From NCBI RefSeq assembly GCF_019977755.1, contig NZ_AP025144.1, positions 2,728,001-2,792,000 of the forward strand: a stretch of DNA of 64,000 nucleotides, read 5' to 3'. Both the position numbers and the translations under genes were made by a program. The notes under the pieces are model-generated. The model had not been told where the DNA came from. It made no database searches and saw only the letters and a list, made by a program, of their open reading frames with translations. The DNA is from Vibrio penaeicida. Lineage in GTDB: Bacteria; Pseudomonadota; Gammaproteobacteria; Enterobacterales; Vibrionaceae. Shown in pieces: positions 1-64,000 of the stretch (position 1 is its first letter; every line of letters starts with the position of its first letter).

Positions 1-1361
1 CACAACATGTTCTCAGCTCGCTTAGCTACAGTTTTCTTGTTAATTAGGTGCTTAGGACCTACGTTCTCAGAGATTGAGTTACCACCCCAAGAACCACAAC
101 CCAATGTTAGTGAAGGTGCAACGTTGAAGTTGTACAGGTCACCGATACCACCGTGAGTCGTTGGGATGTTGATTAGAATACGAGCTGTTTTTAGTTTATC
201 GCCAAAGTAACGAACACGGTCTGCGTTCTTGTCTTGGTCAGTGTACAAGCCAGATGTGTGACCGATACCGCCAATCTCAACCATTGTTACCGCTTGAGCC
301 ACTGCATCTTCGAAATTATCAGCGCGGAACAAACCAAGAGTTGGAGACAATTTCTCGTGAGCGAACTCGTCGTCGTATGAAACTTTACCCAAACCTTCAC
401 CAACAAGTACTTTCGTGTCTGCTGGTACCGTTACACCTGCCATTTCAGCGATAGCTGGCGCTGGCTGACCGACGATTTTTGCGTTTAGGTTACCTTCGAT
501 TAGAAGAATTTTACGTACTTTCGCTGCTTCATCTTTGCTTAAAACGTAAGCTTTGTGAGAAGCAAAACGCTCTTTCACTTCGTCGTAAACATCATCAACT
601 ACGATAGCTGCCTGCTCAGAAGCACATACAACACCGTTATCGAAAGTCTTAGACATTAGGATAGAAGCGACTGCACGTTTGATGTCTGCAGTTTCATCGA
701 TAACGACAGGAACGTTACCTGCGCCAACACCGATTGCTGGTTTACCAGAAGAGTAAGCTGCTTTAACCATGCCTGGACCACCAGTTGCAAGGATAAGTGC
801 GATGTCGTCGTGCTTCATTAGTGCATTAGAAAGCTCAACAGAAGGTTGGTCGATCCAACCAATGATGTCTTTTGGAGCACCAGCTGCGACTGCCGCATCT
901 AGAACAAGCTTAGCTGCGTCGTTCGTAGAATTCTTTGCACGAGGGTGTGGCGAGAATATAATCGCATTACGCGTCTTCAAAGAGATAAGAGATTTGAAGA
1001 TTGCTGTAGAAGTTGGGTTTGTTGTTGGAACGATACCACAGATGATGCCCACAGGCTCTGCGATGGTCATTGTGCCAAGGCTTTCGTCTTCGTCTAGAAC
1101 ACCACATGTTTTTTCATCTTTATACTTATTGTAGATGTACTCAGAAGCAAAGTGGTTTTTGATAACCTTATCTTCAACAATACCCATACCAGACTCTTCT
1201 ACCGCTTGCTGTGCTAGAGGAATACGAGCTTGGTTAGCGGCTAGAGATGCTGCGCGGAAAATTTTATCTACTTGCTCTTGAGAGTAAGTAGCAAATTCTG
1301 CTTGAGCCGCTTTAACACGTGCGACCATTGCATCAAGTTCAGCCAGATTAGTTACAGGCAT
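1..1361 (-). CDS. adhE: Bifunctional aldehyde-alcohol dehydrogenase AdhE, N-terminal part (cut by window edge)
   Basis: AdhE reduces acetyl-CoA to acetaldehyde and then ethanol in fermentation, and assembles into cytoplasmic spirosomes. The minus-strand frame begins MPVTNLAELDAMVARVKAAQ and stays open to the left window edge, giving about 453 of an expected 870-900 residues. This covers the CoA-acylating aldehyde dehydrogenase half; the alcohol dehydrogenase half lies outside. The start at 1361 has an AGGAG ribosome-binding site a few bases upstream. It is transcribed alone, with a long upstream region. The identification rests on the start and on stretches read through the frame. Confidence 0.93.
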   Translation of the reverse strand, partial: MPVTNLAELDAMVARVKAAQAEFATYSQEQVDKIFRAASLAANQARIPLAQQAVEESGMGIVEDKVIKNHFASEYIYNKYKDEKTCGVLDEDESLGTMTIAEPVGIICGIVPTTNPTSTAIFKSLISLKTRNAIIFSPHPRAKNSTNDAAKLVLDAAVAAGAPKDIIGWIDQPSVELSNALMKHDDIALILATGGPGMVKAAYSSGKPAIGVGAGNVPVVIDETADIKRAVASILMSKTFDNGVVCASEQAAIVVDDVYDEVKERFASHKAYVLSKDEAAKVRKILLIEGNLNAKIVGQPAPAIAEMAGVTVPADTKVLVGEGLGKVSYDDEFAHEKLSPTLGLFRADNFEDAVAQAVTMVEIGGIGHTSGLYTDQDKNADRVRYFGDKLKTARILINIPTTHGGIGDLYNFNVAPSLTLGCGSWGGNSISENVGPKHLINKKTVAKRAENML

Positions 1362-2177
1362 AATGAATCTCCTAAAATAGAAAAATATTAAAAACTTTTT
1401 ATTAAGGTTGCTGCCTTAAGTTTTCAACGTTTCGTCAATCGCTTATCGAACCACAGTCTTAGTAAATTGCTTTCAGGACTGAGTATAATATTTCAGGGTA
1501 TGAAAAAAATTGACTCAGATCAGTTATGAAAAATTAAATACTACTTACTGGGTACATGAAAAAGGAAATTTAAAATAAGTGATTGATAATTAAGTATATC
1601 TGAGCAAATAACAATGTGCTCAAAAATGAATCAAACAAATAATTAAATACAAAAAAACAACAGCACTCTGTAAGAAAATTTCATTTTTGTTCATTTCTAG
1701 AACAAAACACTCCAATTCCACACTTGAGGTGCAACTGGTTACTCAACCATGCAACCGTTTCAGACAGATGAACACAACGTGTTTTTTAATAACTTTTCAT
1801 ATTCGTACAAAACATCTTTCATTTCCACTTATTTCACAGCCTGTAACACATTCATCACCCCATGCTGGCAACGAGTAACGAATACACTTCCGAACAGAGT
1901 AAATCGTTAGAATATACTTCACCTACAGAAGATAATTCCCCTACCTTTTAGGTGACTTTTAAGATGGCTTTTATACCACATCCAAACGCGTTTTTTCTAA
2001 CAGAAGATATGAGAGAAAACCCGTCTGGCGAGTTGAACGTTGTGGTCTTAGCACGCATATTTAGCCTATATACCCAATACGTTAACGGTTACACACGATT
2101 TTTTGCATTTTACTTGGGCTTTTTATCTACTCGAATTCGGTTAAAATACGGGCAAGAATTTCAAATATTTATTCAAC
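1362..2177. promoter_or_regulatory. Long intergenic region upstream of adhE and the divergent K+ channel, with an FNR-like box
   Basis: About 0.8 kb without a convincing gene, A+T-rich, between divergent adhE and the channel gene. TTGAC-N4-ATCAG at 1510-1523 matches the FNR/CRP-type half-site spacing TTGAT-N4-ATCAA at 8 of 10 positions. That would fit anaerobic control of adhE, but it is a single motif match and only a suggestion. Short open frames here, and one overlapping the channel gene start, look like chance. Confidence 0.4.
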
Positions 2178-3056
2178 ATGCCAAAACACGCTTTAAAACA
2201 TCATCTTTACGTCGTTATTTTCGGTACTCATACCACAGCAGGAAGAATTTTCGACATATCGCTTATCATCGCTATTTTGGCATCGTTAACCGTACTGGTT
2301 GTGGACTCCACTTTACCGGCAGACAGTATTTGGTCCACTAGGCTTCTTTATGCAGAGTATGCCTTTACAGCATTATTCACAGTCGAATACCTACTTAGGC
2401 TTTACTGCTCACCAAAACCTAGTGCATACGCCAAAAGCTTTTACGGTGTCATCGACCTACTAGCCATATTGCCCACTTATTTTGTACTCCTTTTCCCTTC
2501 TGCGTCTTTTATTGCAGTCATTCGCTTACTCCGTGTAATGCGTATTTTCAGAATTTTGAAGTTGGTTCGCTATCTTCAAGATTCCAACCTGTTGCTTCGC
2601 TCTCTGTTAATGTCACGCAGGAAAATTCTGATTTTTTTCAGCACCGTCGCCATATTGGTCACCATTTTTGGCTCGCTTATATTTGTAATCGAAGGACCAC
2701 ATAACGGTTTTACGAGCATTCCGCAAAGTATTTACTGGGCAATCGTAACCATTACGACAGTTGGCTATGGTGATCTCGTGCCTCAAACCCCTATCGGTAA
2801 GGCCATTGCATCACTGACCATGTTACTGGGTTACTCTATTTTGGCGGTGCCTACGGGGATCATTACAGCTGAATTGAATCATGAGATGAATGCGCATCGA
2901 AACCTAGTTAAATGCCCTAACTGTTCAAGCAATGGGCATGAGTCAGATGCGCTTTACTGTAAGCATTGTGGAGGAGAATTAGCGTCACCAGACGCGAGAG
3001 TCGTACCTGTTGAAATGGATGAAGCAAAGAAAAATAAAATCAGCAACCGCGAGTAA
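2178..3056 (+). CDS. Voltage-gated-type potassium channel with C-terminal zinc ribbon
   Basis: A 292-residue inner-membrane channel of the six-helix Kv superfamily. Residues 22-45 and 61-78 are membrane segments. An S4-like helix around 115-133 carries regularly spaced basic residues (R116, R119, R122, R125, K128, R131). The selectivity filter TTVGYGD is at 193-199 between two pore helices. After the last helix, four cysteines (C246, C249, C261, C264) form a probable zinc ribbon, an unusual cytoplasmic tail. The ATG at 2178 is the first in frame, but its ribosome-binding site is weak. The 3' end overlaps the convergent prepilin gene by 17 bases. Confidence 0.85.
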   Translation: MPKHALKHHLYVVIFGTHTTAGRIFDISLIIAILASLTVLVVDSTLPADSIWSTRLLYAEYAFTALFTVEYLLRLYCSPKPSAYAKSFYGVIDLLAILPTYFVLLFPSASFIAVIRLLRVMRIFRILKLVRYLQDSNLLLRSLLMSRRKILIFFSTVAILVTIFGSLIFVIEGPHNGFTSIPQSIYWAIVTITTVGYGDLVPQTPIGKAIASLTMLLGYSILAVPTGIITAELNHEMNAHRNLVKCPNCSSNGHESDALYCKHCGGELASPDARVVPVEMDEAKKNKISNRE

Positions 3057-3549
3057 CACTTTCGACAATAAATCGGTCACCCACATACATCGGCGCGGTA
3101 TACCTTATATAGCACTGCGTTTCTAAGATACCGTTTCGGCTTGGGTGTTCAACCCACTCGGAACGCGTCAACAACCAAGAATCTTTTCGATTGGTGTGAA
3201 CCGCATGATGCGCGACCCAAACCCAAGGCTTGTCGGTATGGCGATACCCCATATTTATATCAACAAAGTTCGCTAAACCACCGATTCTAACGCTTGGGTA
3301 ACCAAACTGCAGTTGCCCAAACCCTTGTAGCATACCGAATTCATCTTGTTCCACGCCTTCTTCAATAGCTTGTAAATTAGCCACTTCCGCAGCATGCGTA
3401 ACCTTACTGGCTAACCCCTCAATGAGCGCTTGGTTGTACTCTTTCTGCATACTGAAAAACTTAGGTGCAGCGGTGACTGCCATTAACGAGAACACCGTCA
3501 TTCCCATTAGTCCTTCAAACATTGAAAACCCATAATTCAGCCTAAGCAT
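3040..3549 (-). CDS. Type IV pilin-like protein with prepilin N-terminus
   Basis: 169 residues. The N-terminus has a short basic leader ending G7, then F8-S-M-F-E12, then a hydrophobic helix (about 8-30). This is the prepilin peptidase signature (cleavage after Gly, Glu at mature position +5). The rest is a soluble domain resembling MSHA-type minor pilins, with cysteines near 142 and at the C-terminus that could form a disulphide. It would be inserted in the inner membrane and assembled into a pilus or pseudopilus. No other pilus genes are nearby, so it is an orphan here. The exact subfamily is not resolved. Confidence 0.7.
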   Translation of the reverse strand: MLRLNYGFSMFEGLMGMTVFSLMAVTAAPKFFSMQKEYNQALIEGLASKVTHAAEVANLQAIEEGVEQDEFGMLQGFGQLQFGYPSVRIGGLANFVDINMGYRHTDKPWVWVAHHAVHTNRKDSWLLTRSEWVEHPSRNGILETQCYIRYTAPMYVGDRFIVESVTRGC

Positions 3550-3712
3550 TGCCTTTCCTTCAGCTCACAATCCGTACTTTATAACTTGAGTATAGTTGGA
3601 TGTTAAAAATTGCCAGTCAGAAGTACGTAAACGCTAGGAAATAATTAGGAAAGAGCGAACCTGCGAATGTAGAAAAAATGGAAAGGGATTAAGTCAAATT
3701 GAAATCAAAAAA

Positions 3713-3738
3713 AAGCGCTTCTGGATTAGAAGCGCTTT
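3713..3738 (-). terminator. Terminator of asd
   Basis: AAAGCGCTTCT and AGAAGCGCTTT form a near-perfect hairpin directly downstream of asd, followed on the minus strand by a T-rich run. Confidence 0.75.
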
Positions 3739-3764
3739 CAAAGGAATTCATGTCATTGAAAATA

Positions 3765-4877
3765 TTACTTTTCAGACAAAATAATTCTTAATGTTCTACG
3801 TAACGGCTCTGCAGCCCCCCAAAGTAGCTGATCACCTACGGTAAATGCGTTAAGGAAATCGTCTCCCATCGACATTTTACGTAAACGACCTACTGGAACA
3901 GATAACGTGCCAGTTACTTTAGCCGGTGTTAATTCTTTCGCGGTGATATCGCGATCGTTTGGAACAACCTTCACCCAGTCATTGTGGGTTGCAATCATCT
4001 CTTCGATCTCATCCAATGGGATGTTCTGCTTCAGCTTAATCGTTAATGCTTGAGCGTGGCAACGCATTGCACCGATACGAACACATGTGCCATCAATAGG
4101 GATTGGTGAGCTTTGAGAGCCCAAGATCTTATTTGCCTCTACGCCAGCTTTCCACTCTTCTTTGCTCTGGCCGTTTTCGCGTTTAACGTCGATCCAAGGA
4201 ATCAAAGAGCCCGCAAGAGGTACGCCGAATTGGTCTGTTGGGAAAGAAGAGGCACGCAGTGTGTCTGCTACTTTTTTGTCGATATCGAGGATAGAGCTCG
4301 CTGGGTTAGCTAATTCCGTGCTAACTGAATCATTGATTACGCCCATTTGAGAGATAAGCTCTCGCATGTTTTTCGCGCCAGCGCCAGAAGCCGCTTGATA
4401 CGTCATCGCGCTCATCCACTCAATGTGACCTTTTTCGTATAGCCCACCCAATGCCATAAGCATCAAACTAACCGTACAGTTACCGCCAACAAATGTGTTT
4501 GTACCGCCATGAATACCTTGCTGAATTTGCGCTAGGTTAACGGGATCAAGTGTAATAATGGAGTCTTCAGCCATACGGAGTGTCGACGCTGCATCGATCC
4601 AGTAACCTTTCCAACCTGCCTGACGCAACGCTGGGTATACTTTCTCTGTATAGCTGCCACCCTGGCAAGTAATAACGGCATCAAGCTGTTTCAAGCTTTC
4701 AATATCAAACGCATCTTGAAGAACACCAGCCTCTTTACCAAAGTTTGGGGCTGGAATACCAACCTGCGAGGTGCTGTAAAAAACTGGCTCGATGACATCA
4801 AAGTCTTTTTCTTCGACCATTCTCTGCATCAGAACCGAACCGACCATACCACGCCAGCCTACAAGACCTACTCTCAT
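3765..4877 (-). CDS. asd: Aspartate-semialdehyde dehydrogenase
   Basis: Converts aspartyl phosphate to aspartate semialdehyde with NADPH, the branch-point step to lysine/diaminopimelate, threonine and methionine, in the cytosol. 370 residues, the usual length of the gamma-proteobacterial enzyme. It begins [14 protein letters not shown] (nucleotide-binding loop at 7-14) and has the catalytic cysteine in GGNCTVSL (C134). It is a single gene flanked by terminators, so it is probably transcribed alone. Confidence 0.96.
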
Positions 4878-5072
4878 TGTTTACACTCCATGTCTCTTTT
4901 TAAACAAACCCCCCCATCTATAAGATTTTTGAGACATGAAAACAAGCCTTTTCAGCCTAAATACACAAAAAAACCACGATACAGAGGAAATTGACGACTT
5001 TTGGAATTGTTTACTTCGTCAGGATTAAGAAAAAAGTAGATGCGGAGATTTGCGGAATGGGGTTAAAAACAA

Positions 5073-5099
5073 AAACACCATGGAAATTCCATGGTGTTT
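5073..5099 (-). terminator. Terminator downstream of the Hpt gene
   Basis: AAACACCATGG and CCATGGTGTTT form an 11-bp perfect stem just after the Hpt gene stop, with T-rich sequence following on the minus strand. The adjacent A-run means it could also act in the other direction. Confidence 0.7.
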
Positions 5100-5114
5100 C
5101 TATCTATCAAGAAT

Positions 5115-6515
5115 CTAAGCGGTATTTACTGCACCCAAGTAAGATTCAACATCATCTACAGTAAGCTTCAAACATCGCTCAAGCTCTAATATTGATTGCT
5201 CTGACGGAAAAGCGCCCTCTTTCAAAACATTCTCTATTTCGGCGCAAATGTCTCGAAGGCTGGTAGCACCTAAATTGCCTGCAACGCCTTTTAAGCTATG
5301 CGCGATTCGATGTGCCTGATCTTTTTCTTTTACCAGTGCATCTTTCAGCTTATTCACATCATCGCCATGGTCTTGCAAAAATACATTGAGAACCATCAAA
5401 ACAGACTCTTCATCATGATCAAAGGTTTCAAGCATCGTATCTGGGTCAAAACCACTCGGAAGAGCCGTATTTGACACGTTGACAGGTTCACTCATACTCG
5501 TCGAGTTCTTGCTTTCACTCGGTAAAACGAATGACGTATGCGAGCCTGTTTTTTGGGAGTGCGCACTTGGCAAATCAGAATTTTGAAGGCTTTCACTTCT
5601 GACAAGTGGATCTCCATCCATTTCGCCAGCTACAGTTTGAGTCGATGTACTCGACCCTTGAACTATAGAAGTATTTTTAGATTGACTGCTTAGTTCATCT
5701 CCCTCGGGTTTTGTACTTACTGTCCCTAACCGAGTAGATCGAGATACCCCTCTATACACAAACCACGAGAGAGCGAAAATCAACACCCCACCCAAGAGAA
5801 GGGTGAGCGTAAAAATCCTTTTTTCAGACTCCTTAAAGCCAAATTTCACCTCATCTATTTCTCGTACTATCGAATGCTTGATGATCTCTTCTGTCACATA
5901 GCTAAGCTGCGCGTGCTCAGCCAAAATAATCGAGGATTGAGATAACAAAGTTTGAATCTGTCTTTTATAAGAAGCGTCAAATTGCTCAGACCGAAGCATT
6001 ATCGATTCAAGCGTCATGAAATTGGGAGGGTTAAGGTTAGTATCCGCATAAAACGAGCTAAACATATAAGCACCAAGCTCATTATAAAGAGTGACTAACC
6101 CATCGGGAACACCTTCACTGCTTTTCGCCTTGAGAATTTGGTCCGACAGCCCACGAATGTCCATTGCAACATTCAAATAGTTTTCAGCCCGCTCTACAAA
6201 TCGATCGGTCAGATAGACCAATTGCGCCGTTTCTGGGCTCCAGAAACCTGCGTTTGTGCCGGACTCTATCTGAACAGCAACGGATTTAACCAGCTCAAGG
6301 CTAAGAGACATCTGCTCAATATGTTGAGCTCGAATAGGATCGGGGAAAGAGAGGGTATAGCGGAATTCTTCTATCTGGCTAGACAACAAATCTACAGATT
6401 CTGCTTCCTGACGCAACTGGCTAAACTGAACATAAAAGACGGTAGAAATAACGCCCCAAACCAACAAGACAGCAAAGATAAGGAACTTGATGTTTTTTTT
6501 GCTACTTTCATCCAT
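5115..6515 (-). CDS. Membrane-anchored histidine phosphotransfer (Hpt) protein
   Basis: 466 residues from the ATG at 6515. A longer frame exists upstream, but the charged MDESSKKN start followed by a membrane helix is more plausible. Layout: TM1 at about 9-30, a roughly 210-residue mostly helical periplasmic region, TM2 near 235-258, a low-complexity Ser/Thr-rich linker, and a C-terminal Hpt domain with the phospho-accepting histidine in RIAHSLKG (H406). It resembles the sensory front of a hybrid kinase joined directly to Hpt, with no kinase or receiver domain. It probably relays phosphate from an unlinked kinase. It lies 70 bp downstream of yejK on the same strand. Confidence 0.75.
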   Translation of the reverse strand: MDESSKKNIKFLIFAVLLVWGVISTVFYVQFSQLRQEAESVDLLSSQIEEFRYTLSFPDPIRAQHIEQMSLSLELVKSVAVQIESGTNAGFWSPETAQLVYLTDRFVERAENYLNVAMDIRGLSDQILKAKSSEGVPDGLVTLYNELGAYMFSSFYADTNLNPPNFMTLESIMLRSEQFDASYKRQIQTLLSQSSIILAEHAQLSYVTEEIIKHSIVREIDEVKFGFKESEKRIFTLTLLLGGVLIFALSWFVYRGVSRSTRLGTVSTKPEGDELSSQSKNTSIVQGSSTSTQTVAGEMDGDPLVRSESLQNSDLPSAHSQKTGSHTSFVLPSESKNSTSMSEPVNVSNTALPSGFDPDTMLETFDHDEESVLMVLNVFLQDHGDDVNKLKDALVKEKDQAHRIAHSLKGVAGNLGATSLRDICAEIENVLKEGAFPSEQSILELERCLKLTVDDVESYLGAVNTA

Positions 6516-6585
6516 AAAATAGCTCTTTATTGTGCGTGAGTTAATTAGATAAGGTGGCTCTACAACCACCTTATCTATTCGAGTT

Positions 6586-7587
6586 CTATGAACGACGCGT
6601 TAACTGATCTCGCAAGTTAGGCGGCGTACCTTTTAGTGTTAGCGTGTCTGTTTCTGGATCGTAAAAAATGCGCTCGCCTAGCAGCAAACTGTCAAAATTG
6701 ATAGAAACACCACCACCAGCGCCAACAAACTTCGTTAATTTCCGAACGGTAGAACGGTCACCAGGAAAACTCTCTTCAAGATCATAGCCTTGCTCTTGAG
6801 TGTAGTCTAAGAAACTGGTCCCATCATTACTTGTTGGCAATTCGCCAGACAGCTCACGAATTTCAACTTCATCACCCGATTTAATCTGCTCATTACAGTA
6901 ATCGAAGACTTGCTTACGATATTGAGTGGCTTCTTCTTTTTCAAGTTTTGAGTCCGAGCAAAAATCTTCCACTGCCTGCATGAGAACTTGGTTCTGCACT
7001 TTCGTATCAAGCCCGACATCCGCTTGGAGGAAATCTAAGAAGAAATCCGAGACTTTGCGCCCCACTCTCCCCTTAATAAACGTAAGATACCGGTTCGATT
7101 CTTCGTCTGTCGCGTAAGTCGATAGGTCTATTCTTGCCGCAATATCCATTTTGCTGATATCAAGATAGTCTGTTGCACTGATTTCTAGCCCTTCTGTCAC
7201 TTTCAAGCTTTCATTTGATGGAAGCAAGCCCACAAACAAATATTCAGTCGCAAGTGATTGATACTCAGCAAAAACCAAAATGCCTTCATCCGCAAATGGG
7301 TACTTAGACAATTCTTCTTTTAACCTGATAGCACTTATCTGAGAAAAATCGTAAAAGCTCTTCTCATTTTGGCGAAGTTCTTGCAACCATGCTTTAAAAT
7401 CGCTGTCTGGTTTAAACGTACCAAAGCCTTTACCTGCTTTGCTATTAAAAACCCGATGCAATTCGGCAACCAGGTTTTCGGATGACCCTTCATTAGGAAG
7501 CGACTCTTGGCGAAAATTAACAGTCAATTCTTCTTGCTCATTTTTAACCAGCTTATGAAGGATGACGTTTGAAAGATGCAGACTCAT
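6586..7587 (-). CDS. yejK: Nucleoid-associated protein YejK/NdpA
   Basis: 333 residues from the ATG at 7587, matching the usual ~335 for this nucleoid-associated family. The start MSLHLSNVILHKLVKNEQEE resembles the known N-terminus; a start 17 codons upstream is also open. The family (NA37/YejK) is cytoplasmic and associates with the nucleoid and topoisomerase; its precise role is not settled. The gene is divergent from yejL-yejM, an arrangement conserved in gamma-proteobacteria. Confidence 0.9.
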   Translation of the reverse strand: MSLHLSNVILHKLVKNEQEELTVNFRQESLPNEGSSENLVAELHRVFNSKAGKGFGTFKPDSDFKAWLQELRQNEKSFYDFSQISAIRLKEELSKYPFADEGILVFAEYQSLATEYLFVGLLPSNESLKVTEGLEISATDYLDISKMDIAARIDLSTYATDEESNRYLTFIKGRVGRKVSDFFLDFLQADVGLDTKVQNQVLMQAVEDFCSDSKLEKEEATQYRKQVFDYCNEQIKSGDEVEIRELSGELPTSNDGTSFLDYTQEQGYDLEESFPGDRSTVRKLTKFVGAGGGVSINFDSLLLGERIFYDPETDTLTLKGTPPNLRDQLTRRS

Positions 7588-7670
7588 AATAATTTTGTCG
7601 TGTTCTAGTTTCAGTTGAGAGGGAGAGTAGGTTATCATAAGCCGCTTTTACTATCATTATCAGAGTCTAT

Positions 7671-7898
7671 ATGCCGATAACATCTAAATACAGTGACGAA
7701 CAAGTTGAATCTATCTTGGCTGAGATTGCAGCCGTACTTGACAAAAACGGCGCAAATACTGAGCTTTCATTGATGATCGCGGGAAATATCGCAACGAATG
7801 TCTTAAATCAAAACGTTCCTGCTTCACAACGTAAGGTAATTGCTGAAAAATTCGCTCAAGCACTTATCTCATCCGTCGATAGCGATGCAACGCACTAA
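7671..7898 (+). CDS. yejL: YejL family small protein
   Basis: 75 residues, the normal length of the UPF0352/YejL family, starting [20 protein letters not shown]. It is a helical cytoplasmic protein of unknown function. It is 25 bp upstream of yejM on the same strand and probably cotranscribed. Identification rests on sequence and conserved context. Confidence 0.88.
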
Positions 7899-7923
7899 TT
7901 CAATCAATAAGACTGAAATATAA

Positions 7924-9720
7924 ATGGTAGATAGCGAAAATACATACAGTGAACGCGTTTCTCGTCTTGTGAGTTGGGGGCATTGGTTTGCCTTCTTCAA
8001 TATCATTGCGGCAATGCTGATTGGTACTCGGTACATTACTCAGTCCCCATGGCCCGACACCCTGCTAGGGCAAGTCTATTTAGCCGTATCTTGGCTTGGG
8101 CATTTTGCTTTTTTGATTTTTGCTATCTACATATTGGTGCTATTTCCGCTCACCTTTTTGGTGCCATCGCGGAAATTATTCCGATTCCTCTCAGCGTGTT
8201 TTGCCACCACTGGTCTTACTGTCTTACTGCTTGATACTCAGGTTTATCAGAACCTTCACCTTCACTTGAATCCAGTCGTCATGGATTTATTGATGAGTGA
8301 AGAAGGTAATTTCACTCCTGAGTGGCAACAATTCTTTATTTTCGTGCCTGTCATCTTTTTGATGCAAATAGCCCTGTCTGAATGGGTATGGCGCAAAAAA
8401 CGTAAACTTGCACACAAACACATTGGTAAGCCGCTGGCTGCTGTTTTCTTCGTGTGTTTTATTGCAAGCCACCTAATCTACATCTGGGCTGATGCATTCT
8501 TCTACAACCCAATTACCAGCCAACGCGCAAACTTTCCGCTTTCTTACCCAATGACGGCAAAAAGCTTTATGGAAAAACACGGCTTACTGGATAAAGAAGA
8601 ATATTTGGACAGACTTGATAGCTATTCTGGCGATGTAAAACTGGTTCAGTACCCGATTGAGCCATTGGTGTACGAAAGCCGAGGCAAAAACTTAAATGTC
8701 TTAATCGTCATGGTCGATAACCTAAGAGCCGATGCCGTTACCGCTGACACCATGCCAACGCTAAACGCCTATGCGAGCCAGCACTTAAACTACACCAACC
8801 ATTACAGTGCCAGTAATGACATGTACGGCGTGTTTGGATTGTTCTACGGTTTACCAAGCAGCTACGCCGAAAGCATAAAAGCGCAACAAGATGCACCTTT
8901 ATTCATCCAGCTTTTGGAAAAGAAAAACTACAACTTTGGCTTGTTCAGTGGCGACAACTTTGCCGACAAGCTATACCGAGACATTATTTTCAAAGATCTT
9001 CTGCCGGACGACTTAACAACTTTGGAATCCACTGACGACAAGTTAGCGATTTCTAATTGGTCCACTTGGCTAGAGTCTAAACCTAACCAACCTTGGTTTA
9101 GCTATGTCGAACTCAATGGTTTAGCCAACTTTGAAACAGCTCATCCAACCCGTCCAGGCAGCCAATTAGAAGCGCAGCTGAAAGAAGGCTATATGAGTTC
9201 AACGATGCAAGCAGACCAACTATTGGCATCAATGTTTGAACAGCTAGAAAAATTAGAACTGACCGATAATACCGTGGTGATTGTTACTTCAAATCATGGC
9301 ACCGAATTCAATGAAACCAAGAGTAGCTCTTGGGGTTCTAGCACCAACTACAGCCGATTCCAGCTTCAAGTACCTATGATCATTCAATGGCCTGGAAAAG
9401 AAGCAGTAGAATTTACACATAAAACCAGTCATCTGGATTTATCGCCAACGTTGATGCACCAAATCCTTGGTGTCAGTTCAAACCCGACGGACTACAGCAG
9501 CGGGCGCAGCTTATTCGATACTGATGAAAGAAGCTGGATAATCGCCGGAAACCGACGTGAAGTTGCAATGATTGCGGATGGTGAAACAACCGTTGTCGAC
9601 CGTTTTGGTAATTACAAAGTGTACGACTCTGAATACAATAGAAAACGCGACGACAACCCTAAGCTTTCTATCTTGATGCAGGGCTTAACTGAACAGAAAA
9701 GATTTTACACCGAGCAGTGA
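7924..9720 (+). CDS. yejM: Inner-membrane sulfatase-like protein YejM (PbgA/LapC)
   Basis: 598 residues. Several N-terminal membrane helices (about 20-190) are followed by a large periplasmic alkaline-phosphatase/sulfatase-fold domain that starts near NVLIVMVDNLRADAV. In Enterobacteria this protein senses lipopolysaccharide and controls LpxC stability through LapB/FtsH. The sulfatase fold is considered catalytically inactive for sulfatase chemistry. The gene lies directly upstream of tRNA-Pro(GGG), the same neighbour as in E. coli (yejM-proL). Confidence 0.92.
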   Translation: MVDSENTYSERVSRLVSWGHWFAFFNIIAAMLIGTRYITQSPWPDTLLGQVYLAVSWLGHFAFLIFAIYILVLFPLTFLVPSRKLFRFLSACFATTGLTVLLLDTQVYQNLHLHLNPVVMDLLMSEEGNFTPEWQQFFIFVPVIFLMQIALSEWVWRKKRKLAHKHIGKPLAAVFFVCFIASHLIYIWADAFFYNPITSQRANFPLSYPMTAKSFMEKHGLLDKEEYLDRLDSYSGDVKLVQYPIEPLVYESRGKNLNVLIVMVDNLRADAVTADTMPTLNAYASQHLNYTNHYSASNDMYGVFGLFYGLPSSYAESIKAQQDAPLFIQLLEKKNYNFGLFSGDNFADKLYRDIIFKDLLPDDLTTLESTDDKLAISNWSTWLESKPNQPWFSYVELNGLANFETAHPTRPGSQLEAQLKEGYMSSTMQADQLLASMFEQLEKLELTDNTVVIVTSNHGTEFNETKSSSWGSSTNYSRFQLQVPMIIQWPGKEAVEFTHKTSHLDLSPTLMHQILGVSSNPTDYSSGRSLFDTDERSWIIAGNRREVAMIADGETTVVDRFGNYKVYDSEYNRKRDDNPKLSILMQGLTEQKRFYTEQ

Positions 9721-9768
9721 TAGGTGAATAAATATCAATCACTTGTTCATTGTAAAGACTAAAAATCG

Positions 9769-9798
9769 TTGACTCATCCTCTTGAAAGGGATTACATT
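9769..9798 (+). promoter_or_regulatory. Promoter of tRNA-Pro(GGG)
   Basis: TTGACT at 9769-9774 and TACATT at 9793-9798 with an 18-bp spacer, placing the start of transcription a few bases before the tRNA 5' end. Confidence 0.6.
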
Positions 9799-9806
9799 GT
9801 TTTTAT

Positions 9807-9883
9807 CGGACTGTAGCGCAGCTTGGTAGCGCACTGTCATGGGGTGTCAGGGGTCGGAGGTTCAAATCCTCTCAGTCCGACCA
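9807..9883 (+). tRNA. proL: tRNA-Pro(GGG), 3' half supplied by the prophage
   Basis: 77 nt with encoded CCA. The acceptor stem CGGACTG pairs with CAGTCCG. The anticodon loop ATGGGGT gives anticodon GGG. The T arm is GGAGG-TTCAAAT-CCTCT. The anticodon stem CTGTC/GTCAG has one T-T mismatch, as does E. coli proL. From the anticodon arm onward the sequence belongs to the attL junction. The displaced original 3' end is at 50267-50312 and differs only by paired changes in the T stem, so the hybrid tRNA should remain functional. Confidence 0.95.
9838..9856 (+). other. attL core
   Basis: 19 bases identical to 50267-50285. They cover the anticodon loop, the 3' anticodon stem and the variable loop of tRNA-Pro, the usual crossover location for tyrosine integrases using tRNA genes. 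Confidence 0.85.
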
Positions 9884-9890
9884 TGATTTT

Positions 9891-9921
9891 AGCCCGTAGC
9901 TCAATGAGTTACGGGCTTTTT
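9891..9921 (+). terminator. Phage-carried terminator after tRNA-Pro
   Basis: AGCCCGTA and TACGGGCT form an 8-bp stem followed by TTTTTC. It replaces the host terminator, which was carried to the right end of the prophage. Confidence 0.75.
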
Positions 9922-9942
9922 CATTTTATAAAACACTCAAGG

Positions 9943-9979
9943 GTGGTAACAACGTGGTAACAAGGTGGTAATATACAGT
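9943..9979 (+). repeat. Three 11-bp-spaced integrase arm-type repeats
   Basis: GTGGTAAC, GTGGTAAC and GTGGTAAT start at 9943, 9954 and 9965, exactly one helical turn apart. The last is part of GGTGGTAATATACAGT, which recurs at 50113-50128 at the other prophage end. Position and repetition fit binding sites for the integrase N-terminal domain; this is inference. Confidence 0.6.
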
Positions 9980-10087
9980 AGTCCACTTTTCGCGGTTTAT
10001 TCCGGGTTATCTTTAAGTTTTAGACATTTCTCAAGCATGATCTTCGCCCATAAAAAAAGCCCCTAAAAAGAGACCCGTTTAGTCTGT

Positions 10088-10612
10088 TTATACCTTTTCT
10101 ATGATCATTGGGTTTGCAGAGCTAACCGAAGATTTAAGATAGTTAGTTAACTCAGAGCTAATAACCTCATATTGTAATGTGTTGTTAGCCCAACTAAGAA
10201 CAGTAGATTGAGCTCCAAACCTGACTCTAACGCTATTCAAGCTTCCAATTTTTGTATGCGACCCATTTGATGAGGTTGAAACCCTTAATAAACACTGGTT
10301 ATCTGTCGTTCTTCCACCTATGGCCAGTATAAAATATGTACCAGATACCTCTAATCTATCGGTAAAACTAAATATAGATTGTCCGTTTATTCTTCCCTGA
10401 GTACCAGAAATGAAGTTGTAAAACATGTTATAAACGTTTTGAGTTTGAATATTGATTCTTAGGCTAGAGTCCGTATTAAACACCCTTCGCATAGTTCCGT
10501 TATCGTTGTACCAAATTTCCTTGGCTTTTCTCAGCGTGCCACTGTCATTGAAATAGATTTCTTTCGCCTTGCGTTGTGTTCCACTGTCGTTAAACCAAAA
10601 CTCAGCCGCCAT
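10088..10612 (-). CDS. Phage tail-associated protein with N-terminal tandem repeats
   Basis: 174 residues from the ATG at 10612, which follows the GAGGTGG ribosome-binding site inside the end of the upstream fibre gene. The first 50 residues hold three copies of a 14-residue unit of the type [F/Y]NDSGTxRKAKEIx. The rest is beta-rich with no recognised domain. As the last gene of the late operon, next to the fibre gene, it is probably a distal tail or receptor-contact component; that is inference from position. Confidence 0.6.
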   Translation of the reverse strand: MAAEFWFNDSGTQRKAKEIYFNDSGTLRKAKEIWYNDNGTMRRVFNTDSSLRINIQTQNVYNMFYNFISGTQGRINGQSIFSFTDRLEVSGTYFILAIGGRTTDNQCLLRVSTSSNGSHTKIGSLNSVRVRFGAQSTVLSWANNTLQYEVISSELTNYLKSSVSSANPMIIEKV

Positions 10613-10614
10613 GG

Positions 10615-12252
10615 TTACCACCTCACAAATAAGCCTCCAACGGGGGGAACCGCAGCGCCTGTTGGAGCGCCTAATCCTGCCGCGCCAGTCACCATGACCT
10701 TGCCTTTCAATAGAACTCGATCACAATCTAAATCACCCCCGACCTTTACATCCTGCTCAAACCTTGATTCGGCAGTATGCGTTAAAAACGTTGTATCGTG
10801 ATCTTTGTATATGTAAGCCTTAGCGACTCCTTGAGCGTTTTTAAAAGTAATATGCTGTCTCTGATTAGACTTGAGCTCAATATTACCGCCGCAAACGAAA
10901 TACCCCACCGTCAACTTATTGGGTACATTCACACCATTTTTATGGACTGCAAGGCGGGTATGATTTGTATTTCCCTCACCCACTCTGAAATGCAAACTCT
11001 TAGCGGGTTGTCCGGCAGTGGCAAAGTCAGCAAAGCCGATGTGCACGGTGTTATCACCCGCGTATTGGTCTTCAATCCCTGATGATATTGCAATGTATGC
11101 CCAGCTGTTTGGCGTAGCATTCCTCAAATCCAGCAGCTTAGAACTTGCAGAGTTTCTCTTGACGACCATGTCACCGAATACGCCGTTTCTGTTGCCTCGT
11201 ACTGGCCAGTAAGAATCGATTTCTGCTTGTCTGTTTGCTCTAATTTGATCCGGTGTGCCTGTTCTTGGCACAAAATTGGTGGGTCTTGAATCTGTATAGC
11301 CTGCAGAGGTAGCGTATATCTGAACTCTCGTCACCTTGCCGTTTGAACTCGTGAGGTTATACCTGGCACCGCCGCCACGTAGCCAGACAATAACGCCGCC
11401 TGTTGAAAGTTGAATGCCGCCGACCATTGACGTGTAGGACTCTGCGAACTGCACGATACGGATTGTTTTATCATTGCCGCCCCAATTGCCGTCACCTGAC
11501 CAACGAAAGTTCAGTGTTAACCCGCCTTTGTGCGTGGATGTGTTCCATGAGTTTGGCGCTGGCCAGTTATAATGGCGACTAATCCCAATATCAGCGAAAT
11601 CAAAGTTACTTGGACCATCAATTCTTACTGGGTAATAAGTATTCGCGTCACCGCCTACTGTAAATTGGTGTGTATTGCCATATCTGCCAAAATCCGCGCT
11701 TCCTTCGGTCAGTACGTTTTTCCAGTTTGCACCATCCCAGAGCTTCAGGACACTTGGCGCAATTGAGTTTGCTGTCGGATTGCTTGCTGCAACATTCTTG
11801 ATAAACATTTCATTGTTGTCAGCAAATAAAGCCATGCCCTTTTGTGTATCCGTGTTCCAGTTACTGAAGAACCAACCGCCGGCTGTTGTGTTGTACTCAG
11901 TACCACCCGCATTAAACTTGGTTGCGTCAACCGCTCCGTTGACCGTAAAACCGTTTTCGTCCAACAGAGCGACTGAGACACCACCGAGACTGAAACCCAA
12001 CGTGTTGGTAGATTCTCGATATATGCCTGTATCTGAGTCTTCCTGGAAAGAATAAGCCGGTGCCGCTGAGGTACCGAACACACCCGTCATTGACCCCTTC
12101 CAGTCAACATTGCCAGACACGATGTCATTGATACCGGCAACGATCCCATCCATTTCCTGATCCATACGTTCAGCAAGAATTTTCACTCCTGCATCACGGT
12201 CATCGCGCCAGCTGAATAGACGCTGAAAGAATCCACTCGCGTTGAATGGCAT
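10615..12252 (-). CDS. Phage tail fibre protein
   Basis: 545 residues from the ATG at 12252 (AGGAG nine bases upstream). The N-terminus MPFNASGFFQRLFSWRDDRD followed by a short helix is typical of podovirus/siphovirus fibre proteins that anchor to the virion. The rest is Gly/Asn/Thr-rich and probably a trimeric beta structure. It would bind the host surface. A terminator lies just upstream, so full expression probably needs Q antitermination or a separate promoter. Confidence 0.75.
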   Translation of the reverse strand: MPFNASGFFQRLFSWRDDRDAGVKILAERMDQEMDGIVAGINDIVSGNVDWKGSMTGVFGTSAAPAYSFQEDSDTGIYRESTNTLGFSLGGVSVALLDENGFTVNGAVDATKFNAGGTEYNTTAGGWFFSNWNTDTQKGMALFADNNEMFIKNVAASNPTANSIAPSVLKLWDGANWKNVLTEGSADFGRYGNTHQFTVGGDANTYYPVRIDGPSNFDFADIGISRHYNWPAPNSWNTSTHKGGLTLNFRWSGDGNWGGNDKTIRIVQFAESYTSMVGGIQLSTGGVIVWLRGGGARYNLTSSNGKVTRVQIYATSAGYTDSRPTNFVPRTGTPDQIRANRQAEIDSYWPVRGNRNGVFGDMVVKRNSASSKLLDLRNATPNSWAYIAISSGIEDQYAGDNTVHIGFADFATAGQPAKSLHFRVGEGNTNHTRLAVHKNGVNVPNKLTVGYFVCGGNIELKSNQRQHITFKNAQGVAKAYIYKDHDTTFLTHTAESRFEQDVKVGGDLDCDRVLLKGKVMVTGAAGLGAPTGAAVPPVGGLFVRW

Positions 12253-12278
12253 AATTTGCATCTCCTAGAAATTAGTCA

Positions 12279-12303
12279 CAAAAAAGCCCCGACTGGCGGG
12301 GCT
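12279..12303 (-). terminator. Terminator between the ejection genes and the fibre genes
   Basis: AGCCCC and GGGGCT form a stem with a six-base T run on the minus strand. It is about 30 bp upstream of the tail fibre start, inside the late transcription unit. Confidence 0.65.
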
Positions 12304-12365
12304 GAGTAAAATAATCTGTTGATTTAGCATAATCTTAGCTTGAAAAACCTATCCGTAGAGTGCAA

Positions 12366-12391
12366 ATAGCGCATCTGTAAAGATGCGCTAT
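12366..12391. promoter_or_regulatory. Perfect 10-bp inverted repeat upstream of the plus-strand moron
   Basis: ATAGCGCATC and GATGCGCTAT separated by six bases, 27 bp before the moron start. No T run follows on either strand, so it may be an operator or leader hairpin rather than a terminator. Confidence 0.45.
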
Positions 12392-12417
12392 ACCCTTGGA
12401 TAATTTACAATTGCCGT

Positions 12418-12618
12418 ATGACTATTTTCGATCCACCGCTAGACGGCTTTGACATACTTGCCTTGGTTCTCGTGGCAAACGTGCTTACGTTGTGGGCTAT
12501 CTATGGCTTTTGGCGGTTAAACAAAGAAGATGACTGGGATTGGCATTCAATTCTGGCAATTGGCGTACCTGCTATTATTGGCATGGTTGCCGTATACCTT
12601 GGTAGTAACACTGCTTAG
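12418..12618 (+). CDS. Small two-helix membrane protein, candidate moron
   Basis: 66 residues, starting MTIFDPPLDGFDILALV. Hydrophobic segments lie at about 11-32 and 43-61, with a charged loop (NKEDDWDW) between. It is the only plus-strand gene within the minus-strand late operon and sits in its own pocket between a terminator and the ejection gene, whose end it overlaps by four bases. That is the usual layout of a lysogeny-expressed moron. No family recognised; superinfection exclusion is possible but unsupported. Confidence 0.55.
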   Translation: MTIFDPPLDGFDILALVLVANVLTLWAIYGFWRLNKEDDWDWHSILAIGVPAIIGMVAVYLGSNTA

Positions 12619-14714
12619 TCCTGAGATATCCCTGCACCCACACCACCCGCCGCCGTCATGCGGTCAATCATAATTTGACGCGCTGCCTGTTCTTTCTGTT
12701 TGTTGATTAATAGTTGCTGAATAAGGCTTGCACCTTCATCACCTTTGCTGGTCAACATGCGCGCCATTTCTTCACGTACTAAAGGCCCGTGTCCCCGTAA
12801 TCGGTTAATCGCTGGCCCTGCAAGTTGGGTAGTTCCATCAATGATCTGTCCACGAAGCAAAAGAGCTAACGCTCCGGTATCGAAGTGGCTGACATCTTCC
12901 ATATCAATCAAGTTGTCAGCAGTTCGGCTACCACCAAGCACGGTATTGTTCGTTGAAAACATCTGGTTTTCCCGCTTTAAGCGCCTAGTAAGTAATTCGG
13001 GATCAGTTGCCATTACAGCCGCTTCCTGCTGAAACTTCTGTGAAGTAAACGGACGTGCCGCGTTTGAACCAACAGCGCTAGCTTCTATACGGGCAATATG
13101 AGGATCAGCATACCCAGCCCGAAAAGCGGCTTGTTCACCATCAGTCATTTTGTTGAAGGCCGCCACGGTGTCTTCAGGGCGAGAACGTGACCCGGCAGCA
13201 CGCTGACCCGAAGCCACTTGATCAATTTCGCGGGAAGCACGGGCAAAAGCATCATTTGCCTGACGGTATCCTCTGCTGGATGCCTCCAAAGCTTCATCAA
13301 GAGAACTAACCAATTTTCCCAGTTCGCGGGCTTCGTTATTTCTACCCGCCCGTCGTGCTGCCCCGATAGCATCTTGTACGTCTTGTTTTACGCCCAAAAC
13401 ACGGTTGAAATCTGAAAGTTCAACGGCTGTTGGGGTGGGTTTAAACTTGGTGTTTTCCGGTGTAGCAGCGGCTAGACGATTTCGGAATGTGAGTAATTTT
13501 GCATCGATACCATCACCGCGGACACCGCTGCCTTGCATGCCACCAATACGGTCATCAATGATAGCCAACGCACCACGGACATCGACCGGATCAGCGTTGT
13601 TTCTGGCCGCACTATAGTTCGCATTTGCAGCTCTATTGCGCGCCTGTTCCATTGCTTCCTTTGTCGCATTGGCACTGTTTGGTGCATCAAAAGCATCAGC
13701 AACAAACGACGCTACACGATTGCCTTGCCCGGCTTGTCGTGAAATAAGATAGTCTTGAATCTCTTGCGCCACTTCTGGGGTAGATCGAATCAAACCAGAT
13801 AGCATACGCTGACCAGGACGCCCCAAAGCATCCGCTATAGCATATTGTGGCTGATCTTCACTTGTCGCTTGACGTAACGCGGCCACAACTTCTTCACCTT
13901 GTTGACCGGATCGTTCAAGGGCAGTTCCGATGGCATTTTGTGCCCTTTGAGGTTGACCACGCCCAATCAGCATTTGGAACACGGACTTTCCTGACTCGCC
14001 AAGCTTGGACAAACCGGCACCTACAGGGCGGGCAGCTACCCCACCAAAAGTGCCGAAAGCAGCGCCATTGCCGCCTGACTTAACGCGGTTTTCAAAATCT
14101 CCTTCGCCAGAATTAAAGCCATAGATACCGCCTTCGGCTGCACCTAAACCAGCAGTCCGTGCAACTTGCCCTGTGCGGGTCGCTGCCTGTCCTGCAGTAC
14201 CGATACCAGTCAAAGCTGTTGCCATTCCACCAGCGAATTCGCCCCCATAAGTTGATACAGGGTGTTCTTCACGACCTTGCTTTAAACGTTGGCGTTCTGC
14301 TTTCAGTTCTAGTTCATAGGGGCGCCCTGACAGTGTGGATGCTCCACGCGCCACAATTTCATCACCCAGCCCAAACGTCAATCCTTGAATAGCACCGCGC
14401 ATACCTGACACGCCAGCCCCGCCAGAATCAACGATGGGTTCCCATTCAGACGCTTCGGCAGGTGTTGCCCCTTCCAGTAATCGTGCAATAGTATTTTGGT
14501 CACTTGTTGCGAAACCTTCGCTTACATAACCCAGCTTGCCGTCAGAACTTCGATAGATACGCCCGCCGTCTTTAGTCGTGTACAAAATTGGAGGTTCAAA
14601 AGGTTGCCCTTGTTGTCCAGCAGATTCAGCAGGCTGTTCCGGTTTTTTGTAAATTGACCAAGGACCTTCTGCCTGTTGTGTTGCTTTTTGATACTGTTCC
14701 CAGGGACCAGCCAT
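12615..14714 (-). CDS. Phage DNA ejection / internal virion protein
   Basis: 699 residues. The N-terminus MAGPWEQYQKATQQAEGPWSIYKK carries the repeated PWxxY motif common at the start of podovirus internal virion proteins. A Gly/Ala-rich stretch at about 110-230 could interact with membranes, and the rest is helical. It is the largest of three consecutive minus-strand proteins between the nozzle and fibre genes. It probably enters the host envelope with the DNA. No lytic transglycosylase motif was seen. Confidence 0.65.
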   Translation of the reverse strand: MAGPWEQYQKATQQAEGPWSIYKKPEQPAESAGQQGQPFEPPILYTTKDGGRIYRSSDGKLGYVSEGFATSDQNTIARLLEGATPAEASEWEPIVDSGGAGVSGMRGAIQGLTFGLGDEIVARGASTLSGRPYELELKAERQRLKQGREEHPVSTYGGEFAGGMATALTGIGTAGQAATRTGQVARTAGLGAAEGGIYGFNSGEGDFENRVKSGGNGAAFGTFGGVAARPVGAGLSKLGESGKSVFQMLIGRGQPQRAQNAIGTALERSGQQGEEVVAALRQATSEDQPQYAIADALGRPGQRMLSGLIRSTPEVAQEIQDYLISRQAGQGNRVASFVADAFDAPNSANATKEAMEQARNRAANANYSAARNNADPVDVRGALAIIDDRIGGMQGSGVRGDGIDAKLLTFRNRLAAATPENTKFKPTPTAVELSDFNRVLGVKQDVQDAIGAARRAGRNNEARELGKLVSSLDEALEASSRGYRQANDAFARASREIDQVASGQRAAGSRSRPEDTVAAFNKMTDGEQAAFRAGYADPHIARIEASAVGSNAARPFTSQKFQQEAAVMATDPELLTRRLKRENQMFSTNNTVLGGSRTADNLIDMEDVSHFDTGALALLLRGQIIDGTTQLAGPAINRLRGHGPLVREEMARMLTSKGDEGASLIQQLLINKQKEQAARQIMIDRMTAAGGVGAGISQD

Positions 14715-15964
14715 TATTGCTTCTCCCAGTTGTTTTGATCGCCCGGATCACCGCCTTTGAAGCGATAGCCACCGATAACCTGACCCGCCTGTGGAAGACT
14801 ACCTTCGTTTTCTTGAGCCACTTTTATCTGTGGTGCGTTGTAGTTACCACCAGCGGCACGACCAATCCCGAAAATTGCCGTTTCACGGTTTCTGCGCTTT
14901 TGTTCCATGACTTCCGTTGTATCGCCCGGCTGTGGAAAATACTGCTTTCTGGCGTTGTCGAATTCCTGATCAGAAATAACCGCTCCACTTTCACGACGAA
15001 GCACCGCATTAATAAAATCACGTTGCGCTTGGTCGTATAGTTTGTAGTCGTCACTCACCATGAAGTTACTACCGGGGAGTTTCGACGCAATGTTGTCCAG
15101 AATACCAGTACCGGCTTGTTCAACATCACGAAGAACGTTTTCGCTTTGGATCATTCGATCAGCAAAACCAGCCGCCTTTGCTTGTGATTCATTGAAGCCG
15201 CCAACATTAACATTCACACCAGCGCCGCCAATTTGAGACACTTTGCCATCGGGAGCAATGTTGTAGAATTTTTTACCATCCAAGCCCATCGCGGTAGCAG
15301 TATCACCGGACACTTGACGATAGTTTTCTTGTGGACTCTGCATTTTTTCAAGCTCCAACTGTGCCTTTTGAAGCTGAATGTCGCGCAAGGGATCGTTAGG
15401 TATCTCCACACCGGGCAATACCCGTTCACCGGTGTCTTGATAATATTTAAACCCATCTGCCCCTTGGATAACGGCGCGTTCAGGGTTACGCATTTTTTCG
15501 AGTTCCAACTGTGCTTTCTGAAGCTGTACTTGCTTCAGCGGATCGGAGGGTGCACTGGCATCCATCTGACGTTTGAGCACCATCTGCATTAGGGCTTGTT
15601 GTCCAGGCGTGGCAAAAGAGTTGCTGCTCATCTTTACCAGGCGGGGATCTATCCCACCAAAGGTCGATGGTGGTTTCTGACTTTGTTGGGCTATCTCTGA
15701 AGACTTGAAATCAGGCTGATTTGCCCATTGGTGAAACTCGGCATTGAAACTCTGGCGCCCCTTTTCTTCCAGCTTGTCTGCTTTGTCTGTCGTCATCCGA
15801 TACAACAAAGCGCGACCAAGTGCCGACAGCCCGTCACCGAAACCTGAAATACCACCAGAAATACGCCCAGAAGGCTTTAACGCTTCGGCTTGGTCACGGA
15901 TCCGTTTAATGTCTTGGTAAGAGCGACCTGTGTTACCGCCGAAAATAAAAGGCTGTGTACTCAT
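14714..15964 (-). CDS. Phage internal virion / DNA transfer protein
   Basis: 416 residues; the gene abuts the next one, with stop and start overlapping. The middle has two copies of DPL-x3-QLQKAQLELEKM about 60 residues apart, predicting coiled coil. The C-terminal part has a helical region ending in a Gly/Asn-rich tail. It is placed with the ejection proteins by position and composition. The biochemical role is not recognisable from sequence alone. Confidence 0.6.
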   Translation of the reverse strand: MSTQPFIFGGNTGRSYQDIKRIRDQAEALKPSGRISGGISGFGDGLSALGRALLYRMTTDKADKLEEKGRQSFNAEFHQWANQPDFKSSEIAQQSQKPPSTFGGIDPRLVKMSSNSFATPGQQALMQMVLKRQMDASAPSDPLKQVQLQKAQLELEKMRNPERAVIQGADGFKYYQDTGERVLPGVEIPNDPLRDIQLQKAQLELEKMQSPQENYRQVSGDTATAMGLDGKKFYNIAPDGKVSQIGGAGVNVNVGGFNESQAKAAGFADRMIQSENVLRDVEQAGTGILDNIASKLPGSNFMVSDDYKLYDQAQRDFINAVLRRESGAVISDQEFDNARKQYFPQPGDTTEVMEQKRRNRETAIFGIGRAAGGNYNAPQIKVAQENEGSLPQAGQVIGGYRFKGGDPGDQNNWEKQ

Positions 15965-17433
15965 TTTGCCCCCTTTAATGCGAGATCGTAATTCACCATT
16001 TTGATGCCATCAGGTCGCTCTATCACAGCTTCCGGTTTCTTCTTCTCCACATCTTGAGCCATCAAGCCCATTTGGATACCGTCACTGTCTTTGTAGCGGA
16101 ACGTGTAAATCGGTTGTCCGTCGTTGGTCTTACCCACTTTCTTGATGTCTTTCTTCACCCGCCTATCTGACGCCATGATCGCCGCACCACCCAAACCGGC
16201 AAGTCCGCCAAACAGACTGCCTGCCAATCCCATGTTCTGACCTCGGTTGGCCATCAGTCGGGCATACCGGTTGCTCATCGCGTTGTCATACCCTGCCTGA
16301 ATACCGGCAGTATCTGTGGTTGCCAGCTGCGCGGTCTGGGGGGTAATGAAACTGGGTTGAGTCACTTGCGAGCCTGACATCAATGCCGTGATTTCATTGA
16401 TGGGCTGATTGCGAAGGGCAAACCGCTCTTGCAATGCCTGGTTGCGAGCATTGTTCATGGCATCAAAGCGGGCTATGTCGGCGTTGACTTCCTGAGTCGT
16501 CGTCTGATTGTCCATCCCGATGCCCTGGGCTCGGTTGCGGTGCATCTGCTGAAGAGCGTCGTTACGCTGTCCCACCCGCTCCGACTCTTGCTGAAATGCC
16601 TGTGACTGCGCACTGTTGTTCAGCTGCGCGTTCGCGGCATTTTGCTTAAACGCCTGAGCCTGAGCGGCGTTTTCAAAGTTAGCCCGTGATGCGGCTAATC
16701 CAGTCAGACGGCTTTGTTCCTGTCCAGCATTCAGTATTGCGCCAAAACGTGCATCATTGGTCTGGCGGCTGAAGTCGTCCATCGCCGATTGGTACGCGTC
16801 AGAGCCTATACGAATGCCTTGGGACGCCAGGCGGCTTTCCAGTCGCTGGCGATCTTGCTCTAATCTTGGTGACATTCTCGCCATCAACGCGTCTTCTACT
16901 CGTTGGCGATCTTTTGAAAAGTCCGTGCCATACGTGCGTGTGATGGGTCCGGCATCCGCGATGTGACGCTGAACATCGCCCACGTCACCTAACTCGGTTT
17001 GCAATACCGGACCTTGACCCACTCTCTGTAAGTTTGTCTGACGAATGGCATCTGCATCCCCGCTTTCAGGCAGAGTACTCGCGTCTACAGGACGACCAAG
17101 CAGTCCTTTCAGGCGGGCAGACTGATCTGCCGCTAAGGTGGAAAAGTTAAGTTGCGCTTCTTCGGTTTTGTTCTGAATACGCTGATTTTCAGGACTCAGT
17201 GTCTGAGTGGCGGTGTAAGTTGGGATAACGTGCGTTTGGCCGGTTCCGGGGTCAGTGTAGGTGTGTGAGCCTGATTGAGAATACGTTAAGCTCCCGCCTG
17301 GGGTAACTTGATTGACATTGTTCAATGCCTGCTGCGCAATCGCCGTCCCAATATTGGTCGATGTTTGTGCCGCCGCCGTTTCCTTTGGTGGCGGCGGAGC
17401 TGGAGGTGGTGGTGGGGAGGATTTCTTACCCAT
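15961..17433 (-). CDS. Phage virion protein with C-terminal S74-type intramolecular chaperone domain
   Basis: 490 residues. It begins with a proline run (SSPPPPPAPPPPKE), continues with a long Gln/Ala/Asn-rich helical region, and ends with DRRVKKDIKKVGKT...YTFRYKD...GLMAQDVEKKKPEAV. That ending is the signature of the peptidase S74 endosialidase chaperone domain that trimerises and then cleaves itself. In podoviruses this arrangement occurs in ejection or fibre-type proteins. The start overlaps the upstream GNAT-like gene by 8 bases. Confidence 0.7.
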   Translation of the reverse strand: MGKKSSPPPPPAPPPPKETAAAQTSTNIGTAIAQQALNNVNQVTPGGSLTYSQSGSHTYTDPGTGQTHVIPTYTATQTLSPENQRIQNKTEEAQLNFSTLAADQSARLKGLLGRPVDASTLPESGDADAIRQTNLQRVGQGPVLQTELGDVGDVQRHIADAGPITRTYGTDFSKDRQRVEDALMARMSPRLEQDRQRLESRLASQGIRIGSDAYQSAMDDFSRQTNDARFGAILNAGQEQSRLTGLAASRANFENAAQAQAFKQNAANAQLNNSAQSQAFQQESERVGQRNDALQQMHRNRAQGIGMDNQTTTQEVNADIARFDAMNNARNQALQERFALRNQPINEITALMSGSQVTQPSFITPQTAQLATTDTAGIQAGYDNAMSNRYARLMANRGQNMGLAGSLFGGLAGLGGAAIMASDRRVKKDIKKVGKTNDGQPIYTFRYKDSDGIQMGLMAQDVEKKKPEAVIERPDGIKMVNYDLALKGAK

Positions 17434-17878
17434 GTTCAGATGCTCCTCTAAACTTTGATTGCGCCCACTGCTGACGGGTTAAAACGGCAATGGCTTCGGC
17501 TTCATTTGCCCCCCACATTTCGGGGATCAGATATTCACACGCACCGACTCTGCGCCAGATGCGACGAACCAGACGATTGCGTTCGCTGTGCCGACCTGCC
17601 AGAAGGCGGATATCCCAACTTCTGAAGGGATAATCAAAGACAAGGTGAACCCACCGCTTGTTCGTCCAGTCCCGTCTTGCCGCATACCCAGACAGTTCGA
17701 TGACCCCGGCGTGAGGGTCGTAGTTGTGGTACACCATGCCCGCCACCAATCCCTCAGAATCGTTGGCAAACCCCAAGCAGTGACAGGGTCCAAAATGACG
17801 TGTGCCTTGCCATAGACCTTTTTCAACAAACGCTTTGATTTCAGCCTGGCAATCGCAGACGGGAAAGGTGGGTTTCAT
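17426..17878 (-). CDS. GNAT-like phage acetyltransferase-family protein
   Basis: 150 residues. Features typical of phage GNAT proteins include a central beta region (VAGMVYHNYD...GVIELSGYA) and a C-terminal arginine-rich helix followed by WGANEAEAIAVL. It resembles the small acetyltransferase-like proteins encoded in podovirus tail modules. It overlaps both neighbours by a few bases, so it is translationally coupled. Substrate unknown. Confidence 0.55.
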   Translation of the reverse strand: MKPTFPVCDCQAEIKAFVEKGLWQGTRHFGPCHCLGFANDSEGLVAGMVYHNYDPHAGVIELSGYAARRDWTNKRWVHLVFDYPFRSWDIRLLAGRHSERNRLVRRIWRRVGACEYLIPEMWGANEAEAIAVLTRQQWAQSKFRGASEHG

Positions 17879-19500
17879 ACGACAAGCCCCCCTGTCGAAT
17901 ACATCAAATCAATCGATACCAATTCGCAGTCCAGTTTGAAACTTTGGGCAGACGTGATTTGGACTTGGGGTGCCAATACTTCACCCTGCGCGGACACGCT
18001 TTCCCATTTTTCTTTGATTTGATAGCCATCGTCGTTGTTTGCCCACTGAACTTGATCCCAGTATGACTCGTCCCACTTGCCCTGCTGCCCGCCTGTGGAT
18101 AGTGGAACAGAAAGAGCGGCACCAAAAGCAGGCTTATAGTCTTTGCCGATGGTGTGGCGGACTGAAAAAGGTGTGCGGTAGCGCCATATGCCTTTCACGG
18201 CATGCGCTGTTTTCAGTGCGCCTGGCATTCCAAGGTTATCGAAGCTGAAACAGGCGCGACATTCAAATGCGCTGTTATTATCGAACCCGCCGACATCACA
18301 GCGATAAATATTGCCTCTGTCATCGCCATAATAGAGATGGTTCCCCAAAACAAAAATGTCACCAATTCGCCATCCGGTAAACTTCGTCCAGGCGCCGGTT
18401 TCCATATTCACGGCCCAGCAATAGCCCTGTTCTGCGTCACGATTTGGCGGCGCGACAATGGCCATGTTACGGCTGTCCCATTTGATCAGGCGCCATCCGC
18501 TAATATTGCCTGACAGAATGGCTTCACGTCGCCAGTCGGTGTCGACCGGATAGCTGAGGGCATCCAGTTTGAGTTGGGACGGATCTTTGGTTGTGGCGGC
18601 GGAGATGGGCATCAAACCGGCTTTCGTGGCAACTATCAGATCGCCACCCACTTGCATGATGGCATTTTTGCCCAGTGGCTCACCGATGTCATACACCCCG
18701 TTTAACTGCCAGTCTGATGCATCGCCGGGGTTGCCTCCACTGAAGACAGCAAATTCCCCTTGATTGGTTGCAAAGACGCAGCGATCATCCATACCCGCAC
18801 CACTGTCGGAAGACCAGGTTGCCCCAAATAACAGGGCTCCGCCTTTATTGAATACCCCCGACAACGGGAGCCTGCTCGCGGGACCCGCCACGGAATTGAT
18901 GCCCAGGTACCAGGCATTCATCGTTGCTCGTTCGATAAAGAAGGTACGATTGCGGTATGACCACACGTGGCTAAGCCGATCCGTTGCAACCTGCGTGATG
19001 GCGAACGGTGTGGACGTATTGGTGATCGGCTGCCAGTGTGTTCCGTCGTAAATTTGAGCATGATCTTGTCCGTTTACAATGGTCAAAAATGCGCCCCCGT
19101 CGGTCTGCATTTCCAAAACAGAATAGTCGGCGCTGGTCTGTCCGGTCACAACGGCGGATAAGGTAGAGCCAGACAAGGTGGCATCAGAGAATTCATAAAT
19201 ATGGTTGGTGTCTGCTGCAAAATAGGTCGGTTGGATCCCAGCACGGTATTGAAACAGTGCCTCTACTCCCCCGGAAATCGTGCAGCGTTGTTTTGTCCCG
19301 CCACGAGGTTCAATGCCTGTTGCCGTTGGCCAGAAGTTTTCTAAAACCAGTGCGGTTTGACGCTGTGGGCTTGCCAAAGGCGTGTTGGTCATCATGCCGC
19401 CTACAGGCGCCATATAGGTTTGATTTTGGGCGGACGGAGACTTGTCACTCGGGGTATTTTTTCGATTCAGTGAGCGCACACGAGCAGGGTTAATGCGCAT
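17875..19500 (-). CDS. Podovirus tail nozzle / stabilisation protein (beta-propeller type)
   Basis: 541 residues. The protein has repeated WD-like beta segments and motifs such as TALVLENFWPTATGIEPRGG, FQYRAG and FAVFSGGNPGDASDW, as in podovirus nozzle proteins (P22 gp10 / T7 gp12 type). It would extend the portal-adaptor channel at the short tail. It is encoded directly after the two adaptor-type genes, with overlapping ends. The sequence match is by pattern only. Confidence 0.7.
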   Translation of the reverse strand: MRINPARVRSLNRKNTPSDKSPSAQNQTYMAPVGGMMTNTPLASPQRQTALVLENFWPTATGIEPRGGTKQRCTISGGVEALFQYRAGIQPTYFAADTNHIYEFSDATLSGSTLSAVVTGQTSADYSVLEMQTDGGAFLTIVNGQDHAQIYDGTHWQPITNTSTPFAITQVATDRLSHVWSYRNRTFFIERATMNAWYLGINSVAGPASRLPLSGVFNKGGALLFGATWSSDSGAGMDDRCVFATNQGEFAVFSGGNPGDASDWQLNGVYDIGEPLGKNAIMQVGGDLIVATKAGLMPISAATTKDPSQLKLDALSYPVDTDWRREAILSGNISGWRLIKWDSRNMAIVAPPNRDAEQGYCWAVNMETGAWTKFTGWRIGDIFVLGNHLYYGDDRGNIYRCDVGGFDNNSAFECRACFSFDNLGMPGALKTAHAVKGIWRYRTPFSVRHTIGKDYKPAFGAALSVPLSTGGQQGKWDESYWDQVQWANNDDGYQIKEKWESVSAQGEVLAPQVQITSAQSFKLDCELVSIDLMYSTGGLVV

Positions 19501-20098
19501 CTTCTCCCCCTCGGTCAGCTTGAATTTCCGTCACAAAGTCGGCTTCAAACTCCGCTAAAAGATCATCAAACGGCAAGCCTTTCTGACGTTTCCAACGCCA
19601 AATGGTCCCTTTTTCAATCAGCCGTTCAGGGACAAGCAACTTATCCCCGTTCTGAGTCACTTCGGCTTTACCTTCAACCCAATGCTTTGACACATAACGG
19701 ACGGTTGCGCCTTCCGTCTCAAGCGCGGGTGAAAACAGAATTTTTCCTGCATGGAGATGACAGTATGGTTGCGCGGATGGACGTTCTGACAATAACGCCC
19801 ATACTTCAGGGCTGGATGCGAGCCTGACGGGATGGAAGCCCGCCTTATTCAGACGCACGGCATTGTGTTCGGTCAGCATTTGAAAATCATCCGGTAGGGT
19901 CGCCTCACTCACCCCGCCAGAGACCACCTGCTCTTTCACCAGATGGTACCATTCTGCTCGGCGGGCTATTTCGGACCCTGCCGCATTCATGAACGTTTTG
20001 ATCTGGCGAATTTCGTATTCATGACTGGTAAGCTGGGCAGAGGGATTGTCCAGCCCGATTTCCAACAGCACGTTGGTCAGCACCGTTTCCGCGGTCAC
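19490..20098 (-). CDS. Phage tail adaptor-type protein
   Basis: 202 residues, starting MTAETVLTNVLLEIGLDNPS and followed by a helical core (residues 25-50) and a beta-rich middle. This resembles the ring-forming tail tubular A / gp4-type adaptors of podoviruses. It overlaps both neighbours by about 4-11 bases. Together with the preceding gene it probably forms the connector between portal and nozzle. Confidence 0.6.
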   Translation of the reverse strand: MTAETVLTNVLLEIGLDNPSAQLTSHEYEIRQIKTFMNAAGSEIARRAEWYHLVKEQVVSGGVSEATLPDDFQMLTEHNAVRLNKAGFHPVRLASSPEVWALLSERPSAQPYCHLHAGKILFSPALETEGATVRYVSKHWVEGKAEVTQNGDKLLVPERLIEKGTIWRWKRQKGLPFDDLLAEFEADFVTEIQADRGGEDAH

Positions 20099-20670
20099 GG
20101 CACTATCCCTCCAAGGTGAATGCGCGTCCCCGCGTGCCGGTACATATGGTCGGCTTGGTTTGCGGATTCAATCAACAGGGATAGATAGCTGGCGGTTGCC
20201 TGAGCTTTGTCGATGTCGTTGCTCGCGGTGTAGATCTGGAAAAGCAGCGCGTGAAGGTAGAGTTCAGGCTCATCATCCAATAACCAACTGGTGTTTTCGG
20301 CTTCAAGACTGGGGATCGTCGCATAGTAAACAAGTCGGTGTACTTTGGACGGGTATGAGGATTTCAGTGCCTTTCCTTGAATGGCAAAACCCCATTGACG
20401 CCCCTCAAGCCACACATCAAGCGGCAGGCGTTTGATTTCCCGACCACAGACACGGATAGACCGCATTTCCTGATAGTCAGAAGGAAGACTGGCTGATCCG
20501 CTGGCGTCTGTTGTCAGTTCTGCCACCGCTTCCATGTTCGCCAGTCGCAAACGCTTGGACAGATTTTTTTCAGCCATCCCCACCAACATCCTGGCGCGTT
20601 GAGCAATGTTAGTGAGACCTGAACGATGGGACGCTTCAGCAATGAGTTCAGAATAGTCCTGGATCATCAC
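20095..20670 (-). CDS. Phage head-tail adaptor protein
   Basis: 191 residues. MIQDYSELIAEASHRSGLTN at the start, then a LPSDYQEMRSIR motif and a C-terminal helix with LYLHALLFQIYTASND, the pattern of the SU10/P22 gp4-like adaptor family. It would bind beneath the portal. The start overlaps the end of the upstream gene. Confidence 0.65.
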   Translation of the reverse strand: MMIQDYSELIAEASHRSGLTNIAQRARMLVGMAEKNLSKRLRLANMEAVAELTTDASGSASLPSDYQEMRSIRVCGREIKRLPLDVWLEGRQWGFAIQGKALKSSYPSKVHRLVYYATIPSLEAENTSWLLDDEPELYLHALLFQIYTASNDIDKAQATASYLSLLIESANQADHMYRHAGTRIHLGGIVP

Positions 20671-20987
20671 ACCTTTCCTTTAAACGTCCGGAAGGCGCGG
20701 TTATTCGGGTCGTTAAGCCACTGGCTAAGATACTGCTTATCCCCTTGTAAGTGAGCCTCATGCAATTGTTCAAAGTAGACATTCAAAGGGATGGAAGCTA
20801 TCCGCTGACCATCACCAAATCGTTGATGTAAACTCTCATTGAACGCCCTTTCATTATCATCAATCACGGCGTCCACCGGGTAGTCGGTGCGAAAATGAGT
20901 CATTCCATCTTGCTCCGTTCGCCACACCATTCGACCCGTCAAAGGATCATGGTCCACCAGCGTCCAGGCACCCTCTTGAATGGTCAT
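20667..20987 (-). CDS. Phage hypothetical protein in the adaptor module
   Basis: 106 residues, no known domain. It contains DHDPLTGRMVWRTEQDGMTHFRTDYP and a helical C-terminus. Four-base overlaps with both neighbours show it belongs to the late operon. This kind of protein often lies between capsid and adaptor genes in podovirus prophages. Function unknown. Confidence 0.55.
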   Translation of the reverse strand: MTIQEGAWTLVDHDPLTGRMVWRTEQDGMTHFRTDYPVDAVIDDNERAFNESLHQRFGDGQRIASIPLNVYFEQLHEAHLQGDKQYLSQWLNDPNNRAFRTFKGKV

Positions 20988-21199
20988 GACAACGCTTCGC
21001 CTGGCAGAGGATCGGCGCGTTCCGCTTTCCCTGCTTGTATTAGGGCTTTCGCTGTCGGCACCGATACATTGACCTGCGCTCCCTGTGAATGCCTCTCCCC
21101 GCTCTCATCCCAGTAGTCCCGGCGTAAAATAATCGGGGTAAGTGTGTTCTCTTTTGGTGTGGTTGCCTGGTCGGCTCTGCTTCTACTCATTTCAGTCAC
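20984..21199 (-). CDS. Small phage protein downstream of the capsid gene
   Basis: 71 residues with the core LTPIILRRDYWDESGERHSQGAQVNVSVPTA and AGKAERADPLPGE, a motif set seen in small proteins next to phage capsid genes. It could be a head-completion or decoration factor; no direct evidence. An alternative start lies three codons downstream. Confidence 0.55.
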   Translation of the reverse strand: MTEMSRSRADQATTPKENTLTPIILRRDYWDESGERHSQGAQVNVSVPTAKALIQAGKAERADPLPGEALS

Positions 21200-21249
21200 T
21201 CCTTAGTTGGCACCGAGGACGCAAGTTACTCGGTGCCATAACCTGTCGA

Positions 21250-22239
21250 TTATTGGGTTGCACTCAGCCCATACACATCCGCGATGACCCCCAACCCTTT
21301 CTCGTTTTTCACGCAAAGCGTCCCTTCCCCGAGCACGACGCCTTTTTCCGCATCGCCTGTTTTAGCAAGGTTGGGAACGTTTTTGATTTTGTCGAGCATC
21401 TTGACGCTCAAAAGAGAGGGATTAAGAAGGTGTACATTAGAGGCCATCGCCGCGTTTGCAGACTGCACCCGATTGGGAACGATCATCACTTTTCCAAAGT
21501 CCCCTTCGTACACATCTGCCGTTGCGATGATGGTGTTTTTGCCTCCCGTGGTGGCATAACGAAATTGCGCCACGTTAGGATCGGACATGAAGGTGGTGAA
21601 CACCGATTTGACGTAGGGTGAACACACCGCAAATTTCGTCGTCCCCCCCGAGTGATAGACCTGCTGCATGGTCGTGTCGAGTAAGGCTTTGCTGAACGCC
21701 CGCTGAGTCCCCGCCGTCGCCGGTTCGGTCAGCCCTGTCGCCGCGTTAAAACCGCCGTTCGCACCGAGAGCGCCGCGATCAACGTTGGTTTCATACCAAG
21801 AGGTCAACGCGCCCATCTTCCTTGGATCCGTTGCCACCGACCCCTTGTTATCTAACAGGGCATATTCAATGTCTTTTCGGATCTCGATGCCCTTTTTCAG
21901 CTTCTGGTACTTAATCTTCTCGGCATTCCCTGCGTTATCCACCGAATTTTGTGTCCGGGAGACTGCCCAGGATTTTCGAAAGATTTGTGTGTAGTTTCCG
22001 ACCCGAGCGGGAGTGTCAATGCGGTCAAAATCAAATTCGTCGCCTTCTGGATGAAAGTTCTCTCCAGGCGCGGCTAACTCGTCAATCTCCCATTCCGGGT
22101 GCGTCGATTTTGCCTTTTCTTTTTTGATCATGGAGTAGATGGGGGTATCTTCAGGGGTGATGCGGCTGACCACATCAGACAGCTCTTCGCGGTTACCCAC
22201 CGCATCCGAAGACACAAAGGTATTGGCTAGCTTTGCCAT
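21250..22239 (-). CDS. Major capsid protein, SU10 type
   Basis: 329 residues, a typical length. The N-terminus MAKLANTFVSSDAVGNREELSDV followed by TPEDTPIYSMIKKEKA and RVGNYTQIFRKSWAVSRTQ matches the SU10-like (DUF5309) HK97-fold capsid family. It sits directly after the scaffold gene in the standard portal-scaffold-capsid order. A ribosome-binding site GAGAGG is just upstream. Confidence 0.8.
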   Translation of the reverse strand: MAKLANTFVSSDAVGNREELSDVVSRITPEDTPIYSMIKKEKAKSTHPEWEIDELAAPGENFHPEGDEFDFDRIDTPARVGNYTQIFRKSWAVSRTQNSVDNAGNAEKIKYQKLKKGIEIRKDIEYALLDNKGSVATDPRKMGALTSWYETNVDRGALGANGGFNAATGLTEPATAGTQRAFSKALLDTTMQQVYHSGGTTKFAVCSPYVKSVFTTFMSDPNVAQFRYATTGGKNTIIATADVYEGDFGKVMIVPNRVQSANAAMASNVHLLNPSLLSVKMLDKIKNVPNLAKTGDAEKGVVLGEGTLCVKNEKGLGVIADVYGLSATQ

Positions 22240-22265
22240 TTGGCTTTCCTCTCTTTTTCAAAGGA

Positions 22266-23231
22266 TCAGTCGAAATCCACCGCCATGGCGTCTTCCAACG
22301 TCCCTGATTCGGTTAAGCGTTTCATGGCCTCTCGATTTTTGGGTGGTTTGCCTGGTGCAGGCGTGGACCGGTTGCCCTTGCTCGGTTTTTCAGTCAGACG
22401 GCGACGAGCATTTTTGCGATTTTTCTCCGCGACCTTGCCAATTCGGGCGTAATGCACCAGTTGCAAGATACGGTGATCCGCTGTCGACTCGATGTCCTGT
22501 TCAGAAAAACCAAACTCCAGAGCCGTCTTTTTGTTCGCGGCATCGAACGACGCCCGACGACCGGGATCCTTAAGCAAAGGCATGGCATTAAGCAGTTTTG
22601 CGTTTTCTTCTGAACGCACGTGGGCTTTGTCTTGCTCACTGGCTGCCTGTATGGTGCTCTGTGCTTGCTCACTCGCCGCAAAGACTTTCTCAATTTCCGC
22701 GACCGCACTATTGCGCAAGGCGGTTTGATACTGAAAAGCGGCGGGATCACTCTGTGCCAGTCCCAAATCCGGTTCGGGTGGGATAAGGCTTTCCAAAAAC
22801 TGGGTCAGGTTTTGATACGCTGTTTGGAGTGACTGAGCCTGTTGGTCGTAGTTCTCTCGTAAAGTCGCCACGGCTTTGCGCTCCTGCGCCAGGGCTTCAG
22901 TCTTGTGGGTGTAATCCTTTTGACGGAAATAGCCCTTTTTCAGCTCGTCCAGCTGAACAGATTCTCCATCATCTAACGTGATTAACTCATCATTGTCGTC
23001 TTCAAAGTCCGCCTCGTCAGATGCCTCTTCGGCATCCAAAGACAGACCATCGTCCGATGTTGAGTCCAAATCGTTAGGTTCGGTGGGCTCGTCGATTACG
23101 GTGTCATCGTCTCCGAGTGCGTCCATCGCATCTTCAAGGGTGTCAAACTCGTGATCCTCTTCCAATGCTCTGTCTGCCGTATCCTTGTCGATGGTGATAT
23201 CGCCTTCAAGGTGTTGTTCTTGCTCTGGCAT
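22266..23231 (-). CDS. Phage scaffolding protein
   Basis: 321 residues. The first 95 are strongly acidic (Asp/Glu-rich), the middle is helical with heptad-like spacing, and the C-terminus is basic (residues ~265-300). This composition is typical of capsid scaffolding proteins, whose basic C-terminal helix contacts the coat protein. Position between portal and capsid supports it. Confidence 0.7.
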   Translation of the reverse strand: MPEQEQHLEGDITIDKDTADRALEEDHEFDTLEDAMDALGDDDTVIDEPTEPNDLDSTSDDGLSLDAEEASDEADFEDDNDELITLDDGESVQLDELKKGYFRQKDYTHKTEALAQERKAVATLRENYDQQAQSLQTAYQNLTQFLESLIPPEPDLGLAQSDPAAFQYQTALRNSAVAEIEKVFAASEQAQSTIQAASEQDKAHVRSEENAKLLNAMPLLKDPGRRASFDAANKKTALEFGFSEQDIESTADHRILQLVHYARIGKVAEKNRKNARRRLTEKPSKGNRSTPAPGKPPKNREAMKRLTESGTLEDAMAVDFD

Positions 23232-23270
23232 GTCTCAACGTCCTCTCATGTCGTCGGTTCGCACCATGCA

Positions 23271-23507
23271 TTACGCTACGGTGCCCTTTTTAGGCAGGAT
23301 GGTCTTGCCCTCAGCGAGGGTCTTTAACTTCTGCCGTAAAGATCGGATAGAACGAACTTCCCAAACGTTTTCTGCGCGATGTCTTTCGTCATTGGTATTG
23401 ATTATCGCGTCCAACGCGTCGCGTTCCAGATCGTCCAAAATTTGGTGAATAAGGGGGTGGTTCAATAGCCTTTCGGCTTCCCCATTGGGTGACGCTTTAT
23501 GTGCCAT
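23271..23507 (-). CDS. Small phage protein between portal and scaffold
   Basis: 78 residues, helical and charged (MAHKASPNGEAERLLNHPLIHQILDDLERDALDAII). It overlaps the portal gene end by 11 bases. No domain recognised. Position suggests a head-assembly accessory. Confidence 0.55.
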   Translation of the reverse strand: MAHKASPNGEAERLLNHPLIHQILDDLERDALDAIINTNDERHRAENVWEVRSIRSLRQKLKTLAEGKTILPKKGTVA

Positions 23508-25638
23508 CGTATAAATGTCCAGCCGTAAACGGGCTTAACTCTCCAGCCTCAAGCCCGGCTTTTTCCCGCTCAAATTGCAGTTTTTCACGGTGTTTTAATA
23601 GGTCGAGTTCGCCTTTCATTACCGCCAGTTCGCGGGCTTGCTGCGCCTTCATCATTTGAAGCTGGGTGTCTTTTTCCAATTCTGCCTGTTGTACTCGAAT
23701 GTCTGCTTCCATCTGGGCCTGTTCAATGGCGGACTTGGCACTCGCTTTCATCTGCTCCAACTGCATCTGCGCCTGAAGTTTCTTTTCTGCCTCGGTTGGT
23801 CCCTCTTGTTGCAGTTTTGCCGCAATCTCTTCCTCATTGGGTTTGGTGAAATACGGTTCTGCACTGGGGAAACCGGCTGTTTCGGTGATTTTTTCCAAAA
23901 CGTTGTATAGCTGGTTGGGTTTGACAAAGGGGTTATCGGCACCGATAGACGCCAAAATCTCTTTCTGTAAACCGAGGATCAATTGCAGTACGGTCAGGTC
24001 TCGTTCTTTTGAACCCGCCCCCAACCCAACATTCACTTTGCAATCCATATCCACATTCCAGTGGCGAGGGTCGTATTCAACCCACTCCCCGCGAAGACGT
24101 ACCGTGCGAGGTTCGTCCGCATGAGCAATCACCAGTTTCAGTAGCCCTTTAAAGGCTTTCCTAATGCCACGTGTAAGAGAACGGATGATCATTTCCGCCT
24201 GGGCAATCCCACTTTCAGACATCAACTGTACAGAGGTGGCGGTCATACCCTGAAAAGCCTCAGGATCGAGTCCGCCAGACTGGTCGGTAATACCGGTACG
24301 GTCGCGAACGACATTGTCCAGGTAATCCATCATGCCAAAGGACTTGTCTGCCACAAACGGCACCTCCATCCACTGAACCGCATCATGAACGTTCGCCCCG
24401 GACTTCAAGGTAATCGGTTTACCAAATGCCGGGTTGTAGACGGCTTCTATCCCACTTTCTGTCAGCTTTGAAGGGTCGAGTGCGGGTTGCTTTTTGTTTT
24501 GCCAGTAGATGTTATCGAGGGTTTCCCGGAGCAAAGCGGTTTTAATACGCTGTATGTCCACCACGTCTTCTGCCACCGAATGACCTTCAAACTGGTGCGC
24601 TTCACGCTCTGCCACCACCTCGGCGTATGGCACGTCACTGACCGCTTCCATCGCCAGGATCAGGTGTTTTCCTTCCTGGTCCCGACTGCACTCGGCAAAA
24701 CACATCTTGTAAAGTTCAGCAATGCCATCGTCATCCAGGTCCAGCCGCACATACAGTTCATAAATCAGGACAGAGTCCATGGCGCTCGACGTTTGCGTTC
24801 GGTTGTCACTCCAGTCGTCCCCTTGCCTCGAATGGCTGTCATCCTCGTCACCAATTCGGTCATACTCAGGCAGGCTGGCGATGTCTTCTTTATCGTAACC
24901 ACGACTCACCAGTTCAGATCGGGTCACAATTTGGCGCTCCCCCACAATCGGGCTCTCTTCAATACTGGTACTGCCCGGATATATTAAAAAGGCGCCTCGT
25001 GGTATGGCTTCAAGCTGGATATCGATCTGGTCTTCGATACGCCGGAGTTTAAAATCATAGCGCTGGGCGTCGAGATCATTATCTGGTGTGTCTTTTTCCG
25101 GTCGTTCCTGAAGCGCAATGATGTCAATGTCTGCCTCTCCTTCGAGTCCAAGTAACGCCGAAGAAGGCTGGTTGGTGAATTCGTAGACCTTGATCTGTTT
25201 TCGAGAGTAAGCCGTCCATTTTAATACGCCCGTTTTGACCAACAGAGCATCAAACACGGCATCATGAATGGCCTGCTCTGCTCCGCATTCCGGTACCACC
25301 ACATGATTAACGTAGTCGGTGGCTTGTTCAGCGCTCTCTTCGTCTTCAGGTCCAACGGGTTCGTAATCGACAATCTTGTCGTTCGATAACACAGTACGCA
25401 TGATGGAGGGCATCAGTTTTTTGATGACACTACGAACGTCCTTTGATACGGACGCAGAGCGCCCTTCCTCTGGCGTAAGATCGTCCATTTCTCCGTTGTA
25501 GTAATTCAGTGACCGGTCACGACTGGCTTTTTGTTCTTCGGAGTATTGCTCACAGGCGTCGATAAGCCCGGCCACATGACTGGTCAGGCGTTCATGGTCT
25601 TTGCCTAATGGCTCGTCATTCAAGGCTGGATCCCCCAC
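23497..25638 (-). CDS. Phage portal protein
   Basis: 713 residues, the large podovirus (P22-like) portal size. The N-terminus is helical (LTSHVAGLIDACEQYSEEQKASRDRSLNYYNGE). The centre contains the wing/crown regions including GITDQSGGLDPEAFQGMTATSV. Residues ~600-700 form a Gln/Glu-rich coiled coil. It forms the dodecameric DNA entry ring. The start overlaps the upstream lectin-like gene by 19 bases. Confidence 0.82.
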   Translation of the reverse strand: MGDPALNDEPLGKDHERLTSHVAGLIDACEQYSEEQKASRDRSLNYYNGEMDDLTPEEGRSASVSKDVRSVIKKLMPSIMRTVLSNDKIVDYEPVGPEDEESAEQATDYVNHVVVPECGAEQAIHDAVFDALLVKTGVLKWTAYSRKQIKVYEFTNQPSSALLGLEGEADIDIIALQERPEKDTPDNDLDAQRYDFKLRRIEDQIDIQLEAIPRGAFLIYPGSTSIEESPIVGERQIVTRSELVSRGYDKEDIASLPEYDRIGDEDDSHSRQGDDWSDNRTQTSSAMDSVLIYELYVRLDLDDDGIAELYKMCFAECSRDQEGKHLILAMEAVSDVPYAEVVAEREAHQFEGHSVAEDVVDIQRIKTALLRETLDNIYWQNKKQPALDPSKLTESGIEAVYNPAFGKPITLKSGANVHDAVQWMEVPFVADKSFGMMDYLDNVVRDRTGITDQSGGLDPEAFQGMTATSVQLMSESGIAQAEMIIRSLTRGIRKAFKGLLKLVIAHADEPRTVRLRGEWVEYDPRHWNVDMDCKVNVGLGAGSKERDLTVLQLILGLQKEILASIGADNPFVKPNQLYNVLEKITETAGFPSAEPYFTKPNEEEIAAKLQQEGPTEAEKKLQAQMQLEQMKASAKSAIEQAQMEADIRVQQAELEKDTQLQMMKAQQARELAVMKGELDLLKHREKLQFEREKAGLEAGELSPFTAGHLYDGT

Positions 25639-26360
25639 TTGCGATACAGGTAATCTTTAATCGCCTGTATCTCTGAAGGGGCAACATCACCGCTGAATGC
25701 CAGTACTTCACATACACACCCCTGCCATGCTCGATTGTTGTCGTTACTGCCGTTGTTAGAGCCAAATGCAGAGACATCAAATTGGGTGGATTGGCTAAAA
25801 TGCAGCACAGAAAGAGGAAGCGGCAGTATGGTGGTCGCATTCGTCAACGGTCCATCATTGACCGACGCTAACACACCGAATTCCGCTTGATTGAATATGC
25901 TTGATGCATTCAACGTCCCCATCACGCGGGTTGGGCTAAACCAGGTGATACCGGCGAGAGCCGTATAGATGGTGTTGTATTGACTGAATTGATTTTCGAC
26001 TCCGTTTTTATACGCCGCGACCACGAAAAGATGTTTGACACTGGCATCAACGCCTAGTCCCAGTCCCTTTTTGTTATCGGTATAAGGCCAGACAACGGCG
26101 GGCATACCGTTAGCCACCGCATGGCTTGGGACGTAATCGGGACCACCAAAGGCCAGCGCTTCGATGGGCTGACCCGTTGCGACCCGGTTAGCTATCCGCG
26201 TAATTTCATTGCCGTTTAGCGTGATGGTGTTTGCCTGGCTGGCGTCGTACCACCCAATCAATCCTGGCACATCCGATGGTCTAAAAGACTTGGCGACCTG
26301 AATAAAGCGAAACCCTGTCATACCGGGGTTGAAACCAAAGCGCCCTGTATCCCATTCCAT
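25620..26360 (-). CDS. Phage protein with LamG/concanavalin-like domain
   Basis: 246 residues. PSDVPGLIGWYDASQANTI near residue 33 and the ending EVLAFSGDVAPSEIQAIKDYLYRKWGI are the edges of a concanavalin-like (LamG type) jelly-roll often found in secreted or virion adhesins. It lies between terminase and portal, an odd place for an adhesion domain. It may be a head decoration protein that binds glycans. Role inferred only. Confidence 0.6.
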   Translation of the reverse strand: MEWDTGRFGFNPGMTGFRFIQVAKSFRPSDVPGLIGWYDASQANTITLNGNEITRIANRVATGQPIEALAFGGPDYVPSHAVANGMPAVVWPYTDNKKGLGLGVDASVKHLFVVAAYKNGVENQFSQYNTIYTALAGITWFSPTRVMGTLNASSIFNQAEFGVLASVNDGPLTNATTILPLPLSVLHFSQSTQFDVSAFGSNNGSNDNNRAWQGCVCEVLAFSGDVAPSEIQAIKDYLYRKWGIQP

Positions 26361-26617
26361 CAGTACGTCACCACAAGATACTGGTCGCCTTTCAGGCTTT
26401 TTAAATAGACTTTGTCTGTGCTCAACAAGCCACCTATTGAAAGCCCTTTGTATGCGTCAGCACCTGAAATTTCATGGGCATGTTGGTTTTGCAATGGCGC
26501 GGTGCTGCCCACTGACAGCAACACACCTTCAGCGGCTCTTGATAAGATCACTCCCGTCGAAGAGAGCGTAATTTCTGACCAATGATTATCCCTGACCAGT
26601 ATTTGCGTTGTCTGCAT
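26360..26617 (-). CDS. Small phage protein upstream of the lectin-like gene
   Basis: 85 residues, beta-rich (MQTTQILVRDNHWSEITLSSTGVILSR). It shares its stop/start junction with the next gene and begins one base after the terminase stop, so it is part of the packaging operon. No domain recognised; it may partner the lectin-like protein. Confidence 0.5.
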   Translation of the reverse strand: MQTTQILVRDNHWSEITLSSTGVILSRAAEGVLLSVGSTAPLQNQHAHEISGADAYKGLSIGGLLSTDKVYLKSLKGDQYLVVTY

Positions 26618-28114
26618 TTAAACCACCTTTCTCACTTTATACTCTGGAACCTTCACTGAGGTGTCTGACTGATACCCGTCAGCGAACACCATGAATGCAT
26701 CTGCCCCGTGCGAGTGCTCATCATGACGTGGGTGTCGTTTCCAAACGCCATATTTTTCATCCCAGTCCCGGCTGTAGTTTTCCAAATGTAGGATCCCTTC
26801 ATCACACGCGGAAGCGTCAAACTCGCACTCCGGCAGCACGGTTCTCACCGACTGTATGGAATTGAGTTTGTCCGGGGTTCTTGGGACGACCTCAAACGCG
26901 AAACCTATTTCCGCAGCGATGTGTTTGATGGATTTGGCTTCGAGTCCCTGTTTTCGGTGCTCGACATCATGAGGACCGAAGTGACGACCAAAACGGGCAT
27001 CACGTTGGGTTCGCCAGCGGTCGAGCCAGTCAATATAATGCGCGATGCCTTCACCACTGTTTTCGTAGTACCCGACAAAGCGGTGTTTGCCCGCGATTTC
27101 CTGGTGCAGCCAAATGGTGGTGCTGTCTGATACCCCTAAATCCCAGAACGTATTGACCACACTCCGTGGTTCAAACTCGAAACGACCAATCTTTCCACGC
27201 TGTCGCAGTGCCTGGATAGGTTTGCCGAAATACGCCCCTTCGCGCGCTCCACAAAACGCTTCCTCCGGTGTCGACGGGTATTCTTTTTTCATGTCTTCGG
27301 CTTGTTCGCGCCATTTCAGTACGTACCAGTGTTGTTGATCTTCTGTGAGTTGAATACCGAACTCAGTGGCAAGCTCATCAAAGTATTTCATCTCGTCTGC
27401 CGTCATCCGAATACGGTCACGGGTTTGGTAGGACGGGTCCTGAAACCAGGGAAAGAAGTGAAACTTCCATTCCATGTCCAGCAGATCACGTCCTTCGTCC
27501 TGTATCTTTCTCGCCTGCTCGGTTTTGTTGAAAAAGTCCCCGCCTCTTCCCTCTGCCGTACTTTCAATGAATCCCAGTTGTCCGTGTGCCAACGTATTGA
27601 GTGCACCCGAACGGATCTCACTGGCTTTATCTGGCGATTGCGCGCAAATTTTGCCGTATTCAGAAATGTGCAGAAAGTTCTTGGTGCTCGACCGAAGTGA
27701 TACCCCGACTTCCACCGAACTTTCGTTGCCAAATCGTACCTCAAGCGCGTTGTCTGTCAGCACAGGCACTGCCTGTTTGATATCAGCGGGCAAACGCTCA
27801 TAGGCAAATTTGATACGACTGAGCAAGCCTTTGGCATTGTCCAGCGTGTCCGCGACCAGCCCAGCGGCTAAGTTGGAATTGAACAGACAGCAGTCCAGAG
27901 CAAGCAAAAGAATGAATGTGCTGAATCCCATCTGCCGGGCTTTTAAAATCAGATTGAGATAGTGAAGGTTATGAAGCAGGTTTTCCTGCGCCGCATTCAG
28001 TTGAAATCGTACACCCTGCCCTTTTTTGTCCTCGATGTAATACAGATGGTTTAACCGCCATTTCCGGTCACCCAGTAAGGCAATGGCTTTATTTAGATCG
28101 GGTTTGTCCATCAA
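26618..28114 (-). CDS. Terminase large subunit
   Basis: 498 residues. The ATPase domain has a Walker A-type loop ARQMGFST at 59-66 and an acidic strand around FLHISEYGK. The C-terminal nuclease domain begins near FWDLGVSDSTTIW (about residue 318) and contains further acidic residues (GADAFMVFADG). It drives DNA packaging and cutting. Its start overlaps the small terminase gene by 26 bases. Confidence 0.85.
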   Translation of the reverse strand: MMDKPDLNKAIALLGDRKWRLNHLYYIEDKKGQGVRFQLNAAQENLLHNLHYLNLILKARQMGFSTFILLLALDCCLFNSNLAAGLVADTLDNAKGLLSRIKFAYERLPADIKQAVPVLTDNALEVRFGNESSVEVGVSLRSSTKNFLHISEYGKICAQSPDKASEIRSGALNTLAHGQLGFIESTAEGRGGDFFNKTEQARKIQDEGRDLLDMEWKFHFFPWFQDPSYQTRDRIRMTADEMKYFDELATEFGIQLTEDQQHWYVLKWREQAEDMKKEYPSTPEEAFCGAREGAYFGKPIQALRQRGKIGRFEFEPRSVVNTFWDLGVSDSTTIWLHQEIAGKHRFVGYYENSGEGIAHYIDWLDRWRTQRDARFGRHFGPHDVEHRKQGLEAKSIKHIAAEIGFAFEVVPRTPDKLNSIQSVRTVLPECEFDASACDEGILHLENYSRDWDEKYGVWKRHPRHDEHSHGADAFMVFADGYQSDTSVKVPEYKVRKVV

Positions 28115-28529
28115 TGGCTTCTAGTACCATGCAAGTAAATGACACGGCGGTCTCAATTGGTCCACCGTCTTTGCCCGTCAATTCCCGGCGTTCTCGATAC
28201 TTTTCCGGTGCCAGTGCTTTCAGGCGAAACATCAAAAGATTGTCTGAGTACTTTCGAACCCGTCCGCATTCTTTCCCCTTGTAAAATACTGGCTCTTCAA
28301 CCCCGATACTGGCTCGTCTGTCCGCTTCAATTTCAAGGGCTTCAACGTGGCTTTCTATCGCCTCTTCCCAGCGTTTGGCAAAGTCTGCGTCCTGGTCTCG
28401 ATAATCGTAGGTGCTTCTTCGGGAATACCCAGCACGGCGTGCCGATTCTCCGACGCCAAAGCCCGCTTCCAGGGCATCAAAGAATCGATTGTCCCTGCGT
28501 TGAGTGCGTTTGCATGTCGGCATGCTCAC
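28089..28529 (-). CDS. Terminase small subunit
   Basis: 146 residues. An N-terminal helix-turn-helix (FFDALEAGFGVGESARRAGYSRRSTYDYR) is followed by a helical oligomerisation region and KALAPEKYRERRELTGKDG, the conserved ending of many small terminases. It recognises the packaging site and recruits the large subunit. Confidence 0.78.
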   Translation of the reverse strand: MSMPTCKRTQRRDNRFFDALEAGFGVGESARRAGYSRRSTYDYRDQDADFAKRWEEAIESHVEALEIEADRRASIGVEEPVFYKGKECGRVRKYSDNLLMFRLKALAPEKYRERRELTGKDGGPIETAVSFTCMVLEAIDGQTRSK

Positions 28530-28550
28530 ACCCCGTCATTTCGCAGCCAG

Positions 28551-28745
28551 TTATGATTCATCTTCATCATGCTCCCTTCTTCGAACCAGTTTGAGGTGTT
28601 CTTTTTTAAACCACCAGTTCATGGCTAAGCCCGCCAACCCAATAAGAAGTCCTCCCAGTGCCACCCATTCATTGATGGTGAGTCCAGCCAGCACGGTAAT
28701 GGCAGAGGCGCTGTAAGTGGTCGTCACCGCCGCTCTCTCGACCAT
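28551..28745 (-). CDS. Small holin-like membrane protein
   Basis: 64 residues: one strong membrane helix (about 26-46, NEWVALGGLLIGLAGLAMNWWF) and a charged C-terminal tail (KKEHLKLVRRREHDEDES), as in small HP1-type phage holins. It is adjacent to a second holin-like gene and the endolysin. It may be the holin or antiholin. Confidence 0.6.
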   Translation of the reverse strand: MVERAAVTTTYSASAITVLAGLTINEWVALGGLLIGLAGLAMNWWFKKEHLKLVRRREHDEDES

Positions 28746-28748
28746 GCC

Positions 28749-29153
28749 TCAGTCCTTTTTCATCACGTCGGTGACTTTAGGAACGATTTTTTCTGCGCTG
28801 CGCCCCACCACATAGCCGCCCAGACCTATCTGCAATAGTGTCCAGGCTTCATCTGACAAACGAAACTCAGTCAGACCAAAGGTATCTGCGACGACCAGTG
28901 CCAAGAACGTCAGCATGGTGACGGGTCTCCAGTTACGCTGTAACCAGCTCGCCCCTTGCGCTTCAGCGGTGATAACCTGAGCTTTCGCTTCCAGGAGCCT
29001 CGCTTCATAATCCATCACCTGTGTGGCCATGACGTTTTGCATCTCAAACAGTTTGGCTTTAATTTGAAGGCGTTCTTCATCACTGGTATGCAACGCATCA
29101 ATCACGTCGGTGACGGGTTTGACCAATCCGGTAAGGACATTCCAAATGCTCAT
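28749..29153 (-). CDS. Holin-like protein (3TM type)
   Basis: 134 residues. The N-terminal half is amphipathic and helical. The middle WLQRNWRPVTMLTFLALVVAD and a second hydrophobic segment GGYVVGRSAEKIVPKV match the 3TM-type phage holin family, in which RNWRPxTM is characteristic. It overlaps the endolysin stop by one base. Confidence 0.7.
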   Translation of the reverse strand: MSIWNVLTGLVKPVTDVIDALHTSDEERLQIKAKLFEMQNVMATQVMDYEARLLEAKAQVITAEAQGASWLQRNWRPVTMLTFLALVVADTFGLTEFRLSDEAWTLLQIGLGGYVVGRSAEKIVPKVTDVMKKD

Positions 29154-29557
29154 TAAGCCCTCTCCTTTTCGTCTTCTGGGTATTGAGCCCAGGGAAGCTG
29201 AAAATGTGGACCGTCTTTGAATGTCCTCCAGTCACCGCCCCACTCAATCGGAATTCGAAGCTCATCAGCCGCCTGTTTCATGGCGTCCGCAATCTTGTAG
29301 TAAAGTGGCCAACTCCAATCAACTGTTCCATCTACCCACGCCCCCAAGTCAACAGCATGACCGGTAAGGTGACGGCTTCGCAGGGTTGTTGACGCACCGG
29401 AACTGAGCAGGCGTCTTTGCCGTTCGATAGCTCTCAAACCTTCCAATACGGTGAAATCAACGGAGGTGATGTTAATCGCCCTTTCAACCACACGTACAAG
29501 GTCAGGGTGAACCCCAACTAAGTGTTGGCGTGAGCGTTTACCCAGTCGATAAGCCAT
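29153..29557 (-). CDS. Endolysin, M15 D-alanyl-D-alanine peptidase family
   Basis: 134 residues from the ATG at 29557 (AAGGGC upstream); a longer frame upstream runs through two terminators and is unlikely. The zinc peptidase motif SRHLTGHAVDL (H67, D70) and DGPHFQLP (H118) identify the M15 peptidase used by phages to cleave peptidoglycan cross-links. No signal peptide, so release depends on the neighbouring holins. Confidence 0.85.
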   Translation of the reverse strand: MAYRLGKRSRQHLVGVHPDLVRVVERAINITSVDFTVLEGLRAIERQRRLLSSGASTTLRSRHLTGHAVDLGAWVDGTVDWSWPLYYKIADAMKQAADELRIPIEWGGDWRTFKDGPHFQLPWAQYPEDEKERA

Positions 29558-29580
29558 TTTGATAGCCCTTAAAACGCGAA

Positions 29581-29642
29581 AACCCGGCACCTTAAGGCAA
29601 CCGGGTTTACAAACGAAAACGCCCCGAACTGAGTTCAGGGCG
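29581..29642 (-). terminator. Two consecutive terminators at the start of the late operon
   Basis: On the minus strand, a CGCCC/GGGCG stem (29620-29642) is followed by GTTTTCG, then an AACCCGG/CCGGGTT stem (29581-29607) is followed by TTTTCGCG. They lie between Q and the lysis genes, as the tR' terminator does in lambda, and are the expected targets of Q antitermination. Confidence 0.65.
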
Positions 29643-29710
29643 CATATCTTCATAATATGGGATTTAATCTAGTTGGTTGTGTACAAAAAATCAACTATTT
29701 TGACAAGGCG

Positions 29711-30067
29711 CTAAGCCACGTTGTCTATCGCCGCATCAACCCAAGCTGTGCCGGATTTCACCAGAACATCCGCTCTGCGTCGGTCAATATCGAGCCACCT
29801 GGCGACTTGAGAGACATTACTGCCACCGGTGTAAAACAACACCACTGCCTGCCCCATCTCTTCATCTCGGTGATTGAGCCTGGCGACGGCACTGTCCACC
29901 AACATGGCATCGTCATCATTGATGAGCGGAGAAGGCAAAGTTGAGCCCAGTAACTTCGTGAAAGTGGTGATGGACGGATAGCCCACGGTCAGGTCGCTAT
30001 TCACCCTCGCCCATCGTCCCCACTGCTCTAAGAGCCAAGGAGTGTTATGAGTAATAAGCTCCGCCAT
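29711..30067 (-). CDS. Late antiterminator, Q type
   Basis: 118 residues from the ATG at 30067 (AGAGGA upstream). LLEQWGRWARVNSDLTVGYPS, DDDAMLVDSAVARLNHRDEEMGQAVVLFY and VLVKSGTAWVDAAI match the Phage_antitermQ family. It includes a sigma-like helix-turn-helix (GNVSQVARWLDIDRRRADVLV region). It would load on RNA polymerase at the late promoter and read through the two terminators downstream. Confidence 0.78.
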   Translation of the reverse strand: MAELITHNTPWLLEQWGRWARVNSDLTVGYPSITTFTKLLGSTLPSPLINDDDAMLVDSAVARLNHRDEEMGQAVVLFYTGGSNVSQVARWLDIDRRRADVLVKSGTAWVDAAIDNVA

Positions 30068-30294
30068 AAATGTCCTCTCTTTTTTGAACGTGCAGATAAT
30101 GCGATGAAATCTTAGACCACTTAAGGGTTTCACTCATCATCTGACACAACTGCTTTGCGATAACCATAATCGCAAATGACCAATTAGGAAAGGGACAGAG
30201 AACGTGTTGGGCGGTTTGAATGACTGTCAATGCAGACAATAGATGATTATTGCCTATCTACCGGCGTAAGGCTCATATGTTTTATCTTCATTTT
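30068..30294. other. Junction between Q and the cassette array
   Basis: No convincing gene. A TTG-start frame of 64 codons overlaps Q by 23 bases and lacks a good ribosome-binding site. From 30247 the sequence TTATTGCCTATC...GGCGTAAGGCTCATATG repeats, with changes, the ends of the two IS110-type remnants at 36.2 and 37.4 kb. This marks the left edge of the array. Confidence 0.5.
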
Positions 30295-30714
30295 CTAGGA
30301 TTGAAACAAAGCTGAGAATCTTGCTGACCACTGTTTAGCATATTCGTAGTTACCGACCGACACTTGAATTAGAGGTGTATCAGTGTCGCTAATCGTAAAC
30401 TCCAGTTTGTTGTTAATTAATGAGTGCTTGTGTCTCCCGTTAACCGTTTTATTCTGTTCTGTATATGTATGCTGCCAACTGATCACCTTGCTAAATTCAA
30501 TTTTTTTACTAACCTCCACACCTACAAATGCAAGCATTTGGTTAGATTTGTCAACTAATACAACATAAGGTCTACCAACCATTTTATAATCTTCAGAGAA
30601 ACCTTCACTTTTGAGAGTTTCTATCAATGCTGCGCGCTTTTTACGCGCCTTTAATTCTGATGAAATAAAAAATACGACTAAAGCAACAACGCCTAAGCCC
30701 ACTAACCATTCCAT
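30295..30714 (-). CDS. Cassette protein: membrane-anchored, unknown function
   Basis: 139 residues from the ATG at 30714 (GGAGG six bases upstream). One N-terminal membrane helix (about 3-20), a basic stretch KARKKRAALIE, then a soluble beta-rich domain. No family recognised. It is the left-most cassette. Its 3' end meets an IS110-type end sequence instead of a normal attC. Confidence 0.6.
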   Translation of the reverse strand: MEWLVGLGVVALVVFFISSELKARKKRAALIETLKSEGFSEDYKMVGRPYVVLVDKSNQMLAFVGVEVSKKIEFSKVISWQHTYTEQNKTVNGRHKHSLINNKLEFTISDTDTPLIQVSVGNYEYAKQWSARFSALFQS

Positions 30715-30859
30715 TTTTAACCTCCAACACATTAACATTTATATACTTCATACCAACTAAGCCTAAAGTACTAATACCAAAACAGGAACTAAAGCTTATA
30801 TAGAGCATAATTCAATACTTTCATTGGAAATTGTGAGGATATTCAAAGTACTAGGTGAA

Positions 30860-30967
30860 CATAGCGCCCACTTAAACCGCTGCTGCCGCATTGCGCCTTA
30901 AACACAATTATTAATTGAAAACTAAAAATACAACGCGTTAGCTGTCGGTTTAAAACTTTTGTTATGA
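30860..30967 (-). other. attC site A
   Basis: On the minus strand it opens CATAACAAAAG, has a central AACGCGTTG, and closes GGTTTAAGTGGGCGCTATG. It follows the 31.1-31.8 kb gene pair. Confidence 0.75.
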
Positions 30968-31089
30968 TTTTCCAGATTTCACTTACAACTAACCCTAAAG
31001 TGATCTCATACGCAACCATTAAGCACTTAGTTGCATTCTAATGCAAAATCCATATTCTGTTCTGAAAGGTCACTAATAACATAAGCTCA

Positions 31090-31626
31090 ATGAAAGAAAA
31101 CCTACCATACACACTACCGAAAAACACAAAAGAGCAACTTAAAATCCTTTCAAAGATTACTTCTATCCCATCTAATCTCTTGGTAGATGCTGGAGAACTA
31201 GAAGTAGAAGCTATTTCATCTATGGTCTTGTATCGCCATATGGATAGACTTCAAAGGATTGAAGCCATGCGTTTAATTCGTAGCGTCCCGAACAGAGCAT
31301 TAATGGGTAAGATCATATCCAAAACACTTGATACAACGTATGTTAACCCTCAATGGGGGATTTGGTCGCTATCTAATGATGAGTTAAAGAAAGATATTGC
31401 GGTACATTCAACAATCGACTCTTTCGCAGGCTATGTTGGTGTTGGGGCTTCCGTGCTAAGTGGGAAAGACCTGGTCAAAGACTTGTGGTCTCTTAAGAGG
31501 ATGGGAAAGAAACATTGGGTAACGATTGTAATATGGGGTTGCATCTATTTTAATAAAAAAGAGCTAAATAAAGCACGCAACGAGCTAGAGAATAGAACAA
31601 CATTACAATCTTCGGGTATGTACTAA
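31090..31626 (+). CDS. Cassette protein of unknown function, upstream of a small membrane protein
   Basis: 178 residues, no recognised domain. The first half is helical (MKENLPYTLPKNTKEQLKIL). A moderately hydrophobic region with GYVGVGASVL is near 118-127 and another, WVTIVIWGCIYF, near 142-153, so it may associate with the membrane. It is encoded against the attC orientation with its own upstream region. The stop overlaps the next start (TAATG style coupling), making a two-gene unit. Confidence 0.6.
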   Translation: MKENLPYTLPKNTKEQLKILSKITSIPSNLLVDAGELEVEAISSMVLYRHMDRLQRIEAMRLIRSVPNRALMGKIISKTLDTTYVNPQWGIWSLSNDELKKDIAVHSTIDSFAGYVGVGASVLSGKDLVKDLWSLKRMGKKHWVTIVIWGCIYFNKKELNKARNELENRTTLQSSGMY

Positions 31627-31823
31627 TGATACAATCAATTATTATCAAAGTGCTATTCAGTATTTTTTTATTCGGCATGGTTGCTTGGTATTGGAACGAC
31701 TCAAGTGAGTCAACAAAGACTGGGTTATTTTTCTTTGTATTTACGCTAGCCTTTTTCCAAAATGCTTATTACACCCATAAGCTAGAAAAGCTGAAAGAGC
31801 AAAAGAAGAGCGAGCATTTATAA
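31626..31823 (+). CDS. Cassette small membrane protein with two helices
   Basis: 65 residues, with helices at about 5-22 and 32-48 and a charged C-terminus (HKLEKLKEQKKSEHL). Translation is coupled to the preceding gene. The pairing of a soluble or peripheral protein with a small membrane protein resembles immunity or defence pairs, but nothing shows this directly. Confidence 0.6.
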   Translation: MIQSIIIKVLFSIFLFGMVAWYWNDSSESTKTGLFFFVFTLAFFQNAYYTHKLEKLKEQKKSEHL

Positions 31824-31924
31824 CTTCAGCTTATACCGCAGACAACGCACAAAACACGCCTTAAACACAACGCATAGCAAAAATGCCACGCGTTGCGAAT
31901 CACTCTTAAACAGATTGTTATGCA
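31819..31924 (-). other. attC site B
   Basis: On the minus strand it opens GCATAACAATCTGTTTAAGAG, continues AACGCGTGGCATTTTTGC, and closes near GCTGAAGTTATAA. The opening overlaps the stop codon of the CoiA-like gene. It resembles the half attC at 58.42 kb closely. Confidence 0.8.
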
Positions 31925-32667
31925 ACTGCTCCATAGCGTCTTAAGAACTCTTCTTTGCGATGCGCTTGAATACAGAAAGAACTGAATTCGTTGAAGCGTT
32001 TTAGCTGCCATAGAATGCCCTTGCCAAAGTCAAGATACACTGGTTTCGTTGCATTTAACCACACTTGTTTTGGTCGTTTCCACTCATAGAAAAAATGACC
32101 AACATGAGTATCTTTAATTAAGCTCTCTATTTTATCAGATGAATGTATTTCGATTAGTTCATCTGGTTGGTATTCAGAAATATGGAAGTAGATAAAGTGT
32201 GTTTTATGATTCGTATTTTGAACGCCAATGTCCACCATAGATGCATGGTTCGGGTCTGGTAATGCAGCCCTTAACTTCATATTTTTGGCTAGGTTCCTAC
32301 CATTTACAACCCAAATCATATCTCCGTAGAATTGCTCACGAGACTGTAATTCCTTATGCGACATCGATGAGTTTTGGAACTCTAATACCATACCATTAGG
32401 TAATTTAACGTCTGCTATATGTTTTTCACCGACCTCATCAAAGTCGACAATCTCTTGATAGTCATTTGCCCAATGGTTTTTCCAGTCTCTGTGCCACTGA
32501 CTTTCATTATCCCACCAAGGGTCACATGAATCTTTGCGTGTATGAGCCCAATGCCAACGTACTTTAGTGCCACACTTAGACAGCGTAGGCTTGCCACAAA
32601 ACTGACATAAACCTTTTACCTTCGGAGACGGTTCCTGCCTAACTCCGTCAACTAACGAAAACTTCAT
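31918..32667 (-). CDS. Cassette protein: CoiA-like nuclease
   Basis: 249 residues. An N-terminal zinc ribbon (CQFCGKPTLSKCG) and W-H-W-A-H are followed by ESQWHRDWKNHW, E...HIADVKLPNGMVLEFQNSSM and REQFYGDMIWVVNG. This is the competence CoiA-like PD-(D/E)XK pattern, with D, E and Q in the expected catalytic order. Proteins of this kind occur as integron cassettes. A role in DNA uptake or defence is possible; no partner gene is present. Confidence 0.65.
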   Translation of the reverse strand: MKFSLVDGVRQEPSPKVKGLCQFCGKPTLSKCGTKVRWHWAHTRKDSCDPWWDNESQWHRDWKNHWANDYQEIVDFDEVGEKHIADVKLPNGMVLEFQNSSMSHKELQSREQFYGDMIWVVNGRNLAKNMKLRAALPDPNHASMVDIGVQNTNHKTHFIYFHISEYQPDELIEIHSSDKIESLIKDTHVGHFFYEWKRPKQVWLNATKPVYLDFGKGILWQLKRFNEFSSFCIQAHRKEEFLRRYGAVA

Positions 32668-32682
32668 TCTATCCTCTTGTTA

Positions 32683-32806
32683 CATAACAACTAATTAAGT
32701 AGCCAAAAGCGTCCCCATGGCGTTTCCGAAAACCACCGTAAACACAAAACCCAACGTAAGCCAAAAGTACCACGCGTTGTTTGTCGGTTTGAGGCTTTTG
32801 TTAGCC
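32683..32806 (-). other. attC site C
   Basis: On the minus strand it opens GGCTAACAAAAGCC, continues AACAACGCGTGGTACTTTTGG and closes ACTTAATTAGTTGTTATG. Its opening overlaps the stop codon of the small membrane gene. Confidence 0.8.
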
Positions 32807-33025
32807 ATTAGACAGCTTCGATGCGGCTATATATGCTAGCACCGAAAAAATGGCAACAACTATAAAACAGGGTAAGACATACTCAAATATGTATGGTGCA
32901 TTAGCGACTCTTTGCTCTTCACTCATATATGGGAACGATAGCTTCCTATATGCAACTAAAAACATTCCAAAATTTAGACCGCCTACTAGAAGGGCACTGA
33001 TAAGAAGGGAGATAATTTTTCTCAT
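32801..33025 (-). CDS. Cassette small membrane protein
   Basis: 74 residues with helices at about 5-27 and 49-69. The ribosome-binding site GGGAGGTG lies inside the end of the preceding truncated frame, so the two were probably coupled. No family recognised. Confidence 0.55.
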   Translation of the reverse strand: MRKIISLLISALLVGGLNFGMFLVAYRKLSFPYMSEEQRVANAPYIFEYVLPCFIVVAIFSVLAYIAASKLSNG

Positions 33026-33227
33026 TTACTTCACCTCCCAAAACCAAACTTCACGACTATCATTAAAATCAGACACAACACCAAAGAACTCATACAGGGA
33101 TCGTCTAAACATTCCGTCACTAGTGATTTCGTCTTTATTCCATAAATCAATATGATCTCCACTTCGGTTAGAAAAGGCTTCATAAAAGTGCCACGTATTG
33201 TTTGTCGGTTTGATGCTTTTGTTATAT
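33026..33227 (-). pseudogene. 5'-truncated cassette gene fused to half an attC site
   Basis: A minus-strand open frame ends ...FFGVVSDFNDSREVWFWEVK just before the next gene. Going upstream it has no start codon and runs straight into the first half of an attC (33181-33229). This looks like a deletion that joined the attC of the ccdAB cassette to the middle of another cassette's gene. Confidence 0.5.
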
Positions 33228-33229
33228 GT
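33181..33229 (-). other. Half attC site D (ccdAB cassette)
   Basis: On the minus strand CATATAACAAAAGC is followed by AACCGACAAACAATACGTGGCA, the first half of an attC. The second half (TTTAA-rich shoulder and GTTA end) is missing. Its first bases complement the start of the ccdAB cassette (TTATATG), as expected for one cassette. Confidence 0.6.
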
Positions 33230-33248
33230 TTAACTTTCGCCTATACTA

Positions 33249-33271
33249 TATGCGCATTATTAATGCGCATA
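33249..33271 (+). promoter_or_regulatory. ccdAB operator/promoter palindrome
   Basis: TATGCGCATTA and TAATGCGCATA form an almost perfect inverted repeat just before ccdA, next to a TATACT -10-like hexamer at 33242. It is the probable binding site for autorepression by CcdA/CcdB. Confidence 0.6.
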
Positions 33272-33281
33272 GGATTATTTT

Positions 33282-33527
33282 ATGGGAAACACATATAGCA
33301 AGAATGCACCAAAGAAAGCAACAAACCTTAGCTTAAACAGTGAGTTACTAGCCGAAGCTAAGCGCCTAAACATCAATCTATCCGCTACTATGGAGAAGGC
33401 ATTAGAAAAGGAAGTCAAACAACAATTAAAAGCCGAATGGTTAGAGGAAAACACTGAAGCGATTGAAGCTTGTAACGATTTGACAACAAAACACGGACTA
33501 TTTTCCGATTCATACCGAGTATTCTAA
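33282..33527 (+). CDS. ccdA: Antitoxin CcdA
   Basis: 81 residues. The N-terminal half (KKATNLSLNSELLAEAKRLNINLSATMEKAL) is a ribbon-helix-helix DNA-binding domain. The C-terminal half (EEVKQQL...WLEENTEAIEACNDLTTKHGLFSDSYRVF) is the flexible toxin-neutralising tail ending in the typical GLFSD-x-R-x-F. It represses its own promoter with CcdB. It is encoded against the attC orientation, as for toxin-antitoxin cassettes with their own promoters. Confidence 0.88.
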   Translation: MGNTYSKNAPKKATNLSLNSELLAEAKRLNINLSATMEKALEKEVKQQLKAEWLEENTEAIEACNDLTTKHGLFSDSYRVF

Positions 33528-33844
33528 TGCCTCAATTTACGCTTTATAAAAACAACGACAAGAGCACCGCTACCGCTTATCCATATTTTGTTGATGTCCA
33601 AAGCGAGTTGGTAGATTCACTTAATACTCGCTTAGTCATACCTTTAACGCCTATCGAACTACTAGAAAAAAAAGTACCAAGTCATTTATGTCCAATCATT
33701 CATATCGATGAAGGGGACTTCGTGATTCTTACCCACCAAATGGCTAGTGTACCTGTAGGGATTCTTGCGACCCCAGTCAACGAAATAAGTACGTTTAGAA
33801 ACGAAATAATTGCTGCAATAGACTTTTTGATCACTGGCATATAA
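33527..33844 (+). CDS. ccdB: Toxin CcdB
   Basis: 105 residues, the length of Vibrio CcdB. It begins MPQFTLYKNNDKSTATAYPYFVDVQSEL, has LVIPLTP and the C-terminal region ending IDFLITGI. CcdB poisons DNA gyrase. Its start overlaps the ccdA stop (TAATG). In integron arrays such cassettes counter-select loss of neighbours, and here they would also penalise loss of the prophage. Confidence 0.88.
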   Translation: MPQFTLYKNNDKSTATAYPYFVDVQSELVDSLNTRLVIPLTPIELLEKKVPSHLCPIIHIDEGDFVILTHQMASVPVGILATPVNEISTFRNEIIAAIDFLITGI

Positions 33845-33958
33845 TGCCAGCTTATGCCGCTGCCAACGCACTACAACGGCTACATCAATGCGCTTTAAAC
33901 ACTTAAGCCAATTCAAACCCAAAGCGTTGAGAATCTGAATGAAATCATTGTTATATGC
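33839..33958 (-). other. attC site E
   Basis: On the minus strand it opens GCATATAACAATGATTTC, with CAACGCTTTGGGTTTG, a TTAAGTGTTTAAAG shoulder, and closes GCAGCGGCATAAGC...ATTATATG. The last core base differs from the usual G. Confidence 0.7.
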
Positions 33959-33976
33959 CTGCACCCAAAGTAAGAA

Positions 33977-34255
33977 CTACAAGCTATATAGCCTTTTACG
34001 ATCTTTGCGATAACACTTAAAAGCCAAGACCCAGAGCGAAACCAAGGCAAACAAAGCTACCTTGTCGTATCTATGTAATAGCTTCCCAACTATGGCATCT
34101 TCCAAAGGTTTCATTACCCCTTGGAACTCAATTTCAGCGATGTAATATTTGCCGACCAATAAAATTACGACGTGAAAAACGACACCAAGAATCAATGCTA
34201 ATTGAGTTCTTTTGGATAATGAAAGCACATATAAAAATTCATATACAAAGTTCAT
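33977..34255 (-). CDS. Cassette small membrane protein
   Basis: 92 residues with hydrophobic segments at about 17-35 and 67-83 and basic ends (CYRKDRKRLYSL). It is one gene per cassette between sites E and F. No family recognised. Confidence 0.55.
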   Translation of the reverse strand: MNFVYEFLYVLSLSKRTQLALILGVVFHVVILLVGKYYIAEIEFQGVMKPLEDAIVGKLLHRYDKVALFALVSLWVLAFKCYRKDRKRLYSL

Positions 34256-34277
34256 TTTTACTTCCTAGCTGTATTGG

Positions 34278-34402
34278 CATATAACGCCCGCTTAAGCTGC
34301 TGCCACGCACTACAACAACTACCGCACAACACCTTAAACACTAGACCCACAGCAAACTGAAAGTGTCACACGTTGGTGGTCGGTTGAAGCTTTTTCATAT
34401 GC
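34278..34402 (-). other. attC site F
   Basis: On the minus strand it opens GCATATGAAAAAGCTTCAACC (variant first core) and closes GGCAGCAGCTTAAGCGGGCGTTATATGC, an almost classic Vibrio repeat end. Confidence 0.8.
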
Positions 34403-34409
34403 AACTTTT

Positions 34410-34544
34410 CTAACTTGGCAGTTTACAACGCCTTGCAGCTTTATGAAGAGCCTTCGCGAGATCTGATGTCATTTTATTAGGGTCAATATCTTTAGATTTC
34501 TCCCCAACATCACTTTTGTCTTTATGATTATTGGTCTTTTTCAT
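34410..34544 (-). CDS. Cassette micro-protein, third gene of the GNAT-like unit
   Basis: 44 residues, basic and Lys-rich (MKKTNNHKDKSDVGEKSKDI...KAARRCKLPS). The start overlaps the end of the previous gene by 17 bases in another frame, indicating translational coupling. It ends eight bases before the attC. Unknown function. Confidence 0.5.
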   Translation of the reverse strand: MKKTNNHKDKSDVGEKSKDIDPNKMTSDLAKALHKAARRCKLPS

Positions 34545-34701
34545 CATCGTTATTCTCATCAAGTATCTTATCCATCTGACCACCGGAAGCTAAAGCCTCT
34601 GGCTCTTCTTGGTTGCCAAGGGTATCTAGGAAATTCTTACTTACTCCTTTCCTTTCCTTGACACCTTTTATGTCTATCAATTTTCCTTTCTCTTCCTTCA
34701 T
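34528..34701 (-). CDS. Cassette micro-protein, second gene of the GNAT-like unit
   Basis: 57 residues: a basic N-terminal third (MKEEKGKLIDIKGVKERKG) and an acidic C-terminal half. It starts two bases after the stop of the GNAT-like gene. Unknown function; the spacing supports a real gene. Confidence 0.55.
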   Translation of the reverse strand: MKEEKGKLIDIKGVKERKGVSKNFLDTLGNQEEPEALASGGQMDKILDENNDDEKDQ

Positions 34702-34703
34702 AT

Positions 34704-35222
34704 TTACAGCCTCATAAACAAGTAGTCGCCTTTACTCACGTATGTTAACCCAAACGACTGATAGTAGTTTCTTACATCTGAATTAATAGGTTTCATTACC
34801 CGAATTTCGGTTGCTCCAAGTAACTCAGCATACGTAATCATTGTAAACAGAGTAGCAGGAAATACCCTAGGTCCAGATATTTCAGGGTTTGCTTCGATGA
34901 AATCCAACCTCATAGAAGAGCCGTAATATGTCGGGCGCCCTAACGATAAACTTAACAGTTCACCTTTTGACCAAACGGCCAACTCAAATCTCTTTGGATA
35001 CCTAAATTTAAACGCTGAATAACCTTCAACCCAATCCCAATCTACCTGCCTTTTTTCAGAGTTCGCCCACCATTTAGCCATTTTTAAGGCCTTACTATCA
35101 ATACATTTGAGTTCTATACTCTTGTACTCAGCTATTTTATTCAGCTTAATTTGAGCGGCTTTTACTGTGTTAAGCCTAACTTGAGAATAGCGCTGTTCAG
35201 CATCTAAATGCGTCGCTTTCAT
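34704..35222 (-). CDS. Cassette GNAT-like acetyltransferase-fold protein
   Basis: 172 residues. The C-terminal part (LFTMITYAELLGATEIRVMKPINSDVRNYYQSFGLTYVSKGDYLFMRL) has the GNAT ending, in which YYQSFGL matches the usual Y-x-x-x-GF segment. The N-terminus is helical. It heads a tight three-gene unit with two micro-proteins. Substrate unknown; a nucleic-acid modifying or toxin role cannot be judged from sequence. Confidence 0.55.
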   Translation of the reverse strand: MKATHLDAEQRYSQVRLNTVKAAQIKLNKIAEYKSIELKCIDSKALKMAKWWANSEKRQVDWDWVEGYSAFKFRYPKRFELAVWSKGELLSLSLGRPTYYGSSMRLDFIEANPEISGPRVFPATLFTMITYAELLGATEIRVMKPINSDVRNYYQSFGLTYVSKGDYLFMRL

Positions 35223-35334
35223 GATATCTCCTTTTCAAATGGAGACATCTTATTGACGACTGTACTTTAGGCAAAACTGAAAGCTGGTTTATAAGAAGTA
35301 CATCCCATTGATAAATTTGAAATTTTCACGCCTT

Positions 35335-35439
35335 GCATACAACCCAATTTAAGCAGATGCTAATGTAATAAATCCAAACAGTTCGCCGTAATCACAAATG
35401 CCACGCGTTTTTGGTAGGCTTGAGTTGATTGTTATACGC
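35335..35439 (-). other. attC site G
   Basis: On the minus strand it opens CGTATAACAATCAACTC, with AAAAACGCGTGGCATTTGTG, and closes TGCTTAAATTGGGTTGTATGC. Confidence 0.75.
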
Positions 35440-35881
35440 GTCCTAACGATGACGTAAGTTCGCTTACGATTCTTTGTTGGACATAAGGGAGGTACTCTTC
35501 ATAGAATGTTGCAGGACGTACGTTTGTAAGCTTTCCTTCGTCAACAGGCACCTTAATTTCGAAGCTCGTCTGCTTTACCCAATTAACCTTGATAAACAGT
35601 GCATTCCAATCAGATATATCAGCCGTACCATACTCTCCGGACTGTAAGCACTGAATAAAGCTTTTAGTAACGATACCGATACCTTTAACTTCGATATTGC
35701 GAATGTACCTCGGACTGACACTTTTTAAGTAGATAATATCGCCGACTTTTAATTGAGAAACCGCCTCATAAAGATCTTTAGAGTTGTCTTCATTCCAGCC
35801 AAGTACAAACTTGTTATTTTCAAAAAAATTTTCTTTAACTTCAGTGCCACCCCAATTTGATCCTGCGCCAAAAATCGCCAT
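35432..35881 (-). CDS. Cassette protein, possible EVE/PUA-like fold
   Basis: 149 residues. MAIFGAGSNWGGTEVKENFFENNKFVLGW is followed by LKVGDIIYLKSVSPRYIRNIEVKGIGIV, a pattern like EVE-type modified-base readers. No catalytic motif. EVE-like proteins occur in restriction/defence loci, but the fold is only suggested here. The stop overlaps attC G. Confidence 0.5.
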   Translation of the reverse strand: MAIFGAGSNWGGTEVKENFFENNKFVLGWNEDNSKDLYEAVSQLKVGDIIYLKSVSPRYIRNIEVKGIGIVTKSFIQCLQSGEYGTADISDWNALFIKVNWVKQTSFEIKVPVDEGKLTNVRPATFYEEYLPYVQQRIVSELTSSLGRV

Positions 35882-35911
35882 TTATCTCTCCATTACCATA
35901 TAAGAATATAA

Positions 35912-36267
35912 CGAATGACATGGATTCCCCCACCCTAGAGGCTGCCACACTGAGGTGGTATCGATTAACGCGGAGGCACCATGTCTAATTGTTCTTATTT
36001 TTGGCGGTATCAACATGGCGAAAAATCACTCTAGCATCCACGTCATCGATTCCAACGGGAAAGCTATTCTACACAAATCCGTCACCCACCCTAAACGCGA
36101 CTACTTTAACAGTTATTCGTCTATATGCATATAGTTGAAAGCGTGTAAAGGCGCACATTCGTGAACGAAATGACGAAACGAATTAGATGACTTTGTTGTT
36201 CGAAATGGATTGGCTGCTGACGCAGCCAAGAGAGTGTTATTGCCTATTGATAGGCGGAAGTCTCATA
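35912..36267. mobile_element. IS110/IS1111-type remnant, copy 1
   Basis: A plus-strand fragment MAKNHSSIHVIDSNGKAILHKSVT (from 36014) matches the N-terminus of IS110/IS1111 transposases (LAKNxFxxHxVDxxGK), then breaks off. It is followed by ~130 bp of non-coding end with the hairpins TTGGCTGC/GCAGCCAA and GCCTAT/ATAGGC. It sits where an attC is expected. A diverged copy is at 37096-37401. Confidence 0.65.
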
Positions 36268-36270
36268 TGT

Positions 36271-37071
36271 TTATTCTCCCCACTCGTGTAAACGGTTATG
36301 GACAGCTATAAATTTACTTGAAGGTCTATTTTTAATCTTGCGTGGAAGGTTGACAGTTTTTCCATGCAGATTGGTAGACATTAAGCGATCAAGTTTAGAA
36401 TAATCGCCGTCGCTGCCATTTGGGTCGTGATAGCGAATTTTATACTCACTGGATAGTGTTATAAGACCAGCATCAAATAGACGATGATGAAAGCTATTTA
36501 ACAGAATACCATTGCGCACATCCATTCTTTGTGCGTCTGTTGCATGCTTCCAAGGTATTATATGGGCGGCTTCGAGCCCTTGCACAAATGAAAGTCCAGT
36601 AAACGCACATTGATAAGAGTACGCTTTGAGTAGAGCTTGTCTAAATAACATTTGCTTGATACCACGGGATTTTACTTTACTGTAAATATCCTCTGACGAG
36701 TCAGGGTTATCAACCAATGACTTAATAATATTTGGATAAGAGAGCCCTTCTAGAGAAAAACCAAATGGGTTGCCATGTTCTTCCCACTTAAAGTCATATA
36801 CCTCTTCTAGACCATCTCCAAAATTTCTTAAGTCATATGCAATAAAGCCATCTCCAGGCTTTCCTGTAGAGTTAATTATCAGAATAGTTAAAGGCGGTAT
36901 TTTTTCTGCCAAGCAATAGTCTTGTATGACACCTAAGACGAACCTTATGGCTCGATGATGGACGCCTATAGCATCACCTAACTCTTTGTATGTAATCGTT
37001 TTACGAGCTCTAGCTCTTTGAGCCAATATAGGCCAAGCTTTATAGGCTCGCTCTACTTGGTTAATTGCCAT
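36271..37071 (-). CDS. Cassette HNH endonuclease
   Basis: 266 residues. The N-terminal domain (about 1-110) contains YKELGDAIGVHHRAIRFVLGVIQDYC, a winged-helix-like segment. The C-terminal HNH_2-type nuclease has CAFTGLSFVQGLEAAHIIPW, RNGILLNSFHHRLFDAGLITL. The HNH residues lie in AAHIIPW and NSFHHRLFD. Such proteins are common in restriction-like defence and in integron cassettes. Flanked on both sides by IS110-type remnants. Confidence 0.75.
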   Translation of the reverse strand: MAINQVERAYKAWPILAQRARARKTITYKELGDAIGVHHRAIRFVLGVIQDYCLAEKIPPLTILIINSTGKPGDGFIAYDLRNFGDGLEEVYDFKWEEHGNPFGFSLEGLSYPNIIKSLVDNPDSSEDIYSKVKSRGIKQMLFRQALLKAYSYQCAFTGLSFVQGLEAAHIIPWKHATDAQRMDVRNGILLNSFHHRLFDAGLITLSSEYKIRYHDPNGSDGDYSKLDRLMSTNLHGKTVNLPRKIKNRPSSKFIAVHNRLHEWGE

Positions 37072-37095
37072 ACTGATACATCCTCATAAACATCA

Positions 37096-37401
37096 CGAAT
37101 GACATGACTCCTCTCCTAGAACCTGCCACACTGTGGTGGTATCGACTTAGCGAAATCACTTTAGCATCTACGTTGTCAACTCCGACGGGAAAGCCATTCT
37201 CCGCAAATCCGTAACTTGCCCTAAATTGCTGACTACTTTACCAGAAATGCACTCGTGCGCATATATTTAGAAGTGTGTGGAGGCGCGCATTCGTGAACGA
37301 AATGACAAAATGAAGTAGATGACTTTGATGTTCGAGAAAGATTGGCTGCTATCGCAGCCAATAGAATGTTATTGCCTATTGACAGGCGGAAGGCTCATAT
37401 G
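37096..37401. mobile_element. IS110/IS1111-type remnant, copy 2
   Basis: Begins GAATGACATG and ends with the TTGGCTGC/GCAGCCAA hairpin and TTATTGCCTATTGACAGGCGGAAG, like copy 1. It has lost ~60 bp around the transposase start. Internal similarity is clear but diverged, so the copies are old. Confidence 0.6.
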
Positions 37402-37414
37402 TGTTATGTAAATC

Positions 37415-37876
37415 TTATATAGCAGCGGATGAAGATACTTTTAAGTTAAATAACTTTGTAAAGTTTTTTGCAGAGAATAACAGTCTATAGCTATCATCGT
37501 ATCCCTTAAGCTCGACGAATTTCTTCTTTTTAAACTGATTTATTATATATTTACGACCCTTATCACTGGCAGCAAAAATTGTTCTCCAATTACCATTACA
37601 ACTCTGGAGCATCCGAACTAATTGATCGTTAACCTTGATTGGGTCATGAGCTTTCACTCCATCACCTAAAAGTGAAAAACATTCCTCTTCCCAAAACTGG
37701 AAATAAACCGCCATATCACCCGCTTTAGATACTCCAATCAAGCCATAAGCCACGCCATGTATAGATTCTTTTACGAGATAATCTCCGCCTTTTGATGTAT
37801 ACCAAGCATCCACCTCTGAACTAGACAGAGCGGAAAAAGATAGTATTGATAAGATTAAAGTATAGATATAACGCAT
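37415..37876 (-). CDS. Cassette secreted protein of unknown function
   Basis: 153 residues with a signal peptide (MRYIYTLILSILSFSALSSS, hydrophobic 3-17). The mature part has two cysteines (in EEECFSLLGDG and LQSCNGNW), which could form a periplasmic disulphide. No domain recognised. It lies between attC H and an IS110-type remnant. Confidence 0.6.
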   Translation of the reverse strand: MRYIYTLILSILSFSALSSSEVDAWYTSKGGDYLVKESIHGVAYGLIGVSKAGDMAVYFQFWEEECFSLLGDGVKAHDPIKVNDQLVRMLQSCNGNWRTIFAASDKGRKYIINQFKKKKFVELKGYDDSYRLLFSAKNFTKLFNLKVSSSAAI

Positions 37877-37957
37877 AATTAAACCAAATGAGTTGCATAT
37901 TAGGCGAGTGTACCATCACCTACCAGTCAGTTCCGTGCGGAAAGTCAACTTCGGATT

Positions 37958-38083
37958 TACACAACTGCCAATTAAGCTGCCAAAAGCGCCCCCATGGCGT
38001 TTCCGCAAACCACCGTAAACACTCATTTCACCGCAAACTAAAAATGCCACGCGTTTTTGGTCTGCTTGAATTGTTTGTATGCA
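37958..38083 (-). other. attC site H
   Basis: On the minus strand it opens GCATACAAACAATTCAAGC, with AAAAACGCGTGGCATTTTTAG, and closes TTGGCAGCTTAATTGGCAGTTGTGTA. The long inner stem (GGAAACGCCATGGGGGCGC) is shared with site C. Confidence 0.75.
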
Positions 38084-38086
38084 TAT

Positions 38087-38554
38087 TTACCAGCGGCTGC
38101 CCAACCCTGTGCTAACAACACGTTTTCTCTTTGGAGGCGCTACATAAGAACTATCAATGTATATCTCTTTACAAGATCTGCACGCCCAGCGCCCTTTAGA
38201 ACTGGCTCGTTGAAGACGAACAAGTAATTCATCTACATCTTTGCAGCGTTGGCAATAAGGACCTTCTTTTTGACCATTAGTCTCTAACCAATAATACGGC
38301 TTTTCATATATAGTGTTTCCTTTGTTCTCAACCTCTTTTTGAAGCTTAGAAATCAATTCATCTTTCTCAAGCAATAGAGTTTGAATTTCTGACACTTCAA
38401 TTCGCGCATCTGCAAGTGCTGATATGAGATCTGCTATTTGCAGATTTACCTCTGCTTGCTCAAGAGTAGAAGCACTTGTGCGAACAGCTTTAGCTAGTTC
38501 CACAGCTGTTTTTAGACTTGTTAAAGCAGTTCCTATTGTAACTATATCTGCCAT
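38087..38554 (-). CDS. Cassette protein with coiled coil and zinc ribbon
   Basis: 155 residues. Residues 8-75 are helical (DLISALADARIEVSEIQTLLLEKDELISKLQKEVE), probably a coiled coil. The second half holds YCQRCKD...WACRSCKEIY, a two-CxxC zinc ribbon. No family assigned; such proteins are common cargo of Vibrio integrons. Confidence 0.6.
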   Translation of the reverse strand: MADIVTIGTALTSLKTAVELAKAVRTSASTLEQAEVNLQIADLISALADARIEVSEIQTLLLEKDELISKLQKEVENKGNTIYEKPYYWLETNGQKEGPYCQRCKDVDELLVRLQRASSKGRWACRSCKEIYIDSSYVAPPKRKRVVSTGLGSRW

Positions 38555-38740
38555 ATTTCCTCTTTATTCGCATAACAACTTATTAGACCGAAACAATCCG
38601 TCTATCTCAGCAGAACGTTCCCACCTAACGGGTTAGCGCTTAATTCTTAAACTCATGCGATTATGCCACAACATTAAGTGCATATGGTTTAAAAGATGCA
38701 TGTGAGTTTGTGGCGGTATACTACCCTGATTAGAGGCATG
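38555..38740. other. ORF-less segment between attC I and the zinc-ribbon gene
   Basis: No gene seen. GTTGTTATG (minus strand, 38571-38579) resembles a cassette core end, and GCCACAAAC/GTTGTGGC (38664-38715) is an inverted pair. It may be a degenerate ORF-less cassette or the leader of the gene to the left. Confidence 0.35.
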
Positions 38741-38902
38741 CAACGCTATAATGAAGCTGTCACAAACCGCCTTAATGACTGTAACCAACGCACCGTAAAA
38801 ATACTGACGTTGGCTGTCGGTTTGAAGCTAAGAGATGGCGCCATGTGGGATGAAAATATAGCTAAAAATTAGCTATTGACGCCATAGTCTCTTGTTAGAG
38901 TA
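38741..38902 (-). other. attC site I, interrupted by a ~63-bp palindromic insertion
   Basis: On the minus strand CTCTAACAA, then an insert of about 63 bp (38830-38893) with ends AAGAGACTATGGCG and CGCCATCTCTT, then AGCTTCAAACCGACAGCCAACG and a normal second half closing TTATAGCGTTGC. Removing the insert gives a typical attC. It belongs to the Kiwa cassette. Confidence 0.65.
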
Positions 38903-38905
38903 CCA

Positions 38906-39880
38906 TTACGCCGCATTTTCAGCAGCTTCTTCTATATTATCTTTTGCTACACTCTCATAATATTTCTTAGTCAATTCTGATTGTAAGAAGTCATCGTTTA
39001 GTAACTTAAGAAATAAGTTTTGAGATTTTTTTGTTTTCAAATCGAATTGAGAGCCATCAGCACTATATTTAAATTTGCCTTTTAACGCAGGGTGAGTATT
39101 TGTAAAAGACAATATTTCACGATTAGGTATTACTGATAAAACAGGCGATTGACTGGCTGATTTAACCAACTTTCTTGAAAAAGTTATGTCATCAAGACGA
39201 GATTCAAACACGCCACAGTCCATTACTAAGTCAGATGTTTTAATATTCTCTACACCCTGAGTTGCAATGTTTTTAATGGCATCATGGAAACCAAAAAACC
39301 TTTCTAGTGCTTTAATATCGAGGATATAATATTTGCCATTCAATTTTATAAACTGAAACTTGGGATCAATTTTAAGGATGTCTTGGTCCAGTTTCTGAAA
39401 CCTATTTGAACCTCGCATTTTAGTTAAGCTAAAACCACTATCTTTTTGTAATAATGTAATTGGATAATGATGCTTATAAATGGCAAGTTGAACGTCTTGA
39501 TTGCCAATTAAGATAAGTACACCTTCCAGTTGTTTTAATGAGTCATCACTAAATGAGAAAGGGTCAAACTTTTCACTTTCAATTATTTTTTTTAAGTTAG
39601 ATAGCTCATCAGGGATATCGTCTAAATCATATTCGTATAGAGCATTCTTCCGATCGTCTGCACTTGATATAGGAATAAGTGACAGATCATCGTTAAGAAG
39701 AATTTTATTACTCAATGATTCAGTAAACATTTCTGCTAATTTAGTTTGATCAGCTTCGTTAATATCAACAGATTTAACACGCATTCCTTCATCGCTATCT
39801 AAAAGAAAGAAAAATTCAGCAGAACATCCTTTCGCTGTTATAACAGATGAAATTTCTTCCTTTAAGTTTTCAATAGTCAT
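38906..39880 (-). CDS. kwaB: Kiwa anti-phage protein KwaB (DUF4868)
   Basis: 324 residues, close to the usual ~315. Features of the DUF4868/KwaB family include an acidic N-terminal half, GVLILIGNQDVQLAIYKHHYPITLL (YKHHYP at 135-140), FIKLNGKYYILDIKALERFFGFHDAI and a basic C-terminal region. KwaB binds DNA and, with the membrane sensor KwaA, blocks phage replication and late transcription. It overlaps kwaA by four bases (ATGA) and ends just before its attC. Confidence 0.8.
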   Translation of the reverse strand: MTIENLKEEISSVITAKGCSAEFFFLLDSDEGMRVKSVDINEADQTKLAEMFTESLSNKILLNDDLSLIPISSADDRKNALYEYDLDDIPDELSNLKKIIESEKFDPFSFSDDSLKQLEGVLILIGNQDVQLAIYKHHYPITLLQKDSGFSLTKMRGSNRFQKLDQDILKIDPKFQFIKLNGKYYILDIKALERFFGFHDAIKNIATQGVENIKTSDLVMDCGVFESRLDDITFSRKLVKSASQSPVLSVIPNREILSFTNTHPALKGKFKYSADGSQFDLKTKKSQNLFLKLLNDDFLQSELTKKYYESVAKDNIEEAAENAA

Positions 39881-40476
39881 TCGACTTTCCTCGCAAAATA
39901 TACTTTTTTATCTAAATCCAACGTATTTAATTGATCAAGTTCACTTAACCTATCTTTTGTTATTACAACAATATTTTCTTTTATACCTGTCCTTGTCTTA
40001 ACCGTGACTTTGTATAGCCTAAAACCTAAAACAGCAAGTGTCGGGTTAGCATAAAACTTATCTGTTTTTACATAAATAATGCCTATGACAATTAACAAAA
40101 ATGCTAAAGCTACCAAATATCTTGTACTTGCAAGGTTAAAACAAATTAAGGGGATAATATAAGTAGTGAGAAATGTAAGGTGTTCGTAATTTAGGTCTTC
40201 AATTTTTGTAATTTCAACAGGTAATTTCTTACTACCTGAAACCCTGTAATCAAAGCGGTAAAAAAAAATAATTCCAAATAAGACCAATAGCAAAGAAATA
40301 GCAGGAACTATGTTCTTCTTAATAACCTCCAAAAATCCAATGAATTGACAGTTGTCTCCAAAACACATAGGAATATCTACTGTTATCACTATGATTAAGA
40401 AAAATAGAAACCAAAGAGACATTATGTATAATTCGAATTTGTCCCAAATTTCACCAAACTTCATATTTTCATCCAT
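39877..40476 (-). CDS. kwaA: Kiwa anti-phage membrane protein KwaA
   Basis: 199 residues with four membrane helices at about 16-34, 54-73, 99-117 and 119-137 and a soluble C-terminal part. This matches KwaA size and topology. KwaA senses phage infection at the inner membrane and works with KwaB. It directly precedes kwaB with an ATGA overlap. The pair is one cassette of ~1.75 kb between attC J and attC I: the cassette start TTAGAG matches CTCTAAC at the opening of attC I. Confidence 0.75.
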   Translation of the reverse strand: MDENMKFGEIWDKFELYIMSLWFLFFLIIVITVDIPMCFGDNCQFIGFLEVIKKNIVPAISLLLVLFGIIFFYRFDYRVSGSKKLPVEITKIEDLNYEHLTFLTTYIIPLICFNLASTRYLVALAFLLIVIGIIYVKTDKFYANPTLAVLGFRLYKVTVKTRTGIKENIVVITKDRLSELDQLNTLDLDKKVYFARKVE

Positions 40477-40490
40477 GCTTGATTACTGGT

Positions 40491-40616
40491 GCTCTAACAC
40501 CCAGTTAAGTAGCCAAAAACTTACAAATGCCATTTCTGCAAACCACCTTAAACTCTAAAATCACTACAAACCAAAACTGCCATGCGTTGGCTGTCGGTTT
40601 AAAGCTTTTGTTAGCT
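40491..40616 (-). other. attC site J
   Basis: On the minus strand it opens AGCTAACAAAAGCTTTAAACC, with GCCAACGCATGGCAG, and closes GGCTACTTAACTGGGTGTTAGAGC. It separates the right-most cassette from the Kiwa cassette. Confidence 0.8.
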
Positions 40617-40949
40617 TTTATTCTCCGCGGTTTCTTCGGACTTTCTTACAGGACTAGAGGCGAGCACTTCTTTAACTGCATTAATGACGTAGTTCAGTGA
40701 TAAGCCAATACCAACCATACCTGCAACACCAATATACTCTCGCCAGCTGGATGGCAAGTTATTTGGATCGCCATGAAGCGCTGCTATTATTAACTCAAAA
40801 CCAGATGATATGGCATACACGGCTAGGAATACGAGTGCTACGTTATTAACTTTGAAGTCCTTCCGTTTATAAAACTCTAAACAAGCAAATGTAAAACTAA
40901 ATACAACCCCGATTAATATACCTAGAGCAGTTCCATCAAAAGACATCAC
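40611..40949 (-). CDS. Cassette three-helix membrane protein
   Basis: 112 residues with hydrophobic segments at about 6-24, 35-56 and 71-92. The start overlaps the stop of the upstream glycine-zipper gene (ATGA). No family recognised. The pairing of a three-helix membrane protein with a glycine-zipper membrane protein suggests a two-component membrane system. Confidence 0.6.
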   Translation of the reverse strand: MMSFDGTALGILIGVVFSFTFACLEFYKRKDFKVNNVALVFLAVYAISSGFELIIAALHGDPNNLPSSWREYIGVAGMVGIGLSLNYVINAVKEVLASSPVRKSEETAENKS

Positions 40950-41194
40950 CCAACTCCTTTTGACTCTTTGCCTAGGAGCGCTCCTAAAACACCACCTAAA
41001 ATTGCTCCAACAGGTCCACCAATTGAAGCACCTAATGCTGCTCCACCAATTAAGCCTACCGCCGCTGAAGCTTCACCAGTAACTTTTACTGCGTCTTTGA
41101 ATGAATTGTTACAATACCCACAGCGATAATTTGCTGGTGATTCTCCATCAGGTATATCCGACACATTGTTACAGTGTCTACATTTGTATTTCAT
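40946..41194 (-). CDS. Cassette protein: zinc ribbon plus glycine-zipper membrane segment
   Basis: 82 residues from the ATG at 41194 (AAGGAAAG upstream). An N-terminal zinc ribbon (CRHC...CGYC) is followed by a Gly/Ala-rich hydrophobic stretch (about 46-74) with repeated GxxxG spacing (GGAALGASIGGPVGAILGG). Such segments oligomerise in membranes. Together with the next gene it forms the right-most cassette. Function unknown. Confidence 0.65.
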   Translation of the reverse strand: MKYKCRHCNNVSDIPDGESPANYRCGYCNNSFKDAVKVTGEASAAVGLIGGAALGASIGGPVGAILGGVLGALLGKESKGVG

Positions 41195-41457
41195 AATCTT
41201 TCCTTGAAAGCTAACAATTCTTATGGGACAAAAATGTCTGAATAATTCATTCAAAGTGTGTCCCACAGTATTCTGACCACTTCGACAGAATACCATGCAA
41301 TTCATTGCACAATCTAGACTTATGCACTTCATTCTGTCGACTATCTGGCGTGAAAGTGGACACTAGTCAAATTTTAATCAACGCGTAAGGAATAACCGGT
41401 CTCTGGGGTGAGTACTTCAATTAACTCGATCTGAAAAGCTGAAGGATTTGACCTTAT
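41195..41457. other. Right junction of the cassette array with phage sequence
   Basis: No gene. GCTAACAATTC at 41209-41219 could be a core remnant. GTGTCCACTTTCACGCCAG (minus strand, ~41347-41365) and GTGGGACACACTTTGAATG (~41256-41274) look like diverged insertion-sequence ends. No attI or intI was seen, so the entry mechanism is not visible. Confidence 0.4.
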
Positions 41458-41793
41458 TTATCCCCCTCGCTTTTTTTCACTTTCAAGCAGCTTCATCACC
41501 ACCTGAATCGCCTCTCCTGACCGAATCAGCGCGCCATCACAGCGATAGACAAGCCACCCTAGCCTCATCGCCTCAGAGTACTTCTTCAGGTCGTCAGAGA
41601 AGCCCTTCCCGCGCGTATGTCGCCCCTGGCTCCATCCGCCGCCCTCGACTTCAACGGCGAGGTCATGCTCTGGCCAGGCGAAATCAAAGCGCCATTTGCG
41701 GGTGGGATGAAATTGAAACTCTCGGTGAGGCGCTGGCAATTTCAGCGCTCTCACCTGTAGAGCAAACTCAGCCTCGAGTTTACTCGCCATCAT
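41458..41793 (-). CDS. PD-(D/E)XK endonuclease-like phage protein
   Basis: 111 residues from the ATG at 41793, overlapping the BRO stop. WRFDFAWPEHDLAVEVEGG gives the D-x(n)-E-x-E pattern of DUF559/Vsr-like nucleases, followed by GRHTRGKGFSDDLKKYSEAMRLGW. It is common in phage early regions, possibly processing replication or recombination intermediates. Confidence 0.7.
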   Translation of the reverse strand: MMASKLEAEFALQVRALKLPAPHREFQFHPTRKWRFDFAWPEHDLAVEVEGGGWSQGRHTRGKGFSDDLKKYSEAMRLGWLVYRCDGALIRSGEAIQVVMKLLESEKKRGG

Positions 41794-42439
41794 TCGCTTC
41801 TTGCTCAATGTGCCGAATATCCTGATCCGACAAAACAAAGTTACGCTGAAGCAGTCGGGTTTCGGCTTGGCTTACCGCTTCTTTGAAAGGTTCGAGTGAA
41901 GCTTGAAGGTGCTGAAGGAAGGCGATGCAGTCGTTGAGTTTGTCGTTGGGGATGAGCTGGACGCGGTTCACGCCTGCGTATTGTCTGAGTGCTCGCCATG
42001 CCGCAAATTCGGCGGCGTTGCTTTTTTGGAACCGATTGCCGATGCACCACACGATATAGCGCAGACTTTGGTACTGCTCCGGGGTAATGGTTTCGATACT
42101 GCGGTTGGGAATGTACGCGCCCGTTTTGCGGATTTGGGGTAAGACTTCGTTTGTCACCCACTTTCGAAATTGTTTCGCTATGGGTTTGCGAGATTTAAAG
42201 ATCAGGGCATACAAGCCTGATTCGTTGATAGCTTTTGCGGTTTGTCTGTTCTTACCAAGGGGGTCGGTAATATCTACCCCCTTAGTTTCATCATCGTCCA
42301 GTGATAAAACAACATCTTTATGGTTTTTAACACCAAGAACGCGACAAATATCTTTGGCGACAAACCAAGGTTGGTCATCGATTAAAACGATACGAACGGG
42401 TTCACTAGAAAAATCAAATATGCGAATAGAGTTAGGCAT
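41780..42439 (-). CDS. BRO-N domain antirepressor
   Basis: 219 residues from the ATG at 42439 with CGGAGG five bases before it; the frame is open further upstream but that region looks like RNA. The BRO-N domain: VRIVLIDDQPWFVAKDICRVLGVKNHKDVVLSLDDDE, NRQTAKAINESGLYALIFKSRKPIAKQFRKWVTNEVLPQIRKTG. The C-terminus is helical. It likely inactivates the prophage repressor. Its ribosome-binding site lies in a sequence complementary to the C4-like RNA upstream. Confidence 0.82.
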   Translation of the reverse strand: MPNSIRIFDFSSEPVRIVLIDDQPWFVAKDICRVLGVKNHKDVVLSLDDDETKGVDITDPLGKNRQTAKAINESGLYALIFKSRKPIAKQFRKWVTNEVLPQIRKTGAYIPNRSIETITPEQYQSLRYIVWCIGNRFQKSNAAEFAAWRALRQYAGVNRVQLIPNDKLNDCIAFLQHLQASLEPFKEAVSQAETRLLQRNFVLSDQDIRHIEQEANDGE

Positions 42440-42680
42440 GATGACCTCCGAGTATGATTTTACTAAATCACCACCAAGGAGGTGCAAATCTCGTTTGGCG
42501 GCGAGCTGGACAAGGTTTGCACTACCGTATACTCGGAAACGGCGCGCCGAAGCGCCCTCATCCAGCCCACCATAATTCGAACGAATAAACGACAGGTGCG
42601 CTGAATTTACGCAATAAAAAACCAGCATCAAGAAGCTGGCGTCATTGCGCCGAGTAAAGAACGGGGTGCAAATCCCGATT
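42440..42680 (-). ncRNA. C4-like antisense RNA region controlling the antirepressor
   Basis: No gene. On the minus strand CCGAGTATACGGTAGTGCAAACC (42513-42536, the putative C4 segment; hairpin GGGCGCTTCGGCGCGCC just before it) is complementary to two flanking pairs. One, TTTGCAC plus ACTCGG, is upstream at 42650-42677. The other, TTTGCAC plus ATACTCGG, is downstream at 42447-42492 and includes the antirepressor ribosome-binding site. This is the layout of the phage P1 c4/icd/ant control region. Confidence 0.6.
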
Positions 42681-42743
42681 GCGGATTTTGCCGCAATGAA
42701 ATCAGTTTTGCTCACCTGTACCAGCTTGTCAACGGTTTTTTGG

Positions 42744-43448
42744 CTACTCATCGTGGTCAGCCTCCCCGCCTTGGTGCCGAAAGCCATACTTGTCCTGTAG
42801 ACTCCGGATCCGTTCAAGAGACTGTTCACGACGAGTTGGACAGTTTTTTGGCACACTCGGCAATGCCTTGGGAATGACATCATCAAACGACTCCCCACGC
42901 GCGAGACAGCCCAAAATTTTGTAGTACTGGATTTGGAAAGCCGGATAGGTGTCTTTCTCCGTCCGGGTTCTCAGCGCATACCAGTCGGTGTTTCTCCCCA
43001 TCACGTACAGCGCAGGATGCGTCCAGGTGGCTTCGAGTGGATCTGATGCATTTCGGCACACTTCCAGATACGCACTGCGAACGTCAGGGATACCGTGTTG
43101 CTCTGGACTCCCCAGACACCAGCCGATAAATTCGCCTGCACTGGGAAAGAATGGGCTCTTGTGACTTCGGGCTTTTCGGAGTCCCTGCTGCAACAAGGTA
43201 TGGGTCACAATCTGATTTTCGATAAACGCCTTGGTCCAGGTTTTCTTAGTTCGAGCAAGCGTTTCATCGTCCGGCAACGCGTGTCGCCACGATGGAAAAA
43301 TCGATTGCAACTCAACAAACAGCTCATTGACTATCTGAGCCGCGGTTTCTTCAATCGACTGTTTTATCTCAGGTTTAGGGGCGTACGTGTCTGAGAACCG
43401 CTTTGGGTTGTTGCGATACGCTTGGCTCAGTTGATTAACATTTTTCAT
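42744..43448 (-). CDS. Phage replication protein P-like
   Basis: 234 residues from the ATG at 43448 (TGGAGG five bases upstream). Central motifs FPSWRHALPDDETLARTKKTWTKAF and HKSPFFPSAGEFIGWCLG, with ALYVMGRNTDWYALRTRTEK, match the lambda P-like helicase loader family. It recruits the host DnaB helicase to the origin bound by the O-like protein encoded directly upstream. Confidence 0.75.
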   Translation of the reverse strand: MKNVNQLSQAYRNNPKRFSDTYAPKPEIKQSIEETAAQIVNELFVELQSIFPSWRHALPDDETLARTKKTWTKAFIENQIVTHTLLQQGLRKARSHKSPFFPSAGEFIGWCLGSPEQHGIPDVRSAYLEVCRNASDPLEATWTHPALYVMGRNTDWYALRTRTEKDTYPAFQIQYYKILGCLARGESFDDVIPKALPSVPKNCPTRREQSLERIRSLQDKYGFRHQGGEADHDE

Positions 43449-43459
43449 GTGTGCCTCCA

Positions 43460-44407
43460 CTACCAGCCGAGATCTTTCGCCCAGCTGGTATCACCGCTGT
43501 GAAAGTCGGGATAAGGTTTTGAGTGGTAACGCTCTTTAGGGGCAACCCATGCTGCTTTGAAAGACTTCCACCCTCGAGATTCCCACTCGGTCAGGCAGTC
43601 CTCCAAAGAGAATCCGTACTGTCTGGCTTGAACGAATTCCTTGGCAAGCTGGTTAGCGACACGTTGGCTAATGGGACCGCCTTTGTTGGATTTTCGGATC
43701 CGTTTGATTTCAGAAACCTGCTCTGGAGTGATGTTTTCGAATACGGAAAAATCCACAGCAGGTGGAAGGAGCGGTTTTTTGTCTGGAGGAATGGGGTTCT
43801 TTTTTTTATTTATTTTTTTTCTATTTGTATTTTGTAGAGTGTTTTTCTTTTGTGGGGGTCGAAACTGACTCTTCTGTGAGTCAATTTCGACTTTTTCGAA
43901 AGTCAATTCTGACTCTTTTTGTGCGCTGTCCGAGAGAGACTTTTTGAGTCGTTTTTGACTCTGACATGAGTCGATTCTGACTCTTTTTTCTTCCTCAGAC
44001 GTCCCGCTTAAAGGTTGGGTTTCTCTTTGAGCTGACCGAGTTGAGCCATTTCTGATATTCATTACCCACTGCGATGTCGCGGGATTGATGCCAATTTTCT
44101 TACCATCACGCAGTAAGATCCGGCGGTGAATCAATGAGGCTTTCACCTTACCGATATTACTTCTGTCGATTCCTGTCAGCTCGCTCAGTTGGTCATAACA
44201 AATCCAATCTGAAGATTTGTGGTATCCAAAGGTCTTAAACAAGATCGCCTGAACCAATCGGCTTTCCCGACTGCTTAATGAGACTTTGCACAAGGCCAAT
44301 CCAATTTGATTCGCGACCTGATAATAGCCCTCTTTTAGCGATGCTTTGCGTGCGGTTTCCTGTTCACTTTTGGGGAATACAACGATATTTTCAACTTGAG
44401 CATTCAT
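43460..44407 (-). CDS. Phage replication protein O-like
   Basis: 315 residues. The N-terminal winged helix (GYYQVANQIGLALCKVSLSSRESRLVQAILFKTFGYHKSSDWICYDQLSELTGIDRSNIGKV) is the Phage_rep_O domain. The middle is rich in Glu/Ser/Lys and contains short repeated SQKSQ/SELTFE units, which on the DNA (43850-43990) appear as repeated GAGTC-type motifs. These could be origin iterons, as the lambda origin lies within O. Confidence 0.78.
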   Translation of the reverse strand: MNAQVENIVVFPKSEQETARKASLKEGYYQVANQIGLALCKVSLSSRESRLVQAILFKTFGYHKSSDWICYDQLSELTGIDRSNIGKVKASLIHRRILLRDGKKIGINPATSQWVMNIRNGSTRSAQRETQPLSGTSEEEKRVRIDSCQSQKRLKKSLSDSAQKESELTFEKVEIDSQKSQFRPPQKKNTLQNTNRKKINKKKNPIPPDKKPLLPPAVDFSVFENITPEQVSEIKRIRKSNKGGPISQRVANQLAKEFVQARQYGFSLEDCLTEWESRGWKSFKAAWVAPKERYHSKPYPDFHSGDTSWAKDLGW

Positions 44408-45006
44408 AGTCTCCTCCTTCCATGGTTATCGTGTAAGTTGGACAATTCAGGGTAATGGTGTTCAAGAATGTCGATGGCAGCCAAACTAGTCGCAACGGAC
44501 TCTTTCAGTTCTCGATGGGCTTTGTAAATGGAGGGGGATGACTCAGGGTTGTCTCGCAGTTCAATGACGGAAAGCTGAGCCTCCATATTTTCTTTCGTAA
44601 GTGACGCCGCTATCCGGTCACAATTGAGATGTTCTTTTTGCTGAGATGTCGTCCCTATGTATAAATCGGGTATCGCATAAGCATCATTGAGATATTGGAT
44701 ACGGATATCACATGGCAGTGCTGCCACTATGGCTTGTTCAATATCCCAGATACGATCTTTGAAATCATGGATACCGTCATAGTGTCCAAGCCACCGAAAA
44801 AGCTTCTGAGCATTTACCCTCATATCATTGTAAATGTCATCGCTATGGTTGAACGTAATGCCCTGCTCTTCCAAGATGGAAGTTAGCCCTATTCGTTCAA
44901 CGGCCTCTATGATTTCAGCGGTAATGGTCGCGCGGCTAGTTTTAGGTAACGCTAGCCAATTGTTGATTGCCGAGTTCAACAATCTAAGGCGTGATTGCTG
45001 TTTCAT
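44404..45006 (-). CDS. Early phage protein of unknown function at the cII position
   Basis: 200 residues, mostly helical (LRLLNSAINNWLALPKTSRATITAEIIEAVERIG...). No recognised domain. The stop overlaps the O-like start by four bases. The location directly downstream of cro is where regulators such as CII lie, but no clear DNA-binding motif was seen. Confidence 0.6.
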   Translation of the reverse strand: MKQQSRLRLLNSAINNWLALPKTSRATITAEIIEAVERIGLTSILEEQGITFNHSDDIYNDMRVNAQKLFRWLGHYDGIHDFKDRIWDIEQAIVAALPCDIRIQYLNDAYAIPDLYIGTTSQQKEHLNCDRIAASLTKENMEAQLSVIELRDNPESSPSIYKAHRELKESVATSLAAIDILEHHYPELSNLHDNHGRRRL

Positions 45007-45026
45007 GGCGTCTTCTCCGAAAGCCG

Positions 45027-45212
45027 CTAAGCTGTCTTCACATATAAAGTAGCGTCGTACCTCAAAGCACCATTAGTGATTTTCTCTAACTTAAGTGCTT
45101 GTTTCTCAGGAATGACATTCTTCCATTGAGATACTGAAGGTAGAGTAATATCGAGTGCCTTAGCTAAATTGGTTGCGCTGCCAAAATACTTAATTGTGTC
45201 TTGTTTCTTCAT
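45027..45212 (-). CDS. Cro-like repressor
   Basis: 61 residues from the ATG at 45212 (GGGAGG upstream). KKQDTIKYFGSATNLAKALDITLPSVSQWKNVIPEKQA is a Cro-type helix-turn-helix (P22/434-like: SATNLAKAL and SVSQW). It is divergent from the CI gene, with operators between them, and starts the early leftward operon. Confidence 0.82.
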   Translation of the reverse strand: MKKQDTIKYFGSATNLAKALDITLPSVSQWKNVIPEKQALKLEKITNGALRYDATLYVKTA

Positions 45213-45247
45213 GGGTTCCTCCCGTGAGAGACCTATACCATTCGAAA

Positions 45248-45311
45248 AGTTTAGCATATTAAACCAATCAGTCTATAAAAACAAACCGAAAAGGGTTTAG
45301 AATTCTTAACT
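45248..45311. promoter_or_regulatory. Cro/CI operator region with two 18-bp operators and the early promoter
   Basis: Operators AGTTTAGCATATTAAACC (45248-45265) and GGTTTAGAATTCTTAACT (45294-45311) share the form AGTTTAGA-NN-TCTAAACT with those at 46.0 kb. The minus-strand promoter for cro is TTGTTT-N17-TAATAT, with its -10 inside the first operator. The second touches the CI start codon, suggesting autoregulation. Confidence 0.6.
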
Positions 45312-45941
45312 ATGGACACATCAGATCGTATAAAACAAAGAATGAATGCTTCTGGTCTACGTGCAGTCGACGTAGCTAAATTAACAGGGGCATCAAAGGG
45401 CACTGTGAGTCAGTGGCTTAATGGGATTGCTAAACCCAGTGGTGGTTACATTCTTGCATTGTCAAAAGCACTTGATTGTCAGGCTGATTGGTTACTTTCA
45501 GGAAAGGGAGCCCCCAATAACTTTGCTATATCAAATGTTAGGAGCGAATCTGACTTGGCAGGAAGTTACCCACTGCTGAGTTGGACTCAAGCCAGACAGG
45601 TTGGAGGAGACTTCGACTTCAACTTAGAAGACAATACCAGATATAGATGCCCTGTTTCCTGTAGTGACAGTACGTTTGTACTCAAAGTTCAGGGGGTTAG
45701 CATGCAGCCTATCTTTAATGATGGAGACTTAATTTTTATTGACCCTGAAGCAGACAAAACTAATGGAAAGTATGTCATTGCAATCATAGAAGGCGAAGAA
45801 GAAGTAACCTTTCGGCAGCTTATCATTGAGGGCAAACGCTTATTCCTAAAGCCTAATAATCCCAATTGGCCTGAGCAATTGGTTCCTATAGAAGAGAGTT
45901 TTATCCTTGGAGTGATAATCTTTGGTGGTCGCACCTTCTAA
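45312..45941 (+). CDS. CI-type prophage repressor (XRE plus S24 peptidase-like domain)
   Basis: 209 residues. N-terminal helix-turn-helix (RAVDVAKLTGASKGTVSQWLNGIAKPSGGYI) and a C-terminal LexA/CI-like domain with the serine in QGVSMQPIFNDGD (S130). The position of the catalytic lysine (VTxKR in LexA) reads VTFRQL (R168), so self-cleavage may be weak or absent. An Ala-Gly pair is present at 83-84. It would repress the early promoters through the four operators. Confidence 0.85.
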   Translation: MDTSDRIKQRMNASGLRAVDVAKLTGASKGTVSQWLNGIAKPSGGYILALSKALDCQADWLLSGKGAPNNFAISNVRSESDLAGSYPLLSWTQARQVGGDFDFNLEDNTRYRCPVSCSDSTFVLKVQGVSMQPIFNDGDLIFIDPEADKTNGKYVIAIIEGEEEVTFRQLIIEGKRLFLKPNNPNWPEQLVPIEESFILGVIIFGGRTF

Positions 45942-46015
45942 ACCATTCCAAATAATTTCCCATAAGCCCGCTATCTGCGGGTTTTCTTTTGTCACAGTTT
46001 AGAGAATTTAACACT

Positions 46016-46067
46016 AGTTTAATTTTTTAAACTTTCTATTGACAGCTTTAGTTTAGAACTCTAAACT
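46016..46067 (+). promoter_or_regulatory. Rightward early promoter with two CI-type operators
   Basis: TTGACA (46039-46044), 17-bp spacer, TAAACT (46062-46067). Operator AGTTTAGAACTCTAAACT (46050-46067), a perfect 8-bp inverted repeat, covers spacer and -10. A second, AGTTTAATTTTTTAAACT (46016-46033), lies just upstream. It would drive the recombination and integration genes. Confidence 0.7.
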
Positions 46068-46213
46068 AATTTTGTTAGTTCGCATTTATAGAGAACCTCA
46101 TTTTCGTGGACACTCATATTGTATGCAACATATAAGCAGCTCCTCGAATATCTCTACTTTATAGCAGTAATGGGAACACATTCGCTTTTGGACTTTGTCT
46201 AAGGAGTGTATCC

Positions 46214-46585
46214 ATGACTACCCCATGCATTGTAACTATGGATTTACAGCGTTATCTCGTCGAACAAGAGAGGCTGGATAACGTCTTAGATGCGCTAGAT
46301 TCCATCACTAAAGAAGTGACCAAAGATCTACTTCATTACAATGAAGTTCGCATTGGTTCTCAAAGGTGGACTTTTGATGATGTATTGTCTGTCGCCTTTG
46401 AAACCGAAGAATTCTGTGACATCTGTAAAGCCCTGGCTCAAAGCACAACTGAGCCAGAACGCTTCCTCGCTCAACGTACCAGCTATCAATACATGATCGA
46501 AGCCGCTGCTGAAGCTCTGGCCAGCACGCTCGCGGAACGTATTTTTCATCTACGTAAACACGGAGGTTTTTATGACTACCGCTAA
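46214..46585 (+). CDS. Early phage protein of unknown function in the recombination operon
   Basis: 123 residues, helical and acidic (MTTPCIVTMDLQRYLVEQERLDNVLDALDSITKEVTKD). Preceded by AAGGAG. It overlaps the YqaJ gene by 14 bases. No domain recognised; such small genes next to recombinases may be nuclease modulators. Confidence 0.6.
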   Translation: MTTPCIVTMDLQRYLVEQERLDNVLDALDSITKEVTKDLLHYNEVRIGSQRWTFDDVLSVAFETEEFCDICKALAQSTTEPERFLAQRTSYQYMIEAAAEALASTLAERIFHLRKHGGFYDYR

Positions 46586-47645
46586 CGCTGTATCCCTCGC
46601 GTCTATACACAAAGAATATGTGAAGTCCTTAATTATTCTGGCTCGTCGCAATGGTATGAAACAGACTGACATTGAGAGCTTTCATTTTCAGAGGCGTTTT
46701 GGTGTTGGAGGCTCCGACGTAGCGGCTATTCTCGGTATCTGTCCCTATCGAACGCCTCACGATGTTTGGTTGGAAAAGACCGGGCGAGAAGAGCCAGAAG
46801 ACCTTTCTAATAATGACCGTGTGCACTTTGGCATTGAACTGGAAGAAACAGTGGCTCGTGAATATACGAGGCGCACCGGTTTGAAAGTACAAAAACGCAA
46901 TAGCCCGTACATTCACAAGACTATGCCCTGGCTCCGGGCCAACATCGACCGCCATATAGTCGGAGCTAAGAAAGGGCTTGAATGTAAAACTGCCGACAAG
47001 TGGGCAAGCCGGGACTTGTGGGGAAATGGTAACGCTTATATGGAGAAAAACGGCGTTATCGAATGTGTGGAAGAAAGTGACGAAGTCCCTGAAACTTACA
47101 TGCTGCAAATGCTTCACTACATGATGGTGTGTGACAAAAAAGTCTGGGATTTGGCTGTGTTAATTGGTGGCAACGATTTTCGAATCTACACCATGCTTTA
47201 TGATAATCACTTGGCTGACATCGTGACACAAAAGCTGAAGGTCTTCTGGTTTGAGCATGTCATTGCCGACATACCCCCTTCCCCACTCAATCTTCATGAT
47301 CTCGATACCATGCATGCTAAGGATAACGGTCGAAGTATCGTGGTAACCGATGAAATACTGGATGTCTTCAAACGATTTAAAACCATCAAAGACCAAATCA
47401 AAGCGCTGGAAACAGAGGCATATGGTCCAATGGTTGGAGGCAAACACATTGGCGGACTGGATTTCGCGATTAAGCACTTCATGGGCGATAACGCCGAAGT
47501 GTTACTTGATGAAAATGGTAAAAAGCTCTGCTCCTGGAAATCGCAAAGCAGCAAGCGCGTTGATACGACAGCTTTGAAAGAGGCAGAGCCGGCTATCGCC
47601 AAACAGTTTACTACCGAATCACATAGCCGCGTTTTTAGAGCGTAA
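46572..47645 (+). CDS. YqaJ-type phage exonuclease
   Basis: 357 residues, with a GGAGG site before the ATG. The YqaJ/lambda exonuclease-like domain is seen in RRFGVGGSDVAAILGICPYRTPHDVWLEKTG, HFGIELEETVAREYTRRTG and GLECKTADKW (catalytic D/E/K). It resects double-strand ends, working with the RecT-type annealing protein encoded next, a two-gene recombination system. Confidence 0.85.
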   Translation: MTTANAVSLASIHKEYVKSLIILARRNGMKQTDIESFHFQRRFGVGGSDVAAILGICPYRTPHDVWLEKTGREEPEDLSNNDRVHFGIELEETVAREYTRRTGLKVQKRNSPYIHKTMPWLRANIDRHIVGAKKGLECKTADKWASRDLWGNGNAYMEKNGVIECVEESDEVPETYMLQMLHYMMVCDKKVWDLAVLIGGNDFRIYTMLYDNHLADIVTQKLKVFWFEHVIADIPPSPLNLHDLDTMHAKDNGRSIVVTDEILDVFKRFKTIKDQIKALETEAYGPMVGGKHIGGLDFAIKHFMGDNAEVLLDENGKKLCSWKSQSSKRVDTTALKEAEPAIAKQFTTESHSRVFRA

Positions 47646-47652
47646 GGAGTCC

Positions 47653-48606
47653 ATGATGAGCATACAACTTTCTGACCAGGAAATGTCCATACTGGGTGCA
47701 ATGCCGGGACCGGCTCCATGCGGCTTTGATGTTAGCACCATGATGTTTGACCCTGATTTAATGGGGAGGCTTGAGCGCTTTGCAGAGCTGATGGCTACGG
47801 GTAAATCGACCATTCCAGCCCATCTCAGAGGCAGTCCTGGAGACTGTCTCGCCATAACGATTCAATCTATGCAATGGCGTATGAATCCACACGCCGTAGC
47901 GCAGAAGACGCATGTAGTGAACGGGACGCTTGGCTACGAAGCTCAGCTTGTTAACGCTGTGGTGACTGCCATGGCGCCAACCAAAGACCGAATTAACTAT
48001 GAGTGGTTTGGTGATTGGCACAAGGTCATTGGAAAGTTCGCCACTAGGCAAAACGGAAGTGGGAAATCCTATCAGGCACCTAACTGGAAACCGGAAGATG
48101 AGCAGGGTCTGGGTGTTCGCGCTTGGGCAACCCTGAAAGGAGAAGATGAGCCGCGAGTGCTCGAGCTACTTTTAACCCAGGCACAAGTCAGAAACTCAAC
48201 GCTCTGGGCGTCCGACCCCAAACAACAACTGGCTTATTTAGCAGTAAAACGGTGGGCAAGATTACACACTCCGGATGTCATTATGGGTGTGTATACCCCC
48301 GACGAGCTTGAGCCTGTTGAAGAAAAAAGTATCAATCCTACTCCAGCGAAAAACAGTTCTCGAACTGAACGACTTCGAAGCAAACTGACGGCAGATGCAC
48401 CTATGGTTTCAGACGAAGAGGAAACTGTTACGTTAGATGGTATTTTGCTCAAGATTGAGCACGCCCAAAGCGAGAGAGAACTGAACGAAGTGGTGGCTGA
48501 TGCAAAACATCTAAAAAATACCGAGCAAACTAAGGCAAGAAAAGCCTATAAAGAGCAGTTGATTAAACTCAGGGCGCTCGAATCTTCAGAGCAAGATTTG
48601 AATTGA
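47653..48606 (+). CDS. RecT-family single-strand annealing protein
   Basis: 317 residues, AAGGAG before the start. AELMATGKSTIPAHLRGSPGDCLAITIQSMQWRMNPHAVAQKTHVVNGTLGYEAQLVNAVV is characteristic of the RecT family. The acidic, charged C-terminal third is variable. It is seven bases after the YqaJ nuclease gene and cotranscribed. Confidence 0.88.
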   Translation: MMSIQLSDQEMSILGAMPGPAPCGFDVSTMMFDPDLMGRLERFAELMATGKSTIPAHLRGSPGDCLAITIQSMQWRMNPHAVAQKTHVVNGTLGYEAQLVNAVVTAMAPTKDRINYEWFGDWHKVIGKFATRQNGSGKSYQAPNWKPEDEQGLGVRAWATLKGEDEPRVLELLLTQAQVRNSTLWASDPKQQLAYLAVKRWARLHTPDVIMGVYTPDELEPVEEKSINPTPAKNSSRTERLRSKLTADAPMVSDEEETVTLDGILLKIEHAQSERELNEVVADAKHLKNTEQTKARKAYKEQLIKLRALESSEQDLN

Positions 48607-48701
48607 GGAGTGACACCTAACCGCTTTGGCTGCTCTTGCTGAGCGTATGCAACCTAACGTGGCGTTTTTGAATGACTACAGGATGGTAAGAGGATAGCAA
48701 T

Positions 48702-48899
48702 ATGAGAAAGCTGAAACCTAAAGATTATATTGAAGAGTTCTACCCTGGATCGGGTATGTGTCCGAAAACGGTGACAAACTGGATAAAAAAAGGAAAGCTT
48801 AGAGGAGAGCAAACGCCCACGGGACGCTGGCTAGTACTTGTTGAAGCCGATAACTACTCAGTCACGCAGGAGCTACTGAACTTTCTGGAGACGGAATAG
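48702..48899 (+). CDS. Excisionase-like protein
   Basis: 65 residues. KPKDYIEEFYPGSGMCPKTVTNWIKKGKLRGEQTPTGRWLVL is a MerR/Xis-type winged helix that bends attachment-site DNA. The stop overlaps the integrase GTG start, so the two are coupled. Confidence 0.75.
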   Translation: MRKLKPKDYIEEFYPGSGMCPKTVTNWIKKGKLRGEQTPTGRWLVLVEADNYSVTQELLNFLETE

Positions 48900-50113
48900 T
48901 GGCGGCAAAACGAAGACACTCAAACAGAAAAGATTTCCCAGATTTTCTCTATGTAGAGAAACGCGCTGGAAAAGTTCGCTATCGATTCACTTGCGTTGAT
49001 GGAACAAAGAAAATGTTTCCTGTTGGGACAACAGAATATCAGGCGATACAGGCTGCTATCGCCTATAACGCCAAACATCGAGCCATGGAGTCATTCAGTT
49101 TAGAGAGTCAAAAATTCATTAAACCCACAGACAAGTTCAATAAACCTCTATCGGAATGGATTGCGGTTGTGAAAAATCGGGTTTCAGACGAAGAAAACAT
49201 GAGCCCCGACACCTACTCAGTTTTTCTGAATGATTGCGATCGCCTTATTGAGCGGCTTGGTCATAAGCTATCGAAACAGATAAAACTGATGGATCTCAAT
49301 GATTGGCTGAATCACTACTTTGGTAGCAAGTCAAAAAACGTCTACAACCGAAAAGTGTCTTTTTTGAAAAAAGTTTTTGCCTACCTCGCGGATGAATCGG
49401 CAGTAAACACCAATGTTGCTGAGCAAAAGAAACCCCGCCGGTTAAACCCAGAAGATAAGGCAAAAGACAGGCTTGATTTGACCATAGACGACTTTAAGGC
49501 AATCCATCAAAAAGCCCCGCTGTTTCTCAGGACAGCAATGGAAATTGCGCTTCAATCCACTCATGCCGTGAAAGAACTGCACCGGATCAAGTACAGCATA
49601 AAAAAGCCGGCACCAGGCAAATGCGGGATATTGTGGTTTGAAGTTCCCACACATCAAAATGGCGTCACGGTATACGGCACTCTGTATATCCACCGACAAA
49701 AAGTCAAAAACAGCAAAGCGAGTTATGTGGCTATTCCGGTCACTCAAGCCATAAAGGATACCGTTGAACGCTCTCGAAAAGATAAACTCATCTGCCCTTA
49801 TGTCGTCCACCGCAGAAATAAACTGACCAATGGCATCGCTAAAGAATGCGATCACCAATTCCAGTGCACCAGTAAAATCATCAGCAGAACATTTTCAAAA
49901 GTGCGTGACGAGCTCAATTTATACTCCGACCTCCCCAAATCCCTCAGACCAACCTTTCACGAAATCCGCAGACTAGCCGCTCAAAAGCTACAAGAAATGG
50001 GAGAAAACCCACAACAAAGAATGGCACATTCCCGACCTGAAACCACAAAAATTTACACCGATTCAAACAACATTGAGTGGCACGAAATCCCGGCAAAAGA
50101 GGTCGAAATTTAG
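48899..50113 (+). CDS. int: Tyrosine integrase
   Basis: 404 residues from a GTG. An N-terminal lambda-Int-like arm-binding domain (RRHSNRKDFPDFLYVEKR), a core-binding domain (about 85-175), and a catalytic domain with HEIRR (H354, R357), H377 and the tyrosine nucleophile in TKIYTD (Y386). The usual box I arginine (TGxR in lambda Int) aligns with A223 in STHAVKEL, a notable difference. The stop codon touches an arm-type site, and attR is 154 bp downstream. Confidence 0.9.
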   Translation: MAAKRRHSNRKDFPDFLYVEKRAGKVRYRFTCVDGTKKMFPVGTTEYQAIQAAIAYNAKHRAMESFSLESQKFIKPTDKFNKPLSEWIAVVKNRVSDEENMSPDTYSVFLNDCDRLIERLGHKLSKQIKLMDLNDWLNHYFGSKSKNVYNRKVSFLKKVFAYLADESAVNTNVAEQKKPRRLNPEDKAKDRLDLTIDDFKAIHQKAPLFLRTAMEIALQSTHAVKELHRIKYSIKKPAPGKCGILWFEVPTHQNGVTVYGTLYIHRQKVKNSKASYVAIPVTQAIKDTVERSRKDKLICPYVVHRRNKLTNGIAKECDHQFQCTSKIISRTFSKVRDELNLYSDLPKSLRPTFHEIRRLAAQKLQEMGENPQQRMAHSRPETTKIYTDSNNIEWHEIPAKEVEI

Positions 50114-50128
50114 GTGGTAATATACAGT
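50113..50128 (+). repeat. Arm-type repeat at the right prophage end
   Basis: GGTGGTAATATACAGT is identical to 9964-9979 at the left end and overlaps the last base of int. Likely an integrase arm site; inference from position. Confidence 0.55.
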
Positions 50129-50266
50129 GGTTTTCAATTTACTAACTCTTTGTTTTTCCTCAATTATGATTTTTTCCATTTCCGCCTAATTTTCATGCAA
50201 AAAAAGCAAAAAAACATATGATAACCATCTGTAAAAGAAAGGAAAAACACCAAAAAAGCGCATGAA

Positions 50267-50312
50267 CATGGGGTGTCAGGGGTCGCTGGTTCAAATCCAG
50301 TCAGTCCGACCA
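50267..50312 (+). other. attR with displaced 3' end of the host tRNA-Pro gene
   Basis: The 19-bp core (50267-50285) is followed by GCTGG-TTCAAAT-CCAGT-CAGTCCG-ACCA, a complete tRNA 3' half. It differs from the active gene only at two T-stem base pairs. It lacks the 5' half and promoter, so it is not a functional tRNA. Confidence 0.88.
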
Positions 50313-50315
50313 TGT

Positions 50316-50347
50316 TAAAAAAACCGCTGTTTTTACAGCGGTTTTTT
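50316..50347. terminator. Original tRNA-Pro terminator, now at attR
   Basis: AACCGCTGT/ACAGCGGTT stem with A run before and T run after, so it can stop transcription in both directions. It would also serve the end of acoC. Confidence 0.75.
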
Positions 50348-50356
50348 GCGTTTAGG

Positions 50357-51478
50357 CTAAGGCAATCGAGCGAGTACCTCGTTAACCTTATCGACTGCCT
50401 CCATTTGAGGCATATGTCCTACGTCTGGTAGAAGTTCGATTCTGGTATGAGTACTTAAGCTCGAATCCTCTACCTCGGGGGTGATTGGCACCACCTTATC
50501 TTCCTGACCCCATATTAGGGCAATCGGTACCTCCAACGCTGACAGCGGTTTCACCAAATTGATGGTCTGTTTTCCGTTGTTTGATAACGCATTGCGAAGC
50601 AGATGAAGCGAGGCATCTACGCCATCCAGACGCTTATATTTGAGCAAATCGTCCACCATGGCTCGATTTACTAAACTTTGGTCGGCGAACAAATGCAAAA
50701 CTGCTTCTTTCATGGCTTTGCGTGAATCTGCCTCAGAAAACCCAACTAAGTAGTCTTCATTGATATCAGACGTTAACCCTGCCGAAGCCAACAAAGTCAG
50801 CGAAGCTACTGAGCTGGCATTTTCAACCGCAAACTTCGCTGCCAGTAATCCGCCCATAGAATGCCCGACAAGATGGCAACACTCAATGTTTTGCGTGCTG
50901 ACAAACTCCGAAATAGTCTGGCTCAGACATTCAATCGGGTCGCCATTGAGTGCTTTTGTCGACTGCCCGTGACCAGGCAAATCCAACGCATACACCGGAT
51001 TGCTAGATGCTTCAAGGTTGAACAACCAATTGTCGAGATCGCCGCCAAATCCATGAATGAACAGTAAAGGCGTACCTTCGCCGTCGCGATGCACATAGCG
51101 AACAGTACCCGTACTCAGCTCAATGAATTGAGAACGAAGCGACTCTTCAGCTTCTTCCTCTGCATCGTCTGCGGCGGATTCAAACTGCTCAATGTAAGCG
51201 TCGATCTCCTCATCCGATACTGAATCGTCTGCTAGAACGCCCAGCAAGGCTTTCACATCATAGAGCTCACCTTCTTCTGCCACTTTTCGCCTCAGCACTC
51301 CTGCATCCGGCGCTTCCACCATACTGGCGATTTTGTCGGTCTCAACGTCCATGATTACTTGACCAACTTCAATGGAATCCCCCTCTTCCACCAGCCATTC
51401 ATTCAGGGTTCCCTCCGTCATGGAAAGCCCCCATTTCGGCATAACAATCGGGATGATCGCTGTGTTCTCTGAACTCAT
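50357..51478 (-). CDS. acoC: Acoin dehydrogenase E2 component AcoC (lipoyl plus alpha/beta hydrolase)
   Basis: 373 residues. N-terminal lipoyl domain (MPKWGLSMTEGTLNEWLVEEGD, lipoyl lysine in VETDKIAS), an acidic linker, and an alpha/beta-hydrolase domain with the nucleophile in GHSMGG, ending DVGHMPQME. The AcoC family has this hydrolase domain instead of the classic acyltransferase core. It transfers acetyl groups to CoA in acoin cleavage. The start overlaps the acoB stop. No E3 gene follows, so a general dihydrolipoamide dehydrogenase is probably used. Confidence 0.88.
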   Translation of the reverse strand: MSSENTAIIPIVMPKWGLSMTEGTLNEWLVEEGDSIEVGQVIMDVETDKIASMVEAPDAGVLRRKVAEEGELYDVKALLGVLADDSVSDEEIDAYIEQFESAADDAEEEAEESLRSQFIELSTGTVRYVHRDGEGTPLLFIHGFGGDLDNWLFNLEASSNPVYALDLPGHGQSTKALNGDPIECLSQTISEFVSTQNIECCHLVGHSMGGLLAAKFAVENASSVASLTLLASAGLTSDINEDYLVGFSEADSRKAMKEAVLHLFADQSLVNRAMVDDLLKYKRLDGVDASLHLLRNALSNNGKQTINLVKPLSALEVPIALIWGQEDKVVPITPEVEDSSLSTHTRIELLPDVGHMPQMEAVDKVNEVLARLP

Positions 51479-52488
51479 AGCCCCTCCTTCATCACGTACT
51501 CAATGCGTTTCAAAATCGTATCGGCACTTGGCACATACGCATCTTCAAGGCTGGGAGAAAAAGGTACTGGCGTATGAGGCGCGGTGACCATTTGCGCTGG
51601 CGCTTTCAGATACGAAAACCCCTGCTCACAGACTTTGGCGCACACATCGGCGGCAATGGAACACCTTTCGTTGGCTTCATCAATACACACAATACGCCCC
51701 GTAACTTCTGCACTTTCCAACACCGTATCCATATCGATGGGAGAAAGCGTTCTCAAGTCGATAACCTCGCACGAAATGCCCTTTTTCGCTGCTAGGCTCG
51801 CCGCTTCCATTGCTCGGTGGACGGTTAATCCGTAAGAAACCAGCGTAACGTCGTTCCCTTCTCGCAACACATTGGCTTCACCAAATGGGATGGCATAAGC
51901 CTCTTGCGGCACATCGTCTTCCATTTGATAAAGGCTTTTGTGTTCCAAAAAGATGACCGGATCGTTGTCGCGGATGGATTGCGCCAGCAACCCCTTAGCA
52001 TCGTAGGCATTTGAAGGGCACACCACCTTCACCCCCGGTAAGTTAGTAAACATCGGGGTCAACATTTGGCTGTGCTGTGCCGCAGCGCGAAAGCCAGCAC
52101 CACACATGGCGCGGATGACGACAGGCGTCTCCGCTCGGCCGCCAAACATATAACGAAACTTCGCCGCCTGATTGAGGATCTGGTCGTAACATACGCCAAT
52201 AAAGTCGATAAACATCAGCTCTGCAATCGGTCTTAACCCACAGGTTGCAGCCCCAATCGCCGCGCCTACGTAAGCGGATTCCGATAACGGAGTATCGATC
52301 ATCTGTTTAGGGTGTTTGGCGTAAAGCCCTTTGGTAACACCCAGCACGCCGCCCCAAGCGTCATCCTCGCCCGGTGCGCCCGTACCGCCGACGATGTCTT
52401 CCCCCATCATTACCACATTTTCATCTCGCGTCATTTCCAGATCGACCGCTTCGTTGATCGCGTCTTTAAAGGTTAATTGTCTGCTCAT
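51475..52488 (-). CDS. acoB: Acoin dehydrogenase E1 beta subunit
   Basis: 337 residues. MSRQLTFKDAINEAVDLEMTRDENVVMMGEDIVGG with TPLSESAYVGAAIGAATCGLRPIAELMF is the transketolase-like beta subunit pattern. It pairs with AcoA to form the thiamine-diphosphate E1 that cleaves acoin to acetaldehyde and an acetyl unit. AAGGAG precedes the start. Confidence 0.9.
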   Translation of the reverse strand: MSRQLTFKDAINEAVDLEMTRDENVVMMGEDIVGGTGAPGEDDAWGGVLGVTKGLYAKHPKQMIDTPLSESAYVGAAIGAATCGLRPIAELMFIDFIGVCYDQILNQAAKFRYMFGGRAETPVVIRAMCGAGFRAAAQHSQMLTPMFTNLPGVKVVCPSNAYDAKGLLAQSIRDNDPVIFLEHKSLYQMEDDVPQEAYAIPFGEANVLREGNDVTLVSYGLTVHRAMEAASLAAKKGISCEVIDLRTLSPIDMDTVLESAEVTGRIVCIDEANERCSIAADVCAKVCEQGFSYLKAPAQMVTAPHTPVPFSPSLEDAYVPSADTILKRIEYVMKEGL

Positions 52489-52508
52489 CTTTCACTCCTT
52501 GAATTCGA

Positions 52509-53492
52509 TTAGTAGCTCACGTAAACATCGCGATGCAGTGCTTCTGGTGACGGCTCTGGTGCGTCTTTCGCTTGCTGAACTGCATCGTCAATCAGCGCCA
52601 ATACCTCGCCATCAATGGCAGAAAAATCCCCTTCTTCTGCTAAGCCTGCTTTTAGCACCTGCGCTTTAAATTTCTTGATGCAATCATGATTTTCTCGCAG
52701 GTCTTCAACCTCGCCTTTCGCGCGATAGGTCTGCGCGTCCCCTTCAAAGTGCCCGTAAAAACGCACCGTTTTGCATTCCATCAAAGACGGACCATCACCA
52801 TTTCTGGCTTTCTGAACAATTTCGCCTGCCGCTTCATATACAGCAAAAAAATCAGTGCCATCTACGGTAATGCCCGGTAAACCAAACCCTGTTGCTCGGT
52901 CGATGTAAGACTTGGACGCAACCGCCCAATCCACAGCAGTTGATTCGGCGTACCCATTATTCTCAATCACAAAAATTACGGGTAATTCCCACACCGCCGC
53001 CAGATTTAAGCTTTCTAAAAACATGCCTTGGTTAGACGCACCATCACCAGTAAAACTGATGCCCACACCGTCGTGCCCCAAATGTTTCGCCGCAAAGCCA
53101 GCACCACACACTAAAGGCGAACCTGCCCCCAAGATGCCATTAGCCCCCATCATGCCTTTCGATAGATCAGCAATGTGCATGGAACCGCCCTTGCCTTTAC
53201 ACGCTCCGGTTTCTTTTCCATAGATCTCCGCCATCATGGCGTGCACATCCACCCCTTTGGCAATACAGTGCCCGTGACCACGGTGGGTAGACGCAATCCG
53301 GTCTTTGTCGTGAAGATGCATCATGATCCCCACCGCGACCGACTCTTCCCCCGCGTACAAATGCACAAATCCGGGGATATCACCCCGTGAAAAGTCCACG
53401 TGTAGGCGTTCCTCAAACTCACGAATGGTTTTCATCATTCGATAAGCGTCGAGCAATTTCTCTTTGCTCAGTGATTCGCTGATACTAGGCAT
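52509..53492 (-). CDS. acoA: Acoin dehydrogenase E1 alpha subunit
   Basis: 327 residues from the ATG at 53492. The thiamine-diphosphate motif GDGASNQG...ENNGYAESTAVDWAVASKSY is present, and RGHGHCIAKGVD lies in the N-terminal third. Length and order (X-A-B-C) are typical for Aco clusters. The start overlaps the acoX stop; AAGGAG lies within the acoX end. Confidence 0.9.
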   Translation of the reverse strand: MPSISESLSKEKLLDAYRMMKTIREFEERLHVDFSRGDIPGFVHLYAGEESVAVGIMMHLHDKDRIASTHRGHGHCIAKGVDVHAMMAEIYGKETGACKGKGGSMHIADLSKGMMGANGILGAGSPLVCGAGFAAKHLGHDGVGISFTGDGASNQGMFLESLNLAAVWELPVIFVIENNGYAESTAVDWAVASKSYIDRATGFGLPGITVDGTDFFAVYEAAGEIVQKARNGDGPSLMECKTVRFYGHFEGDAQTYRAKGEVEDLRENHDCIKKFKAQVLKAGLAEEGDFSAIDGEVLALIDDAVQQAKDAPEPSPEALHRDVYVSY

Positions 53493-54636
53493 CACATTCT
53501 CCTTGTTGATTACATAAAAGCATCCTTGCAGCGCATGCGTTCATGCAGGCTTCTACATTGATGGTAAAAAAAGCATTGGGAATCAGCTCGAGGGTCACAT
53601 CATCTAGCGCCTCTACGATGTGTTCTCGCTCGCCATCCAGCGCAATCGCAGCGCTGCCATAACGAAGACCGACAGGCTGATTCGGGTTAAGGGTTGAAAG
53701 GGTTTGAATCGCAACAGGCAAAAACGCTCCGGGTATCAGAGGCACCATTAGGCGAGAAGTGTTCGTCAGACTAGAAACGTCCGCGTCGCTCGAAAGCTCG
53801 ACAAACCGCCCACACGGATCCGTACGTTCAACGGGGGCACTCAAGCCAATGATTGAAGAAAGCCCAACTTGCATGGCAGACGCAAAGGTCACGTATACCG
53901 CGCGTAGCGTATCCGGTTGCCAAACGGCTTTGCTGCCGACAAACCTATCGGACGTTATCGCCGCATCCACTAACGCAATGTCTTCTATTAGTGCAGTTTT
54001 GCCTTCTGCGCCGGAGTCGGCTTTCTCTTGAATGCGAAGCTGTAACAACTTATTGGGCGAAAGCGCTGTCTCTTTCGAGATTTGGCCACTGGCGTACAGC
54101 GCTGTGGCTAAGCCAATCAAGCTCGGCTCTATGGTTTCGGGAAAGGCGTTATTGGTGCCCGTGGAATAGCCTGTAATGGGTGTGTTTCTCGCATGTTTAA
54201 CCACCAGCCGATGCGTACCATCGCCTCCCAACACCACTATTGCGCTAACTTTGTACTCTTCGCACTCACGTGCCGCGCTAATGGTGTCTTGATCGGTTCC
54301 GGTTATCGGGGTGGGGAGAAGTTTCAGCTCAGGAAAACCTTGTCGCTCGCCCACTTTTTTAGGCGCAGCCTGTTTGGAACTGGCTTGTTTAGATATGGCT
54401 GATTTAGCTAAAGCTGCTTGCCCGCGATTCACCTCTCGCTGCACCATGTCCGATAATCCGGTCTTATCAGGCATCATCCACACCTGATGCACGCCGCCCG
54501 CTTTCAAACCGGACAGTATTTTCAATACGATACTCACGCGATCGTTCAGCGTTAGGCTTCCAGAAGCCGCGACCACACGTCTTATGTCTCTTGCGGAGAC
54601 GGGATTGGCAATCATGCCGACAACACCTTGATTCAC
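53485..54636 (-). CDS. acoX: AcoX, ATP-NAD kinase-like protein of the acoin operon
   Basis: 383 residues from the GTG at 54636 (AAGGAG seven bases upstream). The frame is open 13 codons further, but that would run into the sigma-54 promoter. GVVGMIANPVSARDIRRVVAA at the start and VLGGDGTHRLV (GGDGT motif) place it in the NAD kinase-like family found as first gene of aco operons. Its role in acoin catabolism is not established. Confidence 0.85.
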   Translation of the reverse strand: MNQGVVGMIANPVSARDIRRVVAASGSLTLNDRVSIVLKILSGLKAGGVHQVWMMPDKTGLSDMVQREVNRGQAALAKSAISKQASSKQAAPKKVGERQGFPELKLLPTPITGTDQDTISAARECEEYKVSAIVVLGGDGTHRLVVKHARNTPITGYSTGTNNAFPETIEPSLIGLATALYASGQISKETALSPNKLLQLRIQEKADSGAEGKTALIEDIALVDAAITSDRFVGSKAVWQPDTLRAVYVTFASAMQVGLSSIIGLSAPVERTDPCGRFVELSSDADVSSLTNTSRLMVPLIPGAFLPVAIQTLSTLNPNQPVGLRYGSAAIALDGEREHIVEALDDVTLELIPNAFFTINVEACMNACAARMLLCNQQGECDA

Positions 54637-54666
54637 AACATCTCTCCTTGATAGCTCCTTTACTAG

Positions 54667-54683
54667 AGCAAGCAAGATGCCGA
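54667..54683 (-). promoter_or_regulatory. Sigma-54 promoter of acoXABC
   Basis: On the minus strand TCGGCATCTTGCTTGCT matches TGGCACG-N4-TTGCW, with GG and GC dinucleotides exactly ten bases apart. It lies 31-47 bp upstream of the chosen acoX start. Confidence 0.7.
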
Positions 54684-54765
54684 CTTTGAAATAAATCTAT
54701 CCAATTGATTTTTATTGAGAATCTTAAAAGCCATTAAGGGAATTCGTAGCACCGCGACAGGATGC

Positions 54766-54781
54766 TGCAACAGGTGTTGCA
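54766..54781. promoter_or_regulatory. Candidate AcoR binding site
   Basis: TGCAACAGGTGTTGCA: 7-bp arms around two bases, about 85-100 bp upstream of the sigma-54 promoter, the usual enhancer distance. No proof that AcoR binds here. Confidence 0.45.
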
Positions 54782-54925
54782 CGAGAGCGTTTCAAGATTG
54801 AGAAACACACAAAACAGCCGATTTCAACGCCGTTCTTAGATGCAAATTAGTGGGGTGAATGCTAGATCTGTATTAATGTACTCAAGCCCTAAGGTGACTG
54901 GGGTATGCATCGAAAGGAATCGATC

Positions 54926-56851
54926 ATGAGAAGTTCAGAAGTGAATGCCATTCGCAGTAACACCTTTATCCGCTCTCACATAAAAGAGGTGGAACATGCC
55001 GTAAGCGGTAACGAGGTGGAGCGCGACCCTATTATCCTCAATTCGTGGAAACGCTGCGTCGAGACTCACCAGTTAGCGCCAGCCAGCTTAAAAGAAGCCT
55101 ACATACTGCCCAGCTACGAACTGAAACTTCATCAGGAACGAACCGATCGACTCATTCACACCGCGCGCCATGCCCTAGAAATGCTGTACAAACAGATATC
55201 AGGCCAAAATTATGTGCTGCTGCTGACGGATCACGAAGGCGTCACCGTCGATTACATTGGCAACACAACTCAACAAAACGAGCTGAAATCCGCAGGATTG
55301 TATTTGGGGTCGTCTTGGTCGGAAGAACGGGCAGGCACCTGTGGCGTAGGATCGTGTATTTATACTGGTCAACCTATTACGGTTCATCAAACCGATCACT
55401 TCGATGCCACGCACGGGCAACTTACCTGCAGCGCTTCTCCCATTTATGGTGTAGATGGGCACCTCGCTGCGGTGTTGGACATTTCAGCCTTGCACTCGCC
55501 AGAACCCAAAAGCAGCCAATTGTTGTCGTTACAATTGATTCGCAACGTTACCAAGCGCATCGAGATGACCACCCTACTCTCCAGCTTTCGCCATCAATGG
55601 GTGCTGAAACTGAGTAAAACCCCCGAGTTTTTAGAACTCGACCCCGATTGCGCCCTCGCGGTGAATGACGACGGACAAATCGTAGGGTTAACCCATTCGG
55701 CTTACGGCATATTAATGAAAGGGCATTCCGCCACAGCCAATCCGTTAAACGCCCATCAACTTGGCGGCGTACCATTAGATAGCCTACTGGATTTAGACAT
55801 CAACGACCTGCCGAAATACTCAAGGCGCTACTGCCCCAATCCGGTTGCCGTGACCACCCAATCCGGTGACTTGCTCTACATTCAGGCAATTGAACCCGTT
55901 CCGGTCACACCCAAATCCGTTCCGACAGAACGCCCCATCGCTAAGCCGCTTGAAAGGCTGTTCTTTCGCGACCCGATCATGAAATCGATGGCAGAAAAGG
56001 CTTCAACCCTTGCCAATTCTTCTATCTCCATATTGATCTCGGGCGAAACGGGTGCAGGCAAAGAGTACCTCGCCAAAGCGATTCACGATGCATCAAGAGG
56101 AAAACGCCCTTTTGTGGCGATCAACTGCGCCGCAATTCCAGAAAGCCTGATTGAAAGCGAGCTGTTCGGCTACACCGCGGGCTCATTTACGGGCGCAGAC
56201 AGAAAGGGCAAAAAAGGGTTAATCGAACGCGCCAATGGAGGCACGCTGTTTCTGGATGAAATTGGCGACATGCCCCTCGCCTTACAAGCCCGATTGCTGC
56301 GCGTGATTGCCGAGAAAGAGGTGACCCCTGTGGGCGGGCACACCCCTGTTCCCGTTACCTTTCGGGTACTGGCGGCATCGCACCAAAACCTTGAAGACTT
56401 GGTGAAGCAAGGGCGATTCCGAGAAGATTTGTACTACCGTATTTCCGGTGCCAAATTAGAGATGCCGCCCCTGCGGGTAAGAAAGGACATTAAATGGCTA
56501 TCGAGCAAGCTTCTATTGGAATACGCCGACCAGCCCGTTCCCATTAGCCAGGGCACCACTCAACTGCTGAACAAGCACCACTGGCCGGGTAACATTCGCG
56601 AGCTGAGCAATGTATTGCAGTTTGCGCTGGCGTTTAGCCAAGGGGAGAAGATTCACCCCGAACACCTGCCCGATTCGTTCTCGAAATACCAACAGGACGC
56701 ACCCACCTTGCCCGTGGATACCCAGCTTGAAACCCTGCTGAATAACCTGAACTGGAACATTACCGCAACGGCCAACTACTTGGGGGTTAACCGAAGCACA
56801 GTACACAGACGAATGAAGCGCTGTGGATTGATCCCACCCAACCGGCGATAA
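54926..56851 (+). CDS. acoR: Sigma-54-dependent activator AcoR
   Basis: 641 residues from the ATG at 54926 (AAAGGA upstream). An N-terminal GAF-type sensor region (about 70-200), a central AAA+ domain with Walker A GETGAGKE, ELFGYTAGSFTGA (GSFTGA variant of the sigma-54 contact loop) and GGTLFLDEIGDMP, and a C-terminal Fis-type helix-turn-helix (NITATANYLGVNRSTVHRRMKR). It activates the divergent acoXABC operon, presumably in response to acoin or acetaldehyde. Confidence 0.9.
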   Translation: MRSSEVNAIRSNTFIRSHIKEVEHAVSGNEVERDPIILNSWKRCVETHQLAPASLKEAYILPSYELKLHQERTDRLIHTARHALEMLYKQISGQNYVLLLTDHEGVTVDYIGNTTQQNELKSAGLYLGSSWSEERAGTCGVGSCIYTGQPITVHQTDHFDATHGQLTCSASPIYGVDGHLAAVLDISALHSPEPKSSQLLSLQLIRNVTKRIEMTTLLSSFRHQWVLKLSKTPEFLELDPDCALAVNDDGQIVGLTHSAYGILMKGHSATANPLNAHQLGGVPLDSLLDLDINDLPKYSRRYCPNPVAVTTQSGDLLYIQAIEPVPVTPKSVPTERPIAKPLERLFFRDPIMKSMAEKASTLANSSISILISGETGAGKEYLAKAIHDASRGKRPFVAINCAAIPESLIESELFGYTAGSFTGADRKGKKGLIERANGGTLFLDEIGDMPLALQARLLRVIAEKEVTPVGGHTPVPVTFRVLAASHQNLEDLVKQGRFREDLYYRISGAKLEMPPLRVRKDIKWLSSKLLLEYADQPVPISQGTTQLLNKHHWPGNIRELSNVLQFALAFSQGEKIHPEHLPDSFSKYQQDAPTLPVDTQLETLLNNLNWNITATANYLGVNRSTVHRRMKRCGLIPPNRR

Positions 56852-56979
56852 AACCCACAAACTGATCACCGCACAACCAGCCAAACTTCTTTTTTGATGG
56901 TTTTGACGTTTTTTCAATCAAACAAACCACTTAGGGGTTTACAAGATTTCTAACCCTATATATTATGCGCCTCAACAAC

Positions 56980-57070
56980 GGAGAGATGGCTGAGTGGTTG
57001 AAAGCACCGGTCTTGAAAACCGGCATACGTTAATAGCGTATCTAGGGTTCAAATCCCTATCTCTCCGCCA
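56980..57070 (+). tRNA. tRNA-Ser(TGA)
   Basis: 91 nt with encoded CCA. Acceptor GGAGAGA/TCTCTCC, anticodon stem CCGGT/ACCGG, loop CTTGAAA giving TGA, long variable arm CATACGTTAATAGCGTATC typical of class II serine tRNAs, T arm TAGGG-TTCAAAT-CCCTA. Confidence 0.96.
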
Positions 57071-57078
57071 CATTCTAA

Positions 57079-57108
57079 AAAGCCGCTGATTTTTTCAGCG
57101 GCTTTTTT
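57079..57108 (+). terminator. Terminator after tRNA-Ser
   Basis: AAAGCCGCTGA and TCAGCGGCTTT form a strong hairpin followed by TTT. Confidence 0.8.
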
Positions 57109-57373
57109 CGTTTTTGGAATTCTTGAGTTGTGGTTTTGTTATATCATTTTTGCCCCAAACCTTCTCAGGACTTGTGAACAGAACTCCTCACCAATAAATC
57201 AATAGACCAAGTTAATCTAATCCGTACTTTGATCTCTTATGCGGAATTTTCCGTACCTCGCCCCACATAACTATATGCCGATTCACTTAACAGGTTGATA
57301 CAAGTTGAGTTTCATAATGAATTGTAGCAACACAGACGGAAAGCAAAGACGGAAAAAGCCCGTCTATAAAGCG

Positions 57374-58465
57374 TTATGTGCAAGTCTCTTTCACTTCCTC
57401 AGGGAAACATGTAATATGCAAATGAATAGATAACAGCGTAGGGTATAGCTTGGGGATTGATATTTGTACAGCTCATTCGGTTAGCTTGAATGAAGCTCAT
57501 GAGCTAAGGTTAGTCACAAGCGTAGAACGCAACCCTGTGATCTCAGATAAAGGCTCACTTACTGTTAAATGTGTTTATAGGCGAACAAAACATGGTGATT
57601 TTAAGAGAGACGGTAACCCTTTTATTTATGCTTTGAAGCGTAAGTCACCGTACTCAATAACAAACCGAGAACTTTTTCGCTTTCGCTCTAGTTTTAAAGA
57701 AATACTCTCTCAAATGAGTGATGGTCTAGATATAGATTTTGTTGTAGGGATGCCGTCCTCACATAATGTTGTGACTCATTTTGGCAATCGTGTAGCAAGG
57801 CAATTAGACGCAGTATATGTAGATGACTATTTTGTAAAACAAACTGTTGGTACTGTGCTGGCAAACTTTAACCTTGGCGCGGTTGAGGCTAGGCACAAGA
57901 ACATTGTAAAAAGAGTACTGTCTACATACAGGAAGCTTGATCCTTGTGAAGAGGTCTCATTAAAAAAAATTGAGAATAAAGTGCGACACTATTTCGAGCC
58001 TGTTGCTCCAAACACTAGCTATGCAGGACCGATTCTAAATGGTAATGTTCTGATTGTAGATGATTTGCTTTCAACTGGAACTACGTTGTTATCATCAGAA
58101 AAGTTACTTAGAGTTCAAGGTATTAATGTTCAAGGCTCATTTTGCTTACTTAGTGACCTGACAACTCGAAAGTAGTTGAAGAAACTTTTGATATAGCCTA
58201 CTATTACGTCAGACCAAGCATACGTCCCTTGGTCTTTAAATATGAGGCATACTTAGTATGTGGACCCGTGCAGCACTTGTTACAGTCAGTTCGTAGGGAA
58301 CAAATAGTAACATAAGAATGGCAGCGGCTTCTTCAACTTGCGGTTGTAAAATGCTCAATGGGGACCCTTTATGGGGTCCCCTTCCTATATTCGGCTTTTC
58401 CAAATTACTGCATTTGCACATAACTGTTTAAGAGTGATTCGCAATGCGTGGCATTTTCACTAGGT
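57374..58465 (+). mobile_element. Solitary integron-type gene cassette outside the prophage
   Basis: It begins after GCG at 57371-57373 with TTATGTGCAAG, the remains of a previous attC end (AAAAAGCCCGTCTATAAAGCGTTATGTG). It ends with the first half of an attC, GCACATAACTGTTTAAGAGTGATTCGCAATGCGTGGCATTTTCAC (58417-58460). Start and end cores are reverse complements (GTTATGTGCAA / TTGCACATAAC), as in one cassette. The second attC half is missing. Confidence 0.65.
57450..58175 (+). CDS. Phosphoribosyltransferase-like protein in the solitary cassette
   Basis: 241 residues from a TTG at 57450 with no clear ribosome-binding site; the start is uncertain. The PRPP-binding motif VLIVDDLLSTGTT (200-212) and an upstream DFVVGMPSSHNVVTHFG segment show a type I phosphoribosyltransferase fold. 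The extra N-terminal ~90 residues and lack of synthesis genes suggest an accessory function, as PRTase-like proteins occur in defence and toxin systems. No partner is evident. Confidence 0.65.
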   Translation: MGIDICTAHSVSLNEAHELRLVTSVERNPVISDKGSLTVKCVYRRTKHGDFKRDGNPFIYALKRKSPYSITNRELFRFRSSFKEILSQMSDGLDIDFVVGMPSSHNVVTHFGNRVARQLDAVYVDDYFVKQTVGTVLANFNLGAVEARHKNIVKRVLSTYRKLDPCEEVSLKKIENKVRHYFEPVAPNTSYAGPILNGNVLIVDDLLSTGTTLLSSEKLLRVQGINVQGSFCLLSDLTTRK

Positions 58466-58693
58466 GAAGGTATATGTCATGTTTTTTGGCACCTCAACCT
58501 TGTGTTACTTTTCCATACATGCACTAATCTGTTACACCCTAATTTAGTAATACGACTAACTCATTTTTGTCCAACTATTGGGGGTCAGTTCAAACTCAGC
58601 GGCTTTTTCACCATCCCCTCTAGGATTTCTCACCCATTTCAGGCACTTTATGGCTTATATCAATAATAACGTCTGCCCCAATAAGGAAATTCT
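58176..58693. other. Region between the cassette gene and the Nudix gene
   Basis: No convincing gene. A hairpin GGGGACC/GGTCCCC at about 58360-58381 probably ends the PRTase transcript. The half attC is at 58417-58460. The remainder is A+T-rich with no recognised signal apart from the AAGGAA site just before the Nudix gene. Confidence 0.45.
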
Positions 58694-59899
58694 TTGGACT
58701 TCGAGCTCGATAACTTCAATGGCATCATCCTTTCTGCCGAAACTGTTCCTAATAGCAATGCCGCGTTTGCCAGTGAGCTGCGCGAGGTGCTTAGCTATGC
58801 CACAGACAACCGCAAAAACCTGATTTGGTTAACCTTACCCATTGAGCAATCCCACCTTATTGGCGAAGCGACAGCGCAGGGCTTTACCTTTCACAACTGT
58901 GAAGAACGCGCCATAACCCTGATTCACAAACCTAAGCCTGATACTTTTGTGCCGTTTATTCCTACTCACACCGTGGGCGCTGGAGCGCTGATTCAAAACG
59001 ACCAGAAAGAGATTTTGCTGATCAAAGAACACGGCATGAAGGGTTATAAACTGCCCGGTGGGCATGTGGAACTTGGGGAACCCATCGGTGAATCGGTGGT
59101 GCGAGAAGTATGGGAAGAAACAGGGGTTACAGCAGAATTTGAGTCCATTTTGGGTATCACCACCAAGCACCCGTTTCAGTTTGGTAAGTCGAATATGTAC
59201 ATCGTCTGCAAACTGACGGCGACGGAAGAAACCATCAACATTCAGGATGTCGATGAAATAGCCGAAGCGAAATGGGTTTCGGTGAACGAGTTTTTGCAAG
59301 ACGAAATCAACTACCCGTTTAATCGCCAAATGGTCGGCGCACTCCTCAATCAAGATGGGCTGGCATTGGTGGAATTGGCAGGCAATACTGGCAGGCACAA
59401 AAAACAAGAGACTTTCTTTGCTCAAACTAGCAGTGCGGCTCATTCACCACTCACGTTGAATTCCGAGCCAGCCTTGAACCTGATGCCTGTTTTGCAACAA
59501 CTGTTTATCCGTGAAGGCCAAAGTGAGCTGGTTGAGCAGTCCGAAATCAGTGCCGATGCCCTGAACAGCGAGCCATTCCAAAACTGGCTTGAATCCAAGC
59601 GTGGTTTCACGAACCAAGATGTGGCGAATACCCGCTGGATAAAAACCTGCACGGGCGGTTACATTACCGAGGTGATGTTCCATGAAAACGGCACATTAGA
59701 CGAGTTTCGATTGTTCGACCGTTTCCAAACCCAAGGCACATGGCGGCTGGAATATGGGTTATTGGAAGTCAGCATTACCAAGGGCGATAACACCTATCAG
59801 TTCACCATTGTCGGTAATCAGGATCACAATGTTCACTCTGCGGTTGAGCACAAAAACGGTGAGCTGCATTCCTACTTGAAGTTTGCTCAGGTGAAATAA
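58694..59899 (+). CDS. Nudix hydrolase with C-terminal extension
   Basis: 401 residues from a TTG (AAGGAA five bases upstream). The first 90 residues resemble an acyltransferase-like fold (HNCEERAITLIHKP). Residues 93-225 form a Nudix domain with the complete box GGHVELGEPIGESVVREVWEETGV (122-144, GX5EX7REUXEEXGU). The final 150 residues are beta-rich and unassigned. It hydrolyses some nucleoside diphosphate derivative; the substrate cannot be deduced. An unusually long, three-part protein for the family. Confidence 0.75.
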   Translation: MDFELDNFNGIILSAETVPNSNAAFASELREVLSYATDNRKNLIWLTLPIEQSHLIGEATAQGFTFHNCEERAITLIHKPKPDTFVPFIPTHTVGAGALIQNDQKEILLIKEHGMKGYKLPGGHVELGEPIGESVVREVWEETGVTAEFESILGITTKHPFQFGKSNMYIVCKLTATEETINIQDVDEIAEAKWVSVNEFLQDEINYPFNRQMVGALLNQDGLALVELAGNTGRHKKQETFFAQTSSAAHSPLTLNSEPALNLMPVLQQLFIREGQSELVEQSEISADALNSEPFQNWLESKRGFTNQDVANTRWIKTCTGGYITEVMFHENGTLDEFRLFDRFQTQGTWRLEYGLLEVSITKGDNTYQFTIVGNQDHNVHSAVEHKNGELHSYLKFAQVK

Positions 59900-59921
59900 G
59901 GCGAGGCGAAATAGCGGGCGC

Positions 59922-60764
59922 TTACTCGGCAAATAGCGGGTCTTCATCTAATACGCGCTTTTTGTATTGATTGGGGGTAATGCCAAACATGCCTTTGAAG
60001 GTTTTGATGTAGGAAGAGTCGTTCTCATACCCGATTTGGCTCGCTACTGCTTGGATAGGCAGATCGCTGTCGAGCAGCGCAAGGGAGTGCACCATTCGGA
60101 TGAGCTGACGCCATAAGGCAAACGACATACTGAATTCGCTGGCGAATAAGCGAGATAAGGTTCTTTCCGACGCGCCAACTTCTTCCCCCCACTCTGCCAG
60201 TGTCTGGTTTTGTGCTGGCGCTTCGCTTAAGCGTTCAAATATGGTTTTAAGCCGTCTGTCCCTTGGCAGCATCGTTTTAAACTGAAAGGGCTCTCCTAGG
60301 GCAAATTGGTCGTTTAATACCGCAATCAAATTGCGCAGTATGCCGTCCGATTCTGGTTTCTCACAAAAACGCTCTATCTCAAGCAGCAAGTGGCGCAAGA
60401 ACGGAGAAAGCGACACCGCCTGAACCTCGGTTGGGCATCTTATATCTGACTCGGAATGCTCTGGGTTTAGCTGCGCAGGGTTGAGGTAAATACCAATGAA
60501 CCGGGTGTCGCTGAGCGCTACCGATTCGTGCTCAACCCCTGCTGGCACAAACAAAATTGAGGTATGAGGAACCAGAAATCGGGCGTGTTTGGTTTGGGTT
60601 TGCAGTAAGCCTTTTAGCGGAAAAATTACCTGATGCCAGTCGTGCCCATGCCACGAATCCACGTAACCTTTTTCCATCGAGATGCGTTTGAACAGTGCCA
60701 CGCTGTGCTGCCGAACCTTTATGACTTGGTTAATGGAAACGTCTTGTCGGGTTGGCGTCATCAT
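59922..60764 (-). CDS. AraC-family transcriptional regulator
   Basis: 280 residues from the ATG at 60764 (AAGGAT ten bases upstream); a longer frame continues into the insertion sequence and is ignored. N-terminal cupin-like sensor (WHGHDWHQVIFPLKGLLQ) and C-terminal AraC domain with two helix-turn-helices (EEVGASERTLSRLFASEF and VASQIGYENDSSYIKTFKGMFGITPNQYKK). The IS3 element lies 36 bp upstream of its start, separating it from the divergent amidotransferase gene. Confidence 0.88.
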   Translation of the reverse strand: MMTPTRQDVSINQVIKVRQHSVALFKRISMEKGYVDSWHGHDWHQVIFPLKGLLQTQTKHARFLVPHTSILFVPAGVEHESVALSDTRFIGIYLNPAQLNPEHSESDIRCPTEVQAVSLSPFLRHLLLEIERFCEKPESDGILRNLIAVLNDQFALGEPFQFKTMLPRDRRLKTIFERLSEAPAQNQTLAEWGEEVGASERTLSRLFASEFSMSFALWRQLIRMVHSLALLDSDLPIQAVASQIGYENDSSYIKTFKGMFGITPNQYKKRVLDEDPLFAE

Positions 60765-60874
60765 GTGTCTGGCTATCCTTATCGGGTTTGGTCTTCCACT
60801 GTAATCATCCCCTAAACTAGGGACATTTAGAATTAGAGTTCTTCGGTTTAAACTAAACCAAATGGAGAACACTG

Positions 60875-61141
60875 ATGAAAAAATCACGCTATACAGAAAC
60901 GCAAATCGTCAAGATTCTGAAAGAAGTTGAGGCTGGCAGGTTGGTCAAAGAGGTCTGCCGAGAGTATGGCATATCAGATGCCACTTACTACAACTGGAAG
61001 TCCAAGTACGGCGGCATGGAAGCCTCAGACGTGAAGCGACTGAAGGAGCTTGAGGATGAAAACCGACGCCTGAAGCAAATGTTTGCTGAACTGAGCCTCG
61101 ACCATAAAATCCTTAAGGATATCGTCGAAAAAAAGCTGTAA
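60875..61141 (+). CDS. IS3-family transposase OrfA
   Basis: 88 residues. Helix-turn-helix MKKSRYTETQIVKILKEVEAGRLVKEVCREYGISDATYYNWKSKYGG and a leucine-zipper region LKELEDENRRLKQMFAEL. Near its end a run of seven A followed by G (61128-61135) is a -1 slippery site that fuses it to OrfB. Confidence 0.92.
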   Translation: MKKSRYTETQIVKILKEVEAGRLVKEVCREYGISDATYYNWKSKYGGMEASDVKRLKELEDENRRLKQMFAELSLDHKILKDIVEKKL

Positions 61142-61164
61142 AGCCCACGATTCGGCGAGAGTGG

Positions 61165-61986
61165 GTGGATTACGTCAATAATTGTCACTGTGTGAGTCTG
61201 CGTAGGGCTTGTCGTTTAGTCGGCATCAGTGACTCGGTCTATCGGTATCGACCAGATAAGCACCGAGATACCCCTGTGATTGCCGCCTTGCAAGAAGCCG
61301 TTGAACGTTATCCTGCATATGGTTTTGGCATGTTATTCAAAGTGCTTAAGCGATGGGGGTATCGCTGGAACCACAAACGAGTGCATCGACTCTACTGCGA
61401 ACTGAAGTTGAATAAGCGCCGTCGTGGAAAGAAGCGGCTACCAACAAGAGAGCCTGCCCCTCTCTGTGTGCCAGAAACGTTCAATCAATGTTGGTCAATG
61501 GATTTCATGAGCGATTCACTGATGTGTGGTAGACGCTTCAGGACGTTCAATGTTATCGATGACTTTAACCGTGAAGTGCTGGCCATTGAAATTGACTTGA
61601 ATCTTCCCGCTCAAAGAGTTGTTCGCGTGTTGGAACGCATCGTCGCCTGGCGAGGTTATCCGAGTCAGTTACGTATGGATAACGGTCCAGAGTTTATCTC
61701 AACGGCTTTAGCTGAATGGGCGGAACAACATGACATACAACTCGAATTCATACAGCCAGGCAAGCCCACACAAAACTCGTTTGTTGAAAGGTTCAACCGG
61801 ACCTATCGAGATGAAATACTCAACATGTATGTGTTCAGAACGTTAAAAGAGGTACGTGAGCTAACAGAAAACTGGGTTCGAGAATACAACGATGAACGTC
61901 CCCACAGCTCGCTGGGTGACCTGACCCCTTGGGAATATCTTGCTAAGTTGAAATTGCCGGAAGACTCTAATTTAGGGTGTCACTAA
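61165..61986 (+). CDS. IS3-family transposase OrfB (DDE integrase domain)
   Basis: 273 residues shown, but translation probably arrives by -1 frameshift from OrfA near 61134 and includes KPTIRREWVDYV. Integrase domain with DDE residues in CWSMDFMSDSL, RMDNGPEF and SFVERFNRTYRDE; the C-terminus WVREYNDERPHSSLGDLTPWEY is typical. Active form is the OrfAB fusion. Confidence 0.92.
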   Translation: MDYVNNCHCVSLRRACRLVGISDSVYRYRPDKHRDTPVIAALQEAVERYPAYGFGMLFKVLKRWGYRWNHKRVHRLYCELKLNKRRRGKKRLPTREPAPLCVPETFNQCWSMDFMSDSLMCGRRFRTFNVIDDFNREVLAIEIDLNLPAQRVVRVLERIVAWRGYPSQLRMDNGPEFISTALAEWAEQHDIQLEFIQPGKPTQNSFVERFNRTYRDEILNMYVFRTLKEVRELTENWVREYNDERPHSSLGDLTPWEYLAKLKLPEDSNLGCH

Positions 61987-62042
61987 AAAAGGGATGTTTA
62001 CACCACCACTAAGATTGTCCTGTAACTTAAAGGAGACAATCT

Positions 62043-62777
62043 ATGAACGTGCATTTTATCATCCACGAATATTTTGAAAGTGAAGGCTACTTCGGAACGT
62101 GGGCCAAAGACAACCAATTTACCACCCATTATTCCAAGCTTTACCTTGGCGACGCGCTGCCCGCGAACAGTGACGCGTTCGACTTATTAGTGGTGCTTGG
62201 CGGCCCTCAAAAACCCGAAACCACAACTCAAGAATGCGCCCATTTTGATGCCAACAAAGAGCGTTCGCTTATCCTGCACACCATTGAATCGGGCAAGCCT
62301 GTGGTAGGCGTATGCTTAGGGGCGCAGTTGATTGGCGAAGCGTTAGGAGCAAAACATAAAACCAGCCCAGAACCCGAAATCGGCAGTTTTCCTATTCAAC
62401 TCACCCCTGAAGGCATTAAAGACCCATTATTGACTGGCTTTAGCCTAGAAGAACAGGTCGGGCACTGGCATGGCGATATGCCGGGGCTTACCACCAATGC
62501 AAAAGTGCTTGCTGCGAGCCAAGGTTGCCCAAGGCAAATTGTTCGCTATGGCGATTTGGTGTATGGGTTTCAATGCCATCTGGAATTTGTGCCGGAGCAA
62601 TTCGATGCGCTGATTGAAAACAGCCAACAAGATCTGACTACGTTGAAAGGCAAGCCGTTTGTGCAATCCCCAAGCGAGATCAAAGCTATGCCCACTCAAC
62701 ATATGAATGCCTTACTCGGGCAGTTCTTAGATGGGCTTGTCGCCATGTACCAAGCAAAAAAAGCGCAGCGAGGCTGA
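62043..62777 (+). CDS. Class I glutamine amidotransferase-like protein
   Basis: 244 residues, AAGGAG upstream. The triad is visible: nucleophile in GVCLGAQL (C91), H179 and E181 in FQCHLEF. Similar to stand-alone GMP synthase-like amidotransferases (YfbR/GuaA-type N-domain), whose partner is unknown. Originally divergent from the AraC regulator; the IS lies in between, 40 bp before this start. Confidence 0.85.
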   Translation: MNVHFIIHEYFESEGYFGTWAKDNQFTTHYSKLYLGDALPANSDAFDLLVVLGGPQKPETTTQECAHFDANKERSLILHTIESGKPVVGVCLGAQLIGEALGAKHKTSPEPEIGSFPIQLTPEGIKDPLLTGFSLEEQVGHWHGDMPGLTTNAKVLAASQGCPRQIVRYGDLVYGFQCHLEFVPEQFDALIENSQQDLTTLKGKPFVQSPSEIKAMPTQHMNALLGQFLDGLVAMYQAKKAQRG

Positions 62778-62848
62778 TCCCTCATTAAGCCCATAACAGT
62801 AATCCCCTGACACCACAGCAGTGCGAGGCGCCCGCACTTCTGATGATC

Positions 62849-63538
62849 TTACTTTTGTGCTCCGTAAAGCCGATAGCTCCAGTCTTCGAGTTTTCCGGTT
62901 GATAAACGGCGTTCCACCAGCTTTCTCCATGAATCCACCAAAGGAGCATTCAGCAACAACTTAAGCTTTTCCTGCTCCAGACAACCAGTAAAAATCAAGC
63001 CCGTGACTCTGGATATCGGCCATTCTGGGAAAGGTCGCTCACATAAATAGATGTCGTCCCCCGCGCCAATATTGCCCTCGCGCAGGATTCGAAAATACCA
63101 CCCTGTCCATAACGTTTCCTGAAGCAGAAGAGACATATCAGGGCGACCGAAACGGATATTGAGTTTCCAGCAAGGCATTCTTCCCTGAGAAACCTGAACT
63201 AAGCATTCACCAATTTGGTAGTTGTCGCCTAAGCAGATGGTGTCTTCATCCAGCCCTTTTGTACTTAAGTTTTCTCCAAATGCCCCAATTTGATGGAACC
63301 TAGGCGCATCACCGAGTTTGGCTATCCAGCGTTCGTAATGTTCGCTGGCATAGGCGTGAAGCGCTTTCTCCACACCGCCGTGATAGCGTTTGTCGGCTTG
63401 TTCATCGCCAACTAACCCCAGAAGATTCACCCAATGGCGAGTATCCACAGGGTGTTTGTCTATGCCGCTGGTAACACCCTCTGTTATTGAACTGACCTTA
63501 CCCGTCAGCAGCGATGTGACCGTTCCTACTTTGCGCAT
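62849..63538 (-). CDS. MOSC domain protein (YiiM-like)
   Basis: 229 residues from the ATG at 63538 (GGAGGGAAGG upstream). MOSC domain signatures GDEQADKRYHGGVEKALHAY (44-63) and the conserved cysteine in QGRMPCWKL (C123). YiiM-type proteins use molybdenum cofactor to reduce N-hydroxylated compounds. Single gene here, followed by nothing related. Confidence 0.85.
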   Translation of the reverse strand: MRKVGTVTSLLTGKVSSITEGVTSGIDKHPVDTRHWVNLLGLVGDEQADKRYHGGVEKALHAYASEHYERWIAKLGDAPRFHQIGAFGENLSTKGLDEDTICLGDNYQIGECLVQVSQGRMPCWKLNIRFGRPDMSLLLQETLWTGWYFRILREGNIGAGDDIYLCERPFPEWPISRVTGLIFTGCLEQEKLKLLLNAPLVDSWRKLVERRLSTGKLEDWSYRLYGAQK

Positions 63539-63575
63539 GCCCCTTCCCTCCATCCATTCACTGGCGAATACGAAA

Positions 63576-63818
63576 TTACATTGAACCTAACGGCTGATAT
63601 ACCGGATTGATCGCAAGCACCTCAATGCGCGAATTCGCGCTTTTTAAGATTCTTTCTTCACTGTCGGATACGAATACCTGTCGCTCAAACCCGGCTGTCA
63701 CGGGGAACGCTTCCAGTGCAATTTCGAGCTTTTCCTTACAGGCTGCCTGGCTTAACGCTTCGATGTGAATGGAAAAAAGCGCCGTGTTGTTTTGGGAAAT
63801 GTCCACGCGATATCTCAT
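63576..63818 (-). CDS. Small hypothetical protein
   Basis: 80 residues, MRYRVDISQNNTALFSIHIEALSQAACKEKLEIALEAFP. Mixed alpha/beta with no recognised family. It lies 37 bp upstream of the MOSC gene on the same strand and could be cotranscribed. Confidence 0.55.
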   Translation of the reverse strand: MRYRVDISQNNTALFSIHIEALSQAACKEKLEIALEAFPVTAGFERQVFVSDSEERILKSANSRIEVLAINPVYQPLGSM

Positions 63819-64000
63819 TGCTTCTCCTGCTTCTTACCAAAAAGCTGTGTTCTCAAATGGTTGAGCTTACGGTTGAGAATTCTCTTAGTATGTTATTGTC
63901 CAATATTTAATATTAGGATATGTTATTCACTAATAGTGTACAACTAACGATTTTAAGAAACGCGTGAACATTTTTTAGCGAATAAGAAACACCAGAAGTT
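63819..64000. other. Right window edge without a gene
   Basis: A+T-rich, contains only short frames and a possible promoter for the small gene to the left. Nothing else recognised. Confidence 0.4.

Follow-up and report, generated by a model that had tools for sequence, protein, structure and literature searches.

An integron cassette array without an integrase in an accessory slot of a temperate Vibrio penaeicida prophage

Introduction

How does an array of integron cassettes come to lie inside a prophage, and what exchanges its cassettes when no integron integrase is encoded beside it? The question is raised by a window of the Vibrio penaeicida genome, by which we mean the whole stretch of 64,000 nucleotides analyzed here. 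The integrons of Vibrio-type chromosomes are large reservoirs of cassettes and usually count as sedentary. If a temperate phage had a slot for cassettes, it would offer chromosomal cassettes a vehicle, in this case with a defense system and a toxin-antitoxin pair aboard.

Clusters of attC sites without intI (CALINs) in phages are already published, and the V. penaeicida array is a variant of these. In the part of their paper considered here, Qi et al. 2023 (PMC9892861) describe 17 CALINs in phage genomes; of six attCs that they tested from three virulent phages, five showed activity with IntI1.

Results

The window contains a lambda-like temperate prophage with an integrase, att repeats, CI, CII, O, P and Q, and lysis, terminase, portal and head genes (Table 1). 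At 41.4-43.5 kb lie the genes for P, Ant and phrog_503, which border the array on one side; Q borders it on the other. The nin-like position given in the first-pass annotation, between antirepressor/nuclease genes and Q, is borne out by these phage genes on either side, by the att cores at both ends of the prophage and by sister prophages with arrays in the same slot. The insertion had been taken to be clean, which is so on the Ant side, where conservation stops at a GTT, but not on the Q side, which is ragged and varies between sisters. The Ant-side anchor is conserved up to this GTT in the window, in genome G116 and in two copies in G117, after which the sequences diverge; a long match to it was found in 3 of 227 genus genomes, our own included.

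No array-free orthologue was found, and O, searched against viral contigs, turned up no relative. G001 and G127 were rejected as array-free orthologues, as their Q homologues (54-56%) lie in a different setting. G082 was rejected as well, its phrog_503 homologue directly preceding a different gene. That gene resembles the one at L041:599, which looks Q-like by eye but has no family assignment.

An Rfam scan of the window listed no attC family, and we therefore built our own covariance model, R1 (127 positions), trained on 40 chromosomal attCs from the same genome. It matched nine sites in the window (E 2e-20 to 3e-4), all in the same orientation and all within 30,857-40,616, with no further match in the window up to E 5. 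The identical nine sites were recovered with filters off on 29-42.5 kb. The earlier count of at least nine minus-strand sites, for which covariance-model detection on 30-42 kb had been proposed, was therefore confirmed. When the C1 array was used to build a profile from sequence only, this gave 10 matches up to E 1, again all on the minus strand and within 30,857-40,616. A motif search had 14 matches across the window, where 2.7 would be expected, and only some of these fell in the array. Beyond the nine sites, the array holds two long sites that are complete but of a different type, called R2 below, and two partial sites.

The array extends from about 30,225 to 41,215. The earlier count of about a dozen genes or gene pairs is corrected to 13 cassette-like units, among which profiles confirm the defense system (KwaA/KwaB) and the toxin-antitoxin pair (CcdAB). 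The adjacent kwaA and kwaB genes predict a Kiwa system (PADLOC, 6.7e-80 for KwaA and 4.1e-117 for KwaB, the latter also found by Pfam); searched at E up to 1e-20, its DNA (38890-40480) matched no other genome among the 227 of the genus. Only cassettes 9 and 12 carry plus-strand genes. Promoter-like sites were fewer than in shuffled sequences (20 versus 33.3), and internal promoters are therefore not claimed.

The absence of an integrase also stood. A profile search at the family cut-off found no integron integrase in the window, and the only match over the cut-off in the genome (C1:1465107-1466051) lies 1.26 Mb away. With nine attC matches in 9.8 kb, where at least two close attCs are required, and no intI nearby, the locus is a CALIN and not a complete integron, in which intI adjoins attI and an array.

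Table 1. Features of the prophage and its cassette array, in window coordinates
Feature	Position	Strand	Evidence or remark
attL core, 19 bp, within tRNA-Pro (9807-9883)	9838..9856	+	exact repeat of 50267 core
Endolysin, holin, TerL, portal, scaffold, major head genes	21250..29653	-	profile
Q antiterminator, downstream border of array	29711..30133	-	Pfam Phage_antitermQ, phrog_79
Left half of R2 site, continuing into phage sequence	30225..30297	-	
Cassette 13: 147-aa protein	30295..30738	-	common to window and L095
attC	30857..30967	-	R1 match
Cassette 12: ORFs of 178 aa and 65 aa	31090..31823	+	
attC, chimeric by halves	31816..31923	-	R1 match
Cassette 11: CoiA-like protein	31918..32667	-	Pfam CoiA_N, CoiA_nuc just below cut-off; common to window and G116
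attC, chimeric by halves	32680..32806	-	R1 match
Cassette 10: 74-aa protein	32801..33025	-	
Partial attC (model positions 1-41)	33183..33223	-	sequence-only profile; longer in G116
Cassette 9: ccdA 33282-33527, ccdB 33527-33844	33282..33844	+	Pfam CcdA 3e-29, CcdB 7.8e-36
attC	33837..33956	-	R1 match
Cassette 8: 92-aa protein	33977..34255	-	
attC	34277..34400	-	R1 match
Cassette 7: 172-aa protein plus two short ORFs	34410..35222	-	
attC, weak	35333..35437	-	R1 E 3e-4
Cassette 6: 149-aa protein	35432..35881	-	no Pfam match
R2 site 2	35909..36275	-	not located by complementarity script
Cassette 5: HNH_2 endonuclease	36271..37071	-	profile
R2 site 1: long, IS-remodelled attC	37094..37405	-	
Cassette 4: 153-aa protein	37415..37876	-	common to window and G116
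attC	37957..38084	-	R1 match; sole window site with 18/18 inner pairs
Cassette 3: 155-aa protein	38087..38554	-	no Pfam match
attC	38714..38833	-	R1 match
Cassette 2: KwaA 39877-40476, KwaB 38906-39880 (Kiwa)	38906..40476	-	PADLOC
attC, chimeric by halves	40490..40616	-	R1 match
Cassette 1, gene 2: weak GtrA match	40611..40949	-	below Pfam cut-off
Cassette 1, gene 1: Gly-zipper/zinc-ribbon-like protein	40946..41194	-	Pfam below cut-off (longer ORF scanned); start ATG at 41194 picked by eye
Ant-side anchor	41205..41385	-	ends in GTT (41215-41213), start of first cassette
O, P, Ant (Bro-N), phrog_503 genes, upstream of array	41458..44407	-	profile
YqaJ-type exonuclease and RecT	46572..48606	+	profile
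Phage tyrosine integrase	48899..50113	+	Pfam Phage_integrase, Arm-DNA-bind_1
attR core	50267..50285	+	exact repeat of 9838 core

We examined complementarity between cassette starts and ends (R''/R'), using a script that misses some sites (R2 site 2 and the G116 anchor). The first cassette of the window, which starts with the anchor GTT, scores 6/6. Eighteen phage cassettes that end in a VCR-type site averaged 3.83/6 versus 2.53 in shuffles, and eight that end in an R2 site 4.75 versus 2.72, neither mean being reached in 5,000 shuffles (0/5000 each). The five chromosomal R2 cassettes were not above chance (487/5000). In the window itself eight intervals were tested, one of them covering two cassettes. 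The complementarity holds for the group, several units having only 0-2/6, and it marks the units as former integron cassettes. Together with the anchor GTT, it shows that site-specific recombination took place at some time, without dating it.

The sites had been assumed to be ordinary attCs. They do belong to the attC family, but their working state is doubtful, because stem pairs are missing from most of them and the two halves do not match in many. The mean fraction of stem pairs kept was 0.72 in phage sites, 0.97 in host sites and 0.86 on other Vibrio chromosomes (phage versus other chromosomes, p = 6e-6). As the model structure came from 40 host sites, host stems are favored; the other Vibrio chromosomes, where many stems are imperfect as well, are the fairer comparison. 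At least 16 of 18 inner pairs were kept in 2 of 26 phage sites, three of the 26 having fewer than 16 scorable pairs, versus 69 of 73 host sites. A paired fraction of at least 0.889 was seen in 2 of 25 phage sites and 12 of 64 sites on other chromosomes. Well-paired stems, expected of a working attC, are thus missing from most phage sites, one window site pairing at 18/18. Half mismatch reached at least 0.15 in 14/26 phage, 2/73 host and 6/65 other chromosomal sites, and a strict chimera rule (each half at least 0.8) retained 6/26 phage versus 4/65 other chromosomal sites (p = 0.03). Some covariation is kept, with 75.7% of pairs formed in sister phage sites versus 69.5% after reshuffling (0/500). 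Bottom-strand folds, computed for the nine window sites and R2 site 1 and not for host sites, were not clearly better than shuffles.

The R2 repeat was at first considered an ordinary IS remnant, which was rejected when it proved to comprise two IS ends located at attC boxes. Its ends match the IS ends that flank an attC body in the L124 composite, the family of both elements being assigned by resemblance. R2 sites are thus attCs remodelled by IS110/IS1111-like ends, the collapsed remnants of two different elements, one per attC end, with no transposase gene. A 27-residue IS110-like N-terminus found nothing relevant among PDB sequences, and the 59-aa frame had no Pfam match. attC is a known target of IS1111-type elements (Tetu and Holmes 2008; Post and Hall 2009, as cited in the part of PMC11187229 considered); the likeness lies in IS110/IS1111-like elements at attC ends, and the difference in the R2 sites being two-element remnants without a transposase gene.

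In four sister prophages, too, attCs lie upstream of Q, but the cassettes there are largely others: only 5 of 16 window cassette proteins have a full-length match in these regions. Two of the four are in V. penaeicida, with the att core and chromosomal flanks of the window prophage. The window att core occurs at two places in G116 and in G117. Sister portals are 97-99% identical. The phage integrase is 98% identical in G116 and G117, whereas CI is just 38-39% identical, which indicates that immunity was exchanged. Lengths between att cores in the three prophages measured were 40,429, 40,897 and 41,341. Purifying selection acts on TerL, portal and head genes (dN/dS 0.012-0.053 for TerL, portal and the major head gene).

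Three cassettes are common to the window and G116, with the order of CoiA and ccdAB reversed. For these three, the right end of the preceding attC is shared too (ranks 3, 5 and 3 of 72 pairs), its left end ranking 10, 56 and 53 of 72. CoiA's own attC is similar at both ends (ranks 1 and 5 of 72). Downstream of the 153-aa cassette the neighbors differ between the window and G116, and the two sequences part at the end of its R2 site.

Discussion

Our preferred reading, which we consider probable on sequence comparison, is that a prophage lineage of the V. penaeicida group keeps a CALIN in an accessory slot between replication/antirepressor genes and antiterminator Q, its turnover occurring largely by homologous recombination. 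An integron integrase would have formed the cassettes and first joined them, most simply the host IntI acting in trans. Within the phage, cassettes would since have been gained, lost and reordered largely through homologous recombination across attC repeats. RecT and YqaJ are encoded by the prophage, and their putative role, or that of RecA, would be to assist this exchange. In favor of the reading as a whole, the host-trained model finds attC solely in the array interval of the window; the CoiA attC, alike at both ends as an integrase would leave it, and the covariation kept by sister phage sites count against it. Since cassette genes are co-oriented with the phage operon, two cassettes excepted, phage transcription may read them. 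The similar genome lengths suggest packaging selection, and the array should then travel in virions; the phage might thereby move cassettes between cells, as the first-pass annotation proposed. We advance only tentatively that attC repeats might serve the phage as stretches of homology on which its own YqaJ/RecT recombination acts, whole cassettes being swapped between phage and host arrays at near-constant genome length. Integron modularity might then have been taken over without the integrase, turning a moron slot into a rechargeable cassette magazine, a picture that as a whole we hold to be conjectural.

Most of the ongoing exchange might instead be the work of host IntI, acting in trans on the attCs of the phage, with mismatched halves as a side effect, a reading that we find rather doubtful. 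An intI over the cut-off is present in G000, G116 and G117, and the 6/6 complementarity at the anchor GTT, the break at the R2 site end of the 153-aa cassette and the CoiA attC also speak for it. Impaired stems in most phage attCs, and shared blocks that take in the right end of the preceding attC, argue against it and favor the homologous route. Poor stems and the two partial sites could also be those of an old chromosomal integron stretch trapped in an immobile prophage and merely decaying, and the sisters share chromosomal flanks along with the phage, as under vertical descent; we regard this as improbable in view of the low dN/dS, the exchanged immunity, the similar prophage lengths and the few cassette proteins matched in full in sisters. 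Further arrays elsewhere in the genome notwithstanding, two separate elements flanking a chromosomal integron, or an assembly artefact, are extremely unlikely: att cores bound both ends of what had been annotated as one prophage, single contigs of G116 and G117 show the same layout, and when 226 kb from the integron regions of C1/C2 was searched by tblastn (E up to 1e-5), 0 of 16 cassette proteins found a match.

The excess of mismatched halves in phage attCs points to integrase-independent cassette movement, which is experimentally testable: recT/yqaJ deletion is predicted to have outcomes unlike those of intI deletion.

The array resembles the phage CALINs of PMC9892861 as an attC cluster without intI in a phage genome. 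As far as those are described in the part considered, it differs in occupying, over 11 kb, a single slot of a temperate lineage whose members mostly carry other cassettes there. It also has a Kiwa cassette, mismatched attC halves and sites of a second type. Vibrio anguillarum phage Va_90-11-286_p16 (MK672802) is likewise a temperate Vibrio phage with Vibrio-type cassettes and was the only phage-collection record matching the one attC used as query (37950-38090). The portion of its description considered reports induction and re-infection. There it is also reported to encode an intIA, to carry some of the cassettes of its host's array and no others, and to have excision points at attC sites, whereas the window prophage lacks intI, lies at tRNA-Pro and carries its array internally. 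Chromosomal integrons of Vibrio share the attC family of the phage array, which differs from them in lacking intI, in its poorer stems and in how often attC halves are mismatched. A ccdAB cassette of this kind occurs in 41 of the 227 genus genomes, our own and the G116 prophage copies counted.

Nine attC sites lie inside the prophage

We built a covariance model from 40 attC sites of both host chromosomal arrays (15 from C1 and 25 from C2) and searched the window, C1:2728001-2792000, with it. Nine attCs were detected, all in a single orientation, and the rest of the window gave no further match up to E 5; the integrase-less array that the first-pass annotation had reported from attC ends and centres was thus rightly observed. 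With 14 further loci (sister arrays and their chromosomal surroundings, the C2 flanks and a 120-kb stretch past intI) searched at E up to 1, all 13 matches fell in sister-array loci, L019 and L022. The intI neighborhood of the host genome (6.78 Mb, three contigs) gave no attC match with this model (L009-L014, C1:1464000-1583999), nor did L041, a C2 locus with a second related prophage region. Elsewhere on the host chromosome, loci L047, L048 and L055 hold lone genes beside an attC, half a long site or an anchor piece, outside arrays.

The prophage carries genes for integrase, RecT, YqaJ, CI, CII, O, P, Ant, a phrog_503 protein, Q, endolysin, holin, terminase, portal, scaffold and head proteins. 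Its portal matched 294 phage-collection records, all below 60% identity, the best 15 of the 294 reaching 42%. Among 39 loci fetched by portal, the model matched only the four with 98-99% identical portals (L056, L057, L061 and L064), many of the remainder being short and possibly not reaching the array slot.

Location of the features described
Feature	Sequence	Position	Strand	Remark
Prophage att core, 19 bp	window	9838		inside tRNA-Pro
Prophage att core, 19 bp	window	50267		repeat of the above
Tail-region gene	window	12615-14714		not kept in G116
attC sites (nine)	window	30,857-40,616		
Anchor, Ant side	window	41205-41385		ends in GTT
C4 antisense RNA	window	42494-42577	minus	Rfam match adjoining Ant gene
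isrK	window	42616-42697	minus	Rfam match adjoining Ant gene
isrN	window	61140-61282	minus	Rfam, slightly over gathering score; outside prophage
intI	G000 C1	1465107-1466051		over cut-off
attC array	G000 C1	1593749-1607931		~128 kb from intI
Extra anchor piece, 41 bp	G000 C1	1889059		own genome
attC array	G000 C2	1645156-1683286		
Second prophage region	L041	12289-19991		G000 C2, ~1637-1645 kb; ends adjoining C2 array; CII 95.5% identical, O, P, phrog_503, YqaJ, RecT, weak integrase match
Full IS-attC composite	L124	1412-4478		genome G111
AHH nuclease and Imm11-type genes	L096	7069-8262		near Q; absent from window

Cassettes and long sites

The array comprises 13 cassette-like units. Behind nine of them stands an attC, behind two a long R2 site and behind the other two a partial site; their contents include KwaA-KwaB, HNH_2, CcdA-CcdB and a CoiA-like protein slightly under the Pfam cut-off. 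Complementarity between unit start and end over six positions, compared with shuffled pairs, was taken as the mark of a unit formerly closed as a circle. It was 3.83/6 versus 2.53 at ordinary sites of four phages (n = 18 intervals, 0/5000), 4.75/6 versus 2.72 at phage R2 sites (n = 8, 0/5000) and 4.90 versus 2.79 at chromosomal ordinary sites (n = 73 intervals, 0/5000). Chromosomal R2 intervals showed no significant excess (3.80 versus 3.01, n = 5, 487/5000). The first window cassette, counted from the anchor GTT, was complementary at 6/6; several intervals reached only 0-2/6.

R2 sites begin near TAAC-ACATATGAG, finish near ATGTCATTC-GTTA and span ~310-370 bp in phages. A full composite in G111 consists of an attC body flanked by two IS elements, one encoding a 371-aa transposase at the attC left end and one encoding a 350-aa transposase at the right end. 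R2 sites are such composites that have lost their middle, at several junctions, one of which (~139-149 joined to 2845 of the composite) is common to the window, G116, G117 and L096. We take these IS elements to be of the IS110 family, partly by resemblance and partly by PF01548 matches in other loci, the match in L102, which holds an R2 left half, being below cut-off. R2-like DNA was found in 82/227 genus genomes, own included (E up to 1e-8). On several Vibrio chromosomes (L124-L130, clearest in L124), tandem genes are set apart by R2 sites, which are attCs remodelled by two IS110/IS1111-like ends. IS1111 elements targeting attC are already in print (PMC11187229).

Phage attCs pair poorly and often combine mismatched halves

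Paired stem cells amounted to 97.6% in the host arrays versus 82.8 after shuffling (73 sites), 77.3% versus 73.7 in the window (nine sites; level reached by 13/500 reshuffles) and 75.7% versus 69.5 in sister phages (17 sites, 0/500). At least 16/18 inner pairs were formed by 69/73 host and 2/26 phage sites (3 of the 26 had <16 scorable pairs), the stem structure being derived from host sites and biased in their favor. Mean fractions paired were 0.97 for the host, an intermediate 0.86 for other Vibrio chromosomes and 0.72 for phages (phage versus other, p = 6e-6); 60/73, 12/64 and 2/25 sites, respectively, reached ≥0.889, with 16/18 just below this mark. Single-strand folds, computed for phage sites only (nine window attCs and R2 site 1), were not clearly above shuffles.

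Left and right halves of differing subtype occurred in 14/26 phage, 2/73 host and 6/65 other chromosomal attCs. A strict rule left 6, 0 and 4 (phage versus other chromosomes, p = 0.03), and the host pool alone as reference gave 15/26 for phages and 2/73 for the host.

Cassettes turn over among sister prophages

The portal is present in 3/227 genus genomes, own included (E up to 1e-50), and the anchor in the same three; two IMG/VR contigs, L095 and L096, add further sisters. All five prophages have attCs upstream of Q: nine in the window, 8 in G116, 5 in G117 and, on contigs covering only part of the array region, 1 in L095 and 3 in L096 at E <0.01 (one more at E 0.13). Full-length matches in the four sister regions were found for 5/16 window cassette proteins: CoiA, CcdA, CcdB and a 153-aa protein in G116, and a 147-aa protein in L095. 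Sister matches of a 128-aa ORF were confined to the anchor. ccdAB precedes CoiA in the window and follows it in G116.

Core-to-core distances in three prophages are 40,429, 40,897 and 41,341. dN/dS was 0.012-0.053 for TerL, portal and the major head gene, 0.23-0.32 for scaffold and 0.53 for Ant (G116 only). Integrase is 98% identical among sisters and CI 38-39%, and only the first 30 residues of the window endolysin were matched in G116 and G117. This mosaicism, which includes the one tail-region gene not kept in G116, argues for exchange between phages; vertical descent would fit too, because the sisters have chromosomal flanks in common.

A clean array insertion, as the first-pass annotation would have it, holds on the Ant side, where three genomes are alike as far as GTT and then diverge. 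It does not on the Q side, where similarity begins at ~30,224 without a common site, and no array-free orthologue of the prophage was found. In G117, a second anchor copy forms the right half of the site after its first cassette.

Route of exchange

For the three cassettes common to the window and G116, the preceding attC is alike at its right end (ranks 3, 5 and 3 of 72 pairs) and less so at its left (ranks 10, 56 and 53 of 72). Since an integrase cut between G and TT would leave that right end behind, and recombination inside attC repeats would carry it along with the cassette, we take these ends to be evidence for homologous recombination. However, the attC of CoiA itself shows likeness between the window and G116 at its left as well as its right end (ranks 1 and 5), which counts against this reading. 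If homologous recombination is the route, we infer that RecT/YqaJ may perform the exchange.

As a kind, the array is a phage-borne CALIN, already known from print (PMC9892861); this case stands out by its slot, its cassette turnover among sisters and signs of integrase-independent exchange. In the literature searched, which left subscription papers largely outside its coverage, we recognized neither V. penaeicida prophage arrays of this kind nor mismatched attC halves in phages. ORFs like the AHH nuclease and Imm11-type genes of L096, where Pfam was run, were seen by likeness in L095, G116 and G117.
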